DNA of 64,000 nt from Pseudomonas sp. B21-028 (GTDB lineage Bacteria > Pseudomonadota > Gammaproteobacteria > Pseudomonadales > Pseudomonadaceae): NCBI RefSeq assembly GCF_024749045.1, contig NZ_CP087184.1, positions 5,952,001-6,016,000 of the forward strand. The letters are read 5' to 3'. Made by a program: the position numbers and the translations under genes. Below, one piece after another: positions 1 to 64,000 of this stretch. The first letter of the stretch is position 1. Each line of letters begins with the position of its first letter. The notes under the pieces were generated by a model. That model was given only the letters and a program-made list of their open reading frames with translations. It was not told the origin of the DNA and did not search any database.

Positions 1-147
1 GCCGATGATGTCGACGCCGTTGGCCAGCAGTGCAGCGGCCAGGGAATCGCCTTCGAAGCCTTTGTAGGTCTGGCCGTTGAAGGTGAAGCTCAGCACTTTG
101 TTGCGGTCGATCCGTCCGCCGTTGGACAGGCGATTGATCTGGCTCAT
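1..147 (-). CDS. soxA: Sarcosine oxidase alpha subunit, N-terminal fragment (cut by window edge)
   Basis: Only the first 49 codons lie in the window; the gene runs off the left end. The reading begins MSQINRLSNGGRIDRNK and continues into FTFNGQTYKGFEGDSLAAAL, the N-terminal fold typical of the alpha subunit of heterotetrameric sarcosine oxidase. This enzyme is cytoplasmic, carries FAD, FMN and NAD, and turns sarcosine into glycine while passing the methyl group to tetrahydrofolate. The start codon overlaps the soxD stop by 4 bp, so the two are translationally coupled. Its place after glyA, soxB and soxD is the standard Pseudomonas order. Confidence 0.9.
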   Translation of the reverse strand, partial: MSQINRLSNGGRIDRNKVLSFTFNGQTYKGFEGDSLAAALLANGVDIIG

Positions 148-473
148 ACCTTCTCTCCCAGAGCCTGTGCGGCCGCTTTCGGACTGTCAGCCTTGTCAGT
201 GAATTGCGGCTTTTGGCCGATCTTGTAGGTTTCCAGGATTTCGTAGGTCACGGTGTCGCGGGTCGCGTTGAAGTACTGGCGGCAACCGGCAGCGTGGATC
301 CACAACTCATGGTGCAGGCCGCGAGGGTTGTCGCGGAAGAACATGTAGTCGCCCCACTCCTCGTCGGTGCAGCTGTTCGGGTCCAGTGGACGCGGGATGT
401 GCGCCTGGCCGGACGAATGGAATTCCTCTTCGGAGCGCAGTTCGCCGCAGTGAGGACAGAAGATGTGCAACAT
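144..473 (-). CDS. soxD: Sarcosine oxidase delta subunit
   Basis: A 109-residue protein of the usual delta-subunit length. Cys6 and Cys9 (CPHC) together with His60 and Cys64 form the zinc-binding pattern known for the small delta subunit of heterotetrameric sarcosine oxidase. The subunit is structural: it helps hold the alpha/beta complex that demethylates sarcosine. It lies between soxB (14 bp gap) and soxA (4 bp overlap) in one minus-strand operon, so it should be made in step with them. Identification rests on the zinc pattern, the length and the strict gene order. Confidence 0.95.
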   Translation of the reverse strand: MLHIFCPHCGELRSEEEFHSSGQAHIPRPLDPNSCTDEEWGDYMFFRDNPRGLHHELWIHAAGCRQYFNATRDTVTYEILETYKIGQKPQFTDKADSPKAAAQALGEKV

Positions 474-487
474 AGGGATTTCTCCTG

Positions 488-1738
488 TTAGTGGGCGACG
501 GCAGCAGCGCCGTGTTCGTCGATGAGCGCACCGTTGTGGAAACGGTCGATGGAAAACGGTGCGGCCAGTGGGTGCATTTCACCCTTGGCCAGGCTGGCGG
601 CAAACACGTTGCCCGAGCCCGGAGTGGCCTTGAAGCCACCGGTGCCCCAACCGCAGTTGAAGAACATGTTCGGCACCGGCGTCTTGGAGATGATCGGGCA
701 GGCGTCCGGCGTGGTGTCGACGATGCCGCCCCACTGACGGTTCATGCGCACCCGCGAGAGCACTGGGAACATCTCGACGATGGCCTGGATGGTGTGCTCG
801 ATCACCGGGTACGAACCGCGCTGGCCGTAGCCGACCCAGCCGTCGATACCGGCACCGATCACCAGGTCGCCCTTGTCGGACTGGCTGATGTAGCCGTGCA
901 CGGCGTTGGACATGATCACGCTGTCGATGATCGGCTTGATCGGCTCGGACACCAGGGCTTGCAACGGGTGGGATTCGACCGGCAGGCGGAAGCCGGCCAG
1001 CTTGGCCATGTGCCCCGAGTTACCGGCGGTCACCACGCCGACGCGCTTGGCGCCGATGAAGCCCTTGTTGGTTTCCACACCGATGCACACGCCGTTTTCC
1101 TTTCGGAAACCGATTACCTCGGTCTGCTGGATCAGGTCCACGCCGAGGGCGTCCGCGGCACGGGCAAAGCCCCAGGCCACGGCATCGTGACGGGCCACGC
1201 CGCCGCGACGCTGGACGGTAGCGCCCAACACCGGGTAGCGGGTGTTCTTCGAGCAGTCCAGGTACGGGATCTCGTCGGCCACTTGCTTGGTGTTGAGCAG
1301 CTCGCCATCCACGCCGTTGAGGCGGTTGGCGTTGACCCGACGCTCGGAGTCACGGATGTCCTGCAGGGTGTGGCACAGGTTGTACACACCGCGCTGGGAG
1401 AACATCACGTTGTAGTTCAGGTCCTGGGACAGGCCTTCCCAGAGCTTCATCGCGTGTTCGTACAGGTGGGCCGATTCGTCCCACAGGTAGTTGGAGCGCA
1501 CGATGGTGGTGTTGCGCGCGGTGTTACCGCCGCCCAGCCAGCCTTTCTCGACCACGGCCACGTTGGTGATGCCGTGCTCCTTGGCCAGGTAGTAGGCGGT
1601 CGCCAGGCCATGCCCGCCACCGCCGACGATAACCACGTCGTAGACCTTTTTCGGCGTCGGCGTACGCCACATCCGCTGCCAGTTTTCGTGATGGCTGAGA
1701 GAGTGCTTGAAGAGGCCGAAGCCCGAATAGCGTTGCAT
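488..1738 (-). CDS. soxB: Sarcosine oxidase beta subunit
   Basis: A 416-residue DAO-type flavoprotein. The N-terminal stretch [14 protein letters not shown] is characteristic of SoxB, and [20 protein letters not shown] is the Rossmann dinucleotide motif that binds FAD. The beta subunit holds the site where sarcosine is oxidised to glycine, with methylene transfer to folate. Two ATG codons sit two codons apart; the second is preferred because a GGAG is spaced 8 bases before it, whereas it almost touches the first (1744). The gene follows glyA by 21 bp and precedes soxD, forming the glyA-soxBDA(G) operon. In P. aeruginosa this operon is induced by glycine betaine or dimethylglycine through GbdR, and also by the sarcosine sensor SouR. 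Confidence 0.95.
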
Positions 1739-1759
1739 AGTCATTACTCCAAAACCGAC

Positions 1760-3013
1760 TCAGCGATAAACCGGGAAGTCCGCGCACAGGGCCGCCACTT
1801 GCTGGGCGACATTGGCCTCGACATCGGCGTCGCCGAGGTTGTCGAGGATGTCGCAGATCCAGCCGGCCAGCGTCACGCACTGGGAAACCTTGAAGCCACG
1901 CGTGGTCACCGCCGGAGTACCGATGCGCAGGCCCGAAGTCACGAATGGCGACTGCGGGTCGTTCGGCACGGCGTTCTTGTTGACGGTGATGTGAGCGCGA
2001 CCCAGGGCGGCATCGGCGTCCTTGCCGGTCAGGCCCTGACGGATCAGGCTGACCAGGAACAGGTGGTTATCGGTGCCGCCGGACACTACATCGTAGCCGC
2101 GCTTGATGAACACGCCAGCCATGGCCTGGGCGTTTTCGATCACTTGCTGCTGGTAGGCCTTGAAACCAGGCTCCAGCGCTTCCTTGAAGCACACCGCCTT
2201 GCCGGCGATCACGTGCATCAGCGGACCGCCCTGGGCGCCCGGGAATACCGCGGCGTTGAGCTTCTTCTCGATCTCTTCGTTGGACTTGGCCAGGATCAGG
2301 CCGCCACGCGGACCACGCAGGGTCTTGTGGGTGGTCGTGGTGACCACATCGGCGTAGGGCAGCGGGTTCGGGTACAGGCCGGCGGCCACCAGGCCAGCGA
2401 CGTGGGCCATGTCGACGAACAGCAGGGCACCGACCTTGTCGGCGATCTGACGGAAGCGTGGGAAGTCCAGGGTCTTGGAGTAGGCCGAGAAACCGGCAAC
2501 GATCATCTTCGGCTTGTGCTCGACCGCCAGACGCTCGACTTCATCGTAGTCGATCAAGCCGGTGGTGGTGTCGATGCCGTACTGCACGGCGTTGTAGAGC
2601 TTGCCCGAGGACGACACTTTGGCGCCGTGGGTCAGGTGACCGCCGTGGGCCAGGCTCATGCCCAGGATGGTGTCGCCAGCTTGCAGCAGGGCCAGGTAGA
2701 CGGCGCTGTTGGCCGAAGAACCGGAGTGCGGCTGGACGTTGGCGTAATCGGCGCCGAACAGTTGCTTGGCGCGTTCGATGGCCAGGGCTTCGACCTTGTC
2801 GACGTGCTCGCAGCCACCGTAGTAGCGCTTGCCTGGATAGCCTTCGGCGTATTTGTTGGTCAGGCCGCTGCCCTGGGCCTGCATGACACGCTTGCTGGTG
2901 TAGTTTTCTGACGCGATCAGTTCGATGTGATCTTCCTGGCGTTGCTCTTCGGCGTTCATCGCCGCCAGCAGTGCATCATCGTAACCCTGGATTTGGTCTT
3001 GCTTGCTGAACAT
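1760..3013 (-). CDS. glyA: Serine hydroxymethyltransferase (sarcosine-operon copy)
   Basis: A 417-residue PLP enzyme beginning [19 protein letters not shown]. It interconverts glycine plus methylene-tetrahydrofolate with serine. The PLP lysine is Lys230 within [14 protein letters not shown], and the family stretches [11 protein letters not shown] and [14 protein letters not shown] are present. The reading frame is open much further upstream, but the start at 3013 gives the family length and has a GGAGAG 5 bases before it; the extension overlaps a REP element. As first gene before soxBDA it consumes both the glycine and the one-carbon unit made by sarcosine oxidase. No glycine-riboswitch-like structure was recognised in the leader. 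Confidence 0.96.
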
Positions 3014-3176
3014 CGCGTCTCTCCCAGCGGCGTCGGTACGCCTTTTTGTCTTGGTGAGGCACCGCCCGTTCGACAGTGCCCTTTGGATGCGATGGTATGG
3101 CTGGCGCAGGCAGGTCAAATGCCTATGGACGCCACGCAAAGGCGCGTTTACGACATGGCATATGACGCGATCACTG

Positions 3177-3308
3177 TGGCGAGGGGATTTATCCCCGCTG
3201 GGGCGCGAAGCGGCCCTGAAACCAGACGTCTGCGTGTGTGATATTGATTGAGCTGGGCGCTTTTGGGGCCGCTTCGCACCCCAGCGGGGATAAATCCCCT
3301 CGCCACAG
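3177..3308. repeat. REP pair, family B (inverted)
   Basis: Inverted copies of GTGGCGAGGGGATTTATCCC...GCTGGG face each other around a short spacer. They fill most of the gap between the glyA promoter side and the end of the TraX-like gene. Five further full copies occur in this window. Such paired REPs (REPINs) are mobilised by RAYT transposases in pseudomonads. The 3014-3176 stretch before it should contain the glyA promoter; nothing specific was recognised there. Confidence 0.85.
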
Positions 3309-3326
3309 CTCGCTGGGCAACACGCG

Positions 3327-4031
3327 CTATGCGGCGATTTGACGAACCGCAAGCAATACCAGGAAATGTCCGGGATATAAGGCATATGCCCAGCGCCGCA
3401 TCGGCGGCGGATGAAAACGTCCCGCCCGGCGCAAAAGCAACAGCCCGAGCCCTGGCGCAAACAGGCAAGCCAGCATGCCCCATACCGCCACCTCACTCCC
3501 CAGCCATGCAGCGCCATAAAGTACCCGCCACTGATTGGCCGCCAGGCACACCAACCCTGGCAACCATGCGAAGTACCAGGGCCGACGAACCACCAGCAAC
3601 ATCGCCAGGGGCAGCAGCACGCCGAAGAAACCGAACATCAGTCGTGAAGCGCACAGTGCCGCCAGCAGCAACGCCCCCAACGCCAGGCATCGGGCCTCCC
3701 ATTGCGATGCCTGCCAGCCGCGCGCCACCAGCAGCCCCAGGATCAGCGTCGGCAATACATTCAACGTAGAGGGGTCGGGGATGAACAGTCGATAAGGGAT
3801 TTCACTGATCGCGCCGAACAGCAACAGCCAGCCCAGATAACGCCACGGCACGACACCGGCTCCGTCCCGCGCCAGATTCGCCGCCATCGCCAGGCAGAAC
3901 CCAGGAAACGCCAGGCGCCCCGGCACGTAGAGCCAATCGGCGGAAAAACCGACATATCGCAGATGATCGAGCACCATCGCCAACAAAGCCAGCCACTTGA
4001 GCAGGTCCAAGGCCCGGTCGCGCTGGTTCAT
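3327..4031 (-). CDS. TraX family membrane protein
   Basis: A 234-residue, strongly hydrophobic protein beginning [26 protein letters not shown]. The early DLLKxxA...DHLR stretch and about eight predicted membrane segments match the TraX/acyltransferase-3-like family, whose founding member acetylates F-pilin. The family in chromosomes has no agreed substrate. A GTG two codons upstream (4037) is less likely than the ATG chosen. It is transcribed away from threonine aldolase and is followed by a REP pair. Role here unknown; it is placed in this region in related genomes as well, to my knowledge, without known link to betaine metabolism. Confidence 0.75.
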
Positions 4032-4223
4032 GTGCACAGTCGTCCGGCGGCTTTGTGATTTCCTGACAGAAACATCCGGTGTGTTCCCCCGCTAATCTTG
4101 GGTAAAGTGCGCACCAACATCGACCACGGCGTCGTTGATCAAACACGCCGAACCATGAAACTCCCCACCCGGGAATTTCTGCCAGGGATCTTTACCCAGG
4201 ACCTCTACTCCAGGAGCAAGGCC

Positions 4224-5264
4224 ATGACCGACAAGAGTCAACAGTTCGCCAGTGACAACTATTCCGGCATTTGTCCCGAAGCCTGGGCGGCCATGGAAGA
4301 AGCCAACCAGGGCCACCAGCGCGCCTACGGCGACGATGAATGGACCCATCGGGCGGCCGACGATTTCCGCGCCCTGTTCGAAACCGATTGCGAAGTGTTC
4401 TTCGCGTTCAACGGCACCGCGGCCAACTCCCTGGCGCTGTCCTCGCTGTGCCAGAGTTACCACAGCGTGATCTGTTCGGAAACCGCCCACGTCGAAACCG
4501 ACGAGTGCGGCGCACCGGAGTTCTTTTCCAACGGTTCCAAGCTGCTGCTGGCACGCACTGAAAACGGCAAGCTGACGCCTGCCTCGATCCGCGAAATCGC
4601 CCTCAAGCGCCAGGACATCCACTACCCCAAGCCCCGGGTCGTGACCCTGACCCAGGCGACGGAAGTCGGCAGCATCTATACCCCGGACGAAATCCGCGCC
4701 ATCAGCAATACCTGCAAGGAACTGGGGTTGAACCTGCACATGGACGGCGCGCGGTTTTCCAATGCCTGCGCCTTCCTCGGCTGCTCACCGGCCGACCTGA
4801 CCTGGAAAGTGGGCGTCGACGTGCTGTGCTTCGGCGGCACGAAAAACGGCATGGCGGTGGGTGAAGCCATCCTGTTCTTCAACCACGATCTGGCGGTGGA
4901 CTTCGACTATCGCTGCAAACAGGCCGGGCAACTGGCATCGAAAATGCGTTTCCTCTCCGCCCCCTGGGTCGGCCTGCTGCAAAACGACGCCTGGCTCAAG
5001 CACGCCCGCCACGCCAACCACTGCGCCCAACTGCTGGCGCAATTGGTGAGCGACATCCCTGGCGTGGAACTGATGTTCCCGGTCCAGGCCAACGGCGTAT
5101 TCCTGCAACTCTCGGAACCGGCCATCGCCGCCCTCACGGCCCGCGGCTGGCGCTTCTACACCTTCATCGGCAAAGGCGGCGCACGGTTCATGTGCTCGTG
5201 GGATACCGAAGAGGCGCGGGTACGGGAACTGGCGGCGGATATTCGGGAAGTGATGAGCGCCTGA
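4224..5264 (+). CDS. ltaE: Low-specificity L-threonine aldolase
   Basis: A 346-residue PLP fold-type I enzyme that cleaves L-threonine or allo-threonine to glycine and acetaldehyde. Visible landmarks are the N-terminal FASDNYSGICPEAW, the glycine-rich FAFNGTAANSLAL, the HMDGARFSNA strand carrying the PLP-binding aspartate, and CFGGTKNGM with the catalytic lysine. The ATG at 4224 has AGGAG seven bases before it, so the longer open frame from 4098 is rejected. It adds another glycine-forming activity beside glyA and the sarcosine oxidase operon, as in P. aeruginosa where the same gene lies between glyA-sox and gbcAB. Confidence 0.93.
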   Translation: MTDKSQQFASDNYSGICPEAWAAMEEANQGHQRAYGDDEWTHRAADDFRALFETDCEVFFAFNGTAANSLALSSLCQSYHSVICSETAHVETDECGAPEFFSNGSKLLLARTENGKLTPASIREIALKRQDIHYPKPRVVTLTQATEVGSIYTPDEIRAISNTCKELGLNLHMDGARFSNACAFLGCSPADLTWKVGVDVLCFGGTKNGMAVGEAILFFNHDLAVDFDYRCKQAGQLASKMRFLSAPWVGLLQNDAWLKHARHANHCAQLLAQLVSDIPGVELMFPVQANGVFLQLSEPAIAALTARGWRFYTFIGKGGARFMCSWDTEEARVRELAADIREVMSA

Positions 5265-5287
5265 AGCGACCACCCAAGAACACTGTT

Positions 5288-5357
5288 GCAAGTCCTCTTG
5301 CTCCCGCTGGGCTGCGCCGAAAGGATTGCTGCGCAGCCCAGCGGGGCTTCACCCCTC
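5288..5357. repeat. Degenerate REP-like hairpin after ltaE
   Basis: Two arms, CCGCTGGGCTGCG and GCAGCCCAGCGG, flank a short loop. They resemble the inner part of the family B REPs but lack the GTGGCGAGGGG ends. It may serve as the ltaE transcript end. Confidence 0.55.
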
Positions 5358-5398
5358 AGACCCCACCCGCCAGAAGCATCAAATCCGGGACGCGTCTA

Positions 5399-5414
5399 CT
5401 GTCAGACCTGACAG
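5399..5414. promoter_or_regulatory. Palindrome before a small orphan gene
   Basis: CTGTCAGACCTGACAG has perfect 7-bp arms and a 2-bp centre. It lies about 130 bp before the small gene at 5546. A longer relative (CTACTGTCA...TGACAGTAG) sits before another orphan gene at 26701-26728. The shared core TACTGTCA-N4-TGACAG suggests one binding protein; the identity of that protein is not known from the sequence. Confidence 0.5.
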
Positions 5415-5545
5415 CAGACGGTGCCAATCCGCCTATCTAACATAAGTACCTCCTTGACGGTGAGACAGGCAGTTCGCGCTCGACAGTACCGATTGAGGCC
5501 AAGAGCAGTTCCACTTCGGAACCGGATCGCAAGAGGTAAATCGCC

Positions 5546-5797
5546 ATGGCCAAACCAGTACGCATTGAAATTTCATTCTCCCCCTTGGACTACCCTGACC
5601 AGGTCCAGGTTTATATTCCACCCCATGAGAATTACCGTGAGATGTTGCTCGGAGCCCAGGTCGGCGACGGGATCAGTTTCAGGCATGAGGACAAGTATTT
5701 CTTTGGAACAGTAGCGAGACGAAGCTTTGCTTCCAGAACACCCACAGACCCGGAGGATTCGGACTGGATGCTGCAACTTCACTTAAGCAACTCATAA
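5546..5797 (+). CDS. Small protein of unknown function
   Basis: An 83-residue soluble protein beginning MAKPVRIEISFSPLDY, without signal peptide or membrane segment. Alternating hydrophobic residues in the first 60 positions (RIEISFS, VQVYIP, GISFRHEDKYFFGTVA) suggest a small beta-barrel or sandwich. AAGAGGTAA 8 bases before the ATG supports the start. I do not recognise the family. It stands alone between ltaE and the RAYT transposase, behind a palindromic site shared with the orphan gene at 26805, which suggests common control rather than a link to its neighbours. Confidence 0.6.
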   Translation: MAKPVRIEISFSPLDYPDQVQVYIPPHENYREMLLGAQVGDGISFRHEDKYFFGTVARRSFASRTPTDPEDSDWMLQLHLSNS

Positions 5798-5817
5798 GGC
5801 TGTTAATTTCCTGATCA

Positions 5818-5862
5818 TTCCCACGCTCTGCGTGGGAATGCCGTCACGGACGCTCCGTGTTC
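5818..5862 (+). repeat. REP, RAYT-associated family C, upstream copy
   Basis: TTCCCACGCTCTGCGTGGGA is a hairpin, followed by GGACGCTCCGTGTTC, the usual second element of this REP class. It lies just before the RAYT gene and is repeated twice after it. This family is otherwise rare in the window, so the copies belong to this transposase locus. Confidence 0.85.
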
Positions 5863-5975
5863 AGTGCCTGCAAACGAACAGATTATTCTCACCTGCCACG
5901 CACCCTTTTCGCCTATCACGACATGAATCGGCAACTGCAACATGGCCATTCCACGCGCTACAAAGGAATGTCCCC

Positions 5976-6506
5976 ATGGGCCGGAGCCGCTACGTCATCA
6001 CCGAACCTGACAAACCGCACTTTCTCACCTGCACGCTCGTGGAGTGGCTGCCGCTGTTTGTACGGCCCTACCTCGTCGATCACCTGCTCGATTGCTGGCG
6101 TTATCAGCAAGCCCACCAGAACCTGCAACTGCTGGGTTATGTCGTTCTGGAGAATCATCTGCATTTCGTCGCCCAGGCACCGAACCTGAACAAGTGCTTG
6201 CGCCAGTTCAAATCATTTACGGCACGCCAGATTATTGATGACCTGCAGAGCAAAGGCGCAGAACGAGCGTTGCAACGCTTGAGGTTCAGCAAGCGGGCAC
6301 ATAAGCAAGACCGGGGGTATCAGCTTTGGCAGGAAGGCTCACATGCGGAGCAGATTCATAGCGAAACAGTCATGCGGCAAAAGCTGGATTACATCCACTT
6401 CAACCCGGTGAAGCGTGGGCATGTGGAATTACCGGAACATTGGCGGTATTCCAGTGCACACAATTACGCGGGGATGGAAGGCTTGATCGAGATTCAACGA
6501 CGGTAG
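5976..6506 (+). CDS. REP-associated tyrosine transposase (RAYT)
   Basis: A 176-residue single-stranded DNA transposase of the Y1/HUH superfamily. The metal-binding His-x-His occurs in ENHLHFVAQ and the catalytic tyrosine in KLDYIHFNPVKRG, both hallmarks of the family; MGRSRYVITEPDKPHFLT is the typical start. RAYTs cut and mobilise REP hairpins but are usually single-copy, domesticated genes. The ATG at 5976 is used because the frame further upstream runs through the flanking REP. One REP precedes it and a divergent pair follows, the classic RAYT/REP arrangement. Confidence 0.9.
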   Translation: MGRSRYVITEPDKPHFLTCTLVEWLPLFVRPYLVDHLLDCWRYQQAHQNLQLLGYVVLENHLHFVAQAPNLNKCLRQFKSFTARQIIDDLQSKGAERALQRLRFSKRAHKQDRGYQLWQEGSHAEQIHSETVMRQKLDYIHFNPVKRGHVELPEHWRYSSAHNYAGMEGLIEIQRR

Positions 6507-6527
6507 CGTGCAGACGGCTGGGGAGCT

Positions 6528-6646
6528 GGGACGCAGAGCGTCCCTGGCGGCATTCCCACGCAGAGCGTGGGAACGATCAGCACAATACCTGCCACCTCGT
6601 TCCCCACGCTCTGCGTGGGAATGCATCTCGGGACGCTCCGCGTTCC
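6528..6646. repeat. REPIN of RAYT-associated family C, downstream pair
   Basis: An inverted copy (GAACGCAGAGCGT-type order; CCCACGCAGAGCGTGGG at about 6554) is followed by a forward copy (CCCACGCTCTGCGTGGG at about 6602, then GGGACGCTCCGCGTTC). The pair lies between the RAYT stop and the end of gbcB and may end both convergent transcripts. Confidence 0.85.
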
Positions 6647-6671
6647 GGTTTCAGCGCCCCATGCGATCGAC

Positions 6672-7772
6672 TCAAAAATCGATCCGCACATCCCCCTTCG
6701 GCACACTGCAGCACGACAGGATGTAACCTTCGGCCTCGTCGTCCTCGGTGATCCCGCCGTTGTGGTCCATCTCCACTTCCCCGCCCAGCTTCATCACCTT
6801 GCACGTGCCGCAGATACCCATGCCGCAGGCCTTGGGGATCATCATGCCGAGTTTGGCGGCGGCGGCGTGGACGGTTTCTCCCGGTGCCACGCGAATGCTC
6901 TTGCCGGAGGAGGTGAATTCCACCAGATGCAGGTCCGCGGCATCGACTTCGGGGGCGTCGGCGGCCTGTTCGGCCTGCTCCACCGCGTCGGCGCGGGCTT
7001 CCGGTGGCGTGGCGCCGAAAGATTCCTCGTGATAACGCTTCATGTCGAAGCCGGCGGCTTCCAGCAGGCGCTTGACCGCGTTCATGTACGGCGTCGGGCC
7101 GCAGCAGAACACTTCGCGCTCCATGAAGTCCGGCGCCATCAGCTCCAGCATCTTGTGGTTCAGGTAACCGCGATAGCCAGCCCAGGGCTCGCCCAGGCCA
7201 TGTTTTTCACAGATCAGGTGCAGGCTGAAGTTGTCGATCCGCGACGCCATGTGCTCCAGCTCGCGGTGATAGATGATGTCCTTGGGCGAACGGGCGCTGT
7301 GGATGAACACCATGTCGACGTTGCCGTTGGTGTCGTAGTACCAGCGCGCCATGGACATCACCGGGGTGATGCCGACACCGCCGCTGAGGTAGAGCACCTT
7401 CGGGCTGGAGAAGTCGATGGCATTGAACAGCCCCACCGGCCCGTGCACCGCCAGCTCCTGGCCTTCGTGCAGGGTGTCATGCAGCCAGTTGGAGACCTTG
7501 CCCCCCGGCACGCGCTTGATGGTCACCGAAAAGCTGTAAGGCACCGACGGCGAGCTGGAAATGGTGTAAGAGCGCATGACCGGCTGACCTTCGATTTCCA
7601 GCTCCAGGGTGACAAACTGCCCCGGCTTGAAAAAGAACATGATCGGCTGGTCGGCCATGAAGCAGAACGTGCGCACATCCCAGGTTTCCTGGATGACTTT
7701 GACGCAACGCACGATATGTCGGCCATTGGCCCAGGTCTGGGTAGTGACCGGGTTCAGGAAATTATTGGACAT
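6672..7772 (-). CDS. gbcB: Glycine betaine monooxygenase, reductase subunit
   Basis: A 366-residue ferredoxin reductase that feeds electrons from NAD(P)H to the Rieske oxygenase GbcA for demethylation of glycine betaine to dimethylglycine. The FAD-binding RSYTISSSP, the nucleotide-binding LSGGVGITPVMSMARW and the C-terminal 2Fe-2S loop KACGMGICGTC followed by LSCCSVPKG are visible in that order. The frame is open to an ATG at 7838, but the ATG at 7772 has GGAGA 6 bases before it and gives the length known for Pseudomonas GbcB. It is divergent from gbcA, unlike an ordinary subunit operon. Confidence 0.95.
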   Translation of the reverse strand: MSNNFLNPVTTQTWANGRHIVRCVKVIQETWDVRTFCFMADQPIMFFFKPGQFVTLELEIEGQPVMRSYTISSSPSVPYSFSVTIKRVPGGKVSNWLHDTLHEGQELAVHGPVGLFNAIDFSSPKVLYLSGGVGITPVMSMARWYYDTNGNVDMVFIHSARSPKDIIYHRELEHMASRIDNFSLHLICEKHGLGEPWAGYRGYLNHKMLELMAPDFMEREVFCCGPTPYMNAVKRLLEAAGFDMKRYHEESFGATPPEARADAVEQAEQAADAPEVDAADLHLVEFTSSGKSIRVAPGETVHAAAAKLGMMIPKACGMGICGTCKVMKLGGEVEMDHNGGITEDDEAEGYILSCCSVPKGDVRIDF

Positions 7773-7840
7773 GCTGATCTCCACGGCCGACTGCCGGCCT
7801 TCATGGTTGTGATTGTGCTCAGGCGCCGAAACAGCCATTT

Positions 7841-7885
7841 ACCTATTCGCGACATTCACATACTTATCGCGACCAGCCCCTAACT
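7841..7885. promoter_or_regulatory. Candidate GbdR site in the gbcA-gbcB divergent region
   Basis: Two imperfect direct repeats, ATTCGCGACATTCAC and TATCGCGACCAGCCC, have their CGCGAC cores 20 bp apart. This fits the two-turn direct-repeat sites used by AraC-family proteins. A similar pair with 21-bp spacing is present before cbcX. GbdR is known in P. aeruginosa to activate gbcA and gbcB; the assignment to this exact site is inference. Confidence 0.4.
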
Positions 7886-8055
7886 ACCGGCTCTGGCGCG
7901 TCGGGAACAGATTGGGCCATGTCGCCCATGGATAAGGTTCGCCCCCTGCGCGGCCCCACACTCGCCTCAACAGACAAACAACGTTTTCTGCCTTGCGTAG
8001 CACAACCGATTAGCCATATTTCGCCGGCCACACAGATGGCCATGAGGATACAACG

Positions 8056-9351
8056 ATGGACGTGACCACAACCCTGAGCCTGGGCGATCCACTGGAACCC
8101 GCACGCAAGGCCACCGTGCAGATGCTGCAGGAACGCGAGCGCACCTACTCGCTGCCGCAGCCATTCTATAGCGACGAGCGCCTGTTCGATATCGACATGC
8201 AGGAGATCTTCCATAAGGAATGGCTGATCGCCGGCATGACCTGCGAGATCCCGACCAAGGGCAACTACCTCACCCTGCAAGTGGGCAAGAACCCGATCAT
8301 CGTGATCCGCGGCGCCGACGGTGTGGTCCACGCATTCCATAACGTTTGCCGTCACCGCGGTTCGCGCCTGTGCACCAGCGAAAAGGGCAAGGTCGCCAAG
8401 CTGGTCTGCCATTACCACCAGTGGACCTACGAGCTGGACGGTCGCCTGCTGTTCGCCGGCACCGAAATGGGCGCCGACTTCGACATGAAGGAATACGGCC
8501 TCAAGCCGGTGAACGTGAAAACCGCCGGTGGCTACATCTTCATCAGCCTGGCGGAGAACCCGCCGGCCATCGATGACTTCCTGTCGACCCTGGCCCATTA
8601 CATGGAACCCTACGACATGGAAAACACCAAGGTGGCGGTGCAAACCACCTTGATGGAGAAGGCCAACTGGAAACTGGTGCTGGAAAACAACCGCGAGTGC
8701 TACCACTGCGGCGGCTCCCACCCCGAATTGCTCAAGACCCTGCTGGAATGGGACGACGTCACCGACCCGCGCGCCGACCAGGCGTTCAAGGACCACGTGG
8801 CCGCTTCCGCCGCCGCCTGGGACGCCGAGAAGATCCCTTACGCCCACGCCAGCTTCGGCCTGCGTAACCGCATCGTGCGCATGCCGCTGCTCAAGGGCAC
8901 CGTCTCGATGACCATGGACGGCAAGCAAGGCTGCGCCAAGCTGATGGGCCGCATCAAGAACCCGGACCTGGGCTCGATGCGTATCCTGCACCTGCCGCAC
9001 TCGTGGAACCACTGCATGGGCGACCACATCATCGTGTTCACCGTGTGGCCGATCAGCGCCCAGGAAACCATGGTCACCACCAAGTGGATCGTGCACAAGG
9101 ACGCGGTCGAAGGCGTGGACTACGACGTGGCGCGCATGCGCGAAGTCTGGGATGCCACCAACGACCAGGACCGTCGCCTGGCCGAAGAGAACCAGCGCGG
9201 CATCAACTCCACCGCCTACCAGCCGGGCCCATACTCCAAGACCTATGAGTTCGGCGTGGTGAACTTCGTGGACTGGTACAGCGGCCGCATGCTGAACAAC
9301 CTGGGGGCCGAGCCTGCGCCGTACCTCAAGGGCATCAAGGTCCAGGCCTAA
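8056..9351 (+). CDS. gbcA: Glycine betaine monooxygenase, Rieske oxygenase subunit
   Basis: A 431-residue Rieske non-haem iron oxygenase that removes one methyl group of glycine betaine as formaldehyde, giving dimethylglycine. The Rieske cluster ligands are Cys98-x-His100 and Cys118-x-x-His121. The mononuclear iron histidines are His217 and His222 in ECYHCGGSHPELL. GAGGA lies about 8 bases before the ATG. It is transcribed away from gbcB, its electron donor. The length and motifs match characterised Pseudomonas GbcA, and the surrounding dgc, sox and glyA genes complete the same pathway. Confidence 0.96.
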   Translation: MDVTTTLSLGDPLEPARKATVQMLQERERTYSLPQPFYSDERLFDIDMQEIFHKEWLIAGMTCEIPTKGNYLTLQVGKNPIIVIRGADGVVHAFHNVCRHRGSRLCTSEKGKVAKLVCHYHQWTYELDGRLLFAGTEMGADFDMKEYGLKPVNVKTAGGYIFISLAENPPAIDDFLSTLAHYMEPYDMENTKVAVQTTLMEKANWKLVLENNRECYHCGGSHPELLKTLLEWDDVTDPRADQAFKDHVAASAAAWDAEKIPYAHASFGLRNRIVRMPLLKGTVSMTMDGKQGCAKLMGRIKNPDLGSMRILHLPHSWNHCMGDHIIVFTVWPISAQETMVTTKWIVHKDAVEGVDYDVARMREVWDATNDQDRRLAEENQRGINSTAYQPGPYSKTYEFGVVNFVDWYSGRMLNNLGAEPAPYLKGIKVQA

Positions 9352-9360
9352 AGCAAAAAG

Positions 9361-9440
9361 CATCGCGAGCAGGCTCGCTCCCACACTCGATCTTCGGTCC
9401 ACCAAAGATCCCCTGTGGGAGCGAGCCTGCTCGCGATAGC
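9361..9440. repeat. REPIN, family A
   Basis: CATCGCGAGCAGGCTCGCTC and the inverse TGTGGGAGCGAGCCTGCTCG face each other. They lie between the converging ends of gbcA and the phosphoesterase gene, where they can act as a two-way transcript end. Confidence 0.9.
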
Positions 9441-9458
9441 GGCCTGACTATCAACCCG

Positions 9459-10703
9459 TTACTTCGAAGACCACCGCACCGACCCATCCTCCCCGTAGAA
9501 CGTCTCTTCGATGTTCTCGCCCACCAGCCGCACCTTCACATAGCCATTGAGCACCCGCTCCGGATACACCTCATCCCCGGCCAGTTCCGTCTCCGACCAC
9601 AATATCCGCGCATGCCCGTTCAGCTCGCTGGTGGTGCCATAGGGAATCGCTCCATGCCCGGCGCAACGTGCGTGCAATCCGCCTTGGGTGGCGTAGCAGA
9701 TGCCGTTGTGCAGATGCCCCCAGTACCAGTAGTCCGGCTCACGCCCCAGCGCATCGCACACCGGTTGGTATAGCGCGGTCTTGTTGTGCCCGGAAATATC
9801 GAATCCCTGGTGATGACTGAGCACCATCAGCTTCTTGCGCTTGGGCAGGCTTTTCATCCAGTCGATCTGCTGGGTGTTGAGAGTGCCGTCCATGTACAGG
9901 TTCATGGCATCCGAGGCATAGGCGCTGTCGAGGCCGACCACCAGCCAGTCGTCGTTGTACAAGGCGAAGTAGCTGGTGCCCTGTTGCCCCGGAAAGCGCT
10001 TGGCCAATTCCTTGAAATAGCCATGGGCGCCACTGTACATCTCGTGGTTGGAATTGAGGGTGAACGAGCCGTGCTTGCCCTGGGGCCAGCCAACCATGTC
10101 GACGTCTTCCTGGGAGTGGGAGCCGGCGTAGTAGACATCCCCCAGGTGAATGGTGAAGTCAGCCTGGGCCAGTTGCATCTGGTTGGCCACTGCCACCGCC
10201 GGGGCGTGGCTGTCGAACGGCCCGGTGCCCCAGTCGCCAGCGATGGCCAGCACCACGTCGCTGTCCATTTTCACCAGTGCCGGGGTCGTGCCGAACGTCG
10301 CATGGTGACGCAGGTTCTCGATCCACTTGAGCAGCGCCTCGCTCCACAGCAGGTCCAGAAGCTCCCATTTGCGACAACCCAGCAAAGTGCCATCCTTGAG
10401 CACCCGGGTCGGCAATTCGTCCTCGCTTTGCGGCAAAGGCTTGGCATTGCCAATCTTCAGGATCGACAGACCGTGGGCCAATTCCCACGGCACGGCCGGT
10501 TCGTCGTCCGGCAGGTCGCCATGTTCGATGGCGTGCCGGGCTTGGTCATGGCCCCGTTGCAACAGCTTGACGATGGCCTCGAACTCCTCGGGCTCCAGGT
10601 CATTGACGAGTTTTTTCCAAGACATTTCCAGTCGCGTGACCAACCCGTGCAGGCGGACCTTGACCTTGTCGAACTCATGTTCCCAATGGTGCAGTAATGA
10701 CAT
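9459..10703 (-). CDS. Calcineurin-like metallophosphoesterase
   Basis: A 414-residue protein, third gene of an operon with the cytochrome and GMC/hydrolase genes. The dinuclear metal site of the calcineurin-like family is recognisable: GDWG (a variant of GDxH), HLGDVYY, SNHEM (variant of GNHE), LSHHQGF and WGHLHNG, running through roughly residues 140-355. The first 120 residues are a helical extension of their own. No signal peptide is seen, so it should be cytoplasmic. AAGGAG precedes the start with good spacing. The substrate cannot be told from sequence; partner genes suggest a role tied to lipid or sterol-like oxidation products, which is inference only. Confidence 0.85.
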   Translation of the reverse strand: MSLLHHWEHEFDKVKVRLHGLVTRLEMSWKKLVNDLEPEEFEAIVKLLQRGHDQARHAIEHGDLPDDEPAVPWELAHGLSILKIGNAKPLPQSEDELPTRVLKDGTLLGCRKWELLDLLWSEALLKWIENLRHHATFGTTPALVKMDSDVVLAIAGDWGTGPFDSHAPAVAVANQMQLAQADFTIHLGDVYYAGSHSQEDVDMVGWPQGKHGSFTLNSNHEMYSGAHGYFKELAKRFPGQQGTSYFALYNDDWLVVGLDSAYASDAMNLYMDGTLNTQQIDWMKSLPKRKKLMVLSHHQGFDISGHNKTALYQPVCDALGREPDYWYWGHLHNGICYATQGGLHARCAGHGAIPYGTTSELNGHARILWSETELAGDEVYPERVLNGYVKVRLVGENIEETFYGEDGSVRWSSK

Positions 10704-10730
10704 GTGGACGCTCCTTCGTAGTGCCCTGGG

Positions 10731-12599
10731 TTACAGGGTCTTCATGAATTCGATCAGGGCTCGTTTGTCGGTGTCCGACAGCTGCGTGCCATACAGATGA
10801 CCGCCGTTGTGGTTGCCTTCCAGGCGAGTGTCGTACTTGAAATCCGCCGACGCCTTCATCTGCGCGCCGCTGGTGATGAAACCAACTTTCTGCGGGTCGT
10901 AGATATCGGAGCCGGTGTAGAACACTTGCGGACGCTGTTCCGGCGGCAGCAACAGGTCCCACAGGGTTGGCACCGAGCCGTTGTGCAGGTACGGCGCACG
11001 CAACCAGATGCCGTCGGTCGGGGTGTTGCTGTAGCTCTGGGTCTTGCGGTAGGCGTTGAAGTCGAACGGCGGTTTCTTGAAGCCATGGAACGCTGTCACC
11101 AACCCGGTGGTGAAGGAGTTCAGGCGATGGGGATCGGTGCCCAACTGGTCGATATTGGTGGTGACCTGGCCTGTATCGGTGCGGCCGAAGTCGTGGCAAC
11201 CGGCACAGTTCTTCTCCCAGATCGGTTTGCCCTGGGCCACCTTCGCCTGGTCCAGGGCGAACGGCCAGGCCGGCGCCTTGTGCCCCAGCAACCAGTTGGT
11301 CACCCGGTTGAAGCTGGGCGGCAGCACCGATTCCGGTGTCGCGCCCACAGCCATGGCGGCGGCGTAGTTGCGCTCGTGGATTTTGTTGTTATTGCCGTCC
11401 CAATGCAGGTACATCGACTCGCGAGGTTTCTGGTTCCAGACTTGCGGCAGGTCCACGGTGCCGATGGTGGAGTCATCCGGGAAGCCGAACACCACCATTT
11501 TGGTCGGGTTGAAGGTGTCGGTCCGCCCGGGCCCCTGGGCCGGGCGCAGTTTCTGCCAGGCGTAGGCCTGTTTCTGCTTGAGCAGCGCGCTCTTGGCCAT
11601 CGGCATGATCAGGTAGCGGTTGTACAGCTTCTCGAAAAAGCCCAGTTGGAACTTGCCGTTGATCGCGGCCATGATCGCATCGGGGGTGAATTTCGGGTCG
11701 CTGGCGCAATCGTAGGCAAACCACTGGAAAGCCTGCAGTTGCAAGGTATTGGCCGGCGCGGTGGCGACCGGAACCGCTACGTCAGTGGCGTTGGCCCGGT
11801 AGGAGCCGGTGTGGCACAGGGCGCAGTTCGGCTCCACGGTGGGGTAGCCCAGTTGCCGTTTGGCCATGCCGATGGGCAGGTCCTTACCGTCTTCATAGAG
11901 GAAACCGAACACTTCGTAGCCACCGGGCTTGGGCATCTTTTCCGGGCACATCTGCGGCAGCACGGCGAACAGGTAGTAAGGAATCCGCGCCTCGATGCCG
12001 AGGCCGATCGCAGCGTACTTGTAATGGTCTTCGTCGGAAGCGAAGTCCGGCTGCGGTACCTCGCGGATCATCTGATACCAGGTCTGGTAACCGATGAAAC
12101 CCAGCACCAGTACCACGACCAGCGCGCCGGTCCTGAAACGCGGACTGTGCCAGTGCCGTCTCCAGCCCTCACGCCACTCCCGGCAACCGGTGCAGAGCAA
12201 GGCCAGCGGACGATTGGCAACCGTGCTGCCCAGGTACAGCAGCACGCCCAGTATCAGGAACATGCTCAGGTCGCCCATCAGCATCGGTACGAACAACGAG
12301 CCCTGGTTGTTGGTGTTGATCAGGTAGATCCAGAACACCACCGCCACCAGCCGCGAGAGCACACATAACCACGAATTCACCACGAAACGCGGCGCATTGA
12401 ACCCCGAGGGCATGTAGAACAGGCTGATTCCCACCAGCAACATGCCGGTGTTTTCCAGCCAGGGATCGGACAGCACGGGAGGTAGCCCGAGCATGGACGT
12501 CAGCAACGCCGGCGCGAACAGCGCCGGAATCGCGAAGAACATGTTCATGACAATCCCGACCCAGATGATGCGTTGGTACCAACGGATGTAAGTGTTCAT
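10731..12599 (-). CDS. Membrane-anchored dihaem cytochrome c protein
   Basis: A 622-residue protein. Four hydrophobic segments lie in the first 140 residues and another at about 160-180, followed by a large domain expected to face the periplasm. That domain has two haem c motifs, Cys259-Ala-Leu-Cys262-His and Cys465-Ala-Gly-Cys468-His. The later RAPYLHNGSVPTLWDLL resembles the corresponding stretch in RoxA/LatA-like and dihaem peroxidase-like cytochromes. Start at 12599 is preferred over 12605 from the spacing of AAGGA. It follows the GMC/hydrolase gene by 132 bp and precedes the phosphoesterase by 27 bp. It is a plausible electron acceptor or oxygen-using partner for the first gene. Confidence 0.8.
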   Translation of the reverse strand: MNTYIRWYQRIIWVGIVMNMFFAIPALFAPALLTSMLGLPPVLSDPWLENTGMLLVGISLFYMPSGFNAPRFVVNSWLCVLSRLVAVVFWIYLINTNNQGSLFVPMLMGDLSMFLILGVLLYLGSTVANRPLALLCTGCREWREGWRRHWHSPRFRTGALVVVLVLGFIGYQTWYQMIREVPQPDFASDEDHYKYAAIGLGIEARIPYYLFAVLPQMCPEKMPKPGGYEVFGFLYEDGKDLPIGMAKRQLGYPTVEPNCALCHTGSYRANATDVAVPVATAPANTLQLQAFQWFAYDCASDPKFTPDAIMAAINGKFQLGFFEKLYNRYLIMPMAKSALLKQKQAYAWQKLRPAQGPGRTDTFNPTKMVVFGFPDDSTIGTVDLPQVWNQKPRESMYLHWDGNNNKIHERNYAAAMAVGATPESVLPPSFNRVTNWLLGHKAPAWPFALDQAKVAQGKPIWEKNCAGCHDFGRTDTGQVTTNIDQLGTDPHRLNSFTTGLVTAFHGFKKPPFDFNAYRKTQSYSNTPTDGIWLRAPYLHNGSVPTLWDLLLPPEQRPQVFYTGSDIYDPQKVGFITSGAQMKASADFKYDTRLEGNHNGGHLYGTQLSDTDKRALIEFMKTL

Positions 12600-12653
12600 G
12601 GGCATCCTTTTTCCTTAAGCCTATCCACGAGGTGCAGCGCCCTGCCGATCGCT

Positions 12654-12717
12654 TTCGCGAGCAAGCCCGCCCCACATGGGCATGCGGTCTCCTGTGGGAG
12701 CGAGCCTGCTCGCGAAG
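12654..12717. repeat. REPIN, family A, inside the redox operon
   Basis: TCGCGAGCAAGCCCGC and TGTGGGAGCGAGCCTGCTCG in inverse order form a hairpin. They fill the gap between the GMC/hydrolase gene and the cytochrome gene. A palindrome here could lower expression of the two downstream genes or protect the upstream message. Confidence 0.85.
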
Positions 12718-12731
12718 AAGTCAACGCGCCG

Positions 12732-15700
12732 CTAGCCGAGCGCAGTCTTCTCCAGGTGCTCAAGGATGATCGGATACACATCCACCACCGCATCCTTGCC
12801 GAAGATGCAGTCGATATGACCGTAGCCCGGCACCTCATGACGGCTGAACAGTTGCGGACCGTGCATGTCGCACAGCCGCTCATAGGTCTTGAGGGTGCTT
12901 TGCGGCAAGTAGCACTGGTTGTCGGCACCGCTGATGAAGCAGATCGGCAATTTCAACCGATCGAAATGCGGCATGTAGACGTCGTTGCCCTTGAAGTCCA
13001 CCAGATGCCCCTTGCGCACGATCAGCGCCAGGTGCTCGAAGGTGTGCATGTTCGACTCGCCGAACAGTTCATGCAGGTTGTCGTGCAGGGTTTCGTTGAG
13101 GGTGTCGTGGCGGTACAGCGACGCATACATGAAAGTGATGCGATGGCAGACCGGGTTGGTGCAGTAGCCCTGGGCCTCGATCCGGGCGTAGCCGTTCAGC
13201 GCTTTGTCGTAGAGCTTGTTGAACCAGTTCTCCTTGGTGTCGGCGTAGGCGGTAAGAGACTTGATGCCGATGGCGTCGAGCATCCCCGGCAGGTGCAGGC
13301 CGGCCTTCAGACCGGTGGCCGTGGCGACCACCGTATCGGCGGCGATCTGCGAGCAAACCACCGAGCGCACGCCTTGCAAGCCCGCCAGCATCGACATGAA
13401 GAAAGTCGTCGCACCGTAGCAATGCACCACGCATTGCACGTCGCGGGCGAGGGTCGCCTGCTGGATCTGTTCGATAGCTGCCTTGAAGTCGTACTGGGCT
13501 ACCTGGTCGCCGTTCCACTCATGCTTGCTGGCGGGCAGCAGGATGCTCACCCGCAGGTCCAGCAGCCAGACGTCGTACTCGTGCTTGCACAGGTATTCCA
13601 GCAGGTTGGTGTGGATGGTATCGGTGGAGAAGATGTTCGAGCCCACGCCCAGCCCATGAACCAGCATCACCGGACCTTTGCTGCCCGCTTGATAGCGGGT
13701 CAGGCGCAGTTGGACGTTGTCTTCGGTCTCGAAGAAATGCACGGTCGGCGCCGGTGCGTCCAGGGGCCGCTTGATCCGCGGTGGCGCATCCGGGTTGAAG
13801 TAGATATCCCCGGCGAACACCCCGCCATAACTCTCCCACAGGATGCCGGCAAAGAACTTGCCGAACCGCGCCAGAGCCTCTACCCGCTCACGTTCATTAC
13901 GCGCGTTGAGCACCTTCATGGTGGTCATCTGTTTGGCAAAGTCCGCCGGCAGGATGTGCATCACACCCGAGCCGAGTACCGCGCCGGTCTTGTCCGGCCC
14001 ACGATAGAGCGTGACGTAGAGGGTGCTGGTGTCATGCCAGACGTTCAGCACGCCATTGTCCTCGGGCACGGTTTTGAAGGCGCTGAAGTAATAGTCGCTG
14101 CCGTCCTCGGCGGTCAGCTTCATGTCGTAGTTCATGTGCCGCACGCCCACCTGCTCTTGGTATTGTTCGAACAGGTTGAATACGCCGTTGCTGGCGACCA
14201 GCGGCTGCGGCGAGAGCAAGGGCGCATCCAAGGTGCCCACCAGCGTCGCGGCGTGTTCCGGCTCCTTGATCATGCGATTGAGGTCATCGGCGGTGATGGT
14301 CAGGGTGAACTCAATGGTCGAGTTGTCGGCTTTTCCGCGTTTGGCCGCCGCTTCGTAAAGCGTGAGGTCGGTGCCCTGGGCCTGGGTGAAGGCGCTGGAG
14401 AAATAGCCCTTCATGGTTTCGGTGAACTGTACGCCGAGGGTCGGCGCCGCCACCGACTTGCGCGGGGCCGAAGGCAGCGTGTAGTCGATCAGCCAGCCGC
14501 GATCGGCCGCCAGCAGGCCCATGTTGCGCTCGCTCACCGCCGAAATGGTCAGCAACGGATTGACCGCTAGGGAAGTCGGGATCACCGCACCATCGGCCAC
14601 GTACAGGCCGGGGTAGACATCCGTACCGCTGGCGCCACTGAACACCTGGCCCTTGTGGTTGACCACACCTTGCGTCGCGTCCTCGCCCATCACGCAACCG
14701 CCCAGGGGATGGACCGAGACGATGCTGTGTTTGAGCAGCTTGGTCCAGATCGGGTTCTCGACCCAGATCCCGCCCAGCGCCTTGGTGCTCTGATGCAAGC
14801 GTTCATTGCCGAGGGTGACGTTCTCCTGCTCACCGACACCGGGCCAGTCGATGCGCAACTGGTCTTTGTTGTCGAGCACCATGCGACCCTTGCCGTTGTC
14901 GTGGCTCATGATCAGGTAGGTCTGCATGTTGTGCAGCGCGCCGTGGTACGGGCCGCGCAAGAAGCTCTCGGCTTCCCGCCCCTTGTATTTGAGGCTGGCC
15001 CCGAAGCCGGTATCGGTGGGCACGCCAATCATCTCGGCGAACGCGGCCATGCTCGGCACCATCGGCCGGCCAAGCGCGCCGGGAATCGAACCTTCCTCGA
15101 TAACCATGCGGCTGCGCCAGTCACCCTCGGTGCGCATGTCGATGATCGAGGTGATGCACGGCCCCACCGGCTCCAGCTCCTTGGCCGAGTGGGCGCCGAA
15201 ACCGATGCCGTTGATGGTCTGGTCGCAGTTGTGGCCGAACCCGAGGATGTCGCCATTGCCGCTCATGTTCTCGCCCAGTTGATTGGACATCGCCAGGCCC
15301 TTGTCCCGGGAGCGCAGCATGATTTCGGTGGACCCCAGAGTGCCGGCCGACACCACCACGATGTCGGCGCGCACGAACAGGGTCGGTGCCGAGAACAGTT
15401 CGCGGCCGCTGTCCAGATACTGGAAGTGCACGATCCAACCGTTGCCGTCGCGCTCCAGGTGCCGCACCTCGGCCTGGCAGAAAATTTCCGCGCCATGGTT
15501 CCAGGCATCCGGCAGGTAATTCATCAGCGTGGTGTTCTTGGCCTTGTTGTTACAACCCGAGACGCAGTCGCCACAGCCGTTACAGGGCAATTGTTCGACG
15601 CCGACGTGGTTGAGGTTGTTGGGTAGCTTGTCGAACGTGACGTTGATCGGCGGCTTGTAGAAATGCGCGCCTTGCTTGAGGTAATCAGCCGATTTCTTGT

Positions 15701-16184
15701 GGGCGTCGAGCTTGGGCAGGTTCGGCGCCGAGGTCGGATAAGGGTTGGGCTTGAGCATCTCGCGGGCGCGCTCGTAGCCATCCTTGAGCAGCGTGTCACG
15801 GTGTTCACGCACCTCCAACGGCCAGCGTGGATCTTCGAATACACCCGGCTCCGGCTCCAGCGCGACGTTGGCGTTGATCAGCGAAGTGCCGCCCAGGCCA
15901 CAGCCCACCACCACGTTCTGCTGGGCATTGACGTGCAGGTCGAACATCCCGGTGCGCGAGCCGATGTGGCCGTCCGGGTCGTGCACTTGCAACTCCTCGG
16001 TGGCCGCCAGCATGGTGTTGGGGTATTCGCCGGGCTGCATTTCCCGGCCCCGCTCCAGCAGGCACACCTTGCGCCCGGCCCGGGACAGCCGTGAAGCGGC
16101 GATACCACCGCCGTAACCGGAGCCGATGACGATAACGTCGTAATGCTCCTTGATATCGCTGATGGGGGCCGAGATCCGTGTCAT
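12732..16184 (-). CDS. GMC-type oxidoreductase fused to an alpha/beta hydrolase
   Basis: An 1150-residue fusion. Residues about 15-580 are a GMC/cholesterol-oxidase-like flavoprotein: the FAD motif VIGSGYGGG (near residues 19-27), CGLGGTSLINAN, and SVHPLGGCVMG near the C-terminal side. Inside it, Cys201, Cys204, Cys207 and Cys211 form CxxCxxCxxxC, a pattern able to bind a 4Fe-4S cluster. A middle region of about 230 residues has no motif I recognise. Residues about 815-1150 are an alpha/beta hydrolase with the oxyanion VHGLGVG and candidate triad Cys922 (HCYGA), Asp1088 and His1123; cysteine replaces the usual serine. No signal peptide. The start codon is ATG at 16184 with AGAGGA 8 bases upstream; TTG two codons earlier is less likely. 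First gene of the operon. Possibly oxidises and then cleaves an alcohol or lactone; the substrate is unknown. Confidence 0.85.
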   Translation of the reverse strand: MTRISAPISDIKEHYDVIVIGSGYGGGIAASRLSRAGRKVCLLERGREMQPGEYPNTMLAATEELQVHDPDGHIGSRTGMFDLHVNAQQNVVVGCGLGGTSLINANVALEPEPGVFEDPRWPLEVREHRDTLLKDGYERAREMLKPNPYPTSAPNLPKLDAHKKSADYLKQGAHFYKPPINVTFDKLPNNLNHVGVEQLPCNGCGDCVSGCNNKAKNTTLMNYLPDAWNHGAEIFCQAEVRHLERDGNGWIVHFQYLDSGRELFSAPTLFVRADIVVVSAGTLGSTEIMLRSRDKGLAMSNQLGENMSGNGDILGFGHNCDQTINGIGFGAHSAKELEPVGPCITSIIDMRTEGDWRSRMVIEEGSIPGALGRPMVPSMAAFAEMIGVPTDTGFGASLKYKGREAESFLRGPYHGALHNMQTYLIMSHDNGKGRMVLDNKDQLRIDWPGVGEQENVTLGNERLHQSTKALGGIWVENPIWTKLLKHSIVSVHPLGGCVMGEDATQGVVNHKGQVFSGASGTDVYPGLYVADGAVIPTSLAVNPLLTISAVSERNMGLLAADRGWLIDYTLPSAPRKSVAAPTLGVQFTETMKGYFSSAFTQAQGTDLTLYEAAAKRGKADNSTIEFTLTITADDLNRMIKEPEHAATLVGTLDAPLLSPQPLVASNGVFNLFEQYQEQVGVRHMNYDMKLTAEDGSDYYFSAFKTVPEDNGVLNVWHDTSTLYVTLYRGPDKTGAVLGSGVMHILPADFAKQMTTMKVLNARNERERVEALARFGKFFAGILWESYGGVFAGDIYFNPDAPPRIKRPLDAPAPTVHFFETEDNVQLRLTRYQAGSKGPVMLVHGLGVGSNIFSTDTIHTNLLEYLCKHEYDVWLLDLRVSILLPASKHEWNGDQVAQYDFKAAIEQIQQATLARDVQCVVHCYGATTFFMSMLAGLQGVRSVVCSQIAADTVVATATGLKAGLHLPGMLDAIGIKSLTAYADTKENWFNKLYDKALNGYARIEAQGYCTNPVCHRITFMYASLYRHDTLNETLHDNLHELFGESNMHTFEHLALIVRKGHLVDFKGNDVYMPHFDRLKLPICFISGADNQCYLPQSTLKTYERLCDMHGPQLFSRHEVPGYGHIDCIFGKDAVVDVYPIILEHLEKTALG

Positions 16185-16463
16185 GTCCAAGTCCTCTCAG
16201 GCAGAAAGGGCAACTCTGCGGTTGCCTGTAAATCGAAGGCGTACCAACGCCTGGCCACTGTCCCGTAGGGGGACGCGCGGCAGTCAACGGTGTTGCGGGG
16301 GAAACGAGGTGCGGGTGAACGCTATTGACGCGCACGCTGGTTGACGGCGCGACGACGGATGCGTCTGGGCAACAACATGGGTGGCATCGGGGTGCAATTC
16401 ACCGAGGAGGGGAGGTACGTGTGAGGGTGTCGGCTATCCATCCTGTGCTCTCCCTGAACCGGA

Positions 16464-16472
16464 TGTGGATAA
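16464..16472 (-). promoter_or_regulatory. Perfect DnaA box
   Basis: TGTGGATAA, the reverse of the consensus TTATCCACA. It is the leftmost of ten perfect matches in 5.6 kb, and lies upstream of the GMC/hydrolase gene. Confidence 0.6.
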
Positions 16473-16609
16473 AAACGCTGATGTCCTTGTGGGTTGGAGT
16501 GAAGACACACGACAGGTATGCGTCAAGGCAGTTCCTTAGAACTGTATGAAATTTGATCTATAGCGTTTCAGACTATGCCCGCCGGGGGCCGCAGCCTTTC
16601 GCAAACAAG

Positions 16610-17133
16610 TTATCCACATGACCACCCACAGCTAATGGGGACAAGTACATTCGGGATAGGCGACTCTGAGGAAAAAATCAGGGAAAACCGTGATTTACGT
16701 ACGTCGAAGGTTTTTCTGTCATATTGGTTATTTTTTGATCAGAAGCCGGAGAAGCTTGATTTACATGGCTTACAGCGGTAAGCGAACACCTTATCCACAG
16801 AAGCGCCAACAGTGTTTGGGGGTAAAGTTGACGACTCTGTGGAAAACCGTGAGCAGGCCCCTTAAATCAAGGTTTTTTGGGGAGTTTTCCAATCGGACAG
16901 GCGAATTGATCATTTACTGATCAATCGAGTGAAAGGCCCGCTTCGCGTGGCTTGTAGAGGACAGCGAACATCTTATCCACAAAAGCGCCAACAAATATTG
17001 GGGGCAAAATGTGCATCATCACTGTCCGCGCCGATCGGAAAAAGCCAATAAAAACCGTAAGTTGGGCTGATCAATTTTTGATCTAAGCCCTGGAGAGCTT
17101 GATTGGTAAGGCGTATGGCAAGGAACGAACAGG
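16610..17133. repeat. Three tandem degenerate units, each opening with a DnaA box
   Basis: Units start at 16610, 16791 and 16973 and are 181, 182 and 161 bp long. Each begins TTATCCACA and ends with CGAACA plus two bases. Units 2 and 3 share GCGCCAACA then TTGGGGG, all three have AAAACCGT (or the same with one extra A), and each has an AT-rich stretch with TGATCA or TTGATC before the end. A near box TGTGGAAAA occurs at 16838. The 1.04 kb gap between 16185 and 17225 holds nothing else I recognise: no gene, and the operon promoter is presumably at its left end. The layout recalls a DnaA-binding locus, but dnaA, dnaN and rpmH are not nearby. Confidence 0.75.
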
Positions 17134-17168
17134 TTATCCACAGGTGGGTATACAGCAACTGTGGGTAA
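17134..17168. promoter_or_regulatory. Inverted DnaA box pair, left of acetyltransferase gene
   Basis: TTATCCACAG and the inverse CTGTGGGTAA (one mismatch to consensus) face each other over 15 bp. A near copy of the whole arrangement lies on the other side of the acetyltransferase gene at 17831-17862. Confidence 0.6.
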
Positions 17169-17225
17169 GCACCGGTCCCGGATGAAGAACCCGCTCGCTC
17201 TCTACGGGTTTCCATCCAGCAGCGG

Positions 17226-17792
17226 TCAGGACCGATACATCAGATACGCCTCTCCCGTTACCCGAATCATTGGGTGCGGGACAATCTGGCAGGTTTTAAC
17301 GATGCCAAAGCCATGGCGTTCATAGAAACGCCGGGCGCCGGTGTTCGCTGCGTAGTCGATCAGGCTCAGGCCCTTGAGCTCCAATCGATCGGCCCGCTGT
17401 TGTGCCAGCTCGAGAAAGCGCACGCCCAGCCCCTTGTTGCGCCAACCTTCATGCAGGGCAAGACTTGATATATAGAGCGTATCGGGAACTTCCATATCAG
17501 CGTAAGGCGCAAGCACCGGATCGGTGACCGGAGTCGCCAGCGGATCATGACGCATCACGTAGCAGTGCATCATCCCGATGACCCGACCCTCAGCCTCTGC
17601 AATGACGCAGTTCTGGTAGGAGAAATCAACATCCTCACGTGCGTAGCGAGCCGCGCCCACCTCGACGAGGTCCTGTCCAGGCTCCGCCAGTTGGCTCCAG
17701 ATGTAATCCGAAGCACCTTCGGAGGATATCTGGAACAAGCGAGCGATCTCGGGCGCATCCGCGGGTAAAGCCGGACGAAATTCAATAGTCAT
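17226..17792 (-). CDS. GNAT family N-acetyltransferase
   Basis: A 188-residue protein starting MTIEFRPALPADAPEIARLF. The GNAT acetyl-CoA site is visible as ISSLALHEGWRNKGLGVRFLELA (the RNKGLG loop), and the C-terminal ANTGARRFYERHGFGIV is the usual final strand-helix. The target amine is unknown. The TTG 15 bases upstream is less likely than the ATG at 17792. It is a single gene lying between two near-identical inverted DnaA box pairs, and points in the same direction as the GMC operon beyond the box array and the etf genes on the other side, without clear operon membership. Confidence 0.85.
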   Translation of the reverse strand: MTIEFRPALPADAPEIARLFQISSEGASDYIWSQLAEPGQDLVEVGAARYAREDVDFSYQNCVIAEAEGRVIGMMHCYVMRHDPLATPVTDPVLAPYADMEVPDTLYISSLALHEGWRNKGLGVRFLELAQQRADRLELKGLSLIDYAANTGARRFYERHGFGIVKTCQIVPHPMIRVTGEAYLMYRS

Positions 17793-17830
17793 GAAAGGGG
17801 ATTCCAATAGCTGTCAGACGCCTTGGGAGG

Positions 17831-17862
17831 TTATCCACAGGTGTATGCAGAGTTGTGGGTAA
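17831..17862. promoter_or_regulatory. Inverted DnaA box pair, right of acetyltransferase gene
   Basis: TTATCCACAGGTG opens the site and TGTGGGTAA closes it in inverse orientation. The order and spacing repeat those at 17134-17168, so the two probably derive from one duplication event around the acetyltransferase gene. Confidence 0.6.
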
Positions 17863-17872
17863 ACCCGAGCCT

Positions 17873-17964
17873 CTGTGGGAGCGAGCCTGCTCGCGATAGC
17901 CGGATATCAAACAACATTGTTGTCGCTGACACGCCGCTATCGCGAGCAGGCTCGCTCCCACATG
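17873..17964. repeat. REPIN, family A
   Basis: TGTGGGAGCGAGCCTGCTCG and its inverse are separated by about 45 bp. It follows the end of the etfB-type gene and probably stabilises or ends the dimethylglycine operon transcript. Confidence 0.9.
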
Positions 17965-17985
17965 GGGTTTTGCGGGGATGTGGGG

Positions 17986-18756
17986 TTAACGAACCACCCC
18001 TTCCTCCACCAACAACTTGAGAATCGCTTCGGCACCGGCCTCCGGGCTCACACCCTTGAGCACCTGCCCGCCTCCGCCACTGGCCTTGGCCGTGGCGGCC
18101 TTCATGCGATCGGCGCCGCTCTTGGCCTTGATCACTTTCAGGCGCTTGGGGCGTGGCTTGGCTGGTTGCAGCGTTGCCGCCGCGAGCAAGTCGTCGTCGA
18201 TCACTTCGACTTCTTCGGCATGCAGGGCGCCACGTCGGGCCGGGCCGTAGGCACTTTGGCGAGGTTTTGGCGCCGCATTATCCACAGTGGCGAGAAACGG
18301 CAGGCGCACCTTCAGCCGCCGCCGTTGACCGCGGGGCAAGGCTTGCAACACCAGGGCCACGCCGTTTTCGATGGATTCCACCTGGGCCAACCCCACCACC
18401 AGCGGCCAGCCCAGGTTTTCCGCCAGTAGGAACGGCAGCATTCCCGAGCCTTCGCCGGTTTCCGCTTGGCTACCGGTGAGCACCACCTGGGGTCCCGCGT
18501 CGCGCAGGTAATCGGTCAGGGCCGGGAGCGCGTCGGCCCCCGCCGGGTTTTCCAGCACGCGAAGCTCGTCCAGGCCCATGCCCAGGTAAGCGCGCAGGGC
18601 CGGTTCGGCCACGTCGCCGGCATGCAGTACTTGCAGGTCGCTTCCGGCCAGTTGCAAGCCCAGCTCCACGGCCCGGGCGTCCTGATCGGCACGCCTTGGC
18701 CGACCGGAGGTAGGGTGGGCACCGATGGAGACGAGGCTGATCACTTGAGTCGTCAT
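17986..18756 (-). CDS. Electron transfer flavoprotein beta subunit (dimethylglycine operon)
   Basis: A 256-residue protein of the ETF alpha/beta superfamily beginning MTTQVISLVSIGAHPTSGRPRR. The stretch VVLTGSQAETGEGSGMLPFLLAENLGWPLV matches the AMP-binding region of ETF beta subunits. With the alpha subunit it should carry electrons from DgcA/DgcB during dimethylglycine demethylation toward the quinone pool; that partnership is inferred from the operon and from the same order in P. aeruginosa. It is last in the minus-strand operon, 15 bp after etfA, with AAGGA before the ATG. A perfect DnaA box (18278-18286) lies inside the gene. Confidence 0.88.
   Translation of the reverse strand: MTTQVISLVSIGAHPTSGRPRRADQDARAVELGLQLAGSDLQVLHAGDVAEPALRAYLGMGLDELRVLENPAGADALPALTDYLRDAGPQVVLTGSQAETGEGSGMLPFLLAENLGWPLVVGLAQVESIENGVALVLQALPRGQRRRLKVRLPFLATVDNAAPKPRQSAYGPARRGALHAEEVEVIDDDLLAAATLQPAKPRPKRLKVIKAKSGADRMKAATAKASGGGGQVLKGVSPEAGAEAILKLLVEEGVVR
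18278..18286 (+). promoter_or_regulatory. Perfect DnaA box inside the etf beta gene
   Basis: TTATCCACA within coding sequence. One of three perfect boxes inside the etf genes; see the cluster finding. Confidence 0.5.
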
Positions 18757-18771
18757 GGTTGAATCCTTAGC

Positions 18772-19992
18772 TTAAGCCGCATCGCGTTTGGCTTCGTTGC
18801 GGTAAGCCTCTACGGCCGCGATCAGCGCCTGGAGAATCGCCGCGCTGTCGCCGATCACCGACAGGTCCGCCCGCTTGATCATGTCGCAACCCGGATCGAG
18901 GTTGATTGCCACCACCTTGTCGCAGGCACCGATGCCTTGCAGGTGCTGGATCGCCCCGGAGATCCCCACGGCCACATAGACCCGTGCGGTGACCCAGGTA
19001 CCACTGGCGCCGACCTGACGGTCCCGGGCCATGAAACCATCGTCCACCGCCACCCGCGAAGCGCCTTCGGTGGCGCCCAGGGCCGCAGCGGTCTGGTGGA
19101 ACAGCGCCCAGTCCTTGACCCCGTTGCCGCCCGAGAAAATGAATTCGGCTTCGGCCATCGGGATCGCGCCCGGGTCCACCGCCACCGCGCCCATATCCTC
19201 GATGCGCGACAAGCTGCGGGCCACGCTTGTGGATAACTCCACTGGCAACGCCTCGTGTCGGGTTTCGCTGACCGGTTCGGCACATTCGGCGGCTGCCAGG
19301 ATCAACCGGGCCAAAGGCCGGGCCAAGTCTTGCAGGCCCGCGCCGGCGCGACCGATGCACTCCTCGCCCTTGACCTGCCAGACGCGGGTAGCCGGGCGTT
19401 CGCCCAGGGCCGCGGCGAAGCGCCGGCCCAGCTCGGCGCCACCGCTACGGCTGTCGGGCAGCAACCAATGCCGCGGGTTGAACTGGTTATCCACAGCTCG
19501 CAGGCCTTGCACGCGCTGTTCCGGTGCGTAACCGCTGAATTCCTCGCCGTCCAGCACCAACAGGCGGTCGACGCCGGCCGCGGCGAACGCGCTTTCCTTA
19601 TGCTCGCCGAAGACCACTGCCAGCACCGCACCGTCCGTGCCGGCCAACTGATGAGCCAGGCCCAGCAGATCGCGGTCGTGACTGCTGAGGCGTCCGCCCA
19701 CCATGTCCGGCACCACACAGATGTGGAACGCCGGTTGTGGCACTTGATGCAACGGCAGCTGTACTTCAGCCGCGGCGCTGCGCTTGGCCGTGCCGCCCTG
19801 CTGGGCGCCGCTGCGGTCGATACGCTTGATACCGTTGGGGCCGATGAAGCCGACGCCGTGGACATTCTTGCGAATGATGCCGTTGGGGCCCATCCAGCTA
19901 TGCTGGACCGGCTGCATGGCCGCGTGCAGCGGGTGCAGGCGGTTGCGGGCGATCCACTCGGCGCGAGGGTCGCGGCGGATGATGTCGCTCAT
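18772..19992 (-). CDS. Electron transfer flavoprotein alpha subunit (dimethylglycine operon)
   Basis: A 406-residue ETF alpha-type protein. Residues 90-400 carry the fold, and the C-terminal FAD domain shows GASRVAVDDGFMARDRQVGASG, VYVAVGISGAIQHLQGI, AINLDPGCDMIKRADLSVIGD, the standard alpha-subunit signature. The N-terminal 90 residues, containing a run of MGPNGIIRKNVHGVGFIGPNG, are an extension compared with the common 310-residue ETF alpha. Its ATG overlaps the dgcB stop by one base (TAATG), implying coupling. It should transfer electrons from the dimethylglycine demethylase. Two perfect DnaA boxes lie inside it. Confidence 0.88.
   Translation of the reverse strand: MSDIIRRDPRAEWIARNRLHPLHAAMQPVQHSWMGPNGIIRKNVHGVGFIGPNGIKRIDRSGAQQGGTAKRSAAAEVQLPLHQVPQPAFHICVVPDMVGGRLSSHDRDLLGLAHQLAGTDGAVLAVVFGEHKESAFAAAGVDRLLVLDGEEFSGYAPEQRVQGLRAVDNQFNPRHWLLPDSRSGGAELGRRFAAALGERPATRVWQVKGEECIGRAGAGLQDLARPLARLILAAAECAEPVSETRHEALPVELSTSVARSLSRIEDMGAVAVDPGAIPMAEAEFIFSGGNGVKDWALFHQTAAALGATEGASRVAVDDGFMARDRQVGASGTWVTARVYVAVGISGAIQHLQGIGACDKVVAINLDPGCDMIKRADLSVIGDSAAILQALIAAVEAYRNEAKRDAA
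19228..19236 (-). promoter_or_regulatory. Perfect DnaA box inside the etf alpha gene
   Basis: TGTGGATAA, the consensus box read on the minus strand. Confidence 0.5.
19487..19495 (+). promoter_or_regulatory. Perfect DnaA box inside the etf alpha gene
   Basis: TTATCCACA on the plus strand, 250 bp from the inverse box at 19228. Confidence 0.5.
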
Positions 19993-21941
19993 TAATGCAC
20001 CTCCGCAGGTTCACGTTTGGCCGGGGCCGCAGACTTGCTCGGCGCCGCCTCTTCGAGCAGGGCATCGGCCACCAGTTCGGCGATGTCCTTGATCATCGGC
20101 CGAGGCTCGACCACACCTTCAAGCATCGCGGTGCATTGTGGACAACCCACGGCCACCAGCTCGGCACCGGTTTCGCGGATGTCTTCCATGCGCATGTCCG
20201 GGATCCGCTGCTTGCCCGGAATGTCGGTAATCGGCGCACCGCCGCCACCGCCGCAGCAACGCGAACGGAAACCGGAACGCTGCATTTCCTTGACCTCGAT
20301 GCCCAGGGCGCGCAGCACCTGACGCGGCGCCTCGTACTCGCCGTTGTAGCGACCCAGGTAGCACGGGTCGTGATACGTCACGCTGTCACCCTTGTGCTGG
20401 CCGAGGTTGAGGGCGCCGGCGTCGATGATTTCCGCCAGGTAGGTGCTGTGGTGCTGCACCAGGTAGTTGCCATCGAAGGCGCCGTATTCGTTTTTCAGCA
20501 CGTGGAAACTGTGAGGGTCGCAGGTCACGATGCGGTTGAAGCTGTATTTGCCCAGGGTCTGGATATTGCGCTTGGCCAACAGCTGGAACGTCGCTTCGTC
20601 ACCGAGGCGCCGGGCCACGTCGCCGCTGTCGCGTTCTTCGAGACCGAGCACGGCGAAATCGATATTCGCGGCCTTCAGCACTTTGACGAAGGCGCGCAAG
20701 GTGCGCTGGTTGCGCATGTCGAAGGCACCGTCGCCGACCCAGAACAGCACGTCGGTGGATTTCTTCTCGCTGAGCAGGTTCAGGTTCAGGTCCGCCGCCC
20801 AGTTCATCCGCCCGCCCGGGGCGAAGCCGCCAGGGTTATCGGTGGCGATGAGATTTTCCAGCACCTCGGCACCCTTGTTCGGCGTGGCGCCTTTTTCCAG
20901 GGTCAGGTGACGACGCATGTCGACGATGGCATCGACGTGCTCGATCATCATCGGACATTCCTCGACGCAGGCACGGCAAGTGGTGCAGGACCACAGCGTC
21001 TCGGCGTCCACCAGGCCGTTGACGATCGGCTGGTGCGGATTGCCGCCATGTTCGCCCACCGGTTTGCCCGGATACGGGCTGCCGGCGAACTTCGCATCGG
21101 TGCCGCCGGCCAGGCCGACGACCATGTCCTGGATGAGCTTCTTCGGGTTCAGCGGCTGGCCGGCGGCGAACGCCGGGCAGGCCGCTTCACACTTACCGCA
21201 CTGCACGCAGGCGTCGAAGCCGAGCAACTGGTTCCAGGTGAAATCCTTGGGTTTCTCCACACCCAACGGTGCGCTCGGATCGTTCAGGTCCAGCGGTTTC
21301 AGACCGGTAGAACGACCGCCGCCAAAGCGCTCGGCACGACGGTGCCAGGCCAGGTGCAGGGCACCGGCGAAGGCGTGCTTCATCGGTCCGCCCCAGGTCA
21401 TGCCGAACAACAGCTCCGACACGCCCCACAACACGCCGACGCCCAGGATCGCCGCCAACAGCCAGCCACCGAAGTTTTCCGGGAGAATCCCGGCCACCGG
21501 CAGGGTCACCAGGAAGAACGAAGCCGAGAACGCCAACAGGCTTTTCGGCAGGCGCATCCACGGGCCTTTCGACAGGCGCGCCGGCGGATTGCGTCGACGC
21601 AGGTAGACAAAGATCGCGCCGACGAACATCACCGCCGACATCAACAGCAGTGCATAGCCGAGGAAACGGTTATGCAGGCCGAAACCGTGCACCAGGATCG
21701 CCAGCACCAGCGATGCCACCGCACCACCGGCCGTGGCAACGTGGGTGTTGGCAATGTATTTGTCCCGCGCCACCACGTGGTGCAAATCCACCATGTAGCG
21801 CTTGGGCATGGCAAAGAGGCCGCCGATCAGGTTGACCTTGGACGGTCGCCCCCGGCGCCACATGTTCACCCGCCGCAAGGCGCCGAGGACCGCGAGGCCC
21901 AAAGCGGCGAACAGCAGGATGGGAAGAAGGGTGTTCAGCAT
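19992..21941 (-). CDS. dgcB: Dimethylglycine demethylase subunit DgcB (iron-sulfur electron transfer protein)
   Basis: A 649-residue membrane iron-sulfur protein needed with DgcA for conversion of dimethylglycine to sarcosine. About six hydrophobic segments occupy the first 210 residues. They are followed by two 4Fe-4S motifs, CVQCGKCEAACP and CTTCRACVEECP, and two cysteine-rich CCG-type domains, the last ending SRCCGGGGGAPI and AVGCPQC. The layout is that of HdrD/GlpC-like reductases. The start at 21941 (MLNTLLPILLFAALG) is used rather than the upstream 21977 because it places a membrane segment at the N-terminus. It overlaps etfA by one base and follows dgcA. Confidence 0.92.
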   Translation of the reverse strand: MLNTLLPILLFAALGLAVLGALRRVNMWRRGRPSKVNLIGGLFAMPKRYMVDLHHVVARDKYIANTHVATAGGAVASLVLAILVHGFGLHNRFLGYALLLMSAVMFVGAIFVYLRRRNPPARLSKGPWMRLPKSLLAFSASFFLVTLPVAGILPENFGGWLLAAILGVGVLWGVSELLFGMTWGGPMKHAFAGALHLAWHRRAERFGGGRSTGLKPLDLNDPSAPLGVEKPKDFTWNQLLGFDACVQCGKCEAACPAFAAGQPLNPKKLIQDMVVGLAGGTDAKFAGSPYPGKPVGEHGGNPHQPIVNGLVDAETLWSCTTCRACVEECPMMIEHVDAIVDMRRHLTLEKGATPNKGAEVLENLIATDNPGGFAPGGRMNWAADLNLNLLSEKKSTDVLFWVGDGAFDMRNQRTLRAFVKVLKAANIDFAVLGLEERDSGDVARRLGDEATFQLLAKRNIQTLGKYSFNRIVTCDPHSFHVLKNEYGAFDGNYLVQHHSTYLAEIIDAGALNLGQHKGDSVTYHDPCYLGRYNGEYEAPRQVLRALGIEVKEMQRSGFRSRCCGGGGGAPITDIPGKQRIPDMRMEDIRETGAELVAVGCPQCTAMLEGVVEPRPMIKDIAELVADALLEEAAPSKSAAPAKREPAEVH

Positions 21942-22002
21942 GGTGAAGCTCCCAAAGACCTCAGGTCTTGCAGGCACAGAAACCTGGATGTCTTGCTCGA
22001 CT

Positions 22003-22105
22003 CCTGTGGGAGCAAGGCTGGCCCGCGATGGGATTGACTCGGTCAGTCAGATGCTCCGTATCGCTGCTATCGCGGGCAAGCCTTGCTCCCACAGGGTTAT
22101 CCACA
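22003..22105. repeat. REPIN, family A, with an adjoining perfect DnaA box
   Basis: TGTGGGAGCAAGGCTGGCCC and the inverse GGGCAAGCCTTGCTCCCACA occupy 22003-22095 between dgcA and dgcB. TTATCCACA follows at 22097-22105. The palindrome lies inside an operon and may tune the dgcA to dgcB ratio. Confidence 0.8.
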
Positions 22106-22110
22106 AGCCG

Positions 22111-24171
22111 TTAGAAATCCTTGCACAGCCGCAGGGCGTCGTAGATCGCGGCGTGGGTATTACGCTGCGCTACACAGTCACCGATGCGGAACAGCAGGTA
22201 GCCATCGCCGCTCTGCTCCAGGCACGGTTGAGGCTTGATCGCGAACAGGGCTTCGACGTCGATCTGGCCCTTGTTGCGCGAACCTTCCTTGAGGGCGTAG
22301 TAGATTTCCTCGTCCGGACGCACGCCGTTCTCCACCACCACCTGGTCCACCACGCGTTCTTCCTTGGCACCGGTGTATTCGTTCTCCAGCACCGCCACCA
22401 GCTTGTCGCCTTCGCGGTAGACCTTCTCCAGCATCATGTCCCCGGTCATGATCACTTCTTTCGGGTACATGCTGCGGTAGTAGGTTGGGAACGACGTCCC
22501 GCCAATGGCCACGCCCGGTTTGATATCGTCGGTGACGATCTCGACCTGGCTGCCCTTGTCGGCGAGGAAGTCGGCCACCGACATGCCGGTGAACTCGCAG
22601 ATGGTGTCGTAGACCAGCACGTTCTTGCCCGGTGCGACCTTGCCGTCAAGCACGTCCCAGCTGCTGACCACCAGCCCTTCGGCGGCGCCCCAGTGCTCGT
22701 TCTGCTCCAGGAACGGATGACCGCCCACCGCCAGCACCACCACATCCGGACGCAAGTCCATGATGGTTGCCGCGTCGGCCGCCACGCCCAGGCGCAGGTC
22801 GACTTTCAGTCGCGCCAGCTCCAGTTGGAACCAACGGGTAATACCGGCGATCTGGTCCCGTTGCGGGGCTTTCGAAGCGGTGGTGATCTGCCCACCGATG
22901 AATTCCTTCTTCTCGAACAGGGTCACGTCGTGCCCACGTTCGGCCGCCACGCGAGCGGCTTCCATCCCGGCCGGGCCGGCACCGACCACCACCACCTTGC
23001 GTTTCGGCCCGGTGGATTTCTCGATGATGTGCGGCACGCCCATGTATTCACGGGAGGTCGCGGCGTTCTGGATGCACAGTACGTCCAGGCCCTGATATTG
23101 ACGGTCGATGCAATAGTTGGCGCCGACGCACTGCTTGATCTGGTCGACCTGGCCCATCTTGATCTTGGCGATCAGGTGCGGGTCGGCGATGTGGGCGCGG
23201 GTCATGCCGACCATGTCTACGTAACCGCCCTCCAGGATCCGCGTGGCCTGGTTCGGGTCCTTGATGTTCTGCGCGTGCAGCACCGGGACCTTGACCACTT
23301 CCTTGATACCGGCGGCCAGGTGCAGGAACGGCTCCGGTGGATAACTCATGTTCGGGATGACGTTGGCCAGGGTGTTGTGGGTGTCGCAACCCGAACCCAC
23401 GACGCCGATGAAATCCAGCATGCCCGTGTCGTCGTAGTACTTGGCGATCTGTTTCATGTCCTCATGGGACAGACCGTCCGGGTGGAACTCGTCACCGCAG
23501 ATACGCATGCCGACGCAGAAGTCGTCGCCCACTTCGGCGCGCACGGCCTTGAGCACTTCCAGGCCGAACTTCATCCGGCCTTCGAAGCTGCCGCCCCATT
23601 CGTCGGTACGCTTGTTGACCCGTGGGCTCCAGAACTGGTCGATCATGTGCTGGTGCACGGCGGACAGCTCGACGCCGTCCAGGCCACCGGCCTTGGCCCG
23701 GCGCGCAGCCTGGGCGTAGTTGCCGATCACCCGCCAGATTTCTTCCGGCTCGATGGTCTTGCACGTGGCACGGTGCACCGGCTCACGGACACCGGACGGC
23801 GACATCAGGGTCGGCCAGTTGAAGCCGTCCCAGCGCGAGCGACGGCCCATGTGGGTAATCTGGATCATGATCTTGGCGCCATGCTTGTGCATGGCGTCGG
23901 CCAGGTTCTGGAAATGCGGGATGATGCGGTCGGTGGACAGGTTCACCGAGCTCCACCATTCCTGCGGGCTGTCGATGGCAACCACCGACGAACCACCGCA
24001 GATCGCCAGGCCGATGCCGCCCTTGGCCTTCTCTTCGTAATACTTCACGTACCGGTCGGTGGTCATCCCGCCGTCAGTGGCATAGACCTCGGCGTGAGCG
24101 GTGCTGAGCACGCGGTTGCGGATGGTCAGTTTGCCGATCTGGATCGGCTGGAACATTGCTTCAAAAGCCAT
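22111..24171 (-). CDS. dgcA: Dimethylglycine demethylase subunit DgcA
   Basis: A 686-residue two-domain flavoprotein. Residues 1-350 are an Old-Yellow-Enzyme-like FMN barrel (MFQPIQIGKLTIRNRVLSTAH; DGVELSAVHQHMIDQFWSPRVNKRTDEWGG). A cysteine group follows (CVGANYCIDRQY...LCIQNAATSRE) where family members bind a 4Fe-4S cluster, then an FAD/NAD domain opened by VVVVGAGPAGMEAARVAAERG. Related enzymes include trimethylamine dehydrogenase and 2,4-dienoyl-CoA reductase. It oxidises dimethylglycine to sarcosine and formaldehyde. GAGGA lies 8 bases before the ATG. It sits upstream of dgcB in the same operon. Confidence 0.95.
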   Translation of the reverse strand: MAFEAMFQPIQIGKLTIRNRVLSTAHAEVYATDGGMTTDRYVKYYEEKAKGGIGLAICGGSSVVAIDSPQEWWSSVNLSTDRIIPHFQNLADAMHKHGAKIMIQITHMGRRSRWDGFNWPTLMSPSGVREPVHRATCKTIEPEEIWRVIGNYAQAARRAKAGGLDGVELSAVHQHMIDQFWSPRVNKRTDEWGGSFEGRMKFGLEVLKAVRAEVGDDFCVGMRICGDEFHPDGLSHEDMKQIAKYYDDTGMLDFIGVVGSGCDTHNTLANVIPNMSYPPEPFLHLAAGIKEVVKVPVLHAQNIKDPNQATRILEGGYVDMVGMTRAHIADPHLIAKIKMGQVDQIKQCVGANYCIDRQYQGLDVLCIQNAATSREYMGVPHIIEKSTGPKRKVVVVGAGPAGMEAARVAAERGHDVTLFEKKEFIGGQITTASKAPQRDQIAGITRWFQLELARLKVDLRLGVAADAATIMDLRPDVVVLAVGGHPFLEQNEHWGAAEGLVVSSWDVLDGKVAPGKNVLVYDTICEFTGMSVADFLADKGSQVEIVTDDIKPGVAIGGTSFPTYYRSMYPKEVIMTGDMMLEKVYREGDKLVAVLENEYTGAKEERVVDQVVVENGVRPDEEIYYALKEGSRNKGQIDVEALFAIKPQPCLEQSGDGYLLFRIGDCVAQRNTHAAIYDALRLCKDF

Positions 24172-24186
24172 GGCGCAATCCTCGAC

Positions 24187-24717
24187 TTACAACGGCTTGG
24201 TGATGAACAGGCCGTCATCGTGGCCTTCTTCGGAACCACCATAGACCTGTTCGGCCACGGTACGGATCGAACTACCGCGAGCAGCGAGGATCTGGTCCAT
24301 GGCACCGGCGAACCAGCCGGTGAACATGTAGTCGACCTTGCGCCCGACCTTGCCGTACACATAGACGAATGCCGAATGTTCGAGCTTGACGCTGCAGGTG
24401 CCTTTGTCGAGGTCGATGTCCTGGATCTTGAACAGACCCCAACCACGTTGCGACAGACGCTTCATGTAGTGCTCGAACACCGCGACGCCTTCCAGGCCGT
24501 GGCATTCGGCTTCTTTTTCACACCAGTGCCAGGCGGATTTGTAGCCGGCCTTGTAGAGGATCTCGGCGTAGGCGTCGGCGCCCAGCACTTCCTCGATACC
24601 CATGTGGTTGTTAACGAAGAAGTGACGCGGCACATAGAGCATCGGCAGGGCGTCGGAGGTCCAGACACCGGTTTCGCTGTCGACTTCGATAGGCAGTTGA
24701 GGGGCGATTTTGGCCAT
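24187..24717 (-). CDS. DUF5943 (V4R-like) protein of the dimethylglycine operon
   Basis: A 176-residue soluble protein beginning MAKIAPQLPIEVDSETG. The fold looks like the small-molecule-binding V4R/4-vinyl-reductase type (YVPRHFFVNNHMGIEEVLG near the start; CHGLEGVAVFEHYMKRLSQRGWG and YMFTGWFAGAMDQIL later). It is conserved directly upstream of dgcA in Pseudomonas and lies 15 bp from it here, so it is co-expressed. No enzymatic function is established that I know of. A substrate-binding or assembly role for the demethylase is possible but unproven. Confidence 0.8.
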   Translation of the reverse strand: MAKIAPQLPIEVDSETGVWTSDALPMLYVPRHFFVNNHMGIEEVLGADAYAEILYKAGYKSAWHWCEKEAECHGLEGVAVFEHYMKRLSQRGWGLFKIQDIDLDKGTCSVKLEHSAFVYVYGKVGRKVDYMFTGWFAGAMDQILAARGSSIRTVAEQVYGGSEEGHDDGLFITKPL

Positions 24718-24797
24718 TGAAACTTGACTCCGGAAATTCGTGATGTTGCCTGCGACGCGGTTGGCCGCAGGTAAAGGATTCAGTGCAGCAGCGGCGT

Positions 24798-25775
24798 TTA
24801 TTCGCCCCAGACGTCTTTCAAAACATTCACCCAGTTCTCACCCATGATCTTGCGTACCACTCGCTCGGAATGGCCGCGCTTGAGCAGCGTTTCGGTGAGG
24901 TTCGGGAACTCGCCCACGGTGCGAATGCCCAGGGGGTTGATGATCTTGCCGAAGCTGGTCAGACGACGGGCATAGCCCTTGTCGTGGGTCAGCATCTCGA
25001 AGAACGCCTGGTCATGGCCCTGAGTGAAGTCGGTACCGATGCCAATGGCGTCTTCACCGACGATGTTCATGGTGTATTCAATGGCCTCGGCATAATCGTC
25101 GATGGTCGAATCGATGCCCTTGGCCAGGAACGGCGCGAACATGGTCACGCCGACGAAGCCACCGTGGTCGGCGATGAACTTCAGCTCTTCATCGGACTTG
25201 TTGCGCGGGTGCTCTTTCAGGCCGGACGGCAGGCAGTGGGAATAGCAGACCGGCTTCTTCGACTCGAGGATGACCTCTTCGGAGGTCTTGGAACCGACGT
25301 GGGACAGGTCGCACATGATGCCGACACGGTTCATCTCGGCGACGATTTCACGACCGAAGCCCGACAGGCCGCCGTCGCGCTCGTAGCAACCGGTGCCGAC
25401 CAGGTTCTGGGTGTTGTAGCACATCTGCACCACGCCGACGCCGAGCTGCTTGAAGATCTCGACATAACCGAGCTGGTCTTCGAAGGCGTGGGCGTTCTGG
25501 AAGCCGAAGATGATGCCGGTCTTGCCCTGTTCCTTGGCGAGACGGATGTCTGCGGTGGTTTTCACCGGGATCACCAGGTCGCTGTTTTCGCGGATCAGTT
25601 TCTGGCTGGCTGCGATGTTGTTGATGGTGGCCTGGAAGCCTTCCCATACCGACACGGTGCAGTTGGCAGCGGTCAGGCCGCCCTTACGCATGTCTTCGAA
25701 CAGTTCGCGGTTCCATTTGGCAATGATCAGCCCGTCGATAACGATGCTGTCGGCGTGCAATTCGGCTGGGCTCAT
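24798..25775 (-). CDS. Membrane-dipeptidase (M19) family protein with altered metal site
   Basis: A 325-residue member of the renal dipeptidase/amidohydrolase family, first gene of the dimethylglycine operon. Retained landmarks are DLSHVG, CYSHCLPSGLKEHPRN and IGIGTDFTQGHD. The N-terminal motif that is normally DxHxD reads IDGLIIAKWNREL, lacking the usual His and Asp metal ligands, and the bridging Glu region reads GFQNAHAFED. It may therefore bind a single metal or have another reaction than dipeptide hydrolysis. It is conserved before dgcA in pseudomonads, so a role in handling a betaine or dimethylglycine-linked compound is likely but unknown. Confidence 0.82.
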   Translation of the reverse strand: MSPAELHADSIVIDGLIIAKWNRELFEDMRKGGLTAANCTVSVWEGFQATINNIAASQKLIRENSDLVIPVKTTADIRLAKEQGKTGIIFGFQNAHAFEDQLGYVEIFKQLGVGVVQMCYNTQNLVGTGCYERDGGLSGFGREIVAEMNRVGIMCDLSHVGSKTSEEVILESKKPVCYSHCLPSGLKEHPRNKSDEELKFIADHGGFVGVTMFAPFLAKGIDSTIDDYAEAIEYTMNIVGEDAIGIGTDFTQGHDQAFFEMLTHDKGYARRLTSFGKIINPLGIRTVGEFPNLTETLLKRGHSERVVRKIMGENWVNVLKDVWGE

Positions 25776-26009
25776 CAGGCAGTCCCCTTTTATCGGATTT
25801 CATGCGCCGAATCGTCTGCCGGCGCTTTGGGGCCAGCATATGCCTGAGGGCCATGGCGACCCGGTGCAAAAACGACAGGGGAATTGCCGAAAGCGTCAAT
25901 ACGCGACAAAGGGCTGCGCGAGGCCCACCCTCGCCGTCTGTTCTTTGCCCGGCGCTTGCGCCAGAATCCGCTGCATCACTGGTTTTCACTGGACTCGAGC
26001 GGCAACGCA

Positions 26010-26411
26010 ATGAAATCAATCTTCCTGGCTTTGGCACTGATCAGCACCGTCGCCCACGCGACTGAAGACACCGAACAGAACCCCTGCGACGCCGTTGAAA
26101 ACGACGTCCAGACCCTCGCCTGCTCCGCCTACGGCAAGACGGCTGCCGAACAACTGCTGAGCGAAAACCTGCAAAGCCTGAACGAACGCCTGCAGACCCG
26201 CTACGGCAGCGACAAGGCCCAGCTCAACGACATCACCGCCAAGATCAAGGCCGCCCAGCAACTGTGGCAGAAGCAGCGCGACGCCGACTGCGTCATCGCC
26301 GCCTTCCCGGCCAAACCGGGCAGCGAAGCGTACAAGATCGCTGAGAACGACTGCATGGCCCAGGTGAGCGATGATCGGTCGGAGTTTTTGGAGTCGATCG
26401 GACAGGAGTAA
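26010..26411 (+). CDS. Secreted LprI/DUF1311-like small protein
   Basis: A 133-residue protein with a signal peptide (MKSIFLALALISTVAHA) and a mature part with four cysteines (NPCDAV, TLACSAYG, DADCVIA, ENDCMAQ). The order and the LNxxLQTRY...QQLWQKQRDADC stretch match the lysozyme-inhibitor LprI N-terminal (DUF1311) family, periplasmic proteins often of unknown target. The frame is open from 25884, but the signal peptide fixes the start at 26010. It runs divergently from the dimethylglycine operon, and the XRE gene follows after 8 bp. Confidence 0.75.
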   Translation: MKSIFLALALISTVAHATEDTEQNPCDAVENDVQTLACSAYGKTAAEQLLSENLQSLNERLQTRYGSDKAQLNDITAKIKAAQQLWQKQRDADCVIAAFPAKPGSEAYKIAENDCMAQVSDDRSEFLESIGQE

Positions 26412-26419
26412 ATTAGCTA

Positions 26420-26650
26420 GTGAATAGCAATCTAGTTCCCCATGAAGTCGTCAGCCGAATCGTAGACGGCGCAACCCCCATCCGTGCCTGGCGCGAACAT
26501 TTGAACCTGACCCAGGACGACGTTGCCAGGCGCCTGGGCATCTCGCAACCGGCCTTCGCCCAGCAGGAGTCCGTTGCAAAACCCCGCCGGGCCACTCGCG
26601 AGAAAATCGCCGCGGCCTTTGGTATCCACGCCGATCAACTGGAACTCTAG
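26420..26650 (+). CDS. Orphan XRE-family helix-turn-helix protein (antitoxin-like)
   Basis: A 76-residue protein with a GTG start. Residues 22-62 form a Cro/CI helix-turn-helix (AWREHLNLTQDDVARRLGISQPAFAQQE), as in RelB/HigA-associated antitoxins. The AGGAG that could serve it lies inside the end of the LprI-like gene, suggesting coupled translation. No toxin-like gene is adjacent: upstream is the secreted protein, downstream the dyad and an unknown gene. It could bind the 26701-26728 dyad, but this is a guess from position alone. Confidence 0.7.
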   Translation: MNSNLVPHEVVSRIVDGATPIRAWREHLNLTQDDVARRLGISQPAFAQQESVAKPRRATREKIAAAFGIHADQLEL

Positions 26651-26700
26651 TAGCTTTTCCGGTTAATCCGATCATTGAATCAGCCATACAGGCCACCAGC

Positions 26701-26728
26701 CGCCTACTGTCAACTCTGACAGTAGGCG
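26701..26728. promoter_or_regulatory. Perfect 12-bp dyad before the gene at 26805
   Basis: CGCCTACTGTCA and its exact inverse TGACAGTAGGCG flank a 4-bp centre (ACTC). There is no T-run after it, so it is not a usual terminator. The inner part is shared with the palindrome at 5399-5414 before another orphan gene. Two direct copies of CACGTGAC follow at 26755-26762 and 26770-26777, 15 bp apart. Confidence 0.6.
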
Positions 26729-26804
26729 GGCGAAACGGAGAAGCCTAGGATCAGCACGTGACAGGAATTCACGTGACTTTGGCCTAATCGCCAGGGAGCT
26801 GATC

Positions 26805-27266
26805 ATGCTGACCCAACATACTCTTCCCCAGACGCGGAAAAATCCCTCATCCGGCAATGCGGTCGCTCAACTGGAAGACGGTGCGCCGTTCCAGTCCACC
26901 ATGATCAATTTTGCCTACGACTATTACACGACGGACCGAAAGCTGCGCCTGACCCTTTCCGCCGTCCAGGTGCCGGACGACACGGCCCCTGAGCGGGTCA
27001 TTCGCGGCATCGAAATGGTGTTCGACCCCGAGGTGACCACCGAGACCCTGGTGATCGGGGAGCAAAAGGTGCACGTCACTTACTGGACAATGTGGGCAGA
27101 GAACGGCCAGACATGCTTCCTGACCAACGATGCCGACAACGGCTCCGTCTCAGTGATTTTCAATCATGAGGAAGAAACCTACCTTGGCAATTTCACTTTC
27201 GGACCCGCCGGAAGCCTTATCCAGGGCAGCTTCTCCATCCAGGGACGGGACAACTTCACCCTTTGA
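26805..27266 (+). CDS. Protein of unknown function
   Basis: A 153-residue protein without signal peptide or membrane segment. It looks rich in beta strands (FAYDYYTTDRKLRLTLSAV, TLVIGEQKVHVTYWTMW, SVSVIFNHEEETYLGNFTFG), as in a jelly-roll or lectin-like sandwich, but I do not recognise the family. GGAG 6 bases before the ATG supports the start. It stands behind the dyad at 26701 and two CACGTGAC repeats, so it probably has its own regulated promoter. The gene ends 70 bp before the next membrane protein. Confidence 0.6.
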   Translation: MLTQHTLPQTRKNPSSGNAVAQLEDGAPFQSTMINFAYDYYTTDRKLRLTLSAVQVPDDTAPERVIRGIEMVFDPEVTTETLVIGEQKVHVTYWTMWAENGQTCFLTNDADNGSVSVIFNHEEETYLGNFTFGPAGSLIQGSFSIQGRDNFTL

Positions 27267-27336
27267 GGCACCCACCGGGCATCGGCCGGATCCAGCCGTA
27301 CAGACAAGTCGAGCACGACAATCAAGGGATTTTCGT

Positions 27337-28113
27337 ATGCACGCGCTTACCGTCCTGCCCCTCTACGGCGTGGTCATTTTCATCGCCATCGTGTTGAGCA
27401 TCGAGGCCGGTCGCAGGATCGGCAACCGTCATCTTGCCCTGGACCCGGAGGGTGCCCGCCAGGGCATTGGCGCGATTGAAGGCGCGGTGTTCGGCCTGCT
27501 GGCGCTGCTGATTGCCTTTACCTTCTCCGGCGCGGCCTCGCGCCTGGATCAACGGCGAGCGCTGATCGTTGCCGAAACCAACGCAATGGGCACCGCCTGG
27601 CTGCGCCTGGACCTGCTACCGGCCGGCGAGCAACCGGCGGTACGCCAGGCGTTCAGGGATTATGTCGACGCCCGGATCGACTACTACCGCGACTTGCGCG
27701 AGGACGAGATCGACGAAGCCGCCCATGACCGGGCCAATGACTTGCAGCAAACCATCTGGAAACACACCGTCGCCGCCCTGCTGCAGATGCCCACGCCGAC
27801 CCTTGGGGTCAGTGCGTTGCAGGCGCAAAACGAAATGATCGATATCACCACCACCCGCGCCGTGGCCCACGAAACCCACCCGCCACTGATCATCTACCTG
27901 ATGCTGGTGACCATGACCCTGGTCAGCGCCGTGCTGATCGGCTACGGCATGGCCGGTACGGCGCAGCGTCACTGGCTGCACAGCCTGGGCTACGCGGCGG
28001 TCATGGTCGGCGTGTTGTATGTGATCCTGGACTTCGAGTACCCCCGCTTCGGCGTCATCCGGGTCGACTACTTCGACAAAATCATGCTGGATTTGCGCAA
28101 GTCCCTGGACTGA
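27337..28113 (+). CDS. Bestrophin-like/DUF4239 membrane protein
   Basis: A 258-residue inner-membrane protein. Hydrophobic segments are at residues 5-22, about 50-65 (AIEGAVFGLLALLIAFTFSG), and a pair at about 190-235 (IIYLMLVTMTLVSAVLIGYG and YAAVMVGVLYVILD), with a soluble helical part between. The GAVFGLLALLIAFTFSGAASRFD-type second segment is characteristic of the DUF4239/bestrophin-like group. Function unknown. The frame starts upstream at 27166, but the ATG at 27337 fits the first membrane helix and has AAGG before it. Single gene. Confidence 0.7.
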   Translation: MHALTVLPLYGVVIFIAIVLSIEAGRRIGNRHLALDPEGARQGIGAIEGAVFGLLALLIAFTFSGAASRLDQRRALIVAETNAMGTAWLRLDLLPAGEQPAVRQAFRDYVDARIDYYRDLREDEIDEAAHDRANDLQQTIWKHTVAALLQMPTPTLGVSALQAQNEMIDITTTRAVAHETHPPLIIYLMLVTMTLVSAVLIGYGMAGTAQRHWLHSLGYAAVMVGVLYVILDFEYPRFGVIRVDYFDKIMLDLRKSLD

Positions 28114-28191
28114 GGCAATAAAAATCACCACGTCCCCCAGCTCCGATATGGATAGACTTGAGCCTCATGTCCCCCAACTCCGAAGGCTCGA

Positions 28192-28608
28192 ATGATTATC
28201 TGCGGCATCGAAATCAAAGGCAGCGAAGCGATCATCGCCGTCGCTTCGCTGGACCAACAGACATTGAGTCACGTCGCGCTGAACACCCGGAAAATCGCTC
28301 TGGACGATGATGACGAAGCCGCCAACGTCAAGGCTTTCGCTGCCCGGGTACGGGCGTTCGTCGCCGAAAACGCTATCGAACGCATCGCCATCAAGAAACG
28401 CGGCAAGAAAGGCGAGTTTGCCGGCGGCCCGACCACCTTCAAAATCGAAGGGGTCTTGCAGTTGCTGGAGGGTTGCGACGTGACGTTGCTGTCACCGCAG
28501 ACAATCAACGCGCAACACAAGAAACACGACTTCGCCCTGCCAGCGACGCTGAACAAGTATCAGCATGAGGCGTACAAAACGGCGTGCGCGGCGCTGATGA
28601 AGCAATAA
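28192..28608 (+). CDS. DUF3010 family protein
   Basis: A 138-residue soluble protein beginning MIICGIEIKGSEAIIAVASLD, then IERIAIKKRGKKGEFAGGPTTFKIEGVLQLL. The early GIEIKG and later RGKKGxFAGG stretches match DUF3010, a small family with an RNase H-like look but no assigned activity. AAGG precedes the ATG. It is a single gene ending at a REPIN that separates it from the converging cdhR. Confidence 0.8.
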   Translation: MIICGIEIKGSEAIIAVASLDQQTLSHVALNTRKIALDDDDEAANVKAFAARVRAFVAENAIERIAIKKRGKKGEFAGGPTTFKIEGVLQLLEGCDVTLLSPQTINAQHKKHDFALPATLNKYQHEAYKTACAALMKQ

Positions 28609-28618
28609 GCAGATCTCC

Positions 28619-28709
28619 TGTGGGAGCGAGCCTGCTCGCGAAGGCGGTGGATCAGTAGGTATCCCTATCGGATTTGCCACCGTCATCGCGAGCAGGCTCG
28701 CTCCCACAG
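28619..28709. repeat. REPIN, family A
   Basis: TGTGGGAGCGAGCCTGCTCG and its inverse, between the converging ends of the DUF3010 gene and cdhR; likely a two-way transcript end. Confidence 0.9.
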
Positions 28710-28726
28710 AAGCCCGTGTTCGGCCA

Positions 28727-29668
28727 TCAGACCACCTTGCGCCGATCCTCCCGAGGGCACCGCTCGAACCTCGCCCGGTAACTGCGGGTGAAATACGACG
28801 GTGACTCGAACCCGCAAGCGATGCTCACCTCCAGCACACTCATGTCGGTCTGGCGCAGCAGTTGCCGGGCCTTTTCCAGGCGCAGGCGCAGGTAGAAGTT
28901 GCTGGGGGTGTCGTTCAGGTGCAGGCGGAACAGCCGTTCGAGCTGGCGCCGGGTGACGCCGATGGATTCGGCCAGCTCAAGGGTGCTCAGGGGCGGTTCG
29001 CTGTGGGTTTCCATCTCACCAATGACATGCACCAGCTTCTTGTTGCGGATGCCGTAGCGGCTGGCGATCTCCATGCGCTGGTGATCCTTGCGCGGACGGA
29101 TGCGGCCGAGCACGAATTGTTCGCTGACCTGAATCGCCAGGTCGGCGCCGTGGGCTTGGCCGATCAGGTCCAGCATCAGATCGATGGAGGCAGTGCCCCC
29201 GGCACAGGTGATGCGGCGACGGTCGATTTCGAAGAGTTCCTGGGTCACGCTGAGCTGCGGATAGGACTCCTTGAATGCCTCGATGGCCTCCCAGTGCAGG
29301 GTCACCCGATGCCCTTCCAGCAGCCCCGCGTCGGCCAGGACCACGCTGCCCGTATCGATGCCGCCCAGGGTCACGCCCTCCTTGTCCAGCCGATGCAACC
29401 AGCGCTGCAATGCCTGCGTGGCGAACTTCAGCGGCTCGAACCCCGCCACCACCCACAACGTTGCGCCCTTCTTCAACGGTTCCAGCGCGGCATCGGCGTT
29501 GACCGACATGCCGTTGCTGGCCAGGACCGCGCCGCCATCGGCACTCAACACATGCCAGCGGTACAGTTCGCCGCGAAAGCGATTGGCGACCCGCAACGGC
29601 TCGATGGCCGAAATGAAACCGATGGCCGAAAAGCCCGGCATCAGCAGAAAGTAGAAATCCTGGGACAT
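28727..29668 (-). CDS. cdhR: Carnitine catabolism activator CdhR (GlxA/AraC family)
   Basis: A 313-residue regulator. Residues 1-190 are a DJ-1/PfpI-like sensor domain (FYFLLMPGFSAIGFISAIEPLRVANR), and the C-terminal 100 residues are an AraC-type double helix-turn-helix (LELAESIGVTRRQLERLFR; SVLEVSIACGFESPSYFTRSY). In P. aeruginosa CdhR senses carnitine or its product and activates the caiX-cdhCAB operon, which is divergent from it here too. The start at 29668 is chosen because the longer frame (to 29992) would run through the caiX promoter. It is a clear paralogue of gbdR in this window. Confidence 0.93.
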   Translation of the reverse strand: MSQDFYFLLMPGFSAIGFISAIEPLRVANRFRGELYRWHVLSADGGAVLASNGMSVNADAALEPLKKGATLWVVAGFEPLKFATQALQRWLHRLDKEGVTLGGIDTGSVVLADAGLLEGHRVTLHWEAIEAFKESYPQLSVTQELFEIDRRRITCAGGTASIDLMLDLIGQAHGADLAIQVSEQFVLGRIRPRKDHQRMEIASRYGIRNKKLVHVIGEMETHSEPPLSTLELAESIGVTRRQLERLFRLHLNDTPSNFYLRLRLEKARQLLRQTDMSVLEVSIACGFESPSYFTRSYRARFERCPREDRRKVV

Positions 29669-29728
29669 GGCGCACTCGACGGGTAGCGTGGAGATCTTGA
29701 TACGCCACTTGCCAGAGCCGTTCAAGAG

Positions 29729-29762
29729 GTCGCCGCAGTGCAAGTGCGAGTCGCCGCAGTGC
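29729..29762 (+). promoter_or_regulatory. Candidate CdhR operator: 21-bp-spaced direct repeat
   Basis: GTCGCCGCAGTGC occurs at 29729-29741 and again at 29750-29762, a period of 21 bp, that is two helical turns on one face. It lies between cdhR and caiX, about 90 bp before caiX. This is the expected geometry for an AraC-family activator such as CdhR. Confidence 0.6.
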
Positions 29763-29849
29763 GTTTTGCGAAAGGGTCGGCTGCGTAACTTGGCATCACC
29801 GGCGCGCAGACGCCGGAACCCATAACAATAAGCTGCCGAGGAACCCGAC

Positions 29850-30800
29850 ATGAAACGACTGATCAGCTCCTGCGTTCTTGCACTCAGCGGTACCACCTTC
29901 CTGGGCATGAGCGCCGCCACCCTGGCCGCCGAACCCGCCGCGTGCCAGAACGTGCGCCTGGGCGTGGTCAACTGGACCGACGTCATCGCCACCAGCGCCC
30001 TGACCCAGGTGATGCTCGACGGCCTCGGCTACCAGACCAAACAGACCAGCGCCTCCCAGCAGATCATCTTCGCCGGCATCCGTGACCAGCGCCTGGACCT
30101 GTTCCTGGGCTACTGGAACCCGCTGATGACCCAGACCATCACGCCGTTCGTCGAGGCCAAGCAGGTGAAGGTACTGGAGCAACCCAGCCTGAAGGACGCC
30201 CGCGCCACCCTGGCCGTGCCGACCTACCTGGCCGACAAGGGCCTGAAGACTTTCGCCGACATCGCCAGGTTCGAGAAGGAGCTGGGCGGCAAGATCTATG
30301 GCATCGAACCCGGCTCCGGCGCCAATACCCAGATCAAGGCGATGATCGCCAAGAACCAGTTCGGCCTGGGCAAATTCCAACTGGTGGAGTCCAGCGAGGC
30401 CGGCATGCTCGCCGCCGTGGACCGTGCCGTGCGACGCAAGGAAGCCGTGGTGTTCTTCGGCTGGGCGCCGCACCCGATGAACGTCAACGTACAAATGACC
30501 TACCTCACCGGCAGCGAAGACGCCCTCGGCCCGAATGAAGGCATGGCCACGGTATGGACCGTCACGGCGCCGAACTACGCCGAACAATGCCCGAACGTCA
30601 GCCGGTTGCTGAGCAACCTGACCTTCACCGCCGAGGACGAGAGCCGGATGATGCAGCCGCTGCTGGATCACAAGGATCCGCTCGAATCGGCCCGGCAATG
30701 GCTCAAGGACCATCCCCAGGACAAGCAGCGCTGGCTCGAAGGCGTGACCACCTTCGACGGCAAGCCGGCCGCCGACAACCTGAAACTGACCAGTAACTGA
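29850..30800 (+). CDS. caiX: Carnitine-binding periplasmic protein CaiX
   Basis: A 316-residue substrate-binding protein with a signal peptide (MKRLISSCVLALSG...TLAAEPA). The mature part follows the glycine betaine/choline-binding (OpuAC-like) fold: VNWTDVIATSALTQVMLDGLGY, DLFLGYWNPLMTQ, GIEPGSGANTQIKAMI, and FGWAPHPMNVNVQMTYL, with conserved tryptophans for the trimethylammonium cage. In P. aeruginosa CaiX supplies carnitine to the choline ABC permease CbcWV, which is also encoded in this window (39962-41982). First gene of the carnitine operon, with GAGG before the ATG. Confidence 0.93.
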   Translation: MKRLISSCVLALSGTTFLGMSAATLAAEPAACQNVRLGVVNWTDVIATSALTQVMLDGLGYQTKQTSASQQIIFAGIRDQRLDLFLGYWNPLMTQTITPFVEAKQVKVLEQPSLKDARATLAVPTYLADKGLKTFADIARFEKELGGKIYGIEPGSGANTQIKAMIAKNQFGLGKFQLVESSEAGMLAAVDRAVRRKEAVVFFGWAPHPMNVNVQMTYLTGSEDALGPNEGMATVWTVTAPNYAEQCPNVSRLLSNLTFTAEDESRMMQPLLDHKDPLESARQWLKDHPQDKQRWLEGVTTFDGKPAADNLKLTSN

Positions 30801-30872
30801 TCGAACGTTATCCCTCTGCGCGGCGCCCGTCCGGCTGCGCAGTGACTCACTACGCCTGAAGGAAACCGCACC

Positions 30873-31760
30873 ATGAACCACGACGTCATCATCACCTGCG
30901 CACTCACCGGTGCTGGCGACACAACCGCCAAGAGCCCCCACGTGCCGGTCACACCGAAACAGATCGCCGAGGCCGCCGTCGAAGCCGCCAAGGCCGGGGC
31001 CACGGTGGTCCATTGCCACGTCCGCGATCCGCAGACCGGCAAGTTCAGCCGCGACGTGGCGCTGTACCGCGAAGTGATGGAGCGCATCCGCGAGGCCGAC
31101 GTGGACATCATCGTCAACCTCACCGCCGGCATGGGCGGCGACCTGGAGATCGGCGGCGGCGAGCGGCCGATGGAGTTTGGTCCCAACACCGACCTGGTGG
31201 GACCGCTGACCCGCCTGGCCCATGTCGAAGAGCTGCTGCCGGAAATCTGCACCCTGGATTGCGGCACCCTGAATTTCGGCGACGGCGACACCATCTACGT
31301 CTCCACCCCGGCACAACTGCGGGCCGGGGCCAGGCGCATTACCGAGCTGGGGGTCAAGGCCGAACTGGAGATCTTCGACACCGGCCACCTGTGGTTCGCC
31401 AAACAGATGATCAAGGAAGGCCTGCTGGACAACCCGCTGTTCCAACTTTGCTTGGGCATTCCTTGGGGCGCGCCGGCCGATACCACCACCATGAAAGCCA
31501 TGGTCGACAACCTGCCGGCAGACGCGGTGTGGGCCGGCTTCGGCATCGGTCGCATGCAGATGCCGATGGCCGCCCAGGCGGTGCTGCTGGGCGGCAACGT
31601 GCGGGTCGGGCTGGAAGACAACCTGTGGCTGGACAAAGGCGTGCTCGCCACCAACGGCCAACTGGTGGAACGAGCCGGCGAAATCCTCAGCCGCCTCGGT
31701 GCCCGCGTGCTCACGCCCGCTGAAGGCCGCAAGAAAATGGGCCTGATCAAGCGCAGCTGA
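30873..31760 (+). CDS. cdhC: 3-dehydrocarnitine cleavage enzyme (BKACE family)
   Basis: A 295-residue zinc-dependent beta-keto acid cleavage enzyme. [17 protein letters not shown], the zinc-binding [14 protein letters not shown], and [15 protein letters not shown]-type residues are typical. It should convert 3-dehydrocarnitine plus acetyl-CoA into betainyl-CoA and acetoacetate. It follows caiX by 72 bp and AAGGA precedes the ATG. The order caiX-cdhC-cdhA-cdhB is that of P. aeruginosa. A REPIN separates it from cdhA. Confidence 0.92.
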
Positions 31761-31781
31761 CCGCCCCCTCCACTCTCCCCT

Positions 31782-31875
31782 CTGTGGGAGCAAGGCTTGC
31801 CCGCGATGGCGATTGAACAGTCCACATCCGCGTTGAATGTGCCGCCGTCATCGCGGGCAAGCCTTGCTCCCACAG
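31782..31875. repeat. REPIN, family A variant, inside the carnitine operon
   Basis: TGTGGGAGCAAGGCTTGCCC and its inverse GGGCAAGCCTTGCTCCCACA form a long hairpin between cdhC and cdhA. It may alter stability of the two halves of the message. Confidence 0.9.
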
Positions 31876-31905
31876 AAGATTACCGACCCTTTTCAGGAAA
31901 CCACC

Positions 31906-32871
31906 ATGAGCTTTATCACCGACATCAAGACCTTCGCCGCCCTGGGCAGTGGCGTCATCGGCAGCGGCTGGGTCAGCCGGGCCCTGGCCCATGGCCTGGA
32001 CGTGGTGGCCTGGGACCCGGCACCGGGTGCCGAGGCAGCGCTGCGCAAACGCGTCGCCAGTGCCTGGGGCGCACTGGAGAAACAAGGCCTGGCGCCTGAC
32101 GCCTCCCAGGACCGGCTGCGCTTTGTCGCGACCATCGAAGAATGCGTGCGCGATGCCGACTTCATCCAGGAGAGCGCGCCCGAGCGCCTGGACCTCAAAC
32201 TCGACCTGCACAGCCAGATCAGCGCCGCCGCCAAACCCAACGCGCTGATCGGCTCCAGCACGTCCGGGTTGTTGCCGAGCGAGTTCTACGAAGGCGCCAC
32301 CCATCCGGAACGCTGCGTGGTCGGTCACCCGTTCAACCCGGTCTACCTGCTGCCATTGGTGGAAGTGGTCGGTGGCAAGAACACCGCGCCCGAAGCCATC
32401 CGGGCCGCCATGCAGGTCTATGAATCGCTTGGCATGCGCCCCCTGCACGTGCGCAAGGAAGTGCCCGGTTTCATCGCCGATCGACTGCTTGAAGCGCTCT
32501 GGCGCGAAGCCCTGCACCTGGTCAACGACGGCGTGGCGACCACCGGCGAAATCGATGATGCCATCCGTTTTGGCGCCGGCCTGCGCTGGTCGTTCATGGG
32601 TACGTTCCTGACGTACACGCTGGCCGGTGGCGATGCCGGGATGCGTCATTTCATGGCCCAGTTCGGCCCGGCGTTGCAACTGCCGTGGACCTACCTGCCG
32701 GCCCCCGAACTGACCGAGAAGCTGATCGATGACGTGGTGGATGGGACCAGCGCACAACTGGGCAATCACAGCATCTCAGCATTGGAGCGCTATCGCGACG
32801 ATTGCCTGCTGGCGGTGCTGGAGGCGGTAAGGGCCACCAAGGCCAGGCATGGCATGGCCTTCACTGAGTAA
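31906..32871 (+). CDS. cdhA: L-carnitine 3-dehydrogenase
   Basis: A 321-residue NAD-dependent dehydrogenase of the 3-hydroxyacyl-CoA dehydrogenase family. It oxidises L-carnitine to 3-dehydrocarnitine. The NAD motif is [11 protein letters not shown] at about residues 12-22; [27 protein letters not shown] and [21 protein letters not shown] are family stretches carrying the catalytic His and Asn/Glu region. The ATG at 31906 follows AGGAAACCACC. REPINs on both sides set it apart from cdhC and cdhB although all point the same way. Confidence 0.93.
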
Positions 32872-32903
32872 ACCTTGATTTCCGGGCCTGTCCCTCTGGC
32901 CCC

Positions 32904-32998
32904 ATCGCGAGCAGGCTCGCTCCCACAGGTATTTGGCGGTGTGAACATGATTGATTTCACTCAGTAGAACCCTGTGGGAGCGAGCCTGCTCGCGATAG
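32904..32998. repeat. REPIN, family A, between cdhA and cdhB
   Basis: CATCGCGAGCAGGCTCGCTC and TGTGGGAGCGAGCCTGCTCG in inverse order, the second REPIN in this operon. Confidence 0.9.
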
Positions 32999-33035
32999 CG
33001 TCCGCCCAACCAACATAATTGTCGGAACCTGAACC

Positions 33036-33512
33036 ATGCCCACCCTCACCACCTACCGAACCCACATCCGCCCCGAATGGGTCGATTACAACGGCCACCT
33101 GCGCGACGCCTACTACCTGCTGATTTTCAGCTACGCCACCGACGCGCTGATGGACATGCTCGACATGGACAGCCAGAACCGCGACGCCAGCGGCCACTCG
33201 CTGTTCACCCTCGAATTGCACCTCAATTACCTGCACGAAGTGAAGGTCGACGCCGACGTCGAGGTGCATACGCAGATCATCGGTCACGACGCCAAACGCC
33301 TGCATCTCTACCACAGCCTGCACCTGGTTGGCGGGGACAAGGAGCTGGCGGGCAACGAGCAGATGTTGCTGCACGTCGATCTGGCGGGCCCGCGCTCGGC
33401 CCCCTTCACCGAGCCGACCCTGGGCAAACTCAAGGCCTTGATCAGCGAACAATCCGACCTGCCATCGCCGGCCTGCATCGGTCGGGTCATCGCCCTGCCT
33501 CCTGCCCGCTGA
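33036..33512 (+). CDS. cdhB: Betainyl-CoA thioesterase
   Basis: A 158-residue hotdog-fold thioesterase. The catalytic aspartate region is HIRPEWVDYNGHLRDAYYLL near the start, followed by LFTLELHLNYLHEVKVDADV. It should hydrolyse betainyl-CoA from CdhC to free glycine betaine, which then enters the gbc, dgc and sox steps encoded in the same window. The next gene starts 20 bp after its stop. Confidence 0.9.
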   Translation: MPTLTTYRTHIRPEWVDYNGHLRDAYYLLIFSYATDALMDMLDMDSQNRDASGHSLFTLELHLNYLHEVKVDADVEVHTQIIGHDAKRLHLYHSLHLVGGDKELAGNEQMLLHVDLAGPRSAPFTEPTLGKLKALISEQSDLPSPACIGRVIALPPAR

Positions 33513-33532
33513 ACCTCGACAAGGAGATCGCC

Positions 33533-34696
33533 ATGAACACCGCTGCCGCTGTTGCCGACTCCCGGCGCTACCCCCGGGTTTGCGCGTTGACTGCGGCAAG
33601 CCCTTTCGCCGACCGGATACAGGTCACCTGGGCCGACGGCCGGATCAGCCCGTTTCATCATCAATGGCTACGGGATAACTGCCCCTGCCCAGACTGTGTC
33701 TATACCGTTACCCGGGAACAGGTGCTGGAAATCGTCGATGTGCCCGAGGACCTGGCGCCTGGCGCGATCAACCTCGATGCCGAAGACTGCCTGTGCGTGG
33801 ATTGGCAGGACGGCCACCGCAGCCGCTTCGATCCGGGCTGGCTGCGCGCCCACGCCTACGATGATGAATCCAGGGTCGAGCGCCTGGCAGGCAAGGCCAA
33901 GCGCCAATTATGGAAACACGATCTGCACTTGCCGGTATTCGATTACCCGACGCTGATGGAAGATACCGACGCGCTGCTGCAATGGCTGCTGGCGGTACGG
34001 GACATCGGCCTGACCCAGGTGCGCGGCGTGCCCACCGAACCCGGTTCGCTGAAACAGCTTGCCCAGCGCATCTCGTTCATCCGCGAGAGCAACTTCGGCG
34101 TGCTGTTCAATGTGCAATCCAAGGCCGATGCCGACAGTAATGCCTACACCGCCTTCAACCTGCCGCTGCACAGCGACTTGCCGACCCGGGAATTGCAGCC
34201 AGGGTTGCAGTTCCTGCATTGCCTGGTCAATGACGCCGCCGGCGGCGAGAGCATTTTCGTCGACGGTTTCGCCATCGCCGAAGCCTTGCGCCAGGAAGAC
34301 CCCGAGGCCTTTGCCGCGTTATGCGAGATCCCGGTGGAGTTCCGCAACAAGGACCGCCACAGCGACTATCGCTGCCTGGCGCCCATCATCGCGCTGGACG
34401 CGCTGGGGCAGGTTGCGGAAATCCGCATGGCCAACTTCCTGCGCGGGCCGTTCGACACCTCGGTCGAGCAGATGCCCAGGCTCTACCGCGCCTACCGGCG
34501 CTTCATCGCCCTGACCCGCGAGCCGTCATTTCGCCTGACACAGCGGCTGGAGCCCGGCCAGTTGTGGTGCTTCGACAACCGCCGCACCCTCCACGCCCGC
34601 AACGCCTTCGACCCGGCCACCGGGGCGCGGCATTTCCAGGGCTGCTATGTGGATCGGGATGAGTTGCTGTCGCGGATTCTGGTGTTGCAGCGCTAG
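33533..34696 (+). CDS. Gamma-butyrobetaine dioxygenase (L-carnitine-forming)
   Basis: A 387-residue Fe(II)/2-oxoglutarate oxygenase that hydroxylates gamma-butyrobetaine to L-carnitine. The iron ligands are His213 and Asp215 in LPLHSDLPTRE and His354 in RTLHARNAFD. The small N-terminal domain has Cys50, Cys52 and Cys55 (CPCPDC), the zinc site of the family. AAGGAG lies 6 bases before the ATG. Its place right after cdhB extends the carnitine operon to a further substrate. Alternative: the related trimethyllysine dioxygenase, less likely from the bacterial operon context. Confidence 0.9.
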   Translation: MNTAAAVADSRRYPRVCALTAASPFADRIQVTWADGRISPFHHQWLRDNCPCPDCVYTVTREQVLEIVDVPEDLAPGAINLDAEDCLCVDWQDGHRSRFDPGWLRAHAYDDESRVERLAGKAKRQLWKHDLHLPVFDYPTLMEDTDALLQWLLAVRDIGLTQVRGVPTEPGSLKQLAQRISFIRESNFGVLFNVQSKADADSNAYTAFNLPLHSDLPTRELQPGLQFLHCLVNDAAGGESIFVDGFAIAEALRQEDPEAFAALCEIPVEFRNKDRHSDYRCLAPIIALDALGQVAEIRMANFLRGPFDTSVEQMPRLYRAYRRFIALTREPSFRLTQRLEPGQLWCFDNRRTLHARNAFDPATGARHFQGCYVDRDELLSRILVLQR

Positions 34697-34710
34697 ACCG
34701 CGCCGCGGCC

Positions 34711-34775
34711 ATCGCGAGCAGGCTCGCTCCCACAGGGAAATGGGGCTTTATGTGAAAACGAGCCTGCTCGCGATG
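34711..34775. repeat. REPIN, family A, one arm shortened
   Basis: CATCGCGAGCAGGCTCGCTC faces GAGCCTGCTCGCGATG; the right copy lacks the TGTGGGAG head. It follows the dioxygenase gene and probably marks the end of the carnitine operon. Confidence 0.8.
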
Positions 34776-34783
34776 GCGTCGGC

Positions 34784-34960
34784 ATGGACAACGCAGGCAA
34801 AAAAATCCCCGATCAAGCCGTGACAGGATCGGGGCAGGAGGCGTTACTGGAGGAGCTGTCGCGCGAGGGTGACCAAACCATCGTGATTCAGCTTGAGGCC
34901 AGTGTGCCCAGTCCCGATCAGCGTCAGTTAGCCGAAAACGACACGCTCATAGCCATATAG
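34784..34960 (+). CDS. Possible small protein of 58 residues
   Basis: An open frame begins MDNAGKKIPDQAVTGSGQEA, continues with an acidic helical stretch (LLEELSREGDQ) and ends LAENDTLIAI before TAG. It is hydrophilic, without cysteine or membrane segment. Codon use is compatible with the neighbours, but no clear ribosome-binding site precedes it and the start touches a REP. It may be a real small gene or a remnant. It fills most of the otherwise empty 34697-35046 gap. Confidence 0.25.
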   Translation: MDNAGKKIPDQAVTGSGQEALLEELSREGDQTIVIQLEASVPSPDQRQLAENDTLIAI

Positions 34961-35046
34961 GTCATCGCGACGATTTGCCCTTGCCGCCGCTTCGGGTGGC
35001 TACCAGAATCGGATCACGCCCCCATCCATGAACAAGGAAAAGCGTC

Positions 35047-35310
35047 ATGATGCACGCCGATTTGATCGACCAGGAAGACCTGCTGGGCCAGCTCAAGGCT
35101 CTCGGCCTCCAGATACCCAGCGGCTCTACCGCCGAGCAGGCCTGCGAGTGTGCGGTGCGCGGCCTGGACAAGGCTCGTGCCAATGAACTGCGCCGGATGG
35201 TCAAGGAGATGTACACCAGCAGCGCCACCATCCTGCCGGCCGTGCGCCAGGCGATCGATAAGCAGCTGTTGCCGGCACTGGCGCAATACCAGCAGAACCA
35301 CAGCGCCTGA
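35047..35310 (+). CDS. Small helical protein of unknown function
   Basis: An 87-residue soluble protein beginning MMHADLIDQEDLLGQLKALG, predicted to be mostly helical (AEQACECAVRGLDKARANELRRMVKEMY; PAVRQAIDKQLLPALAQYQQ). AAGGAAA with good spacing before the ATG supports expression. I do not recognise the family. It stands alone between the carnitine operon and gbdR, bounded by REPINs. Confidence 0.6.
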   Translation: MMHADLIDQEDLLGQLKALGLQIPSGSTAEQACECAVRGLDKARANELRRMVKEMYTSSATILPAVRQAIDKQLLPALAQYQQNHSA

Positions 35311-35317
35311 AAAACCC

Positions 35318-35439
35318 ATCGCGAGCAAGCTTTGCTCCCGCAGGCTTATCGACATGCCTGGACTGCCTCCAAGAAGTTGGACACAAATGCAACCCTTGGG
35401 AGCAGTCCAGGCCTGTGGGAGCAAAGCTTGCTCGCGATG
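35318..35439. repeat. REPIN, family A variant
   Basis: CATCGCGAGCAAGCTTTGCTC and its inverse GAGCAAAGCTTGCTCGCGATG; the spacer itself contains a further short palindrome (CTGGACTGC with GCAGTCCAG). It lies between the converging ends of the small gene and gbdR. Confidence 0.85.
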
Positions 35440-35452
35440 AAAGCGCCTCGGT

Positions 35453-36556
35453 TTAGAGCCTTACGCTGGCAAACGTCGACTCGTTACGCGCCTGGCTCAA
35501 CGCCGACAGCGGACCGGACAACGGCGACAGCACCAGGGCCTGTGGCAACGGCATCATCGCCACCTGTTGCGTGGTGTTGGAACCGACGCGCTCGTCCCGT
35601 GGTGGAATGCCGAAGTATTCGCGGTAGCACTTGGAGAAGTGCGGCGTGGAGACAAAGCCGCACACCGATGCCACTTCGATGATCGACATCGGCGTCTGCT
35701 TGAGCAGTTGCCGTGCACGGATCAGTCGCAGCTTGAGGTAATAGCGCGACGGCGAGCAGTGCAGGTATTTCTGGAACAGCCGCTCCAGCTGACGCCGGGA
35801 CACGGCGACATATACCGCCAGTTCGTCCAGGTCGATCGGCTCTTCGAGGTTGGCCTCCATCAGCGCGACGATTTCCTGCAACTTCGGCTGGTTGGTGCCG
35901 AGCATGTGCTTGAGCGGCACACGCTGGTGATCCTGCTCGTTGCGGATACGTTCATAGACAAACATTTCCGAGATGGCCGCCGACAACTCGCGACCATGGT
36001 CGCGACTGATCAGGTGCAGCATCATGTCCAGCGGCGCGGTGCCGCCGGAGCTGGTGAAACGGTTACGGTCGAGAGTGAACAGGCGGGTGCTCATCGACAC
36101 TCGCGGGAAGGCTTCCTGCATCGCCGCCAGGCATTCCCAGTGCACGCTGCAATCGAACCCATCGAGCAGACCGGCGCAGGCCAATGCCCAACTGCCGGTG
36201 CAGACCGCGCCAAGGCGACGGGACTGACGGGCCTGGCCTTGCAGCCAGGACACGTGTTCGCGGGTAACGGTGCGCTGGATGCCGATGCCGCCACAGACGA
36301 TAACGGTATCCAGGGCCGGAGCCTTGTGCATGGAGGCGTCCGGGGTGATCTGCAGGCCATCACTGGCCCATACCTGCCCGCCATCCACGGTGAGGGTGGT
36401 CCAGCGATATAGCTCGCGACCGGATAGCTGGTTGGCCATGCGCAGAGGTTCCACTGCGGACGCCAGGGAAATCAGCGTGAAATTGTCCAGCAGCAAAAAG
36501 CCGATGGACTGAGGCGCACGGTTCTGGGGTTGAGCCCCGGAGTGGGTCGACGTCAT
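35453..36556 (-). CDS. gbdR: Glycine betaine/dimethylglycine regulator GbdR
   Basis: A 367-residue GlxA/AraC-family activator. The N-terminal sensor domain reads IGFLLLDNFTLISLASAVEPLRMANQ, with GAVCTGSWALACAGLLDG as the nucleophile-elbow-like turn. The C-terminal helix-turn-helix pair includes LAVYVAVSRRQLERLFQ and IIEVASVCGFVSTPHFSKCY. GbdR responds to glycine betaine and dimethylglycine and activates gbcA, gbcB, dgcAB, the sox operon and choline uptake in P. aeruginosa; most of those targets are in this window. GAGGAGAT precedes the ATG. A tail of about 35 residues after the HTH is a feature of GbdR compared with CdhR. Confidence 0.94.
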   Translation of the reverse strand: MTSTHSGAQPQNRAPQSIGFLLLDNFTLISLASAVEPLRMANQLSGRELYRWTTLTVDGGQVWASDGLQITPDASMHKAPALDTVIVCGGIGIQRTVTREHVSWLQGQARQSRRLGAVCTGSWALACAGLLDGFDCSVHWECLAAMQEAFPRVSMSTRLFTLDRNRFTSSGGTAPLDMMLHLISRDHGRELSAAISEMFVYERIRNEQDHQRVPLKHMLGTNQPKLQEIVALMEANLEEPIDLDELAVYVAVSRRQLERLFQKYLHCSPSRYYLKLRLIRARQLLKQTPMSIIEVASVCGFVSTPHFSKCYREYFGIPPRDERVGSNTTQQVAMMPLPQALVLSPLSGPLSALSQARNESTFASVRL

Positions 36557-36990
36557 GGCGGTATCTCCTCACACAAAGCGGGTGATGGCCTCAGGCGGAG
36601 GCTCTTTTTATTGGTGATTGCCCTCGGTCTCTACGCAGGAGACGGGCTTTGTTATGGATAGAGCAATTGCCGTGCCTAAATTTGAATACGCATTCAACAA
36701 ATCCTGAAAACGACATGCCGAGCCGTCTAAATAAGGCGCGTATTGCGTGTGGATTATCGGGGTCATCAAGGGCATCTGACGCCTGCCACTGCGGGCGGTG
36801 AGCAGTTCGGTATCACTTGTGGGAACTGGGCTGCGCCGGTTTCGCCACAGTGTCACCGCAAGCGCGGGGGACGAACGGTCGAAAGCTGCGCACCGGCTGA
36901 TCCGACAACAGGGGTCTTATCTGATTGCGACGCGCTAAAAGGTGGCGGGTTTATGGCGTAATGTTCATTTATTGAGCAGTTCCAAGGCTC
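36557..36990. other. Gap upstream of gbdR
   Basis: About 430 bp without a credible gene. It should hold the gbdR promoter, read on the minus strand. A hairpin GCCTC-AGGCG-GAGGC at 36588-36602, followed by TCTTTTT on the plus strand, lies 30 bp before gbdR; in that direction it looks like a terminator against antisense transcription, while in the gbdR leader it would be an ordinary hairpin. Nothing else recognised. Confidence 0.4.
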
Positions 36991-37127
36991 TTGTGGCGAG
37001 GGGATTTATCCCCGCTGGGGCGCGAAGCGGCCCTGTGGTTCTTCAGACAACCATGAGTGTCTGAAATCGGGACTGCTTCGCAGCCCAGCGGGGCGGTGCG
37101 ACGTTTCGCTAAATCCCCTCGCCACAA
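36991..37127. repeat. REPIN, family B
   Basis: GTGGCGAGGGGATTTATCCC at the left and AAATCCCCTCGCCAC at the right, with CGCTGGGG and CCCAGCGGGG inside. The right arm is interrupted by an extra 15 or so bases. Located between gbdR promoter side and the sdaB stop. Confidence 0.85.
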
Positions 37128-37145
37128 GGACCGCGCAGGTCTCTA

Positions 37146-38522
37146 TCAGCACTCCACCGCGCTGACCGCCAACCCACCGCGCGACGTCTCTTTATACTTG
37201 TCGTGCATGTCGGCGCCGGTATCACGCATGGTGCGGATCACCCGGTCGAGGGAGATGAAATGCTGGCCGTCACCGCGCAACGCCATTTGCGCCGCATTGA
37301 TGGCTTTTACCGCGGCGATCGCGTTGCGCTCGATGCAAGGCACCTGAACCAGACCGCCCACCGGGTCGCAAGTCAGGCCAAGATTGTGTTCCAGGCCGAT
37401 TTCCGCCGCGTTGCACAGTTGCTCCGGCGTGGCTCCCAGAATTTCCGCCAGGCCCGCCGCCGCCATGGCGCAGGCCGAGCCCACTTCGCCCTGGCAACCG
37501 ACTTCGGCGCCGGAAATAGAGGCGTTCTTCTTGCACAGGATGCCCACTGCCGCCGCGCCGAGGAAATAATCCACCACGTTGGCGTCGGTAACGGCCTCGC
37601 TGAACTTCATGAAATAGTGCAGTACCGCCGGAATGATCCCCGCCGCGCCATTGGTCGGCGCCGTCACCATGCGCCCGCCAGCGGCGTTTTCCTCGTTGAC
37701 CGCCAAGGCAAAGAGGTTGACCCACTCCATCGCGCTCAGGGTCGAGCCGATGACATTCGGCTTGTTCAACTCTTGCAGACTGCGGTGCAACTTGGCCGCG
37801 CGCCGACGCACGTTCAGACCGCCGGGCAGGATGCCTTCATGCTTGAGACCCTGCTCGACACAATCCTGCATGGCCCGCCAGAGCTTCATCAGCCCGCTGC
37901 GGATTTCTTCTTCCGAGCGCCAGACCTTTTCGTTGGCCATCATCAGTTCGGCCACGCGCAGGTTGTGGGTGCGACATAGCGTGAGCAGTTCTTCGGCGCT
38001 GGAGAAATCGTAAGGCAACTGGGTGGTATCCAGGTCCGCTACGCCGCTGGAGGCCTGGGCCTCATCGACGACAAAACCGCCACCAACCGAATAATAGGTG
38101 TCGCGGAACAACTCACCACTGGCGCCTTCGGCCACCAACGTCATGGCATTGGGATGAAACGGCAGGTTCTCGTCGAGCAGGCGCATGTCCCGGGACCATA
38201 CGAAAGGCACCGGTAGGCGACCATCCAGTTGCAGGGTCTCGGTTTCGCGCAACTGGGCGATGCGCGGTGCAATCTGCGACGGATCGATCGCATCCGGCCA
38301 CTCACCCATCAGGCCCATGATGACCGCGGTATCGCTGCCGTGGCCGATGCCGGTGGCCGACAGCGAACCATAAAGCTGCACCTCGACCCGCCGCACGTCG
38401 TTCAGCAGCGCCTTTGCCCGCAACGCCTCGACAAACAGCGCCGCGGCGCGCATCGGGCCGACCGTGTGAGAGCTGGACGGGCCAATACCGATTTTGAACA
38501 GGTCGAATACACTGATTGCCAT
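37146..38522 (-). CDS. sdaB: L-serine ammonia-lyase, iron-sulfur dependent
   Basis: A 458-residue single-chain serine dehydratase that forms pyruvate and ammonia. The beta domain starts MAISVFDLFKIGIGPSSSHTVGPMRAA. The cysteines that hold the 4Fe-4S cluster lie in the alpha domain (CKKNASISGAEVGCQGEVGSACAMAAAG and later LTCDPVGGLVQVPC). It is the end point of the choline to glycine to serine route and, as in P. aeruginosa, lies between gbdR and cbcX. GGAGG precedes the ATG. Divergent from cbcXWV. Confidence 0.95.
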   Translation of the reverse strand: MAISVFDLFKIGIGPSSSHTVGPMRAAALFVEALRAKALLNDVRRVEVQLYGSLSATGIGHGSDTAVIMGLMGEWPDAIDPSQIAPRIAQLRETETLQLDGRLPVPFVWSRDMRLLDENLPFHPNAMTLVAEGASGELFRDTYYSVGGGFVVDEAQASSGVADLDTTQLPYDFSSAEELLTLCRTHNLRVAELMMANEKVWRSEEEIRSGLMKLWRAMQDCVEQGLKHEGILPGGLNVRRRAAKLHRSLQELNKPNVIGSTLSAMEWVNLFALAVNEENAAGGRMVTAPTNGAAGIIPAVLHYFMKFSEAVTDANVVDYFLGAAAVGILCKKNASISGAEVGCQGEVGSACAMAAAGLAEILGATPEQLCNAAEIGLEHNLGLTCDPVGGLVQVPCIERNAIAAVKAINAAQMALRGDGQHFISLDRVIRTMRDTGADMHDKYKETSRGGLAVSAVEC

Positions 38523-38550
38523 TGCCTAGAACCTCCAGAACGGGCACATC

Positions 38551-38568
38551 CGGGCGCAGGAGCGCCCG
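38551..38568. other. Stem-loop in the sdaB leader
   Basis: CGGGCG and CGCCCG flank a 6-base loop, 28 bp upstream of the sdaB start. It would fold in the sdaB mRNA just before the ribosome site. No riboswitch is recognised. Confidence 0.35.
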
Positions 38569-38743
38569 GTGACGGAGCTGCTACGCTCAACGCCGGGATG
38601 GCCGCATCATCCGGCTTTTGCAACAGGGGTCGACGTCTGACACCGACGCAATTATGCCCACCAACGTCGCCCGTCCCATGACAGGGTTTTTCGCCGTTTT
38701 TTTGCGTGCCAAAGACCTGTCAGAGGCGGAAAAAATCTGTAAA

Positions 38744-38813
38744 CGACGTCACCGACACTGGATGCGACCCTCCCTGTACTGGATACGACTCACCCTGTAG
38801 GCGACAGATTTGC
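38744..38813 (+). promoter_or_regulatory. Candidate GbdR site and promoter of cbcXWV
   Basis: Two near-identical 21-bp direct repeats, ACTGGATGCGACCCTCCCTG and ACTGGATACGACTCACCCTG (each plus T), lie head to tail at about 38757-38798, with a further ACGAC 21 bp upstream (38744). Spacing suits two turns of DNA for an AraC-type dimer. Directly after it, AGGCGACAGATTTGCA has the GG-N10-GC layout of a sigma-54 promoter, though the match is partial. Choline uptake genes are known GbdR targets; site and promoter type here are inference. Confidence 0.5.
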
Positions 38814-38949
38814 ACTGGTACATGATCGGTTACGGCTCGTTTTCAAGGCCGCGTGTCAGAACAGTGTTCACGCGCCCCAACTGCAACATCCAATAAAAAG
38901 CGCGGCTGTCCCGACCGGGCACCGCCGATAAAACACCAGGAGTCCACTC

Positions 38950-39897
38950 ATGAAAGGTTCCAAGAAGTTGTTGTTGGCCGCCATGCTGAGTCTTCCCATG
39001 CTGGCCAACGCTGCTGAACCCGCACAGTGCAGCACTGTTAACTTCTCCGACGTCGGCTGGACCGACATCACCGTGACTACCGCCACTACCAGCGTGATTC
39101 TCGAGGCCCTGGGCTACAAGACCAAGACCACCATGATTTCCGTGCCGGTGACCTACAAGTCCCTGGCCGACGGCAAGAACATGGACGTGTTCCTCGGCAA
39201 CTGGATGCCGACCATGGAAAACGACATCAAGGCCTACCGCGACGCCGGCACCGTGGAAACCGTGCGCACCAACCTCAAGGGCGCCAAGTACACCCTCGCC
39301 GTGCCCAAGGCCCTGTACGACAAAGGCCTGCACGACTTCGCCGACATTGCCAAGTTCAAGAAGGAACTCGACGGCAAGATCTACGGCATCGAACCGGGCA
39401 ACGACGGCAACCGCCTGATCCAGGGCATGATCGACAAGAATGCCTTCGGCCTGAAGGACGCCGGCTTCAAGGTTGTCGAGTCGAGCGAAGCGGGCATGCT
39501 GTCCCAGGTCGACCGTGCTTCCAGGCGCGGCACCGACGTCGTGTTCCTCGGCTGGGCACCACACCCGATGAACACCCGTTTCAGCATCGAATACCTGACC
39601 GGCGGCGACGATTTCTTCGGTCCGGATTTTGGCGCCGCCACCGTGGCGACCAACACCCGCAAGGGTTACACCCAGGAATGCAGTAACGTTGGCCAGCTGT
39701 TGAAGAACCTCGAGTTCACGGTCGACATGGAAAGCAAACTGATGGGCAACGTCCTGGACGACAAGATGAAGCCTGAAGCTGCCGCCAAGGCTTGGCTGCA
39801 GAAAAACCCACAGGTACTCGATACCTGGCTCGCTGGCGTGACCACCATTGACGGTAAACCTGGCCTGGAGGCCGTGAAAGCCAAGCTCGCACAGTAA
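38950..39897 (+). CDS. cbcX: Choline-binding periplasmic protein CbcX
   Basis: A 315-residue substrate-binding protein with signal peptide MKGSKKLLLAAMLSLPMLANA. The mature part has VGWTDITVTTATTSVILEALGY, DVFLGNWMPTMEN, GIEPGNDGNRLIQGMI and LGWAPHPMNTRFSIEYL, the OpuAC/ChoX fold with aromatic residues for the choline cage. It binds choline and passes it to CbcW/CbcV. It is a paralogue of caiX in this window, which uses the same permease in P. aeruginosa. The 3' stem-loop at 39906 may keep its message at higher level than the permease. Confidence 0.95.
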   Translation: MKGSKKLLLAAMLSLPMLANAAEPAQCSTVNFSDVGWTDITVTTATTSVILEALGYKTKTTMISVPVTYKSLADGKNMDVFLGNWMPTMENDIKAYRDAGTVETVRTNLKGAKYTLAVPKALYDKGLHDFADIAKFKKELDGKIYGIEPGNDGNRLIQGMIDKNAFGLKDAGFKVVESSEAGMLSQVDRASRRGTDVVFLGWAPHPMNTRFSIEYLTGGDDFFGPDFGAATVATNTRKGYTQECSNVGQLLKNLEFTVDMESKLMGNVLDDKMKPEAAAKAWLQKNPQVLDTWLAGVTTIDGKPGLEAVKAKLAQ

Positions 39898-39905
39898 TAG
39901 TTATG

Positions 39906-39927
39906 CCGGGCGGGTCCACCCGCCCGG
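39906..39927 (+). other. Intercistronic stem-loop cbcX-cbcW
   Basis: CCGGGCGGG and CCCGCCCGG form a 9-bp GC stem with a 4-base loop, 8 bases after the cbcX stop codons. There is no T-run, so it is better seen as an mRNA-stabilising hairpin protecting the binding-protein message than as a terminator. Confidence 0.6.
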
Positions 39928-39961
39928 GCTGTTTATCCCTTGCATGCGGACGTTCACTACC

Positions 39962-40807
39962 ATGCTGATTGATCAGAAAATACCCTTGGGCCAGTACATT
40001 GCGAGCTTCGTCGAATGGTTGACGCAACATGGCGCCAGCACCTTTGACGCCATCGCACTGTTCCTGGAAACGATGATTCACGGCGTGACATTTGCGCTGA
40101 CCTGGTTCAACCCGTTGGCCTTGATTGGCCTGATTGCCCTGCTGGCGCATTTCATCCAGCGCAAATGGGGCCTCACCGTATTCGTCATTGCCTCCTTCCT
40201 GTTGATCCTCAACCTGGGTTACTGGCAGGAAACCATGGAAACCCTGGCCCAGGTGCTGTTCGCCACCCTGGTCTGCGTCGTGATCGGTGTGCCGCTGGGC
40301 ATTGTTGCCGCGCATAAGCCGATGTTCTACACCATGATGCGTCCGGTACTCGATCTGATGCAGACCGTACCGACCTTCGTCTACCTCATTCCTACCCTGA
40401 CCCTCTTCGGTCTGGGTGTGGTCCCGGGTCTGATCTCCACGGTGGTGTTCGCGATTGCCGCGCCCATCCGCCTGACCTACCTGGGCATCTGCGACGTTCC
40501 GGAAGAACTGATGGACGCCGGCAAGGCCTTTGGCTGCTCCCGTCGCCAGCTCCTGTCGCGTATCGAACTACCCCATGCGATGCCAAGCATCGCGGCCGGT
40601 GTCACCCAGTGCATCATGCTGTCGCTGTCGATGGTGGTGATCGCCGCGCTGGTAGGTGCCGACGGCCTGGGCAAACCCGTGGTCAACGCACTGAACACCG
40701 CCGATATCGCCCTGGGCTTCGAAGCCGGCCTGGCGATCGTACTGCTGGCGATCATGCTCGACCGTATCTGCAAACAACCCGACGCCAAAGCAGGGGGTGA
40801 CGCATGA
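39962..40807 (+). CDS. cbcW: Choline ABC transporter permease CbcW
   Basis: A 281-residue inner-membrane permease of the ProW/OpuAB type with about six membrane segments between residues 30 and 275. The EAA loop is EELMDAGKAFGCSRRQLLSRIELPHAMPSI. It forms the channel for choline, and for carnitine and glycine betaine with other binding proteins. The start MLIDQKIPLGQYIASF at 39962 matches the family length; an ATG 18 bases upstream is possible, but neither has a strong ribosome site. Its stop overlaps the cbcV start by 4 bases. Confidence 0.93.
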   Translation: MLIDQKIPLGQYIASFVEWLTQHGASTFDAIALFLETMIHGVTFALTWFNPLALIGLIALLAHFIQRKWGLTVFVIASFLLILNLGYWQETMETLAQVLFATLVCVVIGVPLGIVAAHKPMFYTMMRPVLDLMQTVPTFVYLIPTLTLFGLGVVPGLISTVVFAIAAPIRLTYLGICDVPEELMDAGKAFGCSRRQLLSRIELPHAMPSIAAGVTQCIMLSLSMVVIAALVGADGLGKPVVNALNTADIALGFEAGLAIVLLAIMLDRICKQPDAKAGGDA

Positions 40808-41982
40808 GCATAATCCGCTTCGATCAGGTCGATGTGATCTTCGCCAAGGATCCACGCGAAGCCCTCAAACTGCTCGACCAAGGCATGACCCGCAACGAGA
40901 TCCTGAAGAAGACCGGGCAAATCGTTGGCGTGGAAAAAGCCAGCCTGGACATCGAGAAAGGCGAAATCTGCGTGCTGATGGGCCTCTCCGGCTCCGGCAA
41001 ATCCAGCCTGCTGCGCTGCATCAACGGCCTGAACACCGTGAGCCGTGGCAAGTTGTTCGTCGAGCATGAAGGCCGGCAGATCGACATTGCCTCCTGCAGC
41101 CCCGTCGAACTGAAGATGATGCGCACCAAGCGTATCGCCATGGTGTTCCAGAAGTTCGCCCTGATGCCCTGGCTGACGGTGCGCGAGAACATCAGCTTCG
41201 GCCTGGAAATGCAGGGCCGTCCGGAAAAGGAACGGCGCAAGCTGGTGGATGAGAAACTCGAGCTGGTGGGCCTGGCCCAGTGGCGCAACAAGAAGCCCGA
41301 CGAGTTGTCCGGCGGCATGCAGCAACGGGTCGGCCTGGCCCGCGCCCTGGCGATGGACGCCGACATTCTGTTGATGGACGAACCGTTCTCGGCCCTCGAC
41401 CCGCTGATCCGCCAAGGCCTGCAGGACGAACTGCTGGAGCTGCAACGCAAGTTGAGCAAGACCATCGTGTTCGTCAGCCATGACCTGGACGAAGCCCTGA
41501 AGCTGGGCAGCCGGATCGCGATCATGAAAGACGGCCGGATCATCCAGTACAGTAAGCCGGAAGAAATCGTCTTGAACCCGGCGGACGACTATGTGCGCAC
41601 TTTCGTCGCCCATACCAACCCGCTCAACGTCCTGTGTGGCCGCAGCCTGATGCGCACCCTGGACAACTGCAAGCGCATCAACGGTTCGGTGTGCCTGGAT
41701 CCGGGTGGCGACTCCTGGCTCGACCTGGCCGAAGGCAACACCATCAAGGGTGCACGCCAGAACGGCGCAGCACTGGACCTGCAGAACTGGGTCCAGGGGC
41801 AACCCGTCGAAGGCCTGGGTCGTCGTCCGACGTTGGTGGACTCCAACATCGGCATGCGCGACGCGTTGCAGATCCGTTACCAGACCGGCAATAAACTGGT
41901 GCTCCACGATAACCAGAAAGTAGTCGGAATACTCGGCGACAGCGAGCTGTACCACGCACTGCTTGGCAAGAACCTGGGCTAA
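40804..41982 (+). CDS. cbcV: Choline ABC transporter ATP-binding protein CbcV
   Basis: A 392-residue ATPase of the OpuAA/ProV type. Walker A is GLSGSGKS at residues 60-67, the signature LSGGMQQR begins at 168, and Walker B ILLMDEP lies at 188-194. About 110 C-terminal residues after the ATPase correspond to the regulatory CBS-like region of the family, though a clear CBS pair is not evident by eye. Start overlaps cbcW (ATGA). In P. aeruginosa betT1 follows it; here a long palindrome and then betI follow. Confidence 0.95.
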   Translation: MSIIRFDQVDVIFAKDPREALKLLDQGMTRNEILKKTGQIVGVEKASLDIEKGEICVLMGLSGSGKSSLLRCINGLNTVSRGKLFVEHEGRQIDIASCSPVELKMMRTKRIAMVFQKFALMPWLTVRENISFGLEMQGRPEKERRKLVDEKLELVGLAQWRNKKPDELSGGMQQRVGLARALAMDADILLMDEPFSALDPLIRQGLQDELLELQRKLSKTIVFVSHDLDEALKLGSRIAIMKDGRIIQYSKPEEIVLNPADDYVRTFVAHTNPLNVLCGRSLMRTLDNCKRINGSVCLDPGGDSWLDLAEGNTIKGARQNGAALDLQNWVQGQPVEGLGRRPTLVDSNIGMRDALQIRYQTGNKLVLHDNQKVVGILGDSELYHALLGKNLG

Positions 41983-41990
41983 ATCTCAAC

Positions 41991-42111
41991 CCTGTGGGAG
42001 CGAGCCCGTGGGAGCCGAGCTTGCTCGCGATGGAGTCGACACGGTTTAACTGCAAACCGCGTCATCGTTCATCGCGAGCAAGCTCGGCTCCCACGGGCTC
42101 GCTTCCACAGG
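41991..42111. repeat. Extended REPIN with 42-bp arms after cbcV
   Basis: Left arm opens CCTGTGGGAGCGAGCCCGTG and continues GGAGCCGAGCTTGCTCGCGA; the right arm is its inverse with a single difference. Each arm holds one whole family A REP plus a partial second REP head, changed in the same way on both sides. Confidence 0.85.
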
Positions 42112-42165
42112 GTTTTGCATTCCTGGAAAGCGATCCTTGAACCTTGAAGTACGCCCGTTTTTTTA

Positions 42166-42185
42166 TTGATTGAACGTTCAATCAA
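42166..42185. promoter_or_regulatory. betI: BetI operator
   Basis: TTGATTGAACGTTCAATCAA is a perfect 20-bp palindrome 70 bp before betI. BetI operators in Pseudomonas and enterics are of this ATTGAACGTTCAAT type, which contains the core TTGAACGTTCAA. Repression would be lifted by choline or betaine aldehyde. Confidence 0.85.
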
Positions 42186-42255
42186 AACAAAATAGACTGT
42201 TTATCGCTCCGCCGGACAGTCTCCGTTCGCCAAATGACCCGAGGAAACGCACCCA

Positions 42256-42876
42256 ATGCCCAAGGTCGGTATGCAGCCCATCCGCCGCCAGCAATTGATC
42301 GAAGCCACGTTGCAGGCTGTCGATCAGGTCGGCATGGGGGACGCCAGCATTGCACTGATCGCCCGTTTGGCCGGCGTGTCCAACGGCATCATCAGTCACT
42401 ATTTCCAAGACAAGAATGGCCTCATCGCGGCCACGGCCCAGTACCTGATGAAGGTGCTGAGCGAGAACGTCACCGCGCGCCGGCTGGCGCTGGAGGACAA
42501 GAGTCCGCGAGCGCACCTGAAAGTAATCATCGAAGGCAACTTCGACGCCAGCCAGGTCAATGGCCCGGCAATGAAAACCTGGCTGGCCTTCTGGGCCACC
42601 AGCATGCATCACCCGTCATTGCACAGGTTGCAGCGGATCAACGATCACCGTCTGTATTCCAACCTGTGTGGCCAGTTCCGCCGCGCCCTGCCCCTTGACG
42701 AGGCACGCAGCGCGGCACGGGGCCTGGCCGCGCTGATTGACGGCTTGTGGCTGCGCGGGGCGCTGTCGGGAGACGCGTTCGACACCGCCCAGGCACACCG
42801 GATCGCTTACGAATACATGGATTTCCAACTGGGCAAGGCAGGGGCGCCAGAGCACACAGAACCGCTCGACTCCTGA
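42256..42876 (+). CDS. betI: Choline-responsive repressor BetI
   Basis: A 206-residue TetR-family repressor. The N-terminal helix-turn-helix is [64 protein letters not shown] is a diagnostic BetI stretch in the ligand domain. It represses its own operon with betB and betA, through the palindrome just upstream, until choline is present. First gene of the betIBA operon. Confidence 0.95.
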
Positions 42877-42960
42877 ACCTGAACCGCCGCCGAGCCGCGT
42901 AGTCAGCTTTAGAAGACGCGCACGGGGGCAGCCAACCACTTATGCACTTGCGAGGACTTT

Positions 42961-44433
42961 ATGGCCCGTTTCGAACTGCAAAAACTCTACATCGATGGCG
43001 CGTACAGCGATGCCAGCGGCGACGCCACTTTCGAAGCCATCAACCCTGCCAACGGTGAAGTGCTTGCCCAAGTGCAGCGTGCGACGAAAGAAGACGTCGA
43101 GCGCGCCGTGGCCAGTGCTGAAAAGGGCCAGAAAATCTGGGCCGCCATGACCGCCATGCAGCGCTCGCGGATCCTGCGCCGCGCCGTCGACATCCTGCGC
43201 GAGCGCAACGATGAGCTGGCCGCCCTGGAAACCCTGGACACTGGCAAGGCCTACTCCGAAACCCGCTACGTCGACATCGTGACCGGCGCCGACGTGCTGG
43301 AATACTACGCCGGCCTGGTGCCCGCCATTGAAGGCGAGCAGATCCCGTTGCGCGATACCTCATTCGTCTACACCCGTCGCGAGCCCCTGGGCATCGTGGC
43401 CGGGATCGGTGCGTGGAACTACCCGATCCAGATCGCGTTGTGGAAGTCCGCACCGGCCCTGGCGGCCGGCAACGCGATGATCTTCAAGCCAAGCGAAGTC
43501 ACTTCGCTGACCACCCTGAAGCTGGCCGAGATCTACACCGAAGCCGGCGTTCCGCCTGGAGTCTTCAACGTGTTGACCGGCAGCGGCCGTGAAGTCGGCA
43601 CCTGGCTGACCGAGCACCCGCGCATCGAGAAAGTCTCGTTCACCGGCGGCACCGACACCGGCAAAAAAGTCATGGCCAGCGCCTCGAGCTCGTCGCTCAA
43701 GGACGTGACCATGGAACTGGGCGGCAAGTCGCCACTGATCATCTGCGACGACGCCGACCTGGATCGCGCCGCCGACACCGCGATGATGGCCAACTTCTAT
43801 AGTTCCGGTCAGGTTTGCACCAACGGCACCCGCGTGTTCGTGCCAAGCCATCTCAAGGCTGCGTTCGAAGCCAAGATCGCCGAGCGCGTGGCGCGCATCC
43901 GCATCGGCAACCCAGAGGACGAAAACACCAACTTCGGCCCGCTGGTGAGCTTCGCCCACATGGAGAGCGTGCTGGGCTATATCGAGAAGGGCAAGGCCGA
44001 AGGCGCACGCCTGCTGTGTGGCGGCAAGCGCCTGACCGAGGGCGAGTTCGCCAAGGGCGCGTTCGTCGCGCCGACCGTGTTCACCGATTGCACCGACGAG
44101 ATGACCATCGTGCGGGAAGAAATCTTCGGCCCGGTGATGGCGATCCTCAGCTACGAAACCGAAGAAGAAGTGATCCGCCGCGCCAACGACACCGAGTTCG
44201 GCCTGGCCGCCGGTGTCGTGACCCGCGACCTGAACCGCGCCCACCGCGTGATCCACCAACTGGAAGCCGGTATCTGCTGGATCAACGCCTGGGGCGAGTC
44301 CGACGCGAAGATGCCGGTCGGTGGCTACAAACAATCGGGCGTGGGCCGCGAGAACGGCATCAGTTCGCTGAACAACTTCACGCGCATCAAATCGGTACAG
44401 GTCGAGTTGGGCGATTACGCGTCGGTGTTCTGA
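42961..44433 (+). CDS. betB: Betaine aldehyde dehydrogenase
   Basis: A 490-residue aldehyde dehydrogenase that oxidises betaine aldehyde to glycine betaine with NAD(P). The catalytic Cys286 lies in [14 protein letters not shown] and the general-base glutamate in [12 protein letters not shown], the same numbering as the P. aeruginosa enzyme. [13 protein letters not shown] is the coenzyme loop. It follows betI by 84 bp with a GAGGA before the ATG. A REPIN separates it from betA. Confidence 0.96.
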
Positions 44434-44461
44434 GTCGGCGCGAGATCTGGAGTGAAGCCTT

Positions 44462-44592
44462 TGTGGCGAGGGGATTTATCCCCGCTGGGCTGCGTAGCAG
44501 CCCCAATCCAGACGCTGCATGCCTTCAGACACAACCAGTTGCTGATTTTGCGACTGCTGCGCAGCCGAACGGGGATGAATCCCCTCGCCACA
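44462..44592. repeat. REPIN, family B, between betB and betA
   Basis: GTGGCGAGGGGATTTATCCC and the inverse GATGAATCCCCTCGCCAC. An insertion between two genes of a single pathway; it may lower betA expression relative to betB. Confidence 0.85.
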
Positions 44593-44651
44593 GGTTACGT
44601 GGCATCCCGGCAAGCGCGACCTGAACCCAATTCAAAAAGAGGGTGCATTTC

Positions 44652-46355
44652 ATGTCCCAAGAATTCGATTACATCATCATCGGTGCCGGCTCCGCCGGTA
44701 ACACCCTGGCCACCCGCCTGACCGAAGACGAAGGCGTCACCGTCCTGCTGCTCGAAGCCGGCGGCCCGGACTATCGCCTCGACTTTCGCACGCAGATGCC
44801 CGCCGCCCTGGCGTTCCCGCTGCAAGGCCGACGCTACAACTGGGCCTATGAAACCGATCCCGAGCCACACATGAACGGCCGGCGCATGGAGTGCGGTCGT
44901 GGCAAGGGCCTGGGCGGCTCTTCGTTGATCAACGGCATGTGCTACATCCGTGGCAACGCCCTGGACTATGACAACTGGGCAAAACTGCCCGGTCTCGAGG
45001 ATTGGACGTACCTGGACTGCCTGCCTTATTTCAGGAAAGCCGAAACCCGGGACATCGGCCCGAACGACTATCACGGTGGCGACGGCCCGGTCAGCGTGAC
45101 TACGCCCAAGCCCGGCAACAACCCGCTGTTCCACGCCATGGTCGAGGCCGGCGTGCAGGCCGGTTACCCGCGTACCGAAGACCTCAACGGCTACCAGCAG
45201 GAAGGGTTCGGCCCGATGGACCGCACCGTCACGCCGAATGGCCGGCGCGCCAGCACAGCGCGCGGGTACCTGGATGTGGCCAAGAAGCGTTCGACCCTGA
45301 CCATCGTCACCCATGCCCTGACCGACAAGATCCTGTTCGAAGGCAAGCGTGCCGTGGGTGTGCGTTACCTGGTGGGCGCCGCTGAAGAGCGCGTCGAAGC
45401 CCGGGCGCGCAAGGAAGTGCTGCTGTGCTCCGGCGCCATCGCCTCGCCGCAGATCCTGCAACGCTCCGGCGTCGGCCCGGCCAAACTGCTGGAAAGCCTC
45501 GACATCCCGGTGGTCCACGACCTGCCGGGCGTCGGTGAAAACCTCCAGGACCACCTGGAGCTCTATCTGCAATACGCCTGCACCCAACCGGTCTCGTTGT
45601 ATCCGTCGCTGCTCTGGTACAACCAGCCGGCCATCGGTGCCGAATGGCTGTTCAACGGCACCGGCATCGGCGCCAGCAACCAGTTCGAGGCCGGCGGTTT
45701 CATCCGCAGCCGTCCGGAATTCGAATGGCCGAACATCCAGTATCACTTCCTGCCGGTGGCGATTAATTACAACGGCAGCAACGGTGTGAAGGAGCACGGC
45801 TTCCAGGCGCACATGGGTTCCATGCGCTCGCCAAGCCGGGGCCGGATCCAGGCGAAGTCCAAGGATCCGCGCCAGCACCCGAGCATCCTGTTCAACTACA
45901 TGGCCACCGAGCAGGACTGGCAAGAGTTCCGCGACGGCATCCGCCTGACTCGCGAGATCATGCAGCAGCCGGCGCTGGACCCGTTCCGTGGGCGCGAGAT
46001 CAGCCCGGGCATCGAGGTGCAGACCGACGAGCAACTGGACCAATTCATCCGCGAACACGCCGAAACCGCCTTCCACCCGTCCTGCTCGTGCAAGATGGGC
46101 ACCGACGACATGGCGGTGGTGGACGGTGAAGGCCGCGTGCATGGCATGCAAGGCCTGCGGGTGGTGGATGCCTCGATCATGCCGATCATCACCACCGGCA
46201 ACCTGAACGCGCCGACAATCATGATCGCCGAGAAAATCGCCGACAAGATCCGCGGCCGCAAGCCACTGCCACGCAGCACCGCGCCGTACTATGTGGCCGG
46301 CGATGCGCCGGTCAAGGGCAAGCCGGTGCGCGAGGTGGCGCCAACCGTGCAGTAA
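44652..46355 (+). CDS. betA: Choline dehydrogenase
   Basis: A 567-residue GMC flavoprotein, membrane associated, that oxidises choline to betaine aldehyde and on to betaine. FAD motif [15 protein letters not shown] is at the N-terminus; [15 protein letters not shown] and [15 protein letters not shown] are the GMC signatures; [13 protein letters not shown] holds the catalytic histidine, and [17 protein letters not shown] is the C-terminal Asn-containing motif. ATG at 44652 is chosen over one 9 bases upstream by similarity in length and the AGAGGG spacing. Third gene of the bet operon. Confidence 0.95.
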
Positions 46356-46370
46356 CACCGCAGCGCGGCT

Positions 46371-46598
46371 ATCGCGAGCAGGCTCGCTCCCACAGGGATC
46401 TCCGAAGGACACAACTCTTGTGACCACTAAGGTCCAGTGTGGGAGCGGGCTTGCTCGCGAAGAGGCCGGCATATCCGACATCTTCATCGATTGTCACACC
46501 GCCTTCGCGAGCAAGCCCGCTCCCACAGAGAGTCCGTTGTGAACACAAATATTGTGTCCGACACAGATCCCCTGTGGGAGCGAGCCTGCTCGCGATAG
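46371..46598. repeat. Four family A REPs as two successive inverted pairs
   Basis: Copies near 46371, 46438, 46506 and 46571 alternate in orientation. The two middle copies are a variant (GGGAGCGGGCTTGCTCGCGA). They fill most of the 46356-46712 gap after betA; the peptidase promoter must lie in the last 100 bp. Confidence 0.85.
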
Positions 46599-46712
46599 CG
46601 TGCGTCCTGACCTCCCACATCCCTTGATCCCTCCCCCGCCCAGGCCTACTCTAGAGCCGCCGCGTCAATGCGCCGCACCTCGCTGCACCGCCACTCCAGA
46701 CAAGGAGGTTTC

Positions 46713-48155
46713 ATGTTCGACTTCCACCCCCAGCTCAAGCAGCGTTTTGCTGCCTTGCGCACGGGCGCTGAATTCTTTTCCCTGCGTTACGTGCGCGAGT
46801 CCGGCCAGCATCTGTCGGTGCGCAAGAACATCGCCGAACCGCCCAGCCTGGGTCGTGACGAAGGGGCGATGCTCACCGTGCGGGTCAACGGTGTCGAAGC
46901 CTATGCGGCCACCAACGACCTGTCCCAGGCCGGCCTGCAAACAGCACTCGAACACGCCGAGCAACGGGCCCGCCGGCTCAAGCCCCACGCCTTGCTCGAC
47001 CTGCGCGAGCAGGCGGTGGCCAGCGACCGTGCCGATTACTTCTCGCCGCATTTCGACCAGGCGTTCCCCTCCTTGGGCGATTGCTACCAATTACTCGGCG
47101 ACGAATCGGCGACGGTGCCCCAGGACGAACGTCTGGTGAACTGGCAGGTCAGCATCGGCTTGACCCAGGTCGAGCAGATCTACCTCAACAGTGCCGGCGC
47201 CGAATTGCGTCAGGCCCAGCGTTTCATCTATCCGGCACTGGACGTCACCGCCTTCGACGGTCATGACAGCCAGACCCGCACCCTGGGTCGCGAGAACTTC
47301 GGCCAGCAGGGTGGCTTCGATGTGATCAGCCGTTGCGGCCTGATCGGTGCCGGGCAAAAAATTGCCGATCAGGCGCTGCAATTGCTGATGGCGCCGAACA
47401 CGCCGCAAGGCCCGCGGGACCTGCTGTTGATGCCAGACCAGATGATGTTGCAGATCCATGAATCCATCGGCCACCCGCTGGAACTGGACCGCATCTTGGG
47501 GGACGAGCGCAACTACGCCGGCACCAGCTTCGTCAAGACCAGCGATTTCGGCCATTTGCAGTACGGCTCCAGCCTGCTGAACGTGACGTTCGACCCGGAC
47601 ATTCCCGAGGAACTGGCCAGCTACAGCCATGATGACGACGGCAGCGCCGCCAGCAAGCAGTTCCTCATTCGCGAAGGCTTGTTGCTGCGCCCATTGGGCG
47701 GCGCGCTGTCACAGTTTCGCGCAGGCCTGGACGGCGTCGCCAACAGCCGCGCCTGCGGCTGGAACCGCGCGCCCATCGACCGCATGGCGAACCTGAACAT
47801 CGAGCCGGGCGATCAGCCCCTGGAACAGTTGATCCAGAACATCGAGCGCGGCGTGCTGATGCGTACCAACCGCTCCTGGTCCATCGACGATGCACGCAAC
47901 AAGTTCCAGTTCGGCTGCGAATGGGGCCAGTTGATCGAAAACGGGGAGCTCAAGGGCGTGGTGAAGAATCCCAACTACCGAGGCATTTCCGCGCAATTCT
48001 GGAAGAGCCTGCGGGCCGTGGGCGATGCCAGTACCTCCCGGGTGCTGGGCACGCCGAACTGCGGCAAGGGCGAACCGAACCAGGTCATCCGCGTCGGCCA
48101 TGCGTCGCCAGCCTGTGTGTTCAGCAACGTAGATGTGTTTGGGGGAGACGCTTGA
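46713..48155 (+). CDS. TldD-family metallopeptidase
   Basis: A 480-residue TldD/PmbA (U62) protein. The zinc site HExxxH is His249-Glu250...His254 (HESIGH), in the catalytic, TldD-like subunit. LLMPDQMMLQIHESIGHPLELDR and GVLMRTNRSWSIDDARNKFQFGCEWG follow the family. TldD with TldE/PmbA forms a heterodimeric protease that trims unfolded or ribosomally made peptides, for example in microcin B17 maturation. AAGGAGG lies 4 bases before the ATG. It overlaps the next gene by one base, so the pair is co-translated. It probably is a second pair besides the housekeeping tldD and pmbA, which in Pseudomonas lie elsewhere. Confidence 0.9.
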   Translation: MFDFHPQLKQRFAALRTGAEFFSLRYVRESGQHLSVRKNIAEPPSLGRDEGAMLTVRVNGVEAYAATNDLSQAGLQTALEHAEQRARRLKPHALLDLREQAVASDRADYFSPHFDQAFPSLGDCYQLLGDESATVPQDERLVNWQVSIGLTQVEQIYLNSAGAELRQAQRFIYPALDVTAFDGHDSQTRTLGRENFGQQGGFDVISRCGLIGAGQKIADQALQLLMAPNTPQGPRDLLLMPDQMMLQIHESIGHPLELDRILGDERNYAGTSFVKTSDFGHLQYGSSLLNVTFDPDIPEELASYSHDDDGSAASKQFLIREGLLLRPLGGALSQFRAGLDGVANSRACGWNRAPIDRMANLNIEPGDQPLEQLIQNIERGVLMRTNRSWSIDDARNKFQFGCEWGQLIENGELKGVVKNPNYRGISAQFWKSLRAVGDASTSRVLGTPNCGKGEPNQVIRVGHASPACVFSNVDVFGGDA

Positions 48156-49492
48156 TGAGTACCGTCAACAATCAAGCCGAGGCATTCAAGGCGCTGGTCG
48201 ACTGGCTACACGCTGCGCTGCATGAATCCGAACAATTCACCCTGGGCTACGCCGGGGAGTCCTCGGCCTTCGTACGCTTCAACCATGGCAAGGTGCGCCA
48301 GGCCGGCCAGGTGCAACAGGCCAGCGTGAGTTTCAAACTGATCGATGACGGGCGCCACGCCGATCTGCAGATCACCTTGTCCGGCGAGACCGAGACAGAC
48401 TTGCAGCGCTTGAGCGAAGGCCTGCAACAACTGCGCGATACCCTGCCACTGCTGCCGCCGGATCCTTACCTGTTGCTCAACCACAATCACTGGCAGAGCA
48501 ACCATGTGCAGGACCATCCGCTGCCGGAGACCGAACAGGCCGTGGCCGAAATCGCCCGGGCCGCGGAAGGCGTGGACCTGGTGGGGATCTACGCCGCCGG
48601 CCCCATCAGCCGAGGTTTCGCCAGTTCTTCGGGGGCGTTTGGCTGGCATCAAGCCAATAGCTTCAACTTCGACTTCAGCCTGTTCCACGAAAACGGCCAG
48701 GCGGTGAAAGCCCGCTACGCCGGCCATGAATGGAGCAGCGAAGGGTTTGCCCAGCGCTTTGCACACGCCCGCGAGCAACTGGCATTTCTCGGCCGGCCGC
48801 TGCGCACGCTGCCGCCCGGTGAATACCGCGCCTACCTCGCGCCCGCCGCCCTGGAAGAGATCATGATCATGCTCAGCGAAGGGGGATTTTCCGCCCGGGC
48901 AATTGCCAGCAAGCAGAGCCCCTTGCAGAAACTCTACGCCGGCGATGCGTACCTCAGCCCGGTCGTCTGGCTGAGCGAGCAGGTGAGCGGCTCCTTGAGC
49001 CCCGGGTTTTCCGATGAAGGCTATCCGCGCGACGACCTGGCGCTGATCGCCAAGGGCACGGCCAACGCCCGGTTGATCAATTCCCGCAGCGCCGCCGAAT
49101 ACGGCCTCACCGCCAACGGTGCGAGCAGCTACGAATACCCCACGGCGCTGGTCATGCAGGAAGGCCAGTTGGAGCAGAAATACATTCTCGAGCGCCTCGG
49201 CACTGGCTTGTATATCAGCAACCTCTGGTACCTGAACTACTCGGATCAGCCAGCCGCACGCTTGACCGGCATGACCCGCTTCGCCACATTCTGGGTCGAA
49301 AACGGACAAATCCAGGCACCGGTCAGCACTATGCGCTTCGATGACAGCGTCTACAGCCTGCTCGGCTCGCAACTCGAAAGCCTGACCCGGGAGCGGGAAC
49401 TCCTGCTCTCGGCAAGCACCTACAGCCAGCGGGCCACGGCCTCGATGTTGTTGCCTGGGGCGTTGGTCAAGCGGTTGACGTTGACGTTGTAA
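48155..49492 (+). CDS. PmbA/TldE-family protease partner
   Basis: A 445-residue TldD/PmbA-family protein lacking the HExxxH zinc motif, as expected for the non-catalytic TldE-type subunit. SSGAFGWHQANSFNFDFSLFHENGQAVK and YISNLWYLNYSDQPAARLTGMTRFATFWVENGQIQAPV are family stretches (the last resembles NLWY.N in this group). Its ATG shares one base with the tldD-like stop (TGATG). The two products should form the heterodimer. No candidate precursor peptide is visible next to it. Confidence 0.88.
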   Translation: MSTVNNQAEAFKALVDWLHAALHESEQFTLGYAGESSAFVRFNHGKVRQAGQVQQASVSFKLIDDGRHADLQITLSGETETDLQRLSEGLQQLRDTLPLLPPDPYLLLNHNHWQSNHVQDHPLPETEQAVAEIARAAEGVDLVGIYAAGPISRGFASSSGAFGWHQANSFNFDFSLFHENGQAVKARYAGHEWSSEGFAQRFAHAREQLAFLGRPLRTLPPGEYRAYLAPAALEEIMIMLSEGGFSARAIASKQSPLQKLYAGDAYLSPVVWLSEQVSGSLSPGFSDEGYPRDDLALIAKGTANARLINSRSAAEYGLTANGASSYEYPTALVMQEGQLEQKYILERLGTGLYISNLWYLNYSDQPAARLTGMTRFATFWVENGQIQAPVSTMRFDDSVYSLLGSQLESLTRERELLLSASTYSQRATASMLLPGALVKRLTLTL

Positions 49493-49519
49493 AACAATGA
49501 CCTTGATGTATGAGATTTC

Positions 49520-49652
49520 CTGTGGCGAGGGGATTCATCCCCGCTGGGCTGCGAAGCAGCCCCGGACCTGTCAGCTCGGTGGACCAGACTGATCGCGTTC
49601 AGCCGTTTGGGGGCTGCTTTGCAATCCAGCGGGGATGAATCCCCTCGCCACA
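49520..49652. repeat. REPIN, family B variant
   Basis: TGTGGCGAGGGGATTCATCC and the inverse GGATGAATCCCCTCGCCACA, between the peptidase pair and the MFS gene. Confidence 0.85.
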
Positions 49653-49715
49653 GATACATCCTCTAGCCACAAAAGCATCACTGCACCCTGTTTAATACGC
49701 CATACAAGAGGCCCC

Positions 49716-51143
49716 ATGCCCAACCGTGCACCGCTCGACGCAACCACCGCCCGCTGGCTCCCGTGGGTCGTGGCGATTGCTTTCTTCATGCAGTCCCTTG
49801 ACGGGACGATCCTCAATACTGCCCTGCCCGCCATGGCCAGTGACCTGGCGGAGAACCCGCTGCGCATGCAGGGCGTGATCATTGCCTACATGCTCACCGT
49901 GGCGTTGCTGATCCCGGCCTCGGGCTGGATCGCCGACCGCTTCGGCACCAAGAAGATCTTCTTCGGCGCGATCCTGTTGTTCAGCTTCGGCTCGTTGCTG
50001 TGCGCCTTGTCCAGTTCCCTGACGATGCTGGTCGGTGCGCGGGTGGTCCAGGGCCTGGGCGGCGCGCTGATGCTGCCGGTGGGCAGGCTGGTGGTACTGC
50101 GAGCCTATCCACGCTCGGAACTGGTGCGGATCATGGGCTTCATCACCATTCCCGGTCTGCTCGGCCCGCTGCTCGGCCCGACCATGGGCGGCTGGATGGT
50201 GCAGTACCTGACGTGGCACTGGATCTTCATCATCAACCTGCCGGTGGGGATGATCGGCTGCTATGCGGTGTGGAAATTCATCCCTGACCTGCGTGGCGGC
50301 GAGCGTACCCGCTTCGATGGCGTGGGCTTCCTGCTGTTCGGCGCGGCGATGGTGCTGATCACCATCGCCATGGAGGGCCTGGGCGAATTGCATTTGCCGC
50401 ACTTGCGGGTGATGTTGCTGCTGTTCGGCGGCATGGCCTGCCTGGCGGCTTATTGGTTGCGGGCCGGACACGTCGAGAATCCGCTGTTCGCGCCGTCGCT
50501 GTTCAAGACCCGGACTTTCGCAGTAGGCATCCTGGGCAATCTCTTCGCCCGCCTGGGCAGCGGCGCCCTGCCCTTCCTGGTGCCGTTGCTGCTGCAAGTG
50601 GCCCTGGGTTATTCACCGTCCCAGGCCGGGATGAGCATGCTGCCCCTGGCGGCGGCGGCCATGGTTGCCAAATCCCTGGCCCGGCCATTGATCGAACGCC
50701 TGGGCTATCGCATCGTCCTGACCGGAAACACCCTGGCCTTGGGCATCATGCTGGCGAGCATGGGTTTGGTCAGCGAGCACACCCCGTACTGGCTGCTGTT
50801 GGCGCAACTGGCGGTGCTGGGGGCGATCAACTCGCTGCAATTCACAGCGATGAACGCGGTGACCCTGATTGACCTGGACGATGCCAGCGCCAGCAGCGGC
50901 AACAGCCTGCTGTCCGTGGTAGCGCAACTGTCCCTGAGCCTCGGCGTCGCCTGTGCCGGCGCCCTGCTCGGCGGCTTTACCGCCCAGGTGGGCAACGATG
51001 GGGTCGACACGGTGCTGGGCGCGTTCCAGCTGACGTTCGTGACGGTGGGGGCCATGGCGATGCTGGCGGCGACGATTTTTTCCCAGTTGTCGACGCAGGA
51101 TGGGCGGCGGACGAAGCGGCCGGATGAGCATATCGAGCACTAG
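49716..51143 (+). CDS. MFS transporter, DHA2 (MdtD-like) family
   Basis: A 475-residue inner-membrane antiporter with about 14 membrane segments. The segment-1 motif FFMQSLDGTILNTALPAMA and GWIADRFGTKKIFF (motif A) followed by GARVVQGLGGALMLPVGRLVV (motif B) and GLLGPLLGPTMGGWMVQ (motif C of drug exporters) place it in the 14-TMS DHA2 group, close to MdtD. Substrate unknown. The ATG at 49716 is used; earlier in-frame codons run through the REPIN. Single gene between two REPINs. Confidence 0.88.
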   Translation: MPNRAPLDATTARWLPWVVAIAFFMQSLDGTILNTALPAMASDLAENPLRMQGVIIAYMLTVALLIPASGWIADRFGTKKIFFGAILLFSFGSLLCALSSSLTMLVGARVVQGLGGALMLPVGRLVVLRAYPRSELVRIMGFITIPGLLGPLLGPTMGGWMVQYLTWHWIFIINLPVGMIGCYAVWKFIPDLRGGERTRFDGVGFLLFGAAMVLITIAMEGLGELHLPHLRVMLLLFGGMACLAAYWLRAGHVENPLFAPSLFKTRTFAVGILGNLFARLGSGALPFLVPLLLQVALGYSPSQAGMSMLPLAAAAMVAKSLARPLIERLGYRIVLTGNTLALGIMLASMGLVSEHTPYWLLLAQLAVLGAINSLQFTAMNAVTLIDLDDASASSGNSLLSVVAQLSLSLGVACAGALLGGFTAQVGNDGVDTVLGAFQLTFVTVGAMAMLAATIFSQLSTQDGRRTKRPDEHIEH

Positions 51144-51167
51144 CCTGGATTTTTGGTGAAGGGCTTT

Positions 51168-51281
51168 TGTGGCGAGGGGATTTATCCCCGTTCGAGTGCG
51201 CAGCGCTCGCCGTCGATCTGATCTATTCACAGCTCTTGGGGCCGCTTCGCAGCCCAGCGGGGATAAATCCCCTCGCCACAG
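51168..51281. repeat. REPIN, family B
   Basis: TGTGGCGAGGGGATTTATCC and the inverse GGATAAATCCCCTCGCCACA between the MFS gene and dbpA. Confidence 0.85.
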
Positions 51282-51397
51282 GTTAATCGCCCAGCCTTCC
51301 CAGCGCCCCATGGCCCCGCACAGCTCGTCCAGAACTTTCGAAGAAAGTGGCACGAGGCTGCTACACTGCGCGACATTTTGTTTTGCAGGCCTGTCCC

Positions 51398-52783
51398 GTG
51401 ACCACCATTGCCACCGCTTTCAACACTTTGCCGCTGTCCGCCGCCATGCTGGCTAACCTCGAATCCCTCGGTTATGCCCAGATGACGCCGATCCAGGCGC
51501 AAAGCTTGCCGGTGATCCTCAAGGGCCTGGACCTGATCGCCCAGGCCAAGACCGGCAGCGGCAAGACCGCCGCGTTCGGTATCGGCCTGCTGAACCCGAT
51601 CAATCCGCGCTACTTCGGCTGCCAGGCGCTGGTCATGTGCCCGACCCGCGAGTTGGCCGACCAGGTCGCCAAGGAAATCCGTCGCCTGGCCCGCGCCGAG
51701 GACAACATCAAGGTCCTGACCCTGTGCGGCGGCGTCTCCTTCGGCCCGCAGATCGCCTCCCTCGAACATGGCGCCCACATCATCGTCGGCACCCCGGGAC
51801 GCATCCAGCAGCATCTGCGCAAAGGCTCGCTGGTACTCGACGGCCTCAATACGCTGATCCTCGACGAAGCCGACCGCATGCTCGACATGGGGTTCTACGA
51901 CGCGATCGAAGACATCATCCAGCAGACCCCGGAGCGTCGCCAGACGCTGCTGTTCTCCGCCACCTACCCGGTGGGCATCAAGCAGCTGTCGTCCAAATTC
52001 ATGCGTGACCCGCAACAGGTGAAAGCCGAGGCACTGCACTCCGATGCGCAGATCGAGCAGCGTTTCTACGAGATTTCGCCCGAGGAGCGCATGGACGCGG
52101 TGGTCAAGGTACTGGCGCACTTCCGTCCGGCCTCTTGCGTGGCGTTCTGCTTCACCAAGCAGCAGGTTCAGGAAACCGTCGACCACCTGACGTCCAAGGG
52201 CATCTCCGCCGTCGGCCTGCATGGGGACCTGGAACAGCGTGACCGCGACCAGGTGCTGGCGATGTTCGCCAACCGCAGCACGTCGGTGCTGGTGGCCACC
52301 GATGTGGCGGCCCGTGGCCTCGATATCGATGCCCTGGACATGGTGATCAACGTCGAACTGGCCCGAGACTCGGAAATCCATATCCACCGCGTCGGCCGTA
52401 CCGGTCGCGCCGGGGAAACCGGTGTTGCCATCAGTCTGGTAGCGCCGTCCGAAGCCCACCGCGCCCAGGCCATCGAGCAACTGCAGAAGGCGCCGCTGAG
52501 CTGGGATCAGCTGGACAACCTCAAGCCCCAGGGTGGCGGCCCGCTGTTGCCAACCATGAGCACCCTGTGCATCGCCGCCGGCCGCAAGGACAAGGTTCGC
52601 CCCGGCGACATCCTCGGCGCCCTGACCGGCGATGCGGGCATCCCCGGCACCCAGGTCGGCAAGATCGCGATTTTCGATTTCCAGGCTTACGTGGCCGTGG
52701 AACGGGACATCGCCAAACAGGCCCTCAAGCGCCTGAACGAAGGCAAGATCAAGGGACGTTCGTTGCGGGTGCGGATCCTGTAA
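51398..52783 (+). CDS. dbpA: ATP-dependent RNA helicase DbpA
   Basis: A 461-residue DEAD-box helicase with a GTG start (VTTIATAFNTLPLS). Q motif GYAQMTPIQAQSLP, Walker A AQAKTGSGKT, LDEADRML (DEAD), SATYP (SAT) and HRVGRTGRAG are in order. The C-terminal 75 residues form the RNA-binding domain that recognises hairpin 92 of 23S rRNA in E. coli DbpA (GDILGALTGDAGIPGTQVGKIAIFDFQAYVAV). It acts in 50S subunit assembly. Length equals DbpA of E. coli. Confidence 0.94.
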   Translation: MTTIATAFNTLPLSAAMLANLESLGYAQMTPIQAQSLPVILKGLDLIAQAKTGSGKTAAFGIGLLNPINPRYFGCQALVMCPTRELADQVAKEIRRLARAEDNIKVLTLCGGVSFGPQIASLEHGAHIIVGTPGRIQQHLRKGSLVLDGLNTLILDEADRMLDMGFYDAIEDIIQQTPERRQTLLFSATYPVGIKQLSSKFMRDPQQVKAEALHSDAQIEQRFYEISPEERMDAVVKVLAHFRPASCVAFCFTKQQVQETVDHLTSKGISAVGLHGDLEQRDRDQVLAMFANRSTSVLVATDVAARGLDIDALDMVINVELARDSEIHIHRVGRTGRAGETGVAISLVAPSEAHRAQAIEQLQKAPLSWDQLDNLKPQGGGPLLPTMSTLCIAAGRKDKVRPGDILGALTGDAGIPGTQVGKIAIFDFQAYVAVERDIAKQALKRLNEGKIKGRSLRVRIL

Positions 52784-52807
52784 CCATCCCAACCAACGAA
52801 GTTCCCC

Positions 52808-52896
52808 TGTGGGAGCGAGCCTGCTCGCGATTGCGGCGGGTCAGCCAACCTTTATTTGACTGACCCGCCGCAATCGCGAGCAGGCTCGCTCCCACA
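52808..52896. repeat. REPIN with perfect 37-bp arms
   Basis: TGTGGGAGCGAGCCTGCTCG opens the left arm, which continues CGATTGCGGCGGGTCAG; the right arm is its exact inverse, over a 15-base loop. The perfection extends beyond the REP core itself into the linker. Confidence 0.9.
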
Positions 52897-52931
52897 ATGG
52901 GTTTTGTGGTGACACATGAGAGGACACCGTT

Positions 52932-54110
52932 TTGCGCTCTACCGAAGTCGTGATCATTGGCGCTGGCGCCGCAGGATTGATGTGCGCGCTGACCGCCGCG
53001 GGGCGCGGACGGCAAGTGATGTTGCTGGACCATGCCAACAAGGCCGGCAAGAAAATCCTCATGTCCGGCGGTGGACGCTGCAATTTCACCAATATGTACA
53101 CCGAGCCGGGCAACTTCCTTTCGCAGAACCCGCACTTCTGCAAATCGGCCCTGGCCCGCTATACCCAGTGGGATTTCATCGCCCTGGTGGCCAAGCACGG
53201 CGTGCCGTATCACGAGAAGAAACTCGGCCAGTTGTTCTGCGATAACAAGTCCAGCGACATTCTCGGCATGCTCCTGGATGAGTGCGAACAGGTCGGGGTC
53301 AACCTGCACCTGGACACCTCGATCGAGCACATCGAGAGAACCGACGGCGGCTATCTGCTGCAAACCACCCTCGGGCCCATCGCGTGCCAGTCCCTGGTGA
53401 TCGCCACCGGCGGACTGTCGATCCCGACCCTGGGTGCGACCGGTTTCGGCTACCAGGTGGCCAGGCAGTTCGGCCACCAGCTGCTGCCAACCCGCGCCGG
53501 ACTGGTGCCATTCACCATTACCGATCAACTCAAGGCCTTGTGCACCGAACTCTCGGGCACGTCGGTCGATTGCCTGGTGAGCTGCAACGACCAGAGCTTT
53601 CGCGAAAACATCCTGTTCACCCACCGTGGTCTAAGCGGCCCGGCGATCCTGCAGATCTCATCGTTCTGGGAGCCGGGGGACACGGTGCAGATCAACCTGC
53701 TGCCGGACCACGACGTGCCCCAATGGCTGTTACAACAGCAGGCCGAACGCCCCAACAGTGAGCTGAAAACCCTCTTGGGCGAGTTGTTCACCAAGAAAAT
53801 GGCCAACCTGCTGGCCGATACCTGGTTCGTCTCCAAACCCATGAAGCAATATACCCACGCGGAACTGGCGGACATTGCCGAGAAGCTGGCGAGCTGGAAC
53901 GTCGTCCCGGCCGGCACCGAAGGCTATCGCACCGCCGAGGTCACCCTGGGTGGCGTCGACACACGGGAAGTCTCGTCCAAGACCATGGAATCGCTGAAAA
54001 GCCCCGGGTTGTATTTCATCGGCGAAGTACTGGACGTCACCGGCCACCTGGGCGGGTTCAACTTCCAGTGGGCCTGGGCCTCGGGTTATGCCGCCGCGCA
54101 ATATGTCTGA
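52932..54110 (+). CDS. HI0933/YhiN-family flavoprotein
   Basis: A 392-residue FAD/NAD(P)-type oxidoreductase with a TTG start preceded by AGAGGA. FAD motif VVIIGAGAAGLMCALTAAGRG; the family-specific AGKKILMSGGGRCNFTNM and LSIPTLGATGFGYQVARQFGH; and a C-terminal GLYFIGEVLDVTGHLGGFNFQWAWASGYAAA that is diagnostic of HI0933-like proteins. Substrate unknown; some members reduce or hydrogenate unsaturated bonds or take part in tRNA or surfactant chemistry by claim, but none is settled. Single gene after dbpA. Confidence 0.9.
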   Translation: MRSTEVVIIGAGAAGLMCALTAAGRGRQVMLLDHANKAGKKILMSGGGRCNFTNMYTEPGNFLSQNPHFCKSALARYTQWDFIALVAKHGVPYHEKKLGQLFCDNKSSDILGMLLDECEQVGVNLHLDTSIEHIERTDGGYLLQTTLGPIACQSLVIATGGLSIPTLGATGFGYQVARQFGHQLLPTRAGLVPFTITDQLKALCTELSGTSVDCLVSCNDQSFRENILFTHRGLSGPAILQISSFWEPGDTVQINLLPDHDVPQWLLQQQAERPNSELKTLLGELFTKKMANLLADTWFVSKPMKQYTHAELADIAEKLASWNVVPAGTEGYRTAEVTLGGVDTREVSSKTMESLKSPGLYFIGEVLDVTGHLGGFNFQWAWASGYAAAQYV

Positions 54111-54120
54111 CACGCCACAT

Positions 54121-54216
54121 CCCCTGTGGGAGCGAGCCTGCTCGCGATAGCGGTGGTTCAGTTGATAATGAATTGACTGACATGCCCCCATCGCGAGCAG
54201 GCTCGCTCCCACAGGG
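54121..54216. repeat. REPIN, family A
   Basis: CCCCTGTGGGAGCGAGCCTG and the exact inverse CAGGCTCGCTCCCACAGGGG; arms about 28 bp long before mismatches begin. Confidence 0.9.
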
Positions 54217-54328
54217 GCTGAGTGGTGGACTGCGGAACACTTTTTGCTGCCACATGTAATCGCCGCCATTGCGTCGGCGTCATTACTGCCTCAATTTAGT
54301 GTCATTGCCCGTCAGGCCCTTGCATTTC

Positions 54329-56512
54329 ATGTCATCGACCTCGTTTCGTCAGTCTCTGCGTCGCCTTTGGGCGTTGGATAAATTCAGTTATAGCGTGCGG
54401 GTGTTCATCGCCCTGACCGGCAGCATGGCGCTGTGCTGGTACCTGGACGAGATGACCCTGTTGATTCCCTTGTTCCTGGGCATCATCGCCAGCGCCCTGG
54501 CCGAGACCGACGATAACTGGCAGGGTCGTCTCAACGCGCTTGCCGTGACCCTGGTCTGCTTCACCGTCGCGGCACTGTCGGTGGAACTGCTGTTCCCCTA
54601 CCCCGTCCTCTTTATCATCGCCCTGGCCCTGGCCAGTTTCGGCCTGACCATGCTCGGCGCCCTGGGTGAGCGCTATGGCGCGATTGCCTCGGCCACCTTG
54701 ATTCTGTCGGTCTACACCGTGATCGGCGTGGACCAGCGCGGCGGCGCGGTTACCGATTTCTGGCACGAACCCTTGCTGCTGGTGGCCGGCGCCGCGTGGT
54801 ACGGCATGCTCTCGGTGCTGTGGCATGTCTTGTTTTCCAACCAGCCGGTGCAACAGAGCCTGGCGCGATTGTTCCGCGAGCTGGGGCGTTACCTGAAACT
54901 CAAGTCGTCGCTGCTCGAACCGGTCCGCCAACTGGATATCGAAGCCCAGCGCCTGGAGCTGGCCCAACAGAATGGCCGCGTAGTGGCGGCCCTCAACGCG
55001 GCGAAGGAAATCATCCTGCACCGCGTCGGCAATGGCCGGCCGGGCTCGAAGGTCAGCCGTTACCTGAAACTGTACTTCCTCGCCCAGGACATCCACGAGC
55101 GCGCCAGCTCCTCCCACTATCCCTACAACGCCCTGGCCGACGCCTTCTTCCACAGCGACGTACTGTTCCGCTGCCAGCGCCTGCTGCGCCAGCAAGGCAA
55201 GGCCTGCCAGGCGCTGGCCGAGTCGATCCAGCTGCGCCAGCCGTTCGTCTACGATGATCGCTTCGCCGAGGCCTTGAACGACCTGCACGCGTCTCTGGAG
55301 CACCTGCGCATCCAGAGCAATCCGGCCTGGCGTGGCCTGCTGCGTTCGTTGCGGGCCTTGTCGGCGAACCTCGGCACGCTTGACCGTTTGCTCAGCGACG
55401 CCAGCAACCCCGATGCCCTGGCCGACGCCACTGACAGCAGCCTGCTGGACCGCTCGCCGCACAACCTCAAGGATGTCTGGCTACGCCTGCGCACACAGCT
55501 CACGCCGACTTCGCTGCTGTTCCGTCATGCCCTGCGCCTGCCCCTGGCGCTGAGCGTCGGCTACGCGATGGTGCACTGGATTCACCCGTCCCAGGGCTAC
55601 TGGATCGTGCTCACCACACTGTTCGTCTGCCAGCCCAACTACGGCGCCACCCGGCGCAAACTCGGTCAGCGGATCATCGGCACCGCCATTGGCCTGACGG
55701 TGGCCTGGGCGCTGTTCGACCTGTTCCCCAACCCGCTGGTGCAGTCGTGCTTCGCCATTGCCGCCGGGGTGGTGTTCTTTACCAACCGCACGACCCGCTA
55801 CACCCTGGCGACAGCGGCGATCACCGTCATGGTGCTGTTCTGCTTCAACCAGGTCGGCGACGGCTACGGGCTGTTGCTGCCACGGCTGTTCGATACCCTG
55901 CTCGGCAGCCTGATCGCCGGCCTGGCGGTATTCCTCTTCCTGCCGGACTGGCAGGGTCGCCGACTGAACAAGGTCCTGGCCAACACGCTGACCTGCAACA
56001 GCATCTACCTGCGGCAGATCATGCAGCAGTACGCCGCCGGTAAAAGTGACGACCTGGCCTATCGCCTGGCCCGACGCAACGCCCACAACGCCGACGCTGC
56101 GTTGTCCACGACACTGGCGAACATGCTGATGGAACCGGGGCACTTTCGTAAGGAAGCCGACGTCGGGTTCCGCTTCTTGGTGCTGTCCCACACTTTGCTC
56201 AGTTACCTGTCGGGCCTGGGTGCCCATCGGGGAACCGAACTGCCGACAAGCGTGCGCGAGCAATTGATAGACGACGCGGGGGCGAAGCTGGTCTCCAGCA
56301 TCGACGAAATCGCCCAGGGCCTGGCCACCAAAACGTCGATCATGATCCAGAGCGACGAGGAAGAAGCCCTGGCCAACGAGCTTGAGCAGATGCCTGACGA
56401 AATCGATGAAGGCCAACGGCTGGTACAGACGCAACTGGCGTTGATCTGCCGTCAGCTTGGACCGTTGCGGACCCTGGCGGCACATCTCATCAAGGATACA
56501 AGCGAGGCCTGA
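54329..56512 (+). CDS. yccS: FUSC/YccS-family inner-membrane protein
   Basis: A 727-residue protein with two groups of membrane segments (residues about 20-165 and 395-520) around a cytoplasmic helical region, the YccS/YhfK arrangement of the FUSC family. Landmarks are FLGIIASALAETDDNWQGRL, GERYGAIASATLILSVYTVIG, GYWIVLTTLFVCQPNYGATRRKLGQRIIGT and TLLGSLIAGLAVFLFLPDW. Members are thought to export aromatic acids or related compounds (AaeB, FUSC); YccS itself has no fixed substrate. The start is fixed by the family N-terminus (FRQSLRRLWALDKFSYSVRVFIAL). Confidence 0.88.
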   Translation: MSSTSFRQSLRRLWALDKFSYSVRVFIALTGSMALCWYLDEMTLLIPLFLGIIASALAETDDNWQGRLNALAVTLVCFTVAALSVELLFPYPVLFIIALALASFGLTMLGALGERYGAIASATLILSVYTVIGVDQRGGAVTDFWHEPLLLVAGAAWYGMLSVLWHVLFSNQPVQQSLARLFRELGRYLKLKSSLLEPVRQLDIEAQRLELAQQNGRVVAALNAAKEIILHRVGNGRPGSKVSRYLKLYFLAQDIHERASSSHYPYNALADAFFHSDVLFRCQRLLRQQGKACQALAESIQLRQPFVYDDRFAEALNDLHASLEHLRIQSNPAWRGLLRSLRALSANLGTLDRLLSDASNPDALADATDSSLLDRSPHNLKDVWLRLRTQLTPTSLLFRHALRLPLALSVGYAMVHWIHPSQGYWIVLTTLFVCQPNYGATRRKLGQRIIGTAIGLTVAWALFDLFPNPLVQSCFAIAAGVVFFTNRTTRYTLATAAITVMVLFCFNQVGDGYGLLLPRLFDTLLGSLIAGLAVFLFLPDWQGRRLNKVLANTLTCNSIYLRQIMQQYAAGKSDDLAYRLARRNAHNADAALSTTLANMLMEPGHFRKEADVGFRFLVLSHTLLSYLSGLGAHRGTELPTSVREQLIDDAGAKLVSSIDEIAQGLATKTSIMIQSDEEEALANELEQMPDEIDEGQRLVQTQLALICRQLGPLRTLAAHLIKDTSEA

Positions 56513-56536
56513 AAGCTGCGGCGGTCAATCGGACCC

Positions 56537-56602
56537 CATCGCGAGCAGCTCGCTCCCACATTTGGAATGCGTCCCCCTGTGGGAGCGAGCCTGCTCGCGA
56601 TG
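56537..56602. repeat. REPIN, family A, one arm with deletion
   Basis: CATCGCGAGCAGCTCGCTCC lacks the GG of the usual core; the inverse copy is intact. It separates converging genes. Confidence 0.85.
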
Positions 56603-56630
56603 AGGCCGGCACGGATAGCGCAGAACCGGC

Positions 56631-57377
56631 TCACATACCGTGCATCTCCATGATCCGCGCATAACTCCCATCGGCCTTCATCGCCGCGATCTCCCGATCG
56701 AACCCCTCCACGATCCGCTCATGCTCCGGGTTCTTCAGGCTGACCAGGATATGCAGGCTGTTTTCGCTCAACGGCTTGGGCAGGAACTCGACGGCGTTAC
56801 GCACCTTGGGTGATTCGCGGGCCAGGTAATAGCGAGCGACATACTCATCTTCCAGGGTCAACTTCACGCGGTCGGCAGCGACCATGCGCACCGCCATCGC
56901 AAAGTTATGCACAGGAACTTTCTGCAACTGCTGGTTCTCGTCGAACGTCTTGGAATAGGCATAACCGCGAACCACAGCAATAGGGTAGTCGTAGAGTTGT
57001 TGCAGGCTGTCGAACTGGATCGAAGCCTCCTTGCGCTTGAGGAAGCGCACGCGGTTGAGCAGGTATTCGGCCGAGAACTGGCCTATATGAGTACGCTCCT
57101 CGCTGTACCAGGCGTTGACCAACACGTCATAACGCCCCTCGCCGATGCCCAGCATCGCCCGGGCCCAGGGCACCTGTTCAAATTCGGTGGCATAGCCGGC
57201 ACGCGCCAGGGCGGTGCTGACGATATCGGTCGCCAGGCCGCCATTGACCAGCGTGGAGTCGGTAAACGGTGGCCAGCCATCCGCAACCAGGCGCAGTTTC
57301 TGCGCATGGGCGTTGTGACCCAGCAACAGCAACCCAATCAAAACAAGAGCTCGATGCAATCGCGGCATGCCATACAT
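56631..57377 (-). CDS. Periplasmic substrate-binding protein (SBP_bac_3, amino acid type)
   Basis: A 248-residue protein with signal peptide (LHRALVLIGLLLLGHNAHAQ) and the solute-binding family 3 fold: LRLVADGWPPFTDSTLVNGGLATDIVSTALARAGY, then GIGEGRYDVLVNAWYSEERT and a C-terminal DREIAAMKADGSYARIMEMHG. No permease or ATPase gene is near, so it may work alone as a sensor partner or with a distant transporter. Ligand unknown. Two ATGs three codons apart are possible; the first is used. Confidence 0.85.
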   Translation of the reverse strand: MYGMPRLHRALVLIGLLLLGHNAHAQKLRLVADGWPPFTDSTLVNGGLATDIVSTALARAGYATEFEQVPWARAMLGIGEGRYDVLVNAWYSEERTHIGQFSAEYLLNRVRFLKRKEASIQFDSLQQLYDYPIAVVRGYAYSKTFDENQQLQKVPVHNFAMAVRMVAADRVKLTLEDEYVARYYLARESPKVRNAVEFLPKPLSENSLHILVSLKNPEHERIVEGFDREIAAMKADGSYARIMEMHGM

Positions 57378-57623
57378 CCTTGAAGGTTGCGAAGCCCATG
57401 TTTTTAGCCGAAATTCGGGAGATAAACAGAGACATCCGACCTAACATTAGCTCATTGAAACCGCTGCGCAGCGCTAGGACGAAGATTACATAAAGACTAC
57501 AGCGCTGCGAAAGAAGAATGATGGCAATTTGGTCTTGGTCACAGATTTTCGCTCACCCGGGAAGGAGACTTCCAAACACATCGCACTTAATATTGGCTTC
57601 GGGCTTTTCAGGAAATTCAGAAC

Positions 57624-58076
57624 ATGGACATCGATTGGGTCTGCAAACACCACAGTGACCTGAGCAAGGAACAGCTGTACGCCATTCTCAAATTGCGCGC
57701 CGACGTATTCGTCGTCGAGCAAAACTGCGCCTATCCGGACGTCGACGGGCTGGACCTGGAAGGCGATACCTTTCACCTGATGGCCTGGCGGGATAACCAC
57801 CTCGTGGCCTACCTGCGCCTGCTCGATCCTCATTCACAGAACAGCGACGTAGTGATCGGCCGTGTGATCATCGCCCCAGAGGCGCGGGGCCAGGGGCTGG
57901 GACACACATTGATGGAGCACGGGCTCAAGCACGCCGAGAAGCACTGGCCCGGTACCTCGATTTCATTATCGGCACAGGCACACCTGCAGAGGTATTACGG
58001 GCGGTATGGGTTTGAAGTGGTGGGGGTCGAATACCTGGAGGATGGTATCCCGCACATCGGCATGCATCGGCCCTGA
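57624..58076 (+). CDS. elaA: ElaA-family GNAT acetyltransferase
   Basis: A 150-residue GNAT protein. LSKEQLYAILKLRADVFVVEQNCAYPDVDGLDLEGDTFHL is the conserved ElaA start; IGRVIIAPEARGQGLGHTLMEHGL contains the acetyl-CoA loop; AQAHLQRYYGRYGFEVVGVEYLEDGIPHIGMH is the typical end. Substrate unknown. AGGAAA precedes the ATG. Confidence 0.92.
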   Translation: MDIDWVCKHHSDLSKEQLYAILKLRADVFVVEQNCAYPDVDGLDLEGDTFHLMAWRDNHLVAYLRLLDPHSQNSDVVIGRVIIAPEARGQGLGHTLMEHGLKHAEKHWPGTSISLSAQAHLQRYYGRYGFEVVGVEYLEDGIPHIGMHRP

Positions 58077-58081
58077 GGCCG

Positions 58082-58137
58082 TCATCGCGAGCAGGCTCGC
58101 TCCCACATCTGGAATGCCTACCCCTGCTCGCGATGGG
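58082..58137. repeat. REPIN, family A, truncated
   Basis: CATCGCGAGCAGGCTCGCTC is complete; the inverse copy is reduced to CCTGCTCGCGATG. Confidence 0.75.
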
Positions 58138-58143
58138 ACCATA

Positions 58144-58440
58144 TCAGGGGTATTCGAGCACTGCCTTGATCCGCAGCAGATTGGCCTCTATCCACCGTCG
58201 ATCTATCGCTCCCCAATCGCGGATCCGATAGCTCCCGGCATGGTTGCGAGCGCCCTCTTGCTGCTCGAATTCGCACACGATATCCAGGTCCGCCAACGCC
58301 GCGACGGTATCCTGGGCGGTGCGTCGCGGCATGCCGGTCGCGTCAACGAGCGCCGGGACATTGCTGGCGGCGCCGCTGTCGATCAGGTAAGCCACATACA
58401 AGCGGCGATAGAAACTGCTCTTGGTCTTGCTGACGTCCAT
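58144..58440 (-). CDS. Winged helix-turn-helix protein (HTH_43-like)
   Basis: A 98-residue DNA-binding protein beginning MDVSKTKSSFYRRLYVAYLIDSG. NVPALVDATGMPRRTAQDTVAALADL is the helix-turn-helix, followed by a wing (EFEQQEGARNHAGSYRIRDWG), as in the small HTH_43 family of winged-helix proteins. Regulated genes are unknown. It lies 4 bp after the YgjP-like metallopeptidase gene, so the two are co-transcribed. Confidence 0.82.
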   Translation of the reverse strand: MDVSKTKSSFYRRLYVAYLIDSGAASNVPALVDATGMPRRTAQDTVAALADLDIVCEFEQQEGARNHAGSYRIRDWGAIDRRWIEANLLRIKAVLEYP

Positions 58441-58444
58441 CCGG

Positions 58445-58948
58445 TCATTCCTTCGGTGGTTGCAGGTCGCGCCAGGTCAGGTACACCCGCAGGTCGAATT
58501 CCAGTTGGTGATAACCCGGCAGCATGTGCTCGCAGAGTTGGTAGAACGCCTTGTTGTGGTCCGATTCCTTGAAGTGGGCCAGCTCATGCACCACGATCAT
58601 CTTCAGGAATTCGGGCGCTGCGTCCTTGAACAGCGAGGCGATGCGGATTTCCTTCTTCGCCTTGAGCTTGCCACCCTGCACCCGCGAAACCGCGGTGTGC
58701 AGGCCGAGGGCGCGATGGGTCAGGTCGAGGCGGTTGTCGAACAACACCTTGTCGATGGCCGGCGCATTGCGCAGATACTGCTGCTTGAGCTCCAGCGCAT
58801 AACTGTACAAGGCCTTGTCGCTCTGGATCGGATGTCGTCCCGGATAGCGCTGGTGCAGGTACTCACCCAGGCGGTCCTGGGCAATCAACTGCTGCACCTG
58901 AGCTTGCAAGGCGGCGGGATAGGCCTGGAGGTACTTGAGCGCGGTCAT
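58445..58948 (-). CDS. YgjP-like metallopeptidase domain protein (M48-type)
   Basis: A 167-residue protein. The zinc motif HELAH is at residues 121-125, with a further His131 (HFKESDHNKAF), the HExxH...H arrangement of the YgjP/WLM group (DUF45). It should be a small cytoplasmic zinc protease or metal hydrolase, with unknown target; YgjP relatives lie near restriction or repair genes in some genomes. First gene of a two-gene unit with the winged-helix protein. Confidence 0.88.
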   Translation of the reverse strand: MTALKYLQAYPAALQAQVQQLIAQDRLGEYLHQRYPGRHPIQSDKALYSYALELKQQYLRNAPAIDKVLFDNRLDLTHRALGLHTAVSRVQGGKLKAKKEIRIASLFKDAAPEFLKMIVVHELAHFKESDHNKAFYQLCEHMLPGYHQLEFDLRVYLTWRDLQPPKE

Positions 58949-58990
58949 CGGGCGGCAATACTGTGGGAAAAGGCCGTCAGTGTAACGAAC

Positions 58991-61114
58991 TCAGACCGTT
59001 AGCGCGCTCCAGTCAAAGGGGGTGGCGAACGCATCGGTGTCTGCGGCGATCAAGGGGCGCGCCACGAGGAACCCTTGCACGTACTCACAGCCATGGTCCT
59101 TGAGCCATTGGTATTGCTCCAGGGTTTCCACGCCTTCGGCGATCACCCGCAAGCCCAAGTGCGAGCACAAATCGATCACCGAGGCCGCCAGGGCAGCATC
59201 GCGCGGCGAATCCGGCAATCGGGCGATCAGGTGCCGGTCGAGCTTGAGGGTATCGAGTTCAAGGTCGCGCAAATGGGTCAGCGAGCACGGTCCCGAGCCG
59301 AAGTCATCCAGCGCTACCCGCACCCCGAGGTGGCGCAGCAGCCGAAGTTGCTTCTGGGTTTCGTCGGGATTGCGCATCAGCGCATCCTCGGTCACCTCGA
59401 CTTCCAGCTGTCGAGGCTTCAACGCATGACGCTCCAGGACCTGACGCAACTCGGTCACCAGATTCGGCATGCCGAATTGAGTACTGCTCAGGCTCACCCC
59501 CAGCACCAGGTCATCGGCGAAGTTTCGCTCCCAGACTTTGCGCTGGGCCGCGCTGCGATGGTAGATCCAGCTGCCCAGCCGGCTGATCAATCGTGCTTCC
59601 TCCAGCAGGGGCAGGAACAGGCCCGGCGGTACATCGCCGACGCTCGGGTGCTGCCAGCGCAGAAGCGCCTCGAACCCGCGAATCCGCCCATCGTGGATGT
59701 TCACCTGTGGCTGGTAGACCATATTGAAGTCGCGGTTCTCGATAGCCGAGCGCACGCTTTCCTCGAGCATCAGCCGTGAACGGGCTCGACCGTTCATTTC
59801 ATGGTCGTAAAAACGGTACTGCTGGCGGCCCGCGCGCTTGGCTTCGTACATGGCGATGTCGGACGCACGCAGCAGCCCGTCAAGATTGGCGCCGCAATCC
59901 GGGTACGTCGCAATGCCGATACTGGCCCCCAACGCCACATCCATGCCTTCGATCTGCTGGCAGATCGCGACCCGTTCGATAAGCTTTTCCGCAATCTTGG
60001 CCGCCTGCTCCGGGTGCTCCAGGTCCAGCAGGGCCGTGAACTCATCACCGCCCAGACGCGCCAGGATGTCGAAGGGGCGCAGGCAAGCTTTCAACTGCTC
60101 CGAGACCCAGCGCAGCACCCGGTCACCGGCATCGTGTCCCAACGAGTCGTTGACGCGCTTGAAACCGTCGAGATCCAGGTACAGCAGCACCCAATTGCTT
60201 TCCAGCCGCTCGCTACGCATCAACAGGTTTTCGGCGGTCTGATAAAACCCCCTGCGGTTGAGCAAACCGGTCAGCGGGTCCGTAACGGCCTGGAATTCGA
60301 GTTGCTGGTGCAGGTGCCGGACTACCGACATGTCCTGAAGCGTCACCACCATGGCCTTCTGTTCCGAAGGCAGCGGGGCGCAGGACAAGGCTACCGACAC
60401 CTGTTGACCAGGCGCGGTACGCAGGACCGCATCATGCAAACGCCAGGTCTGGCCACGGCAATAGGCGATATGAATATCGGAATCGACCCATTGTGGGATA
60501 TGAGGCTTCTGCAGGTAGTCCAGAAACGGCGTCCCCTGCAATTGCTCGGCCTTTGCATTGAGCAGACGGCAAGTGGACGGGTTGGCGAAACGGATGCAAC
60601 CAGCCTCGTCCACCACGAGGATCCCCTCGGCCGCATTGTCCAGCACCGAGGCGTTGAACGCCCTGGCAGCTTCCAGATCCTGGCTCAGGCGCTGCAAGGC
60701 CCGGCGATTGCGCTGGTGCTCCAGCAACGCCTGGACCTTGGGCTTGAGGATCTGCGGATCGAAGGGTTTGAACAGATAGTCCACCGCGCCACTGGCATAG
60801 CCCTTGATCACTGCATCCTGGGATTGCTCATTGGCGGTCAGGAAAATGATCGGCGTGAGCCGCGTGCGCTGGCTGCCGCGCATCAGGCGCGCCACTTCGA
60901 AACCGTCCATGTCCGGCATCTGCACATCCAGCAAAACCAGGTCGATGTCATGTTCGAGCAGCAGGTTAAGGGCCTCGACACCCGAGGCTGCGGTCATGAC
61001 CTGCCAATCCTGACGCTGCAACAACGCCCGCATGCTGAGCAGGTTTTCAGGGTAATCATCAACAATCAAAAGGACGGAGCTGTCTTCACCAAGCGTAGGT
61101 TGCGCGCATTCCAT
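58991..61114 (-). CDS. Response regulator with PAS, GGDEF and EAL domains
   Basis: A 707-residue c-di-GMP protein. The receiver domain (residues 12-130) has phospho-acceptor Asp63 in LLDVQMPDMDG. A PAS domain covers about 150-265. GGDEF lies at residues 355-359, preceded at five residues by RPFD, an intact product-inhibition RxxD site. The EAL domain opens with Glu482-Ala-Leu (FEALLRW) and keeps DDFGSG and AEGVET. Both catalytic motifs are intact, so it could make and degrade c-di-GMP. No histidine kinase gene adjoins it, so its phosphodonor is encoded elsewhere. Confidence 0.94.
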   Translation of the reverse strand: MECAQPTLGEDSSVLLIVDDYPENLLSMRALLQRQDWQVMTAASGVEALNLLLEHDIDLVLLDVQMPDMDGFEVARLMRGSQRTRLTPIIFLTANEQSQDAVIKGYASGAVDYLFKPFDPQILKPKVQALLEHQRNRRALQRLSQDLEAARAFNASVLDNAAEGILVVDEAGCIRFANPSTCRLLNAKAEQLQGTPFLDYLQKPHIPQWVDSDIHIAYCRGQTWRLHDAVLRTAPGQQVSVALSCAPLPSEQKAMVVTLQDMSVVRHLHQQLEFQAVTDPLTGLLNRRGFYQTAENLLMRSERLESNWVLLYLDLDGFKRVNDSLGHDAGDRVLRWVSEQLKACLRPFDILARLGGDEFTALLDLEHPEQAAKIAEKLIERVAICQQIEGMDVALGASIGIATYPDCGANLDGLLRASDIAMYEAKRAGRQQYRFYDHEMNGRARSRLMLEESVRSAIENRDFNMVYQPQVNIHDGRIRGFEALLRWQHPSVGDVPPGLFLPLLEEARLISRLGSWIYHRSAAQRKVWERNFADDLVLGVSLSSTQFGMPNLVTELRQVLERHALKPRQLEVEVTEDALMRNPDETQKQLRLLRHLGVRVALDDFGSGPCSLTHLRDLELDTLKLDRHLIARLPDSPRDAALAASVIDLCSHLGLRVIAEGVETLEQYQWLKDHGCEYVQGFLVARPLIAADTDAFATPFDWSALTV

Positions 61115-61427
61115 GCTGCTTCTCTTATCGGGGCGCCACGTCCGTTTTACGTAGCAAAACAGACAAATACTGTGTTCTCACTCTAGACCGTGATTTTGAA
61201 AAGCAGTAGGTGTCATCGCGCCATCATCCCGACAATGCCCAAAATAGCCGACTAACGGTCACCCATCTCAGGCACAGAAACTGCAATAGACCACAGTGAC
61301 GATCACTTGACGTCAATCATTCGCCGCAAAACGACAACAAGCTCAAACCGGTGCTATCAGGACGCCCCAATCCGCGGGCTAGAGCCTCGCGTTGTTGCGC
61401 CCTAACATTTCATTGCAGGAACTGAAC
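61115..61427. other. Gap with duplicated promoter region of the first alginate lyase
   Basis: No gene. From about 61247 (GCCGACTAACGGTCA) the sequence resembles that before the second lyase (62208, GCCGACAAACGGTCA). Shared parts include TCTC-GGCACA, TTGACG-CAA and TAGAGCCTC. They probably mark the promoter and its control site. Confidence 0.5.
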
Positions 61428-62099
61428 ATGATCGACCTTAACACTTGGAATTTGAGCATCCCCGAAGGCAGCCCGGCGATGACTATCGAAACCCCTCGCC
61501 TGGCGCAAGGGTTCAAGGATCAGTACTTCAGCGCCGAAACCGGCACGGTATTTTTCTGGGCGCCGGTAACCGGCTCCAAGACCGAGAACGCGATTTACCC
61601 CCGCAGCGAACTGCGGGAAACCTACAGCGACGGTACCCTGCGGAACTGGCTGTACTCGGCGGCGGACAATACCCTGCGGGCCACGGTGACCGTCAACCAG
61701 GTGCCCAGCAGCGGCAAGGTCGTGATTGGCCAGATCCACACCAAGAACAGCACCAGCCCCATGGTGAAACTGGAATATCAGTACAAGGCCTATAGCGCCA
61801 CCGGCAACATCGTCGCCAAGGTACGGATGCGCCCCGATGACGAAACCGGCCAGGTCATCACCGTTGCCACCGGTGTGAAGCTCGATCGTAGCTTCTCCTA
61901 CATGATCCACCTCAGCCCGAAGGGTGCCCTGGGCATTACCGCGGCGGGATACAACTGGAGAACGACCATTGACCCGAGCTGGAAGGACAAGCCCCTGTAC
62001 TTCAAGGCGGGTGTATATGTGCAGGACAACACCGGCTACCCCACCGAAGGTGGAAAAGTGTCGTTCAGCCTGCTGGAAATCAAACACACCGCTCTTTAA
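61428..62099 (+). CDS. Polysaccharide lyase family 7 (alginate lyase), copy 1
   Basis: A 223-residue PL7 jelly-roll lyase, which cleaves alginate by beta-elimination. The three family blocks are present: YPRSELRETY (arginine and glutamate of the active site), VIGQIHTKNS (QIH) and YFKAGVYVQDN (catalytic Tyr/Lys block). There is no signal peptide, so it is either cytoplasmic or secreted by a route not visible here. The ATG at 61428 (MIDLNTWNLSIPEGSP) is where the second copy also begins. It is followed by a strong terminator. Confidence 0.93.
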   Translation: MIDLNTWNLSIPEGSPAMTIETPRLAQGFKDQYFSAETGTVFFWAPVTGSKTENAIYPRSELRETYSDGTLRNWLYSAADNTLRATVTVNQVPSSGKVVIGQIHTKNSTSPMVKLEYQYKAYSATGNIVAKVRMRPDDETGQVITVATGVKLDRSFSYMIHLSPKGALGITAAGYNWRTTIDPSWKDKPLYFKAGVYVQDNTGYPTEGGKVSFSLLEIKHTAL

Positions 62100-62118
62100 C
62101 TATTGCTCCATCTTTGAA

Positions 62119-62146
62119 GGCATCCGCTTCCGGATGCCTTTTTTTT
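62119..62146 (+). terminator. Rho-independent terminator after lyase copy 1
   Basis: GGCATCCG and CGGATGCC form an 8-bp stem with a CTTC loop, followed by eight T. Confidence 0.95.
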
Positions 62147-62397
62147 GTCCGTATGCGACGAAGAGCCAAATGGCCATGTGCCAATTGTTCCGCGAAAAAT
62201 CAGCTTGGCCGACAAACGGTCATCTGTCTCGGGCACAAAAGCGGCAAACGCAACTCTGACGGACTGTTGACGCCAACCCTCCGCCGAACGAATGTGCCAA
62301 ATACTCGCTCGCGCTTCCATCTGGCCTCAGCAAAAGCGCGTCTTAGAGCCTCCGGCTGTGGCGTAAATCATTTCTTCTTCTCAGAAAGGATCCGAAC

Positions 62398-63066
62398 ATG
62401 GTCGATCTTGCAACCTGGAACCTGAGCATCCCTGAAGGCAGTCCGCCGAAAACCATCGAAACCCCTCGGCTGGTGGATGGATTCCGGGACAAATATTTCA
62501 ACTCCGAAGGCAGCACCGTGTATTTCTGGTCGCCCGTCACCGGGACCAAGACCGAAAACGCGATCTACCCACGCAGCGAATTGCGCGAGACCTACAGGGA
62601 CGGCACCTTGCGCAACTGGCTGTATCCCGATGCCGACAATAAATTGAGCGCGACCCTGGTCGTCAACCAGGTGCCCAGCAGCGGCAAGATCGTGATCGGT
62701 CAGATTCATGCCAAGGACAGCAGCAAACCCATGGTGAAACTGGAATACCAGTACAAGGACGCCAGCGACACCGGCGACATCGTCGCCAAAGTGCGCATGC
62801 GCCCCGATGACAGCAAGGGCCGGGTCATCACAGTCGCCAGCGGTGTGAAACTTTCTCAGGCGTTCTCTTATCGGATCCACCTGGATCGGACCGGGGACCT
62901 GGGTATCACCGCGGCGGGTCGTAGCTGGTACACCACCATCAGCTCCACGTGGCGGGTCAGGCCGCTGTATTTCAAGGCCGGGGTGTATGTGCAGGACAAC
63001 ACGGGCTATACCAGCGAAGGCGGGAAAGTGACGTTCAGCAAGCTGGATATCGATCACAACACCTGA
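62398..63066 (+). CDS. Polysaccharide lyase family 7 (alginate lyase), copy 2
   Basis: A 222-residue PL7 lyase, a tandem paralogue of the preceding gene. It keeps YPRSELRETY, VIGQIHAKDS and YFKAGVYVQDN, so both copies should be active. Differences are spread over the surface positions (for example PPKTIETPRLVDGFRDKYF against PAMTIETPRLAQGFKDQYF). It starts at MVDLATWNLSIPEGSP with AGAAAGGA before it. No signal peptide. Its own promoter region is a duplicate of that before copy 1. Confidence 0.93.
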   Translation: MVDLATWNLSIPEGSPPKTIETPRLVDGFRDKYFNSEGSTVYFWSPVTGTKTENAIYPRSELRETYRDGTLRNWLYPDADNKLSATLVVNQVPSSGKIVIGQIHAKDSSKPMVKLEYQYKDASDTGDIVAKVRMRPDDSKGRVITVASGVKLSQAFSYRIHLDRTGDLGITAAGRSWYTTISSTWRVRPLYFKAGVYVQDNTGYTSEGGKVTFSKLDIDHNT

Positions 63067-63074
63067 TATCGCCT

Positions 63075-63107
63075 CAGGCGCCGCAGCAGCGAAATGCTGC
63101 GCGCCTG
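63075..63107 (+). terminator. Hairpin after lyase copy 2
   Basis: CAGGCG with CGCCTG and GCAGCA with TGCTGC form a long stem with a small bulge. The T-run is weak, so termination may be partial. Confidence 0.5.
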
Positions 63108-63139
63108 CCCTTCTGAAAATCTCGTAGGAATCCGCTCCT

Positions 63140-63262
63140 TGTGGCGAGGGGATTTATCCCCGCTGGGCTGCGAAGCGGCCCCTTCTTTCGTCGGACTCAC
63201 CCTTCACCTCAAGGTTTACGGCGGCTACGCCACCGAGCGGGAGCAAGCTCCCTCGCCACAGG
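63140..63262. repeat. REPIN, family B, degenerate right arm
   Basis: GTGGCGAGGGGATTTATCCC is complete; the other arm is reduced to GCTCCCTCGCCACA. Confidence 0.75.
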
Positions 63263-63426
63263 GGTTGCGGACGTCCTACAGGTCGGTTGTTGCGCCGAAA
63301 ATCGCCTTCTATAGTTCGGCTCGTCTGCTGGCTTTGGTCAGGGACAGGGTTTCGCAGCCCGGGTGAGTTAGAATCACAACCGTCAAAAATCGACATAGGA
63401 AGATTTCCCTACGTTCGGCTTTTTAT

Positions 63427-63501
63427 GGCGGCTGTGTGTGGGAGATCCTCGGATCTGCCGAGTTCCTAACTCCTCGGTCTGCGAACCTGCATACGGCTGC
63501 C
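63427..63501 (+). ncRNA. Structured RNA leader of the DUF6124-like gene
   Basis: GGCGGCTGTGTGTGGG (63427-63442) pairs without a gap with CCTGCATACGGCTGCC (63486-63501), 16 bp including several G-U pairs. Inside lie two hairpins: AGATC-CTCG-GATCT (63443-63456) and CCGAG...CTCGG (63458-63477, with an alternative inner stem GAGTT/AACTC). Together they make a three-way junction with an unpaired TCTGCGAA. It lies 57 bases before the gene. A 14-codon frame (63425-63469) starts at the foot of the stem. Function unknown: a cis-acting regulator or a small RNA. Confidence 0.6.
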
Positions 63502-63558
63502 ACCCATTTGTTTCGCAGCAAACGGCGGCAATTTCTTCGTTTGAGTTGGGAAATAATC

Positions 63559-63843
63559 ATGAACACTGAACAGTCGCCCCGCCGCTTCACCCCACTAACT
63601 CCAATCGCAACCACCGAACCCGTCCTGTTCATCGACAGCGCGGCCTCACTCCCCGAACTCCACGCCTGCGCCAGCGAACGTTTGCACGCCACACTCGACT
63701 ACCTGACGCTCATGGCCTGCGCCACCCTGCGCGATTCCGCCGCCAGCGACTTCAATACCCTCACCAATGTCGCCCGGATTCTGGTTCAGGATGTCACCGA
63801 CGTGTTTGGGGTGATTGAACAACGTGGGCTCGAAGGAAAATAA
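63559..63843 (+). CDS. DUF6124/DUF3077-like small protein
   Basis: A 94-residue protein: a disordered N-terminal part (MNTEQSPRRFTPLTPIATTEPVLFID) and a helical second half (LPELHACASERLHATLDYLTLMACATLRDSAASDF, then VARILVQDVTDVFGVIEQRGL). The layout matches small helical DUF3077/DUF6124 proteins common in the P. fluorescens group and in plant-associated pseudomonads, with no known role. The ATG at 63559 follows TTGGGAA. The long 5' region with a folded RNA suggests post-transcriptional control. Confidence 0.7.
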   Translation: MNTEQSPRRFTPLTPIATTEPVLFIDSAASLPELHACASERLHATLDYLTLMACATLRDSAASDFNTLTNVARILVQDVTDVFGVIEQRGLEGK

Positions 63844-63848
63844 AAAAC

Positions 63849-63930
63849 CTGTGGGAGCGAGCCCGCTCGCGATGCGCTGGTTCAGCAACATGAACTGACA
63901 CAACGCTATCCCGAACAAGCTCGCACCCGT
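63849..63930. repeat. Degenerate family A REP pair
   Basis: TGTGGGAGCGAGCCCGCTCG is good; the inverse copy is decayed (GAACAAGCTCGCACCC). The last 70 bases of the window hold a small GGGCGCCTGGACGCCC hairpin and nothing else recognised. Confidence 0.6.
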
Positions 63931-64000
63931 TGAATCTGGTGAGCGGGCGCCTGGACGCCCAAAACGTCGGAAGCTGCTGTATTTCATATCGAATATCAAA

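Follow-up and report, generated by a model that had tools for sequence, protein, structure and literature searches.

Introduction

Control of chromosome replication once per cell cycle is less well understood in bacteria without SeqA than in Escherichia coli. In the latter, IHF and Fis sites are needed at the DnaA-recharging site DARS2, and an IHF site is needed for the activity of datA. The cores of DARS1 and DARS2 both consist of a DnaA box (III), 3 bp, a second box (II), 5 bp and an inverted box (I), together spanning 35 bp; boxes I and II are oppositely oriented and act head-to-head (PMC8682772). In the E. coli stretches compared, DARS1 adjoins uvrB, DARS2 adjoins mutH and datA adjoins tRNA genes. 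A table in PMC11317965 gives the distance between datA and the oriC peak as approximately 467 kb, and passages of the same article indicate that E. coli DnaA favors tandem sites 2–3 bp apart in vivo. The double boxes detected there by ChIP-seq are, as far as the relevant sections report, single pairs located mostly upstream of genes. Furthermore, E. coli DnaA boxes are enriched near the origin according to parts of PMC12371093. The word Pseudomonas does not occur in the main text of the latter article, and in the open-access literature an array of the type presented here was not found described for this genus.

The window analyzed, i.e., the whole stretch of 64 kb (64,000 nucleotides) from the genome of Pseudomonas sp. 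B21-028, contains an intergenic array of four modules sharing spacing and polarity with the DARS cores. Judged by its sequence, the array appears to be a variant of known DnaA-control sites, set apart from DARS by phased tandem modules and an upstream half-site. Being conserved and of DARS spacing, it offers a definite, deletable test site in harmless laboratory pseudomonads.

Architecture of the DnaA-Box Array

Ten perfect DnaA boxes had been reported in the original prediction, and an exact recount returned the same ten: TTATCCACA occurs on either strand only within positions 16464–22105 of the window (Table 1). In 100 shuffled versions of the window with preserved dinucleotides, the motif was counted 0.14 times on average and twice at most, in agreement with the predicted chance expectation of less than one. 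The near boxes noticed at 16838, 17160 and 17854 are all real, and three perfect boxes indeed reside within etf genes. Moreover, four of the ten boxes belong to imperfect repeats with spacings of 181, 182 and 161 bp, a structure that the prediction did not include.

Each repeat carries one module composed of the half-site NNGCGAACA, 2 bp, TTATCCACA, 3 bp, a weak box, 5 bp and an inverted box, and spans 35 bp from TTATCCACA through the inverted box. The middle, weak sites (CCACCCACA, GCGCCAACA, GCGCCAACA and GGGTATACA) are degenerate. The 54-bp distance between GATC and box, as observed ahead of module 2, is constant in relatives. Furthermore, the perfect box at 16464–16472 is present in most relatives whose DNA match extends to that part of the query, and the box between modules 2 and 3 is kept as TCTGTGGAAAA in the 54 arrays having the interval of 182 bp.

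Since the stretch is intergenic, repetitive and conserved, it could be taken for a simple family of repeats, or for a non-coding RNA under conservation, whose boxes are accidental. This explanation is highly improbable, as conservation among the module columns peaks at the DnaA box and at the terminal ACA of its partner sites, and the array yielded no Rfam match; three hits scoring under the gathering threshold fall on the hairpin at 17867–17968. Moreover, the whole-turn spacing described below is a property of bound DNA, with slippage in units of 10–11 bp as a possible non-functional cause.

Table 1. Positions of the array, its modules, surrounding DnaA boxes and neighboring genes in the window.
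Feature	Position	Strand	Remarks
gbcA	8050..9348	+	ancestral-looking left neighbor; 94 percent identity to L087 copy (over cut-off, NF058607)
GMC-type oxidoreductase gene	12732..16190	-	5' end facing array; family matches under curated cut-offs
Perfect box	16464..16472	-	GMC-type gene side of array
Four-module DnaA-box array	16599..17168	+	intergenic; from repeats, DNA matches in relatives, module consensus and spacing classes
Module 1	16599..16644	+	half-site 16599-16607, perfect 16610-16618, weak 16622-16630, inverted 16636-16644
TTTTTTGATC element	16731..16740	+	precedes module 2; GATC 54 bp ahead of box
Module 2	16780..16825	+	half-site 16780-16788, perfect 16791-16799, weak 16803-16811, inverted 16817-16825
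Box TTTTCCACA	16838..16846	-	between modules 2 and 3
GATC alone	16919-16922		precedes module 3
Module 3	16962..17007	+	half-site 16962-16970, perfect 16973-16981, weak 16985-16993, inverted 16999-17007
Element resembling TTTTTTGATC	17075-17083		precedes module 4
Module 4	17123..17168	+	half-site 17123-17131, perfect 17134-17142, weak 17146-17154, inverted TTACCCACA 17160-17168
Perfect box and inverted TTACCCACA	17831..17862	+	14 bp apart, unlike the 17-bp module spacing
etfB	17986..18756	-	neighbor outside proposed mechanism; NF051844 over cut-off
Perfect box in etfB	18278..18286	+
etfA	18772..19992	-	neighbor with two boxes; NF051845 over cut-off
Perfect box in etfA	19228..19236	-
Perfect box in etfA	19487..19495	+	259 bp from other etfA box
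Perfect box	22097..22105	+	immediately past 3' end of dgcA-like gene

Spacing and Helical Phasing of the Modules

Spacing scans and an interval survey were performed on 101 related loci (L031–L060, L085–L096 and L103–L161); L077–L084 were omitted since their genomes were already represented, and genome G138 is counted twice (L059, L085). In total, 98 distinct arrays were obtained, 87 of them with exactly four modules. Because the module finder behind the interval survey scores the geometry itself, its counts favor that geometry, which does not apply to scans with free spacing. Without any preset spacing, an inverted partner at 17 bp and a direct partner at 3 bp emerged from the 101 loci. In the window's own genome, 8 of the 118 boxes outside the array have an inverted partner at 17 bp, a number reached in none of 2000 shuffles, and 6 of the 118 have a direct partner at 3 bp (6/2000 shuffles). 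An ACA-ending middle site is present in only three of the former eight (loci C and D, see below). At loose thresholds, the score of the 3+5 split (7) is barely above that of splits 1+7 and 5+3 (6). The inverted spacing of 17 bp is firm and the inner 3+5 split less so.

Intervals between modules differ by whole helical turns in 260 of 261 cases, the lone phase-breaking interval measuring 217 bp. On an etfB tree of 71 arrays, spacing classes, defined after the lengths were seen, changed at least 23 times. The whole-turn rule predicts modules that cooperate as one folded complex.

Conservation and Genomic Neighborhood

Conservation in related strains had been suggested as a check of the original prediction, and DNA matching the array was found in 107 of 149 genomes of the genus, the own genome included. 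Loci were retrieved from 100 of the 107 matching genomes (left out: G023, G024, G055, G071, G103, G126 and G144). Divergent arrays escape the DNA search: seven of the 42 matchless genomes have two to three modules beside etfB (L220–L225, L227), and inspection of 30 of the 42 revealed looser modules beside etfA in two more (L178 and L179). Moreover, genome G059 is without this array and has five modules of its own, 225–227 bp apart. Among 19 genera sampled from the family, 15 have modules of similar type; beyond the family, four matching genomes were identified among 145 sampled in the order.

The array persists amid differing neighbors. In 65 of the 98 arrays the 3' end of gbcA points at the array, and in 53 both recognized neighbors (five genes searched for) are convergent on it. 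The latter arrangement disfavors an option raised in the original prediction, namely that DnaA controls the adjoining betaine genes. A role of DnaA in transcription of these betaine catabolism genes or of the GMC-type gene has some basis: sections of PMC8203912 describe DnaA acting as a transcription factor elsewhere, the array precedes the GMC-type gene by approximately 410 bp in the window, and such a gene lies left of 29 of the 98 arrays with its 5' end facing the array. However, besides the convergent arrangement, the GMC-type gene and GNAT are each missing in 13 of 20 relatives (16 kb considered per relative), and L085 lacks any etf or dgc gene, the array being retained in all these cases. 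Furthermore, positions 16190–17230 are devoid of a sigma-70-like promoter, though chance gives just 0.9 there. Transcriptional control is accordingly considered improbable, though conceivable in the window itself.

Regarding the boxes within the etf genes, the etfA boxes are exact in 51 (19228) and 67 (19487) of 91 etfA sequences, and the etfB box is exact in 62 of 114 etfB sequences; as a baseline, the commonest 9-mer per position has median frequencies of 0.29 and 0.23. A rare TTA codon at an etf box is retained in 52 of 91 sequences, but the evidence from synonymous etf sites was given little weight, since the major-codon fraction of this codon ranks only at the 22nd percentile among comparable codons.

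Comparison with Known DnaA-Control Sites

The genome (6.49 Mb) contains 122 exact boxes compared with 12 copies of a reversed control pattern. A genome-wide density scan, also suggested with the original prediction, identified no other 5.64-kb stretch reaching the ten boxes of the array locus; the runner-up, beside oriC, has nine. Likewise, the richest 1 kb of the genome is at the array locus (five boxes, versus four in the stretch at the end of the record where dnaA lies). The refuting outcome named with the prediction, comparable density at many other sites, thus did not arise. Boxes are concentrated near dnaA, 40 of the 122 being located within 250 kb and none farther than 2.5 Mb, which resembles the enrichment near the E. 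coli origin outlined in parts of PMC12371093, here by the exact 9-mer alone. The array lies 526 kb from dnaA, corresponding to 8.1 percent of the genome; in the relative G028 this distance is 1116 kb.

A box density comparable to that of the oriC side and a lowered GC content of the arrays (mean 47.8 percent) would suit a secondary or relic replication origin, the former being another option of the original prediction. This reading is very unlikely and found no support: GC skew rises locally at 10–18 kb and then returns, with no sustained switch, no replication gene is encoded by the eight ORFs scanned around the array, and dnaA is 526 kb away. Likeness of the array to the genome's own oriC was rejected, as the DNA search matched one place in the own genome, with no second match, oriC included, at E 0.001.

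Of the options in the original prediction, a counterpart of datA or DARS accords best with the data, given the DARS-core spacing and polarity of the modules and their conservation in the majority of genus genomes sampled. Regarding datA, the array locus likewise represents a cluster of dense DnaA boxes outside oriC, a double box with 3-bp spacing is shared as well, and at 8 percent of the genome its distance to oriC is closer to that of datA (approximately 10 percent) than to those of DARS1 and DARS2. The array could alternatively serve as a titration sink or datA-like inactivator: the replication fork would double it early after initiation, and it would soak up DnaA or promote hydrolysis of the bound ATP, blocking re-initiation. 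The top box density of the genome, the crowding of boxes towards dnaA, in line with titration models as presented in parts of PMC12371093, and the distance of 526 kb, near that tabulated for datA in PMC11317965, favor this possibility, as does the result that SeqA had no match in the genome. A plain sink, however, requires neither a fixed 35-bp geometry nor helical phasing, and IHF sites, necessary at datA, appear weak in the arrays. Moreover, the inverted 35-bp geometry of the modules was not seen in the E. coli datA stretch inspected, and the window, in contrast to the surroundings of datA, is free of tRNA genes. A datA-like function is thus rather unlikely, though the strongest competitor of the DARS-like one.

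Regarding DARS, the III-3 bp-II-5 bp-I spacing and the opposition of boxes I and II are both found in the array modules. Both systems are intergenic and present at more than one genomic locus. In contrast to both E. coli cores, in which the middle box (II) is nearest to consensus, the perfect box of the array modules is the outer one. The array further differs from DARS by its four phased tandem modules, by an additional half-site 2 bp upstream, by its neighbors and by its position nearer the origin. The half-site ends in AACA 2 bp ahead of TTATCCACA, as does the site upstream of nrdD in a table of PMC11317965; unlike the double boxes of that article, as far as its relevant sections report, the array consists of four repeats, each adding a third and an inverted site.

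In 87 homologous arrays, the IHF pattern WATCAANNNNTTR was counted 81 times with at most one mismatch compared with 43 in shuffles (exact: 5 vs. 1.6), and the Fis pattern 278 times compared with 108. IHF and Fis were provisionally set aside as partners of the array, the enrichment being modest and the arrays homologous. The IHF sites, also needed at DARS2, appear weak, which speaks against a DARS-like reading as well.

Proposed Mode of Action

Taken as a whole, the array is interpreted with moderate confidence as a dedicated non-coding DnaA-control site whose four DARS-core-like modules would reactivate DnaA before initiation; a DARS-like action is most likely, and a datA-like action by titration or inactivation less likely. 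The helical-turn spacing and the layout resembling the E. coli DnaA-recharging sites suggest that the array probably helps to set the timing of chromosome replication start. In each module, DnaA is predicted to bind head to tail on the half-site, the perfect box and the weak box, with a single oppositely oriented DnaA occupying the inverted box. Modules held on one face of the helix could fold into a single nucleoprotein complex. By analogy with the DARS cores of E. coli, the opposed DnaA molecules would weaken the hold on bound ADP; once freed, DnaA would reload ATP, so that active DnaA may rise ahead of initiation at oriC. The surrounding boxes, including those in etfA and etfB, would concentrate DnaA at the array. 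A Hda homologue scoring over the cut-off, encoded in the genome, fits this reading. DARS activity, if shown, would extend the DARS mechanism beyond enteric bacteria.

Further Module Loci

A broader model is put forward more tentatively: Pseudomonas may control DnaA by a family of 35-bp DARS-type modules. This family would comprise the phased array together with three or more further loci, spread over both chromosome arms no farther than 0.9 Mb from the origin. The modules of the array, being in phase, would act as one cooperative switch in a chromosome lacking SeqA, and genomes lacking the array would have built multi-module arrays of their own. Like modules are located at three separate further loci of the own genome (B, C and D), and their middle sites are mostly nearer to consensus than those of the array, e.g., CGCTCCACA. 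Several complete genomes have counterparts of these loci with matching strand and similar distances, and YigZ-type or livF/SDR neighbors of such loci recur in four other genomes.

Accumulation of Perfect DnaA Boxes at the Array Locus

Exactly ten perfect DnaA boxes, defined as exact matches to TTATCCACA on either strand, were detected in the window, all of them located within 16464-22105 (mean of 0.14 and maximum of 2 in shuffled sequences). The count of the original prediction, namely ten boxes within 5.6 kb and none in the rest of the 64 kb, was therefore confirmed. Within the one-contig genome of 6493931 bases, of which the window represents positions 5952001-6016000, 122 perfect boxes were found and the surroundings of all 122 were gathered, as compared to 12 occurrences of the reversed control pattern (approximately tenfold). 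Counting in windows over the whole genome, as had been proposed along with the prediction, revealed no other stretch as dense: boxes are most numerous at the array locus, both per 5.64 kb (10, compared to 9 in the oriC-adjacent region) and per 1 kb (5, compared to 4 at the dnaA end of the record). The second densest cluster, consisting of nine perfect boxes in 5 kb (G000:C1:6485869-6490881), adjoins oriC and is located within the final 8 kb of the record.

The ORF 1-1521 was taken to be dnaA by recognition, with base 1 assumed as its start. Each of 28 related genomes contains a single full-length match to its 506-aa product, which also matches the Hda/DnaA-homologue model with a score below the cut-off. 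Perfect boxes crowd towards this gene, with counts of 40, 9, 25, 11, 13, 5, 10, 7, 1, 1, 0, 0 and 0 per 250-kb bin of distance, and none was found beyond 2.5 Mb from dnaA in the whole-genome scan. For the P. putida dnaA promoter, a passage of PMC8203912 describes twelve boxes.

Module Geometry and Comparison with E. coli DARS Loci

Four of the boxes are part of imperfect repeats (modules) at intervals of 181, 182 and 161 bp, representing the intergenic array. In each module, a site ending in AACA is located 2 bp upstream of the perfect box, a site ending in ACA (the middle box) 3 bp downstream, and an inverted box-like site 5 bp past the latter, with perfect box through inverted site covering 35 bp. 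A scan without assumed geometry evaluated 9-mer box-likeness for 651 exact boxes of 101 related loci, covering both orientations and 36 spacings. The peak for inverted partners was at a spacing of 17 (58% with at least 6/9 matches; runner-up 12% at 27) and that for direct partners at a spacing of 3 (14%; runner-up 4% at 16). Since the modules of these loci are homologous, boxes elsewhere in the genome provide the better test. Among the 118 boxes outside the array, inverted partners at spacing 17 occur with eight boxes (with three boxes at the runner-up spacing) and direct partners at spacing 3 with six (with four boxes at the runner-up spacing). Of 2000 shuffles of the downstream letters, none yielded eight inverted partners at any spacing, and six yielded six direct partners. 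Three of the eight boxes belong to the further module loci C and D, and two more, at 5924853 and 5924966, are 113 bp apart; a clear middle site is absent at the remaining ones. The latter pair (L291) is a possible candidate for a fifth locus, with no good score from the module model described below. At the GNAT gene start, the box and the inverted site are spaced differently from those of the modules.

In E. coli K-12, the DARS1 core was read as TAATACACA, 3 bp, TTATCCACA, 5 bp and inverted TTATCCACT; for DARS2, the corresponding reading was TTCTTCACA, 3 bp, CTATCCACA, 5 bp and inverted TTATTCACC. The double boxes of both cores agree with a table in PMC11317965, and primers used to replace DARS2 boxes I-III flank the DARS2 core stretch (PMC4585315). 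DARS boxes I and II are reported to be opposed, their head-to-head action freeing ADP (PMC8682772), and DARS2 to be stimulated by IHF and Fis (PMC4245941). The Pseudomonas module has the same spacing and polarity as both cores, but its outer box is perfect and its middle box degenerate, whereas both E. coli cores feature a near-consensus middle box. Because of this difference, and with DARS-type activity being putative, we call the array DARS-like and do not class it as a DARS.

The array locus is interpreted with moderate confidence as a DnaA-control site, for which DARS represents the closest functional model. DnaA molecules seated on the perfect and weak boxes would be opposed by one at the inverted site. 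An Hda homologue was identified in the genome (over cut-off) and SeqA had no match in it; given both, Hda-driven inactivation is likely present, and reactivation as a further step would be useful. Titration, or datA-like inactivation, by the array is the main rival explanation; the box density of the locus and its distance from the origin (8.1%, as compared to approximately 10% for datA; DARS2 21% and DARS1 33%, from coordinates) are in line with it, and it is nevertheless considered rather unlikely. In titles and abstract openings of the open-access literature searched, no DARS, datA or like array was found for Pseudomonas; passages of PMC10218098 mention DARS and Pseudomonas, but apart.

Coordinates of features in the window and of further module loci in the genome
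Feature	Position	Remark
gbcB copy	window 6675-7784	identity to L087, a related locus
gbcA copy	window 8050-9348	identity to L087
Block with GMC-type oxidoreductase and di-haem cytochrome peroxidase-like genes	window 9459-16190	between gbcA and array
T-run and GATC	window 16731-16740, 16919-16922, 17075-17083	54 bp ahead of boxes
Perfect box and inverted TTACCCACA	window 17831-17862	14 bp between; start of GNAT gene
Long inverted repeat	window 17874-17962	36-nt arms, 89% complementary; between GNAT and etfB genes; of the REP kind familiar from Pseudomonas
Putative dgcB	window 19992-21977	best family under cut-off
Putative dgcA	window 22111-24171	best family under cut-off
Locus B (L197)	658 kb (657.9-658.2 kb)	between livF-like and short-chain dehydrogenase genes
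Locus D (L199)	768 kb (767.7-768.0 kb)	adjoins YigZ-like gene (score under cut-off)
Locus C (L198)	5625 kb (5624.9 kb)	between 306-aa gene without family match and flavoprotein family TIGR03862 gene

Helical Phasing of the Modules

The 261 intervals of 87 distinct four-module arrays showed lengths of 128, 138-139, 148-150, 159-162, 169-173, 181-183 and 192-193 only, plus 217 once, corresponding to a step of approximately 10.7 bp. The periodicity resultant was 0.94 for weighted intervals (at 10.6 and 10.8) and 0.78 for distinct lengths (at 10.8 and 11.0). On an etfB tree of 71 loci, the three intervals underwent a minimum of 5, 7 and 11 length-class changes. That 22 of 23 changes are in-class would occur by chance about once in a million according to our own arithmetic, which serves as a guide only, the classes having been drawn post hoc and covering slightly more than half of the range 127-194. 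Under the DARS-like interpretation, four DnaA-bearing modules on one helix face could combine into one complex; non-functional slippage in 10-11-bp units could also be the source of the phasing. Furthermore, a TTTTGATC element precedes modules 2, 3 and 4 in 40, 34 and 18 of the 87 arrays, respectively, 54 bp before the box except for two cases at 65, one turn further. GATC is approximately twofold enriched in the arrays over shuffles (395 vs. 203).

Conservation of the Array and Further Module Loci

Although non-coding, the stretch 16380-17230 yielded DNA matches in 107 of the 149 genomes sampled within the genus (own genome included). Among 101 loci from 100 matching genomes, four modules were present in 88, three in 9, five in 2 and two in 2. 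A near-identical module was found in at least 119 stretches, and the 80 records among the matches listed were all named Pseudomonas (own genome perhaps left out). Matches were also obtained in 74 of 119 genomes (15 of 19 genera) of the family sample and in four genomes outside the family in the order sample (145 genomes).

A sequence-only model built from 58 modules scored the window's four modules at 35.8 to 50.1 bits and then recovered loci B, C and D in the same genome, all with the 35-bp spacing of the array (weakest counted match at B, E 0.006; still weaker matches were left uncounted). Among matches listed from 54 chosen genomes, with distances taken from dnaA, these places recurred on the same strand in at least nine complete genomes for C (833-924 kb left), at least seven for D (751-864 kb right) and at least three for B (670-702 kb right). 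The YigZ-like gene was again observed beside modules in L229, L235 and L244, the last from another genus; in L232, modules are accompanied by the pair of livF and dehydrogenase genes. Genome G059, which has no match to the window array, harbors five near-identical modules at intervals of 225-227 bp (L234, G059:C4:202052-202992), apparently a tandem array of independent making; L233 (G119) also comprises five modules.

Gene Neighborhood and Chromosomal Position

Five genes were looked for around 98 distinct arrays. The nearest left neighbor was gbcA, oriented towards the array, in 65 and a GMC-type gene, oriented away from it, in 29, and both neighbors (gbcA with etfB or GNAT) turn their 3' ends towards the array in 53. 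No more than 255 bp separate the gbcA end from the first module in 57 of the 67 loci with left gbcA and without the GMC-type gene. The window copies are 94-95% identical to gbcA and gbcB of L087, where both genes were identified by scores over the cut-off. In the window, the GMC-type gene is located between gbcA and the array, its 5' end facing the latter; since gbcA directly adjoins the array in most relatives, the block containing it may be an insertion. Promoter-like or terminator-like sites were not found in 16190-17230 (chance expectation below one of each). Among 20 relatives with 16 kb fetched, GMC and GNAT were each absent in 13, and L085 features no etf or dgc gene; array boxes are present in all 20.

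In the 26 genomes where array and dnaA share a contig, their distance amounts to 328-648 kb in 25, which is counted as weak evidence because genes near origins keep their order in any case. The exception is G028 with a distance of 1116 kb. In these 26 genomes, the array lies left of dnaA in 22 and right of it in four.
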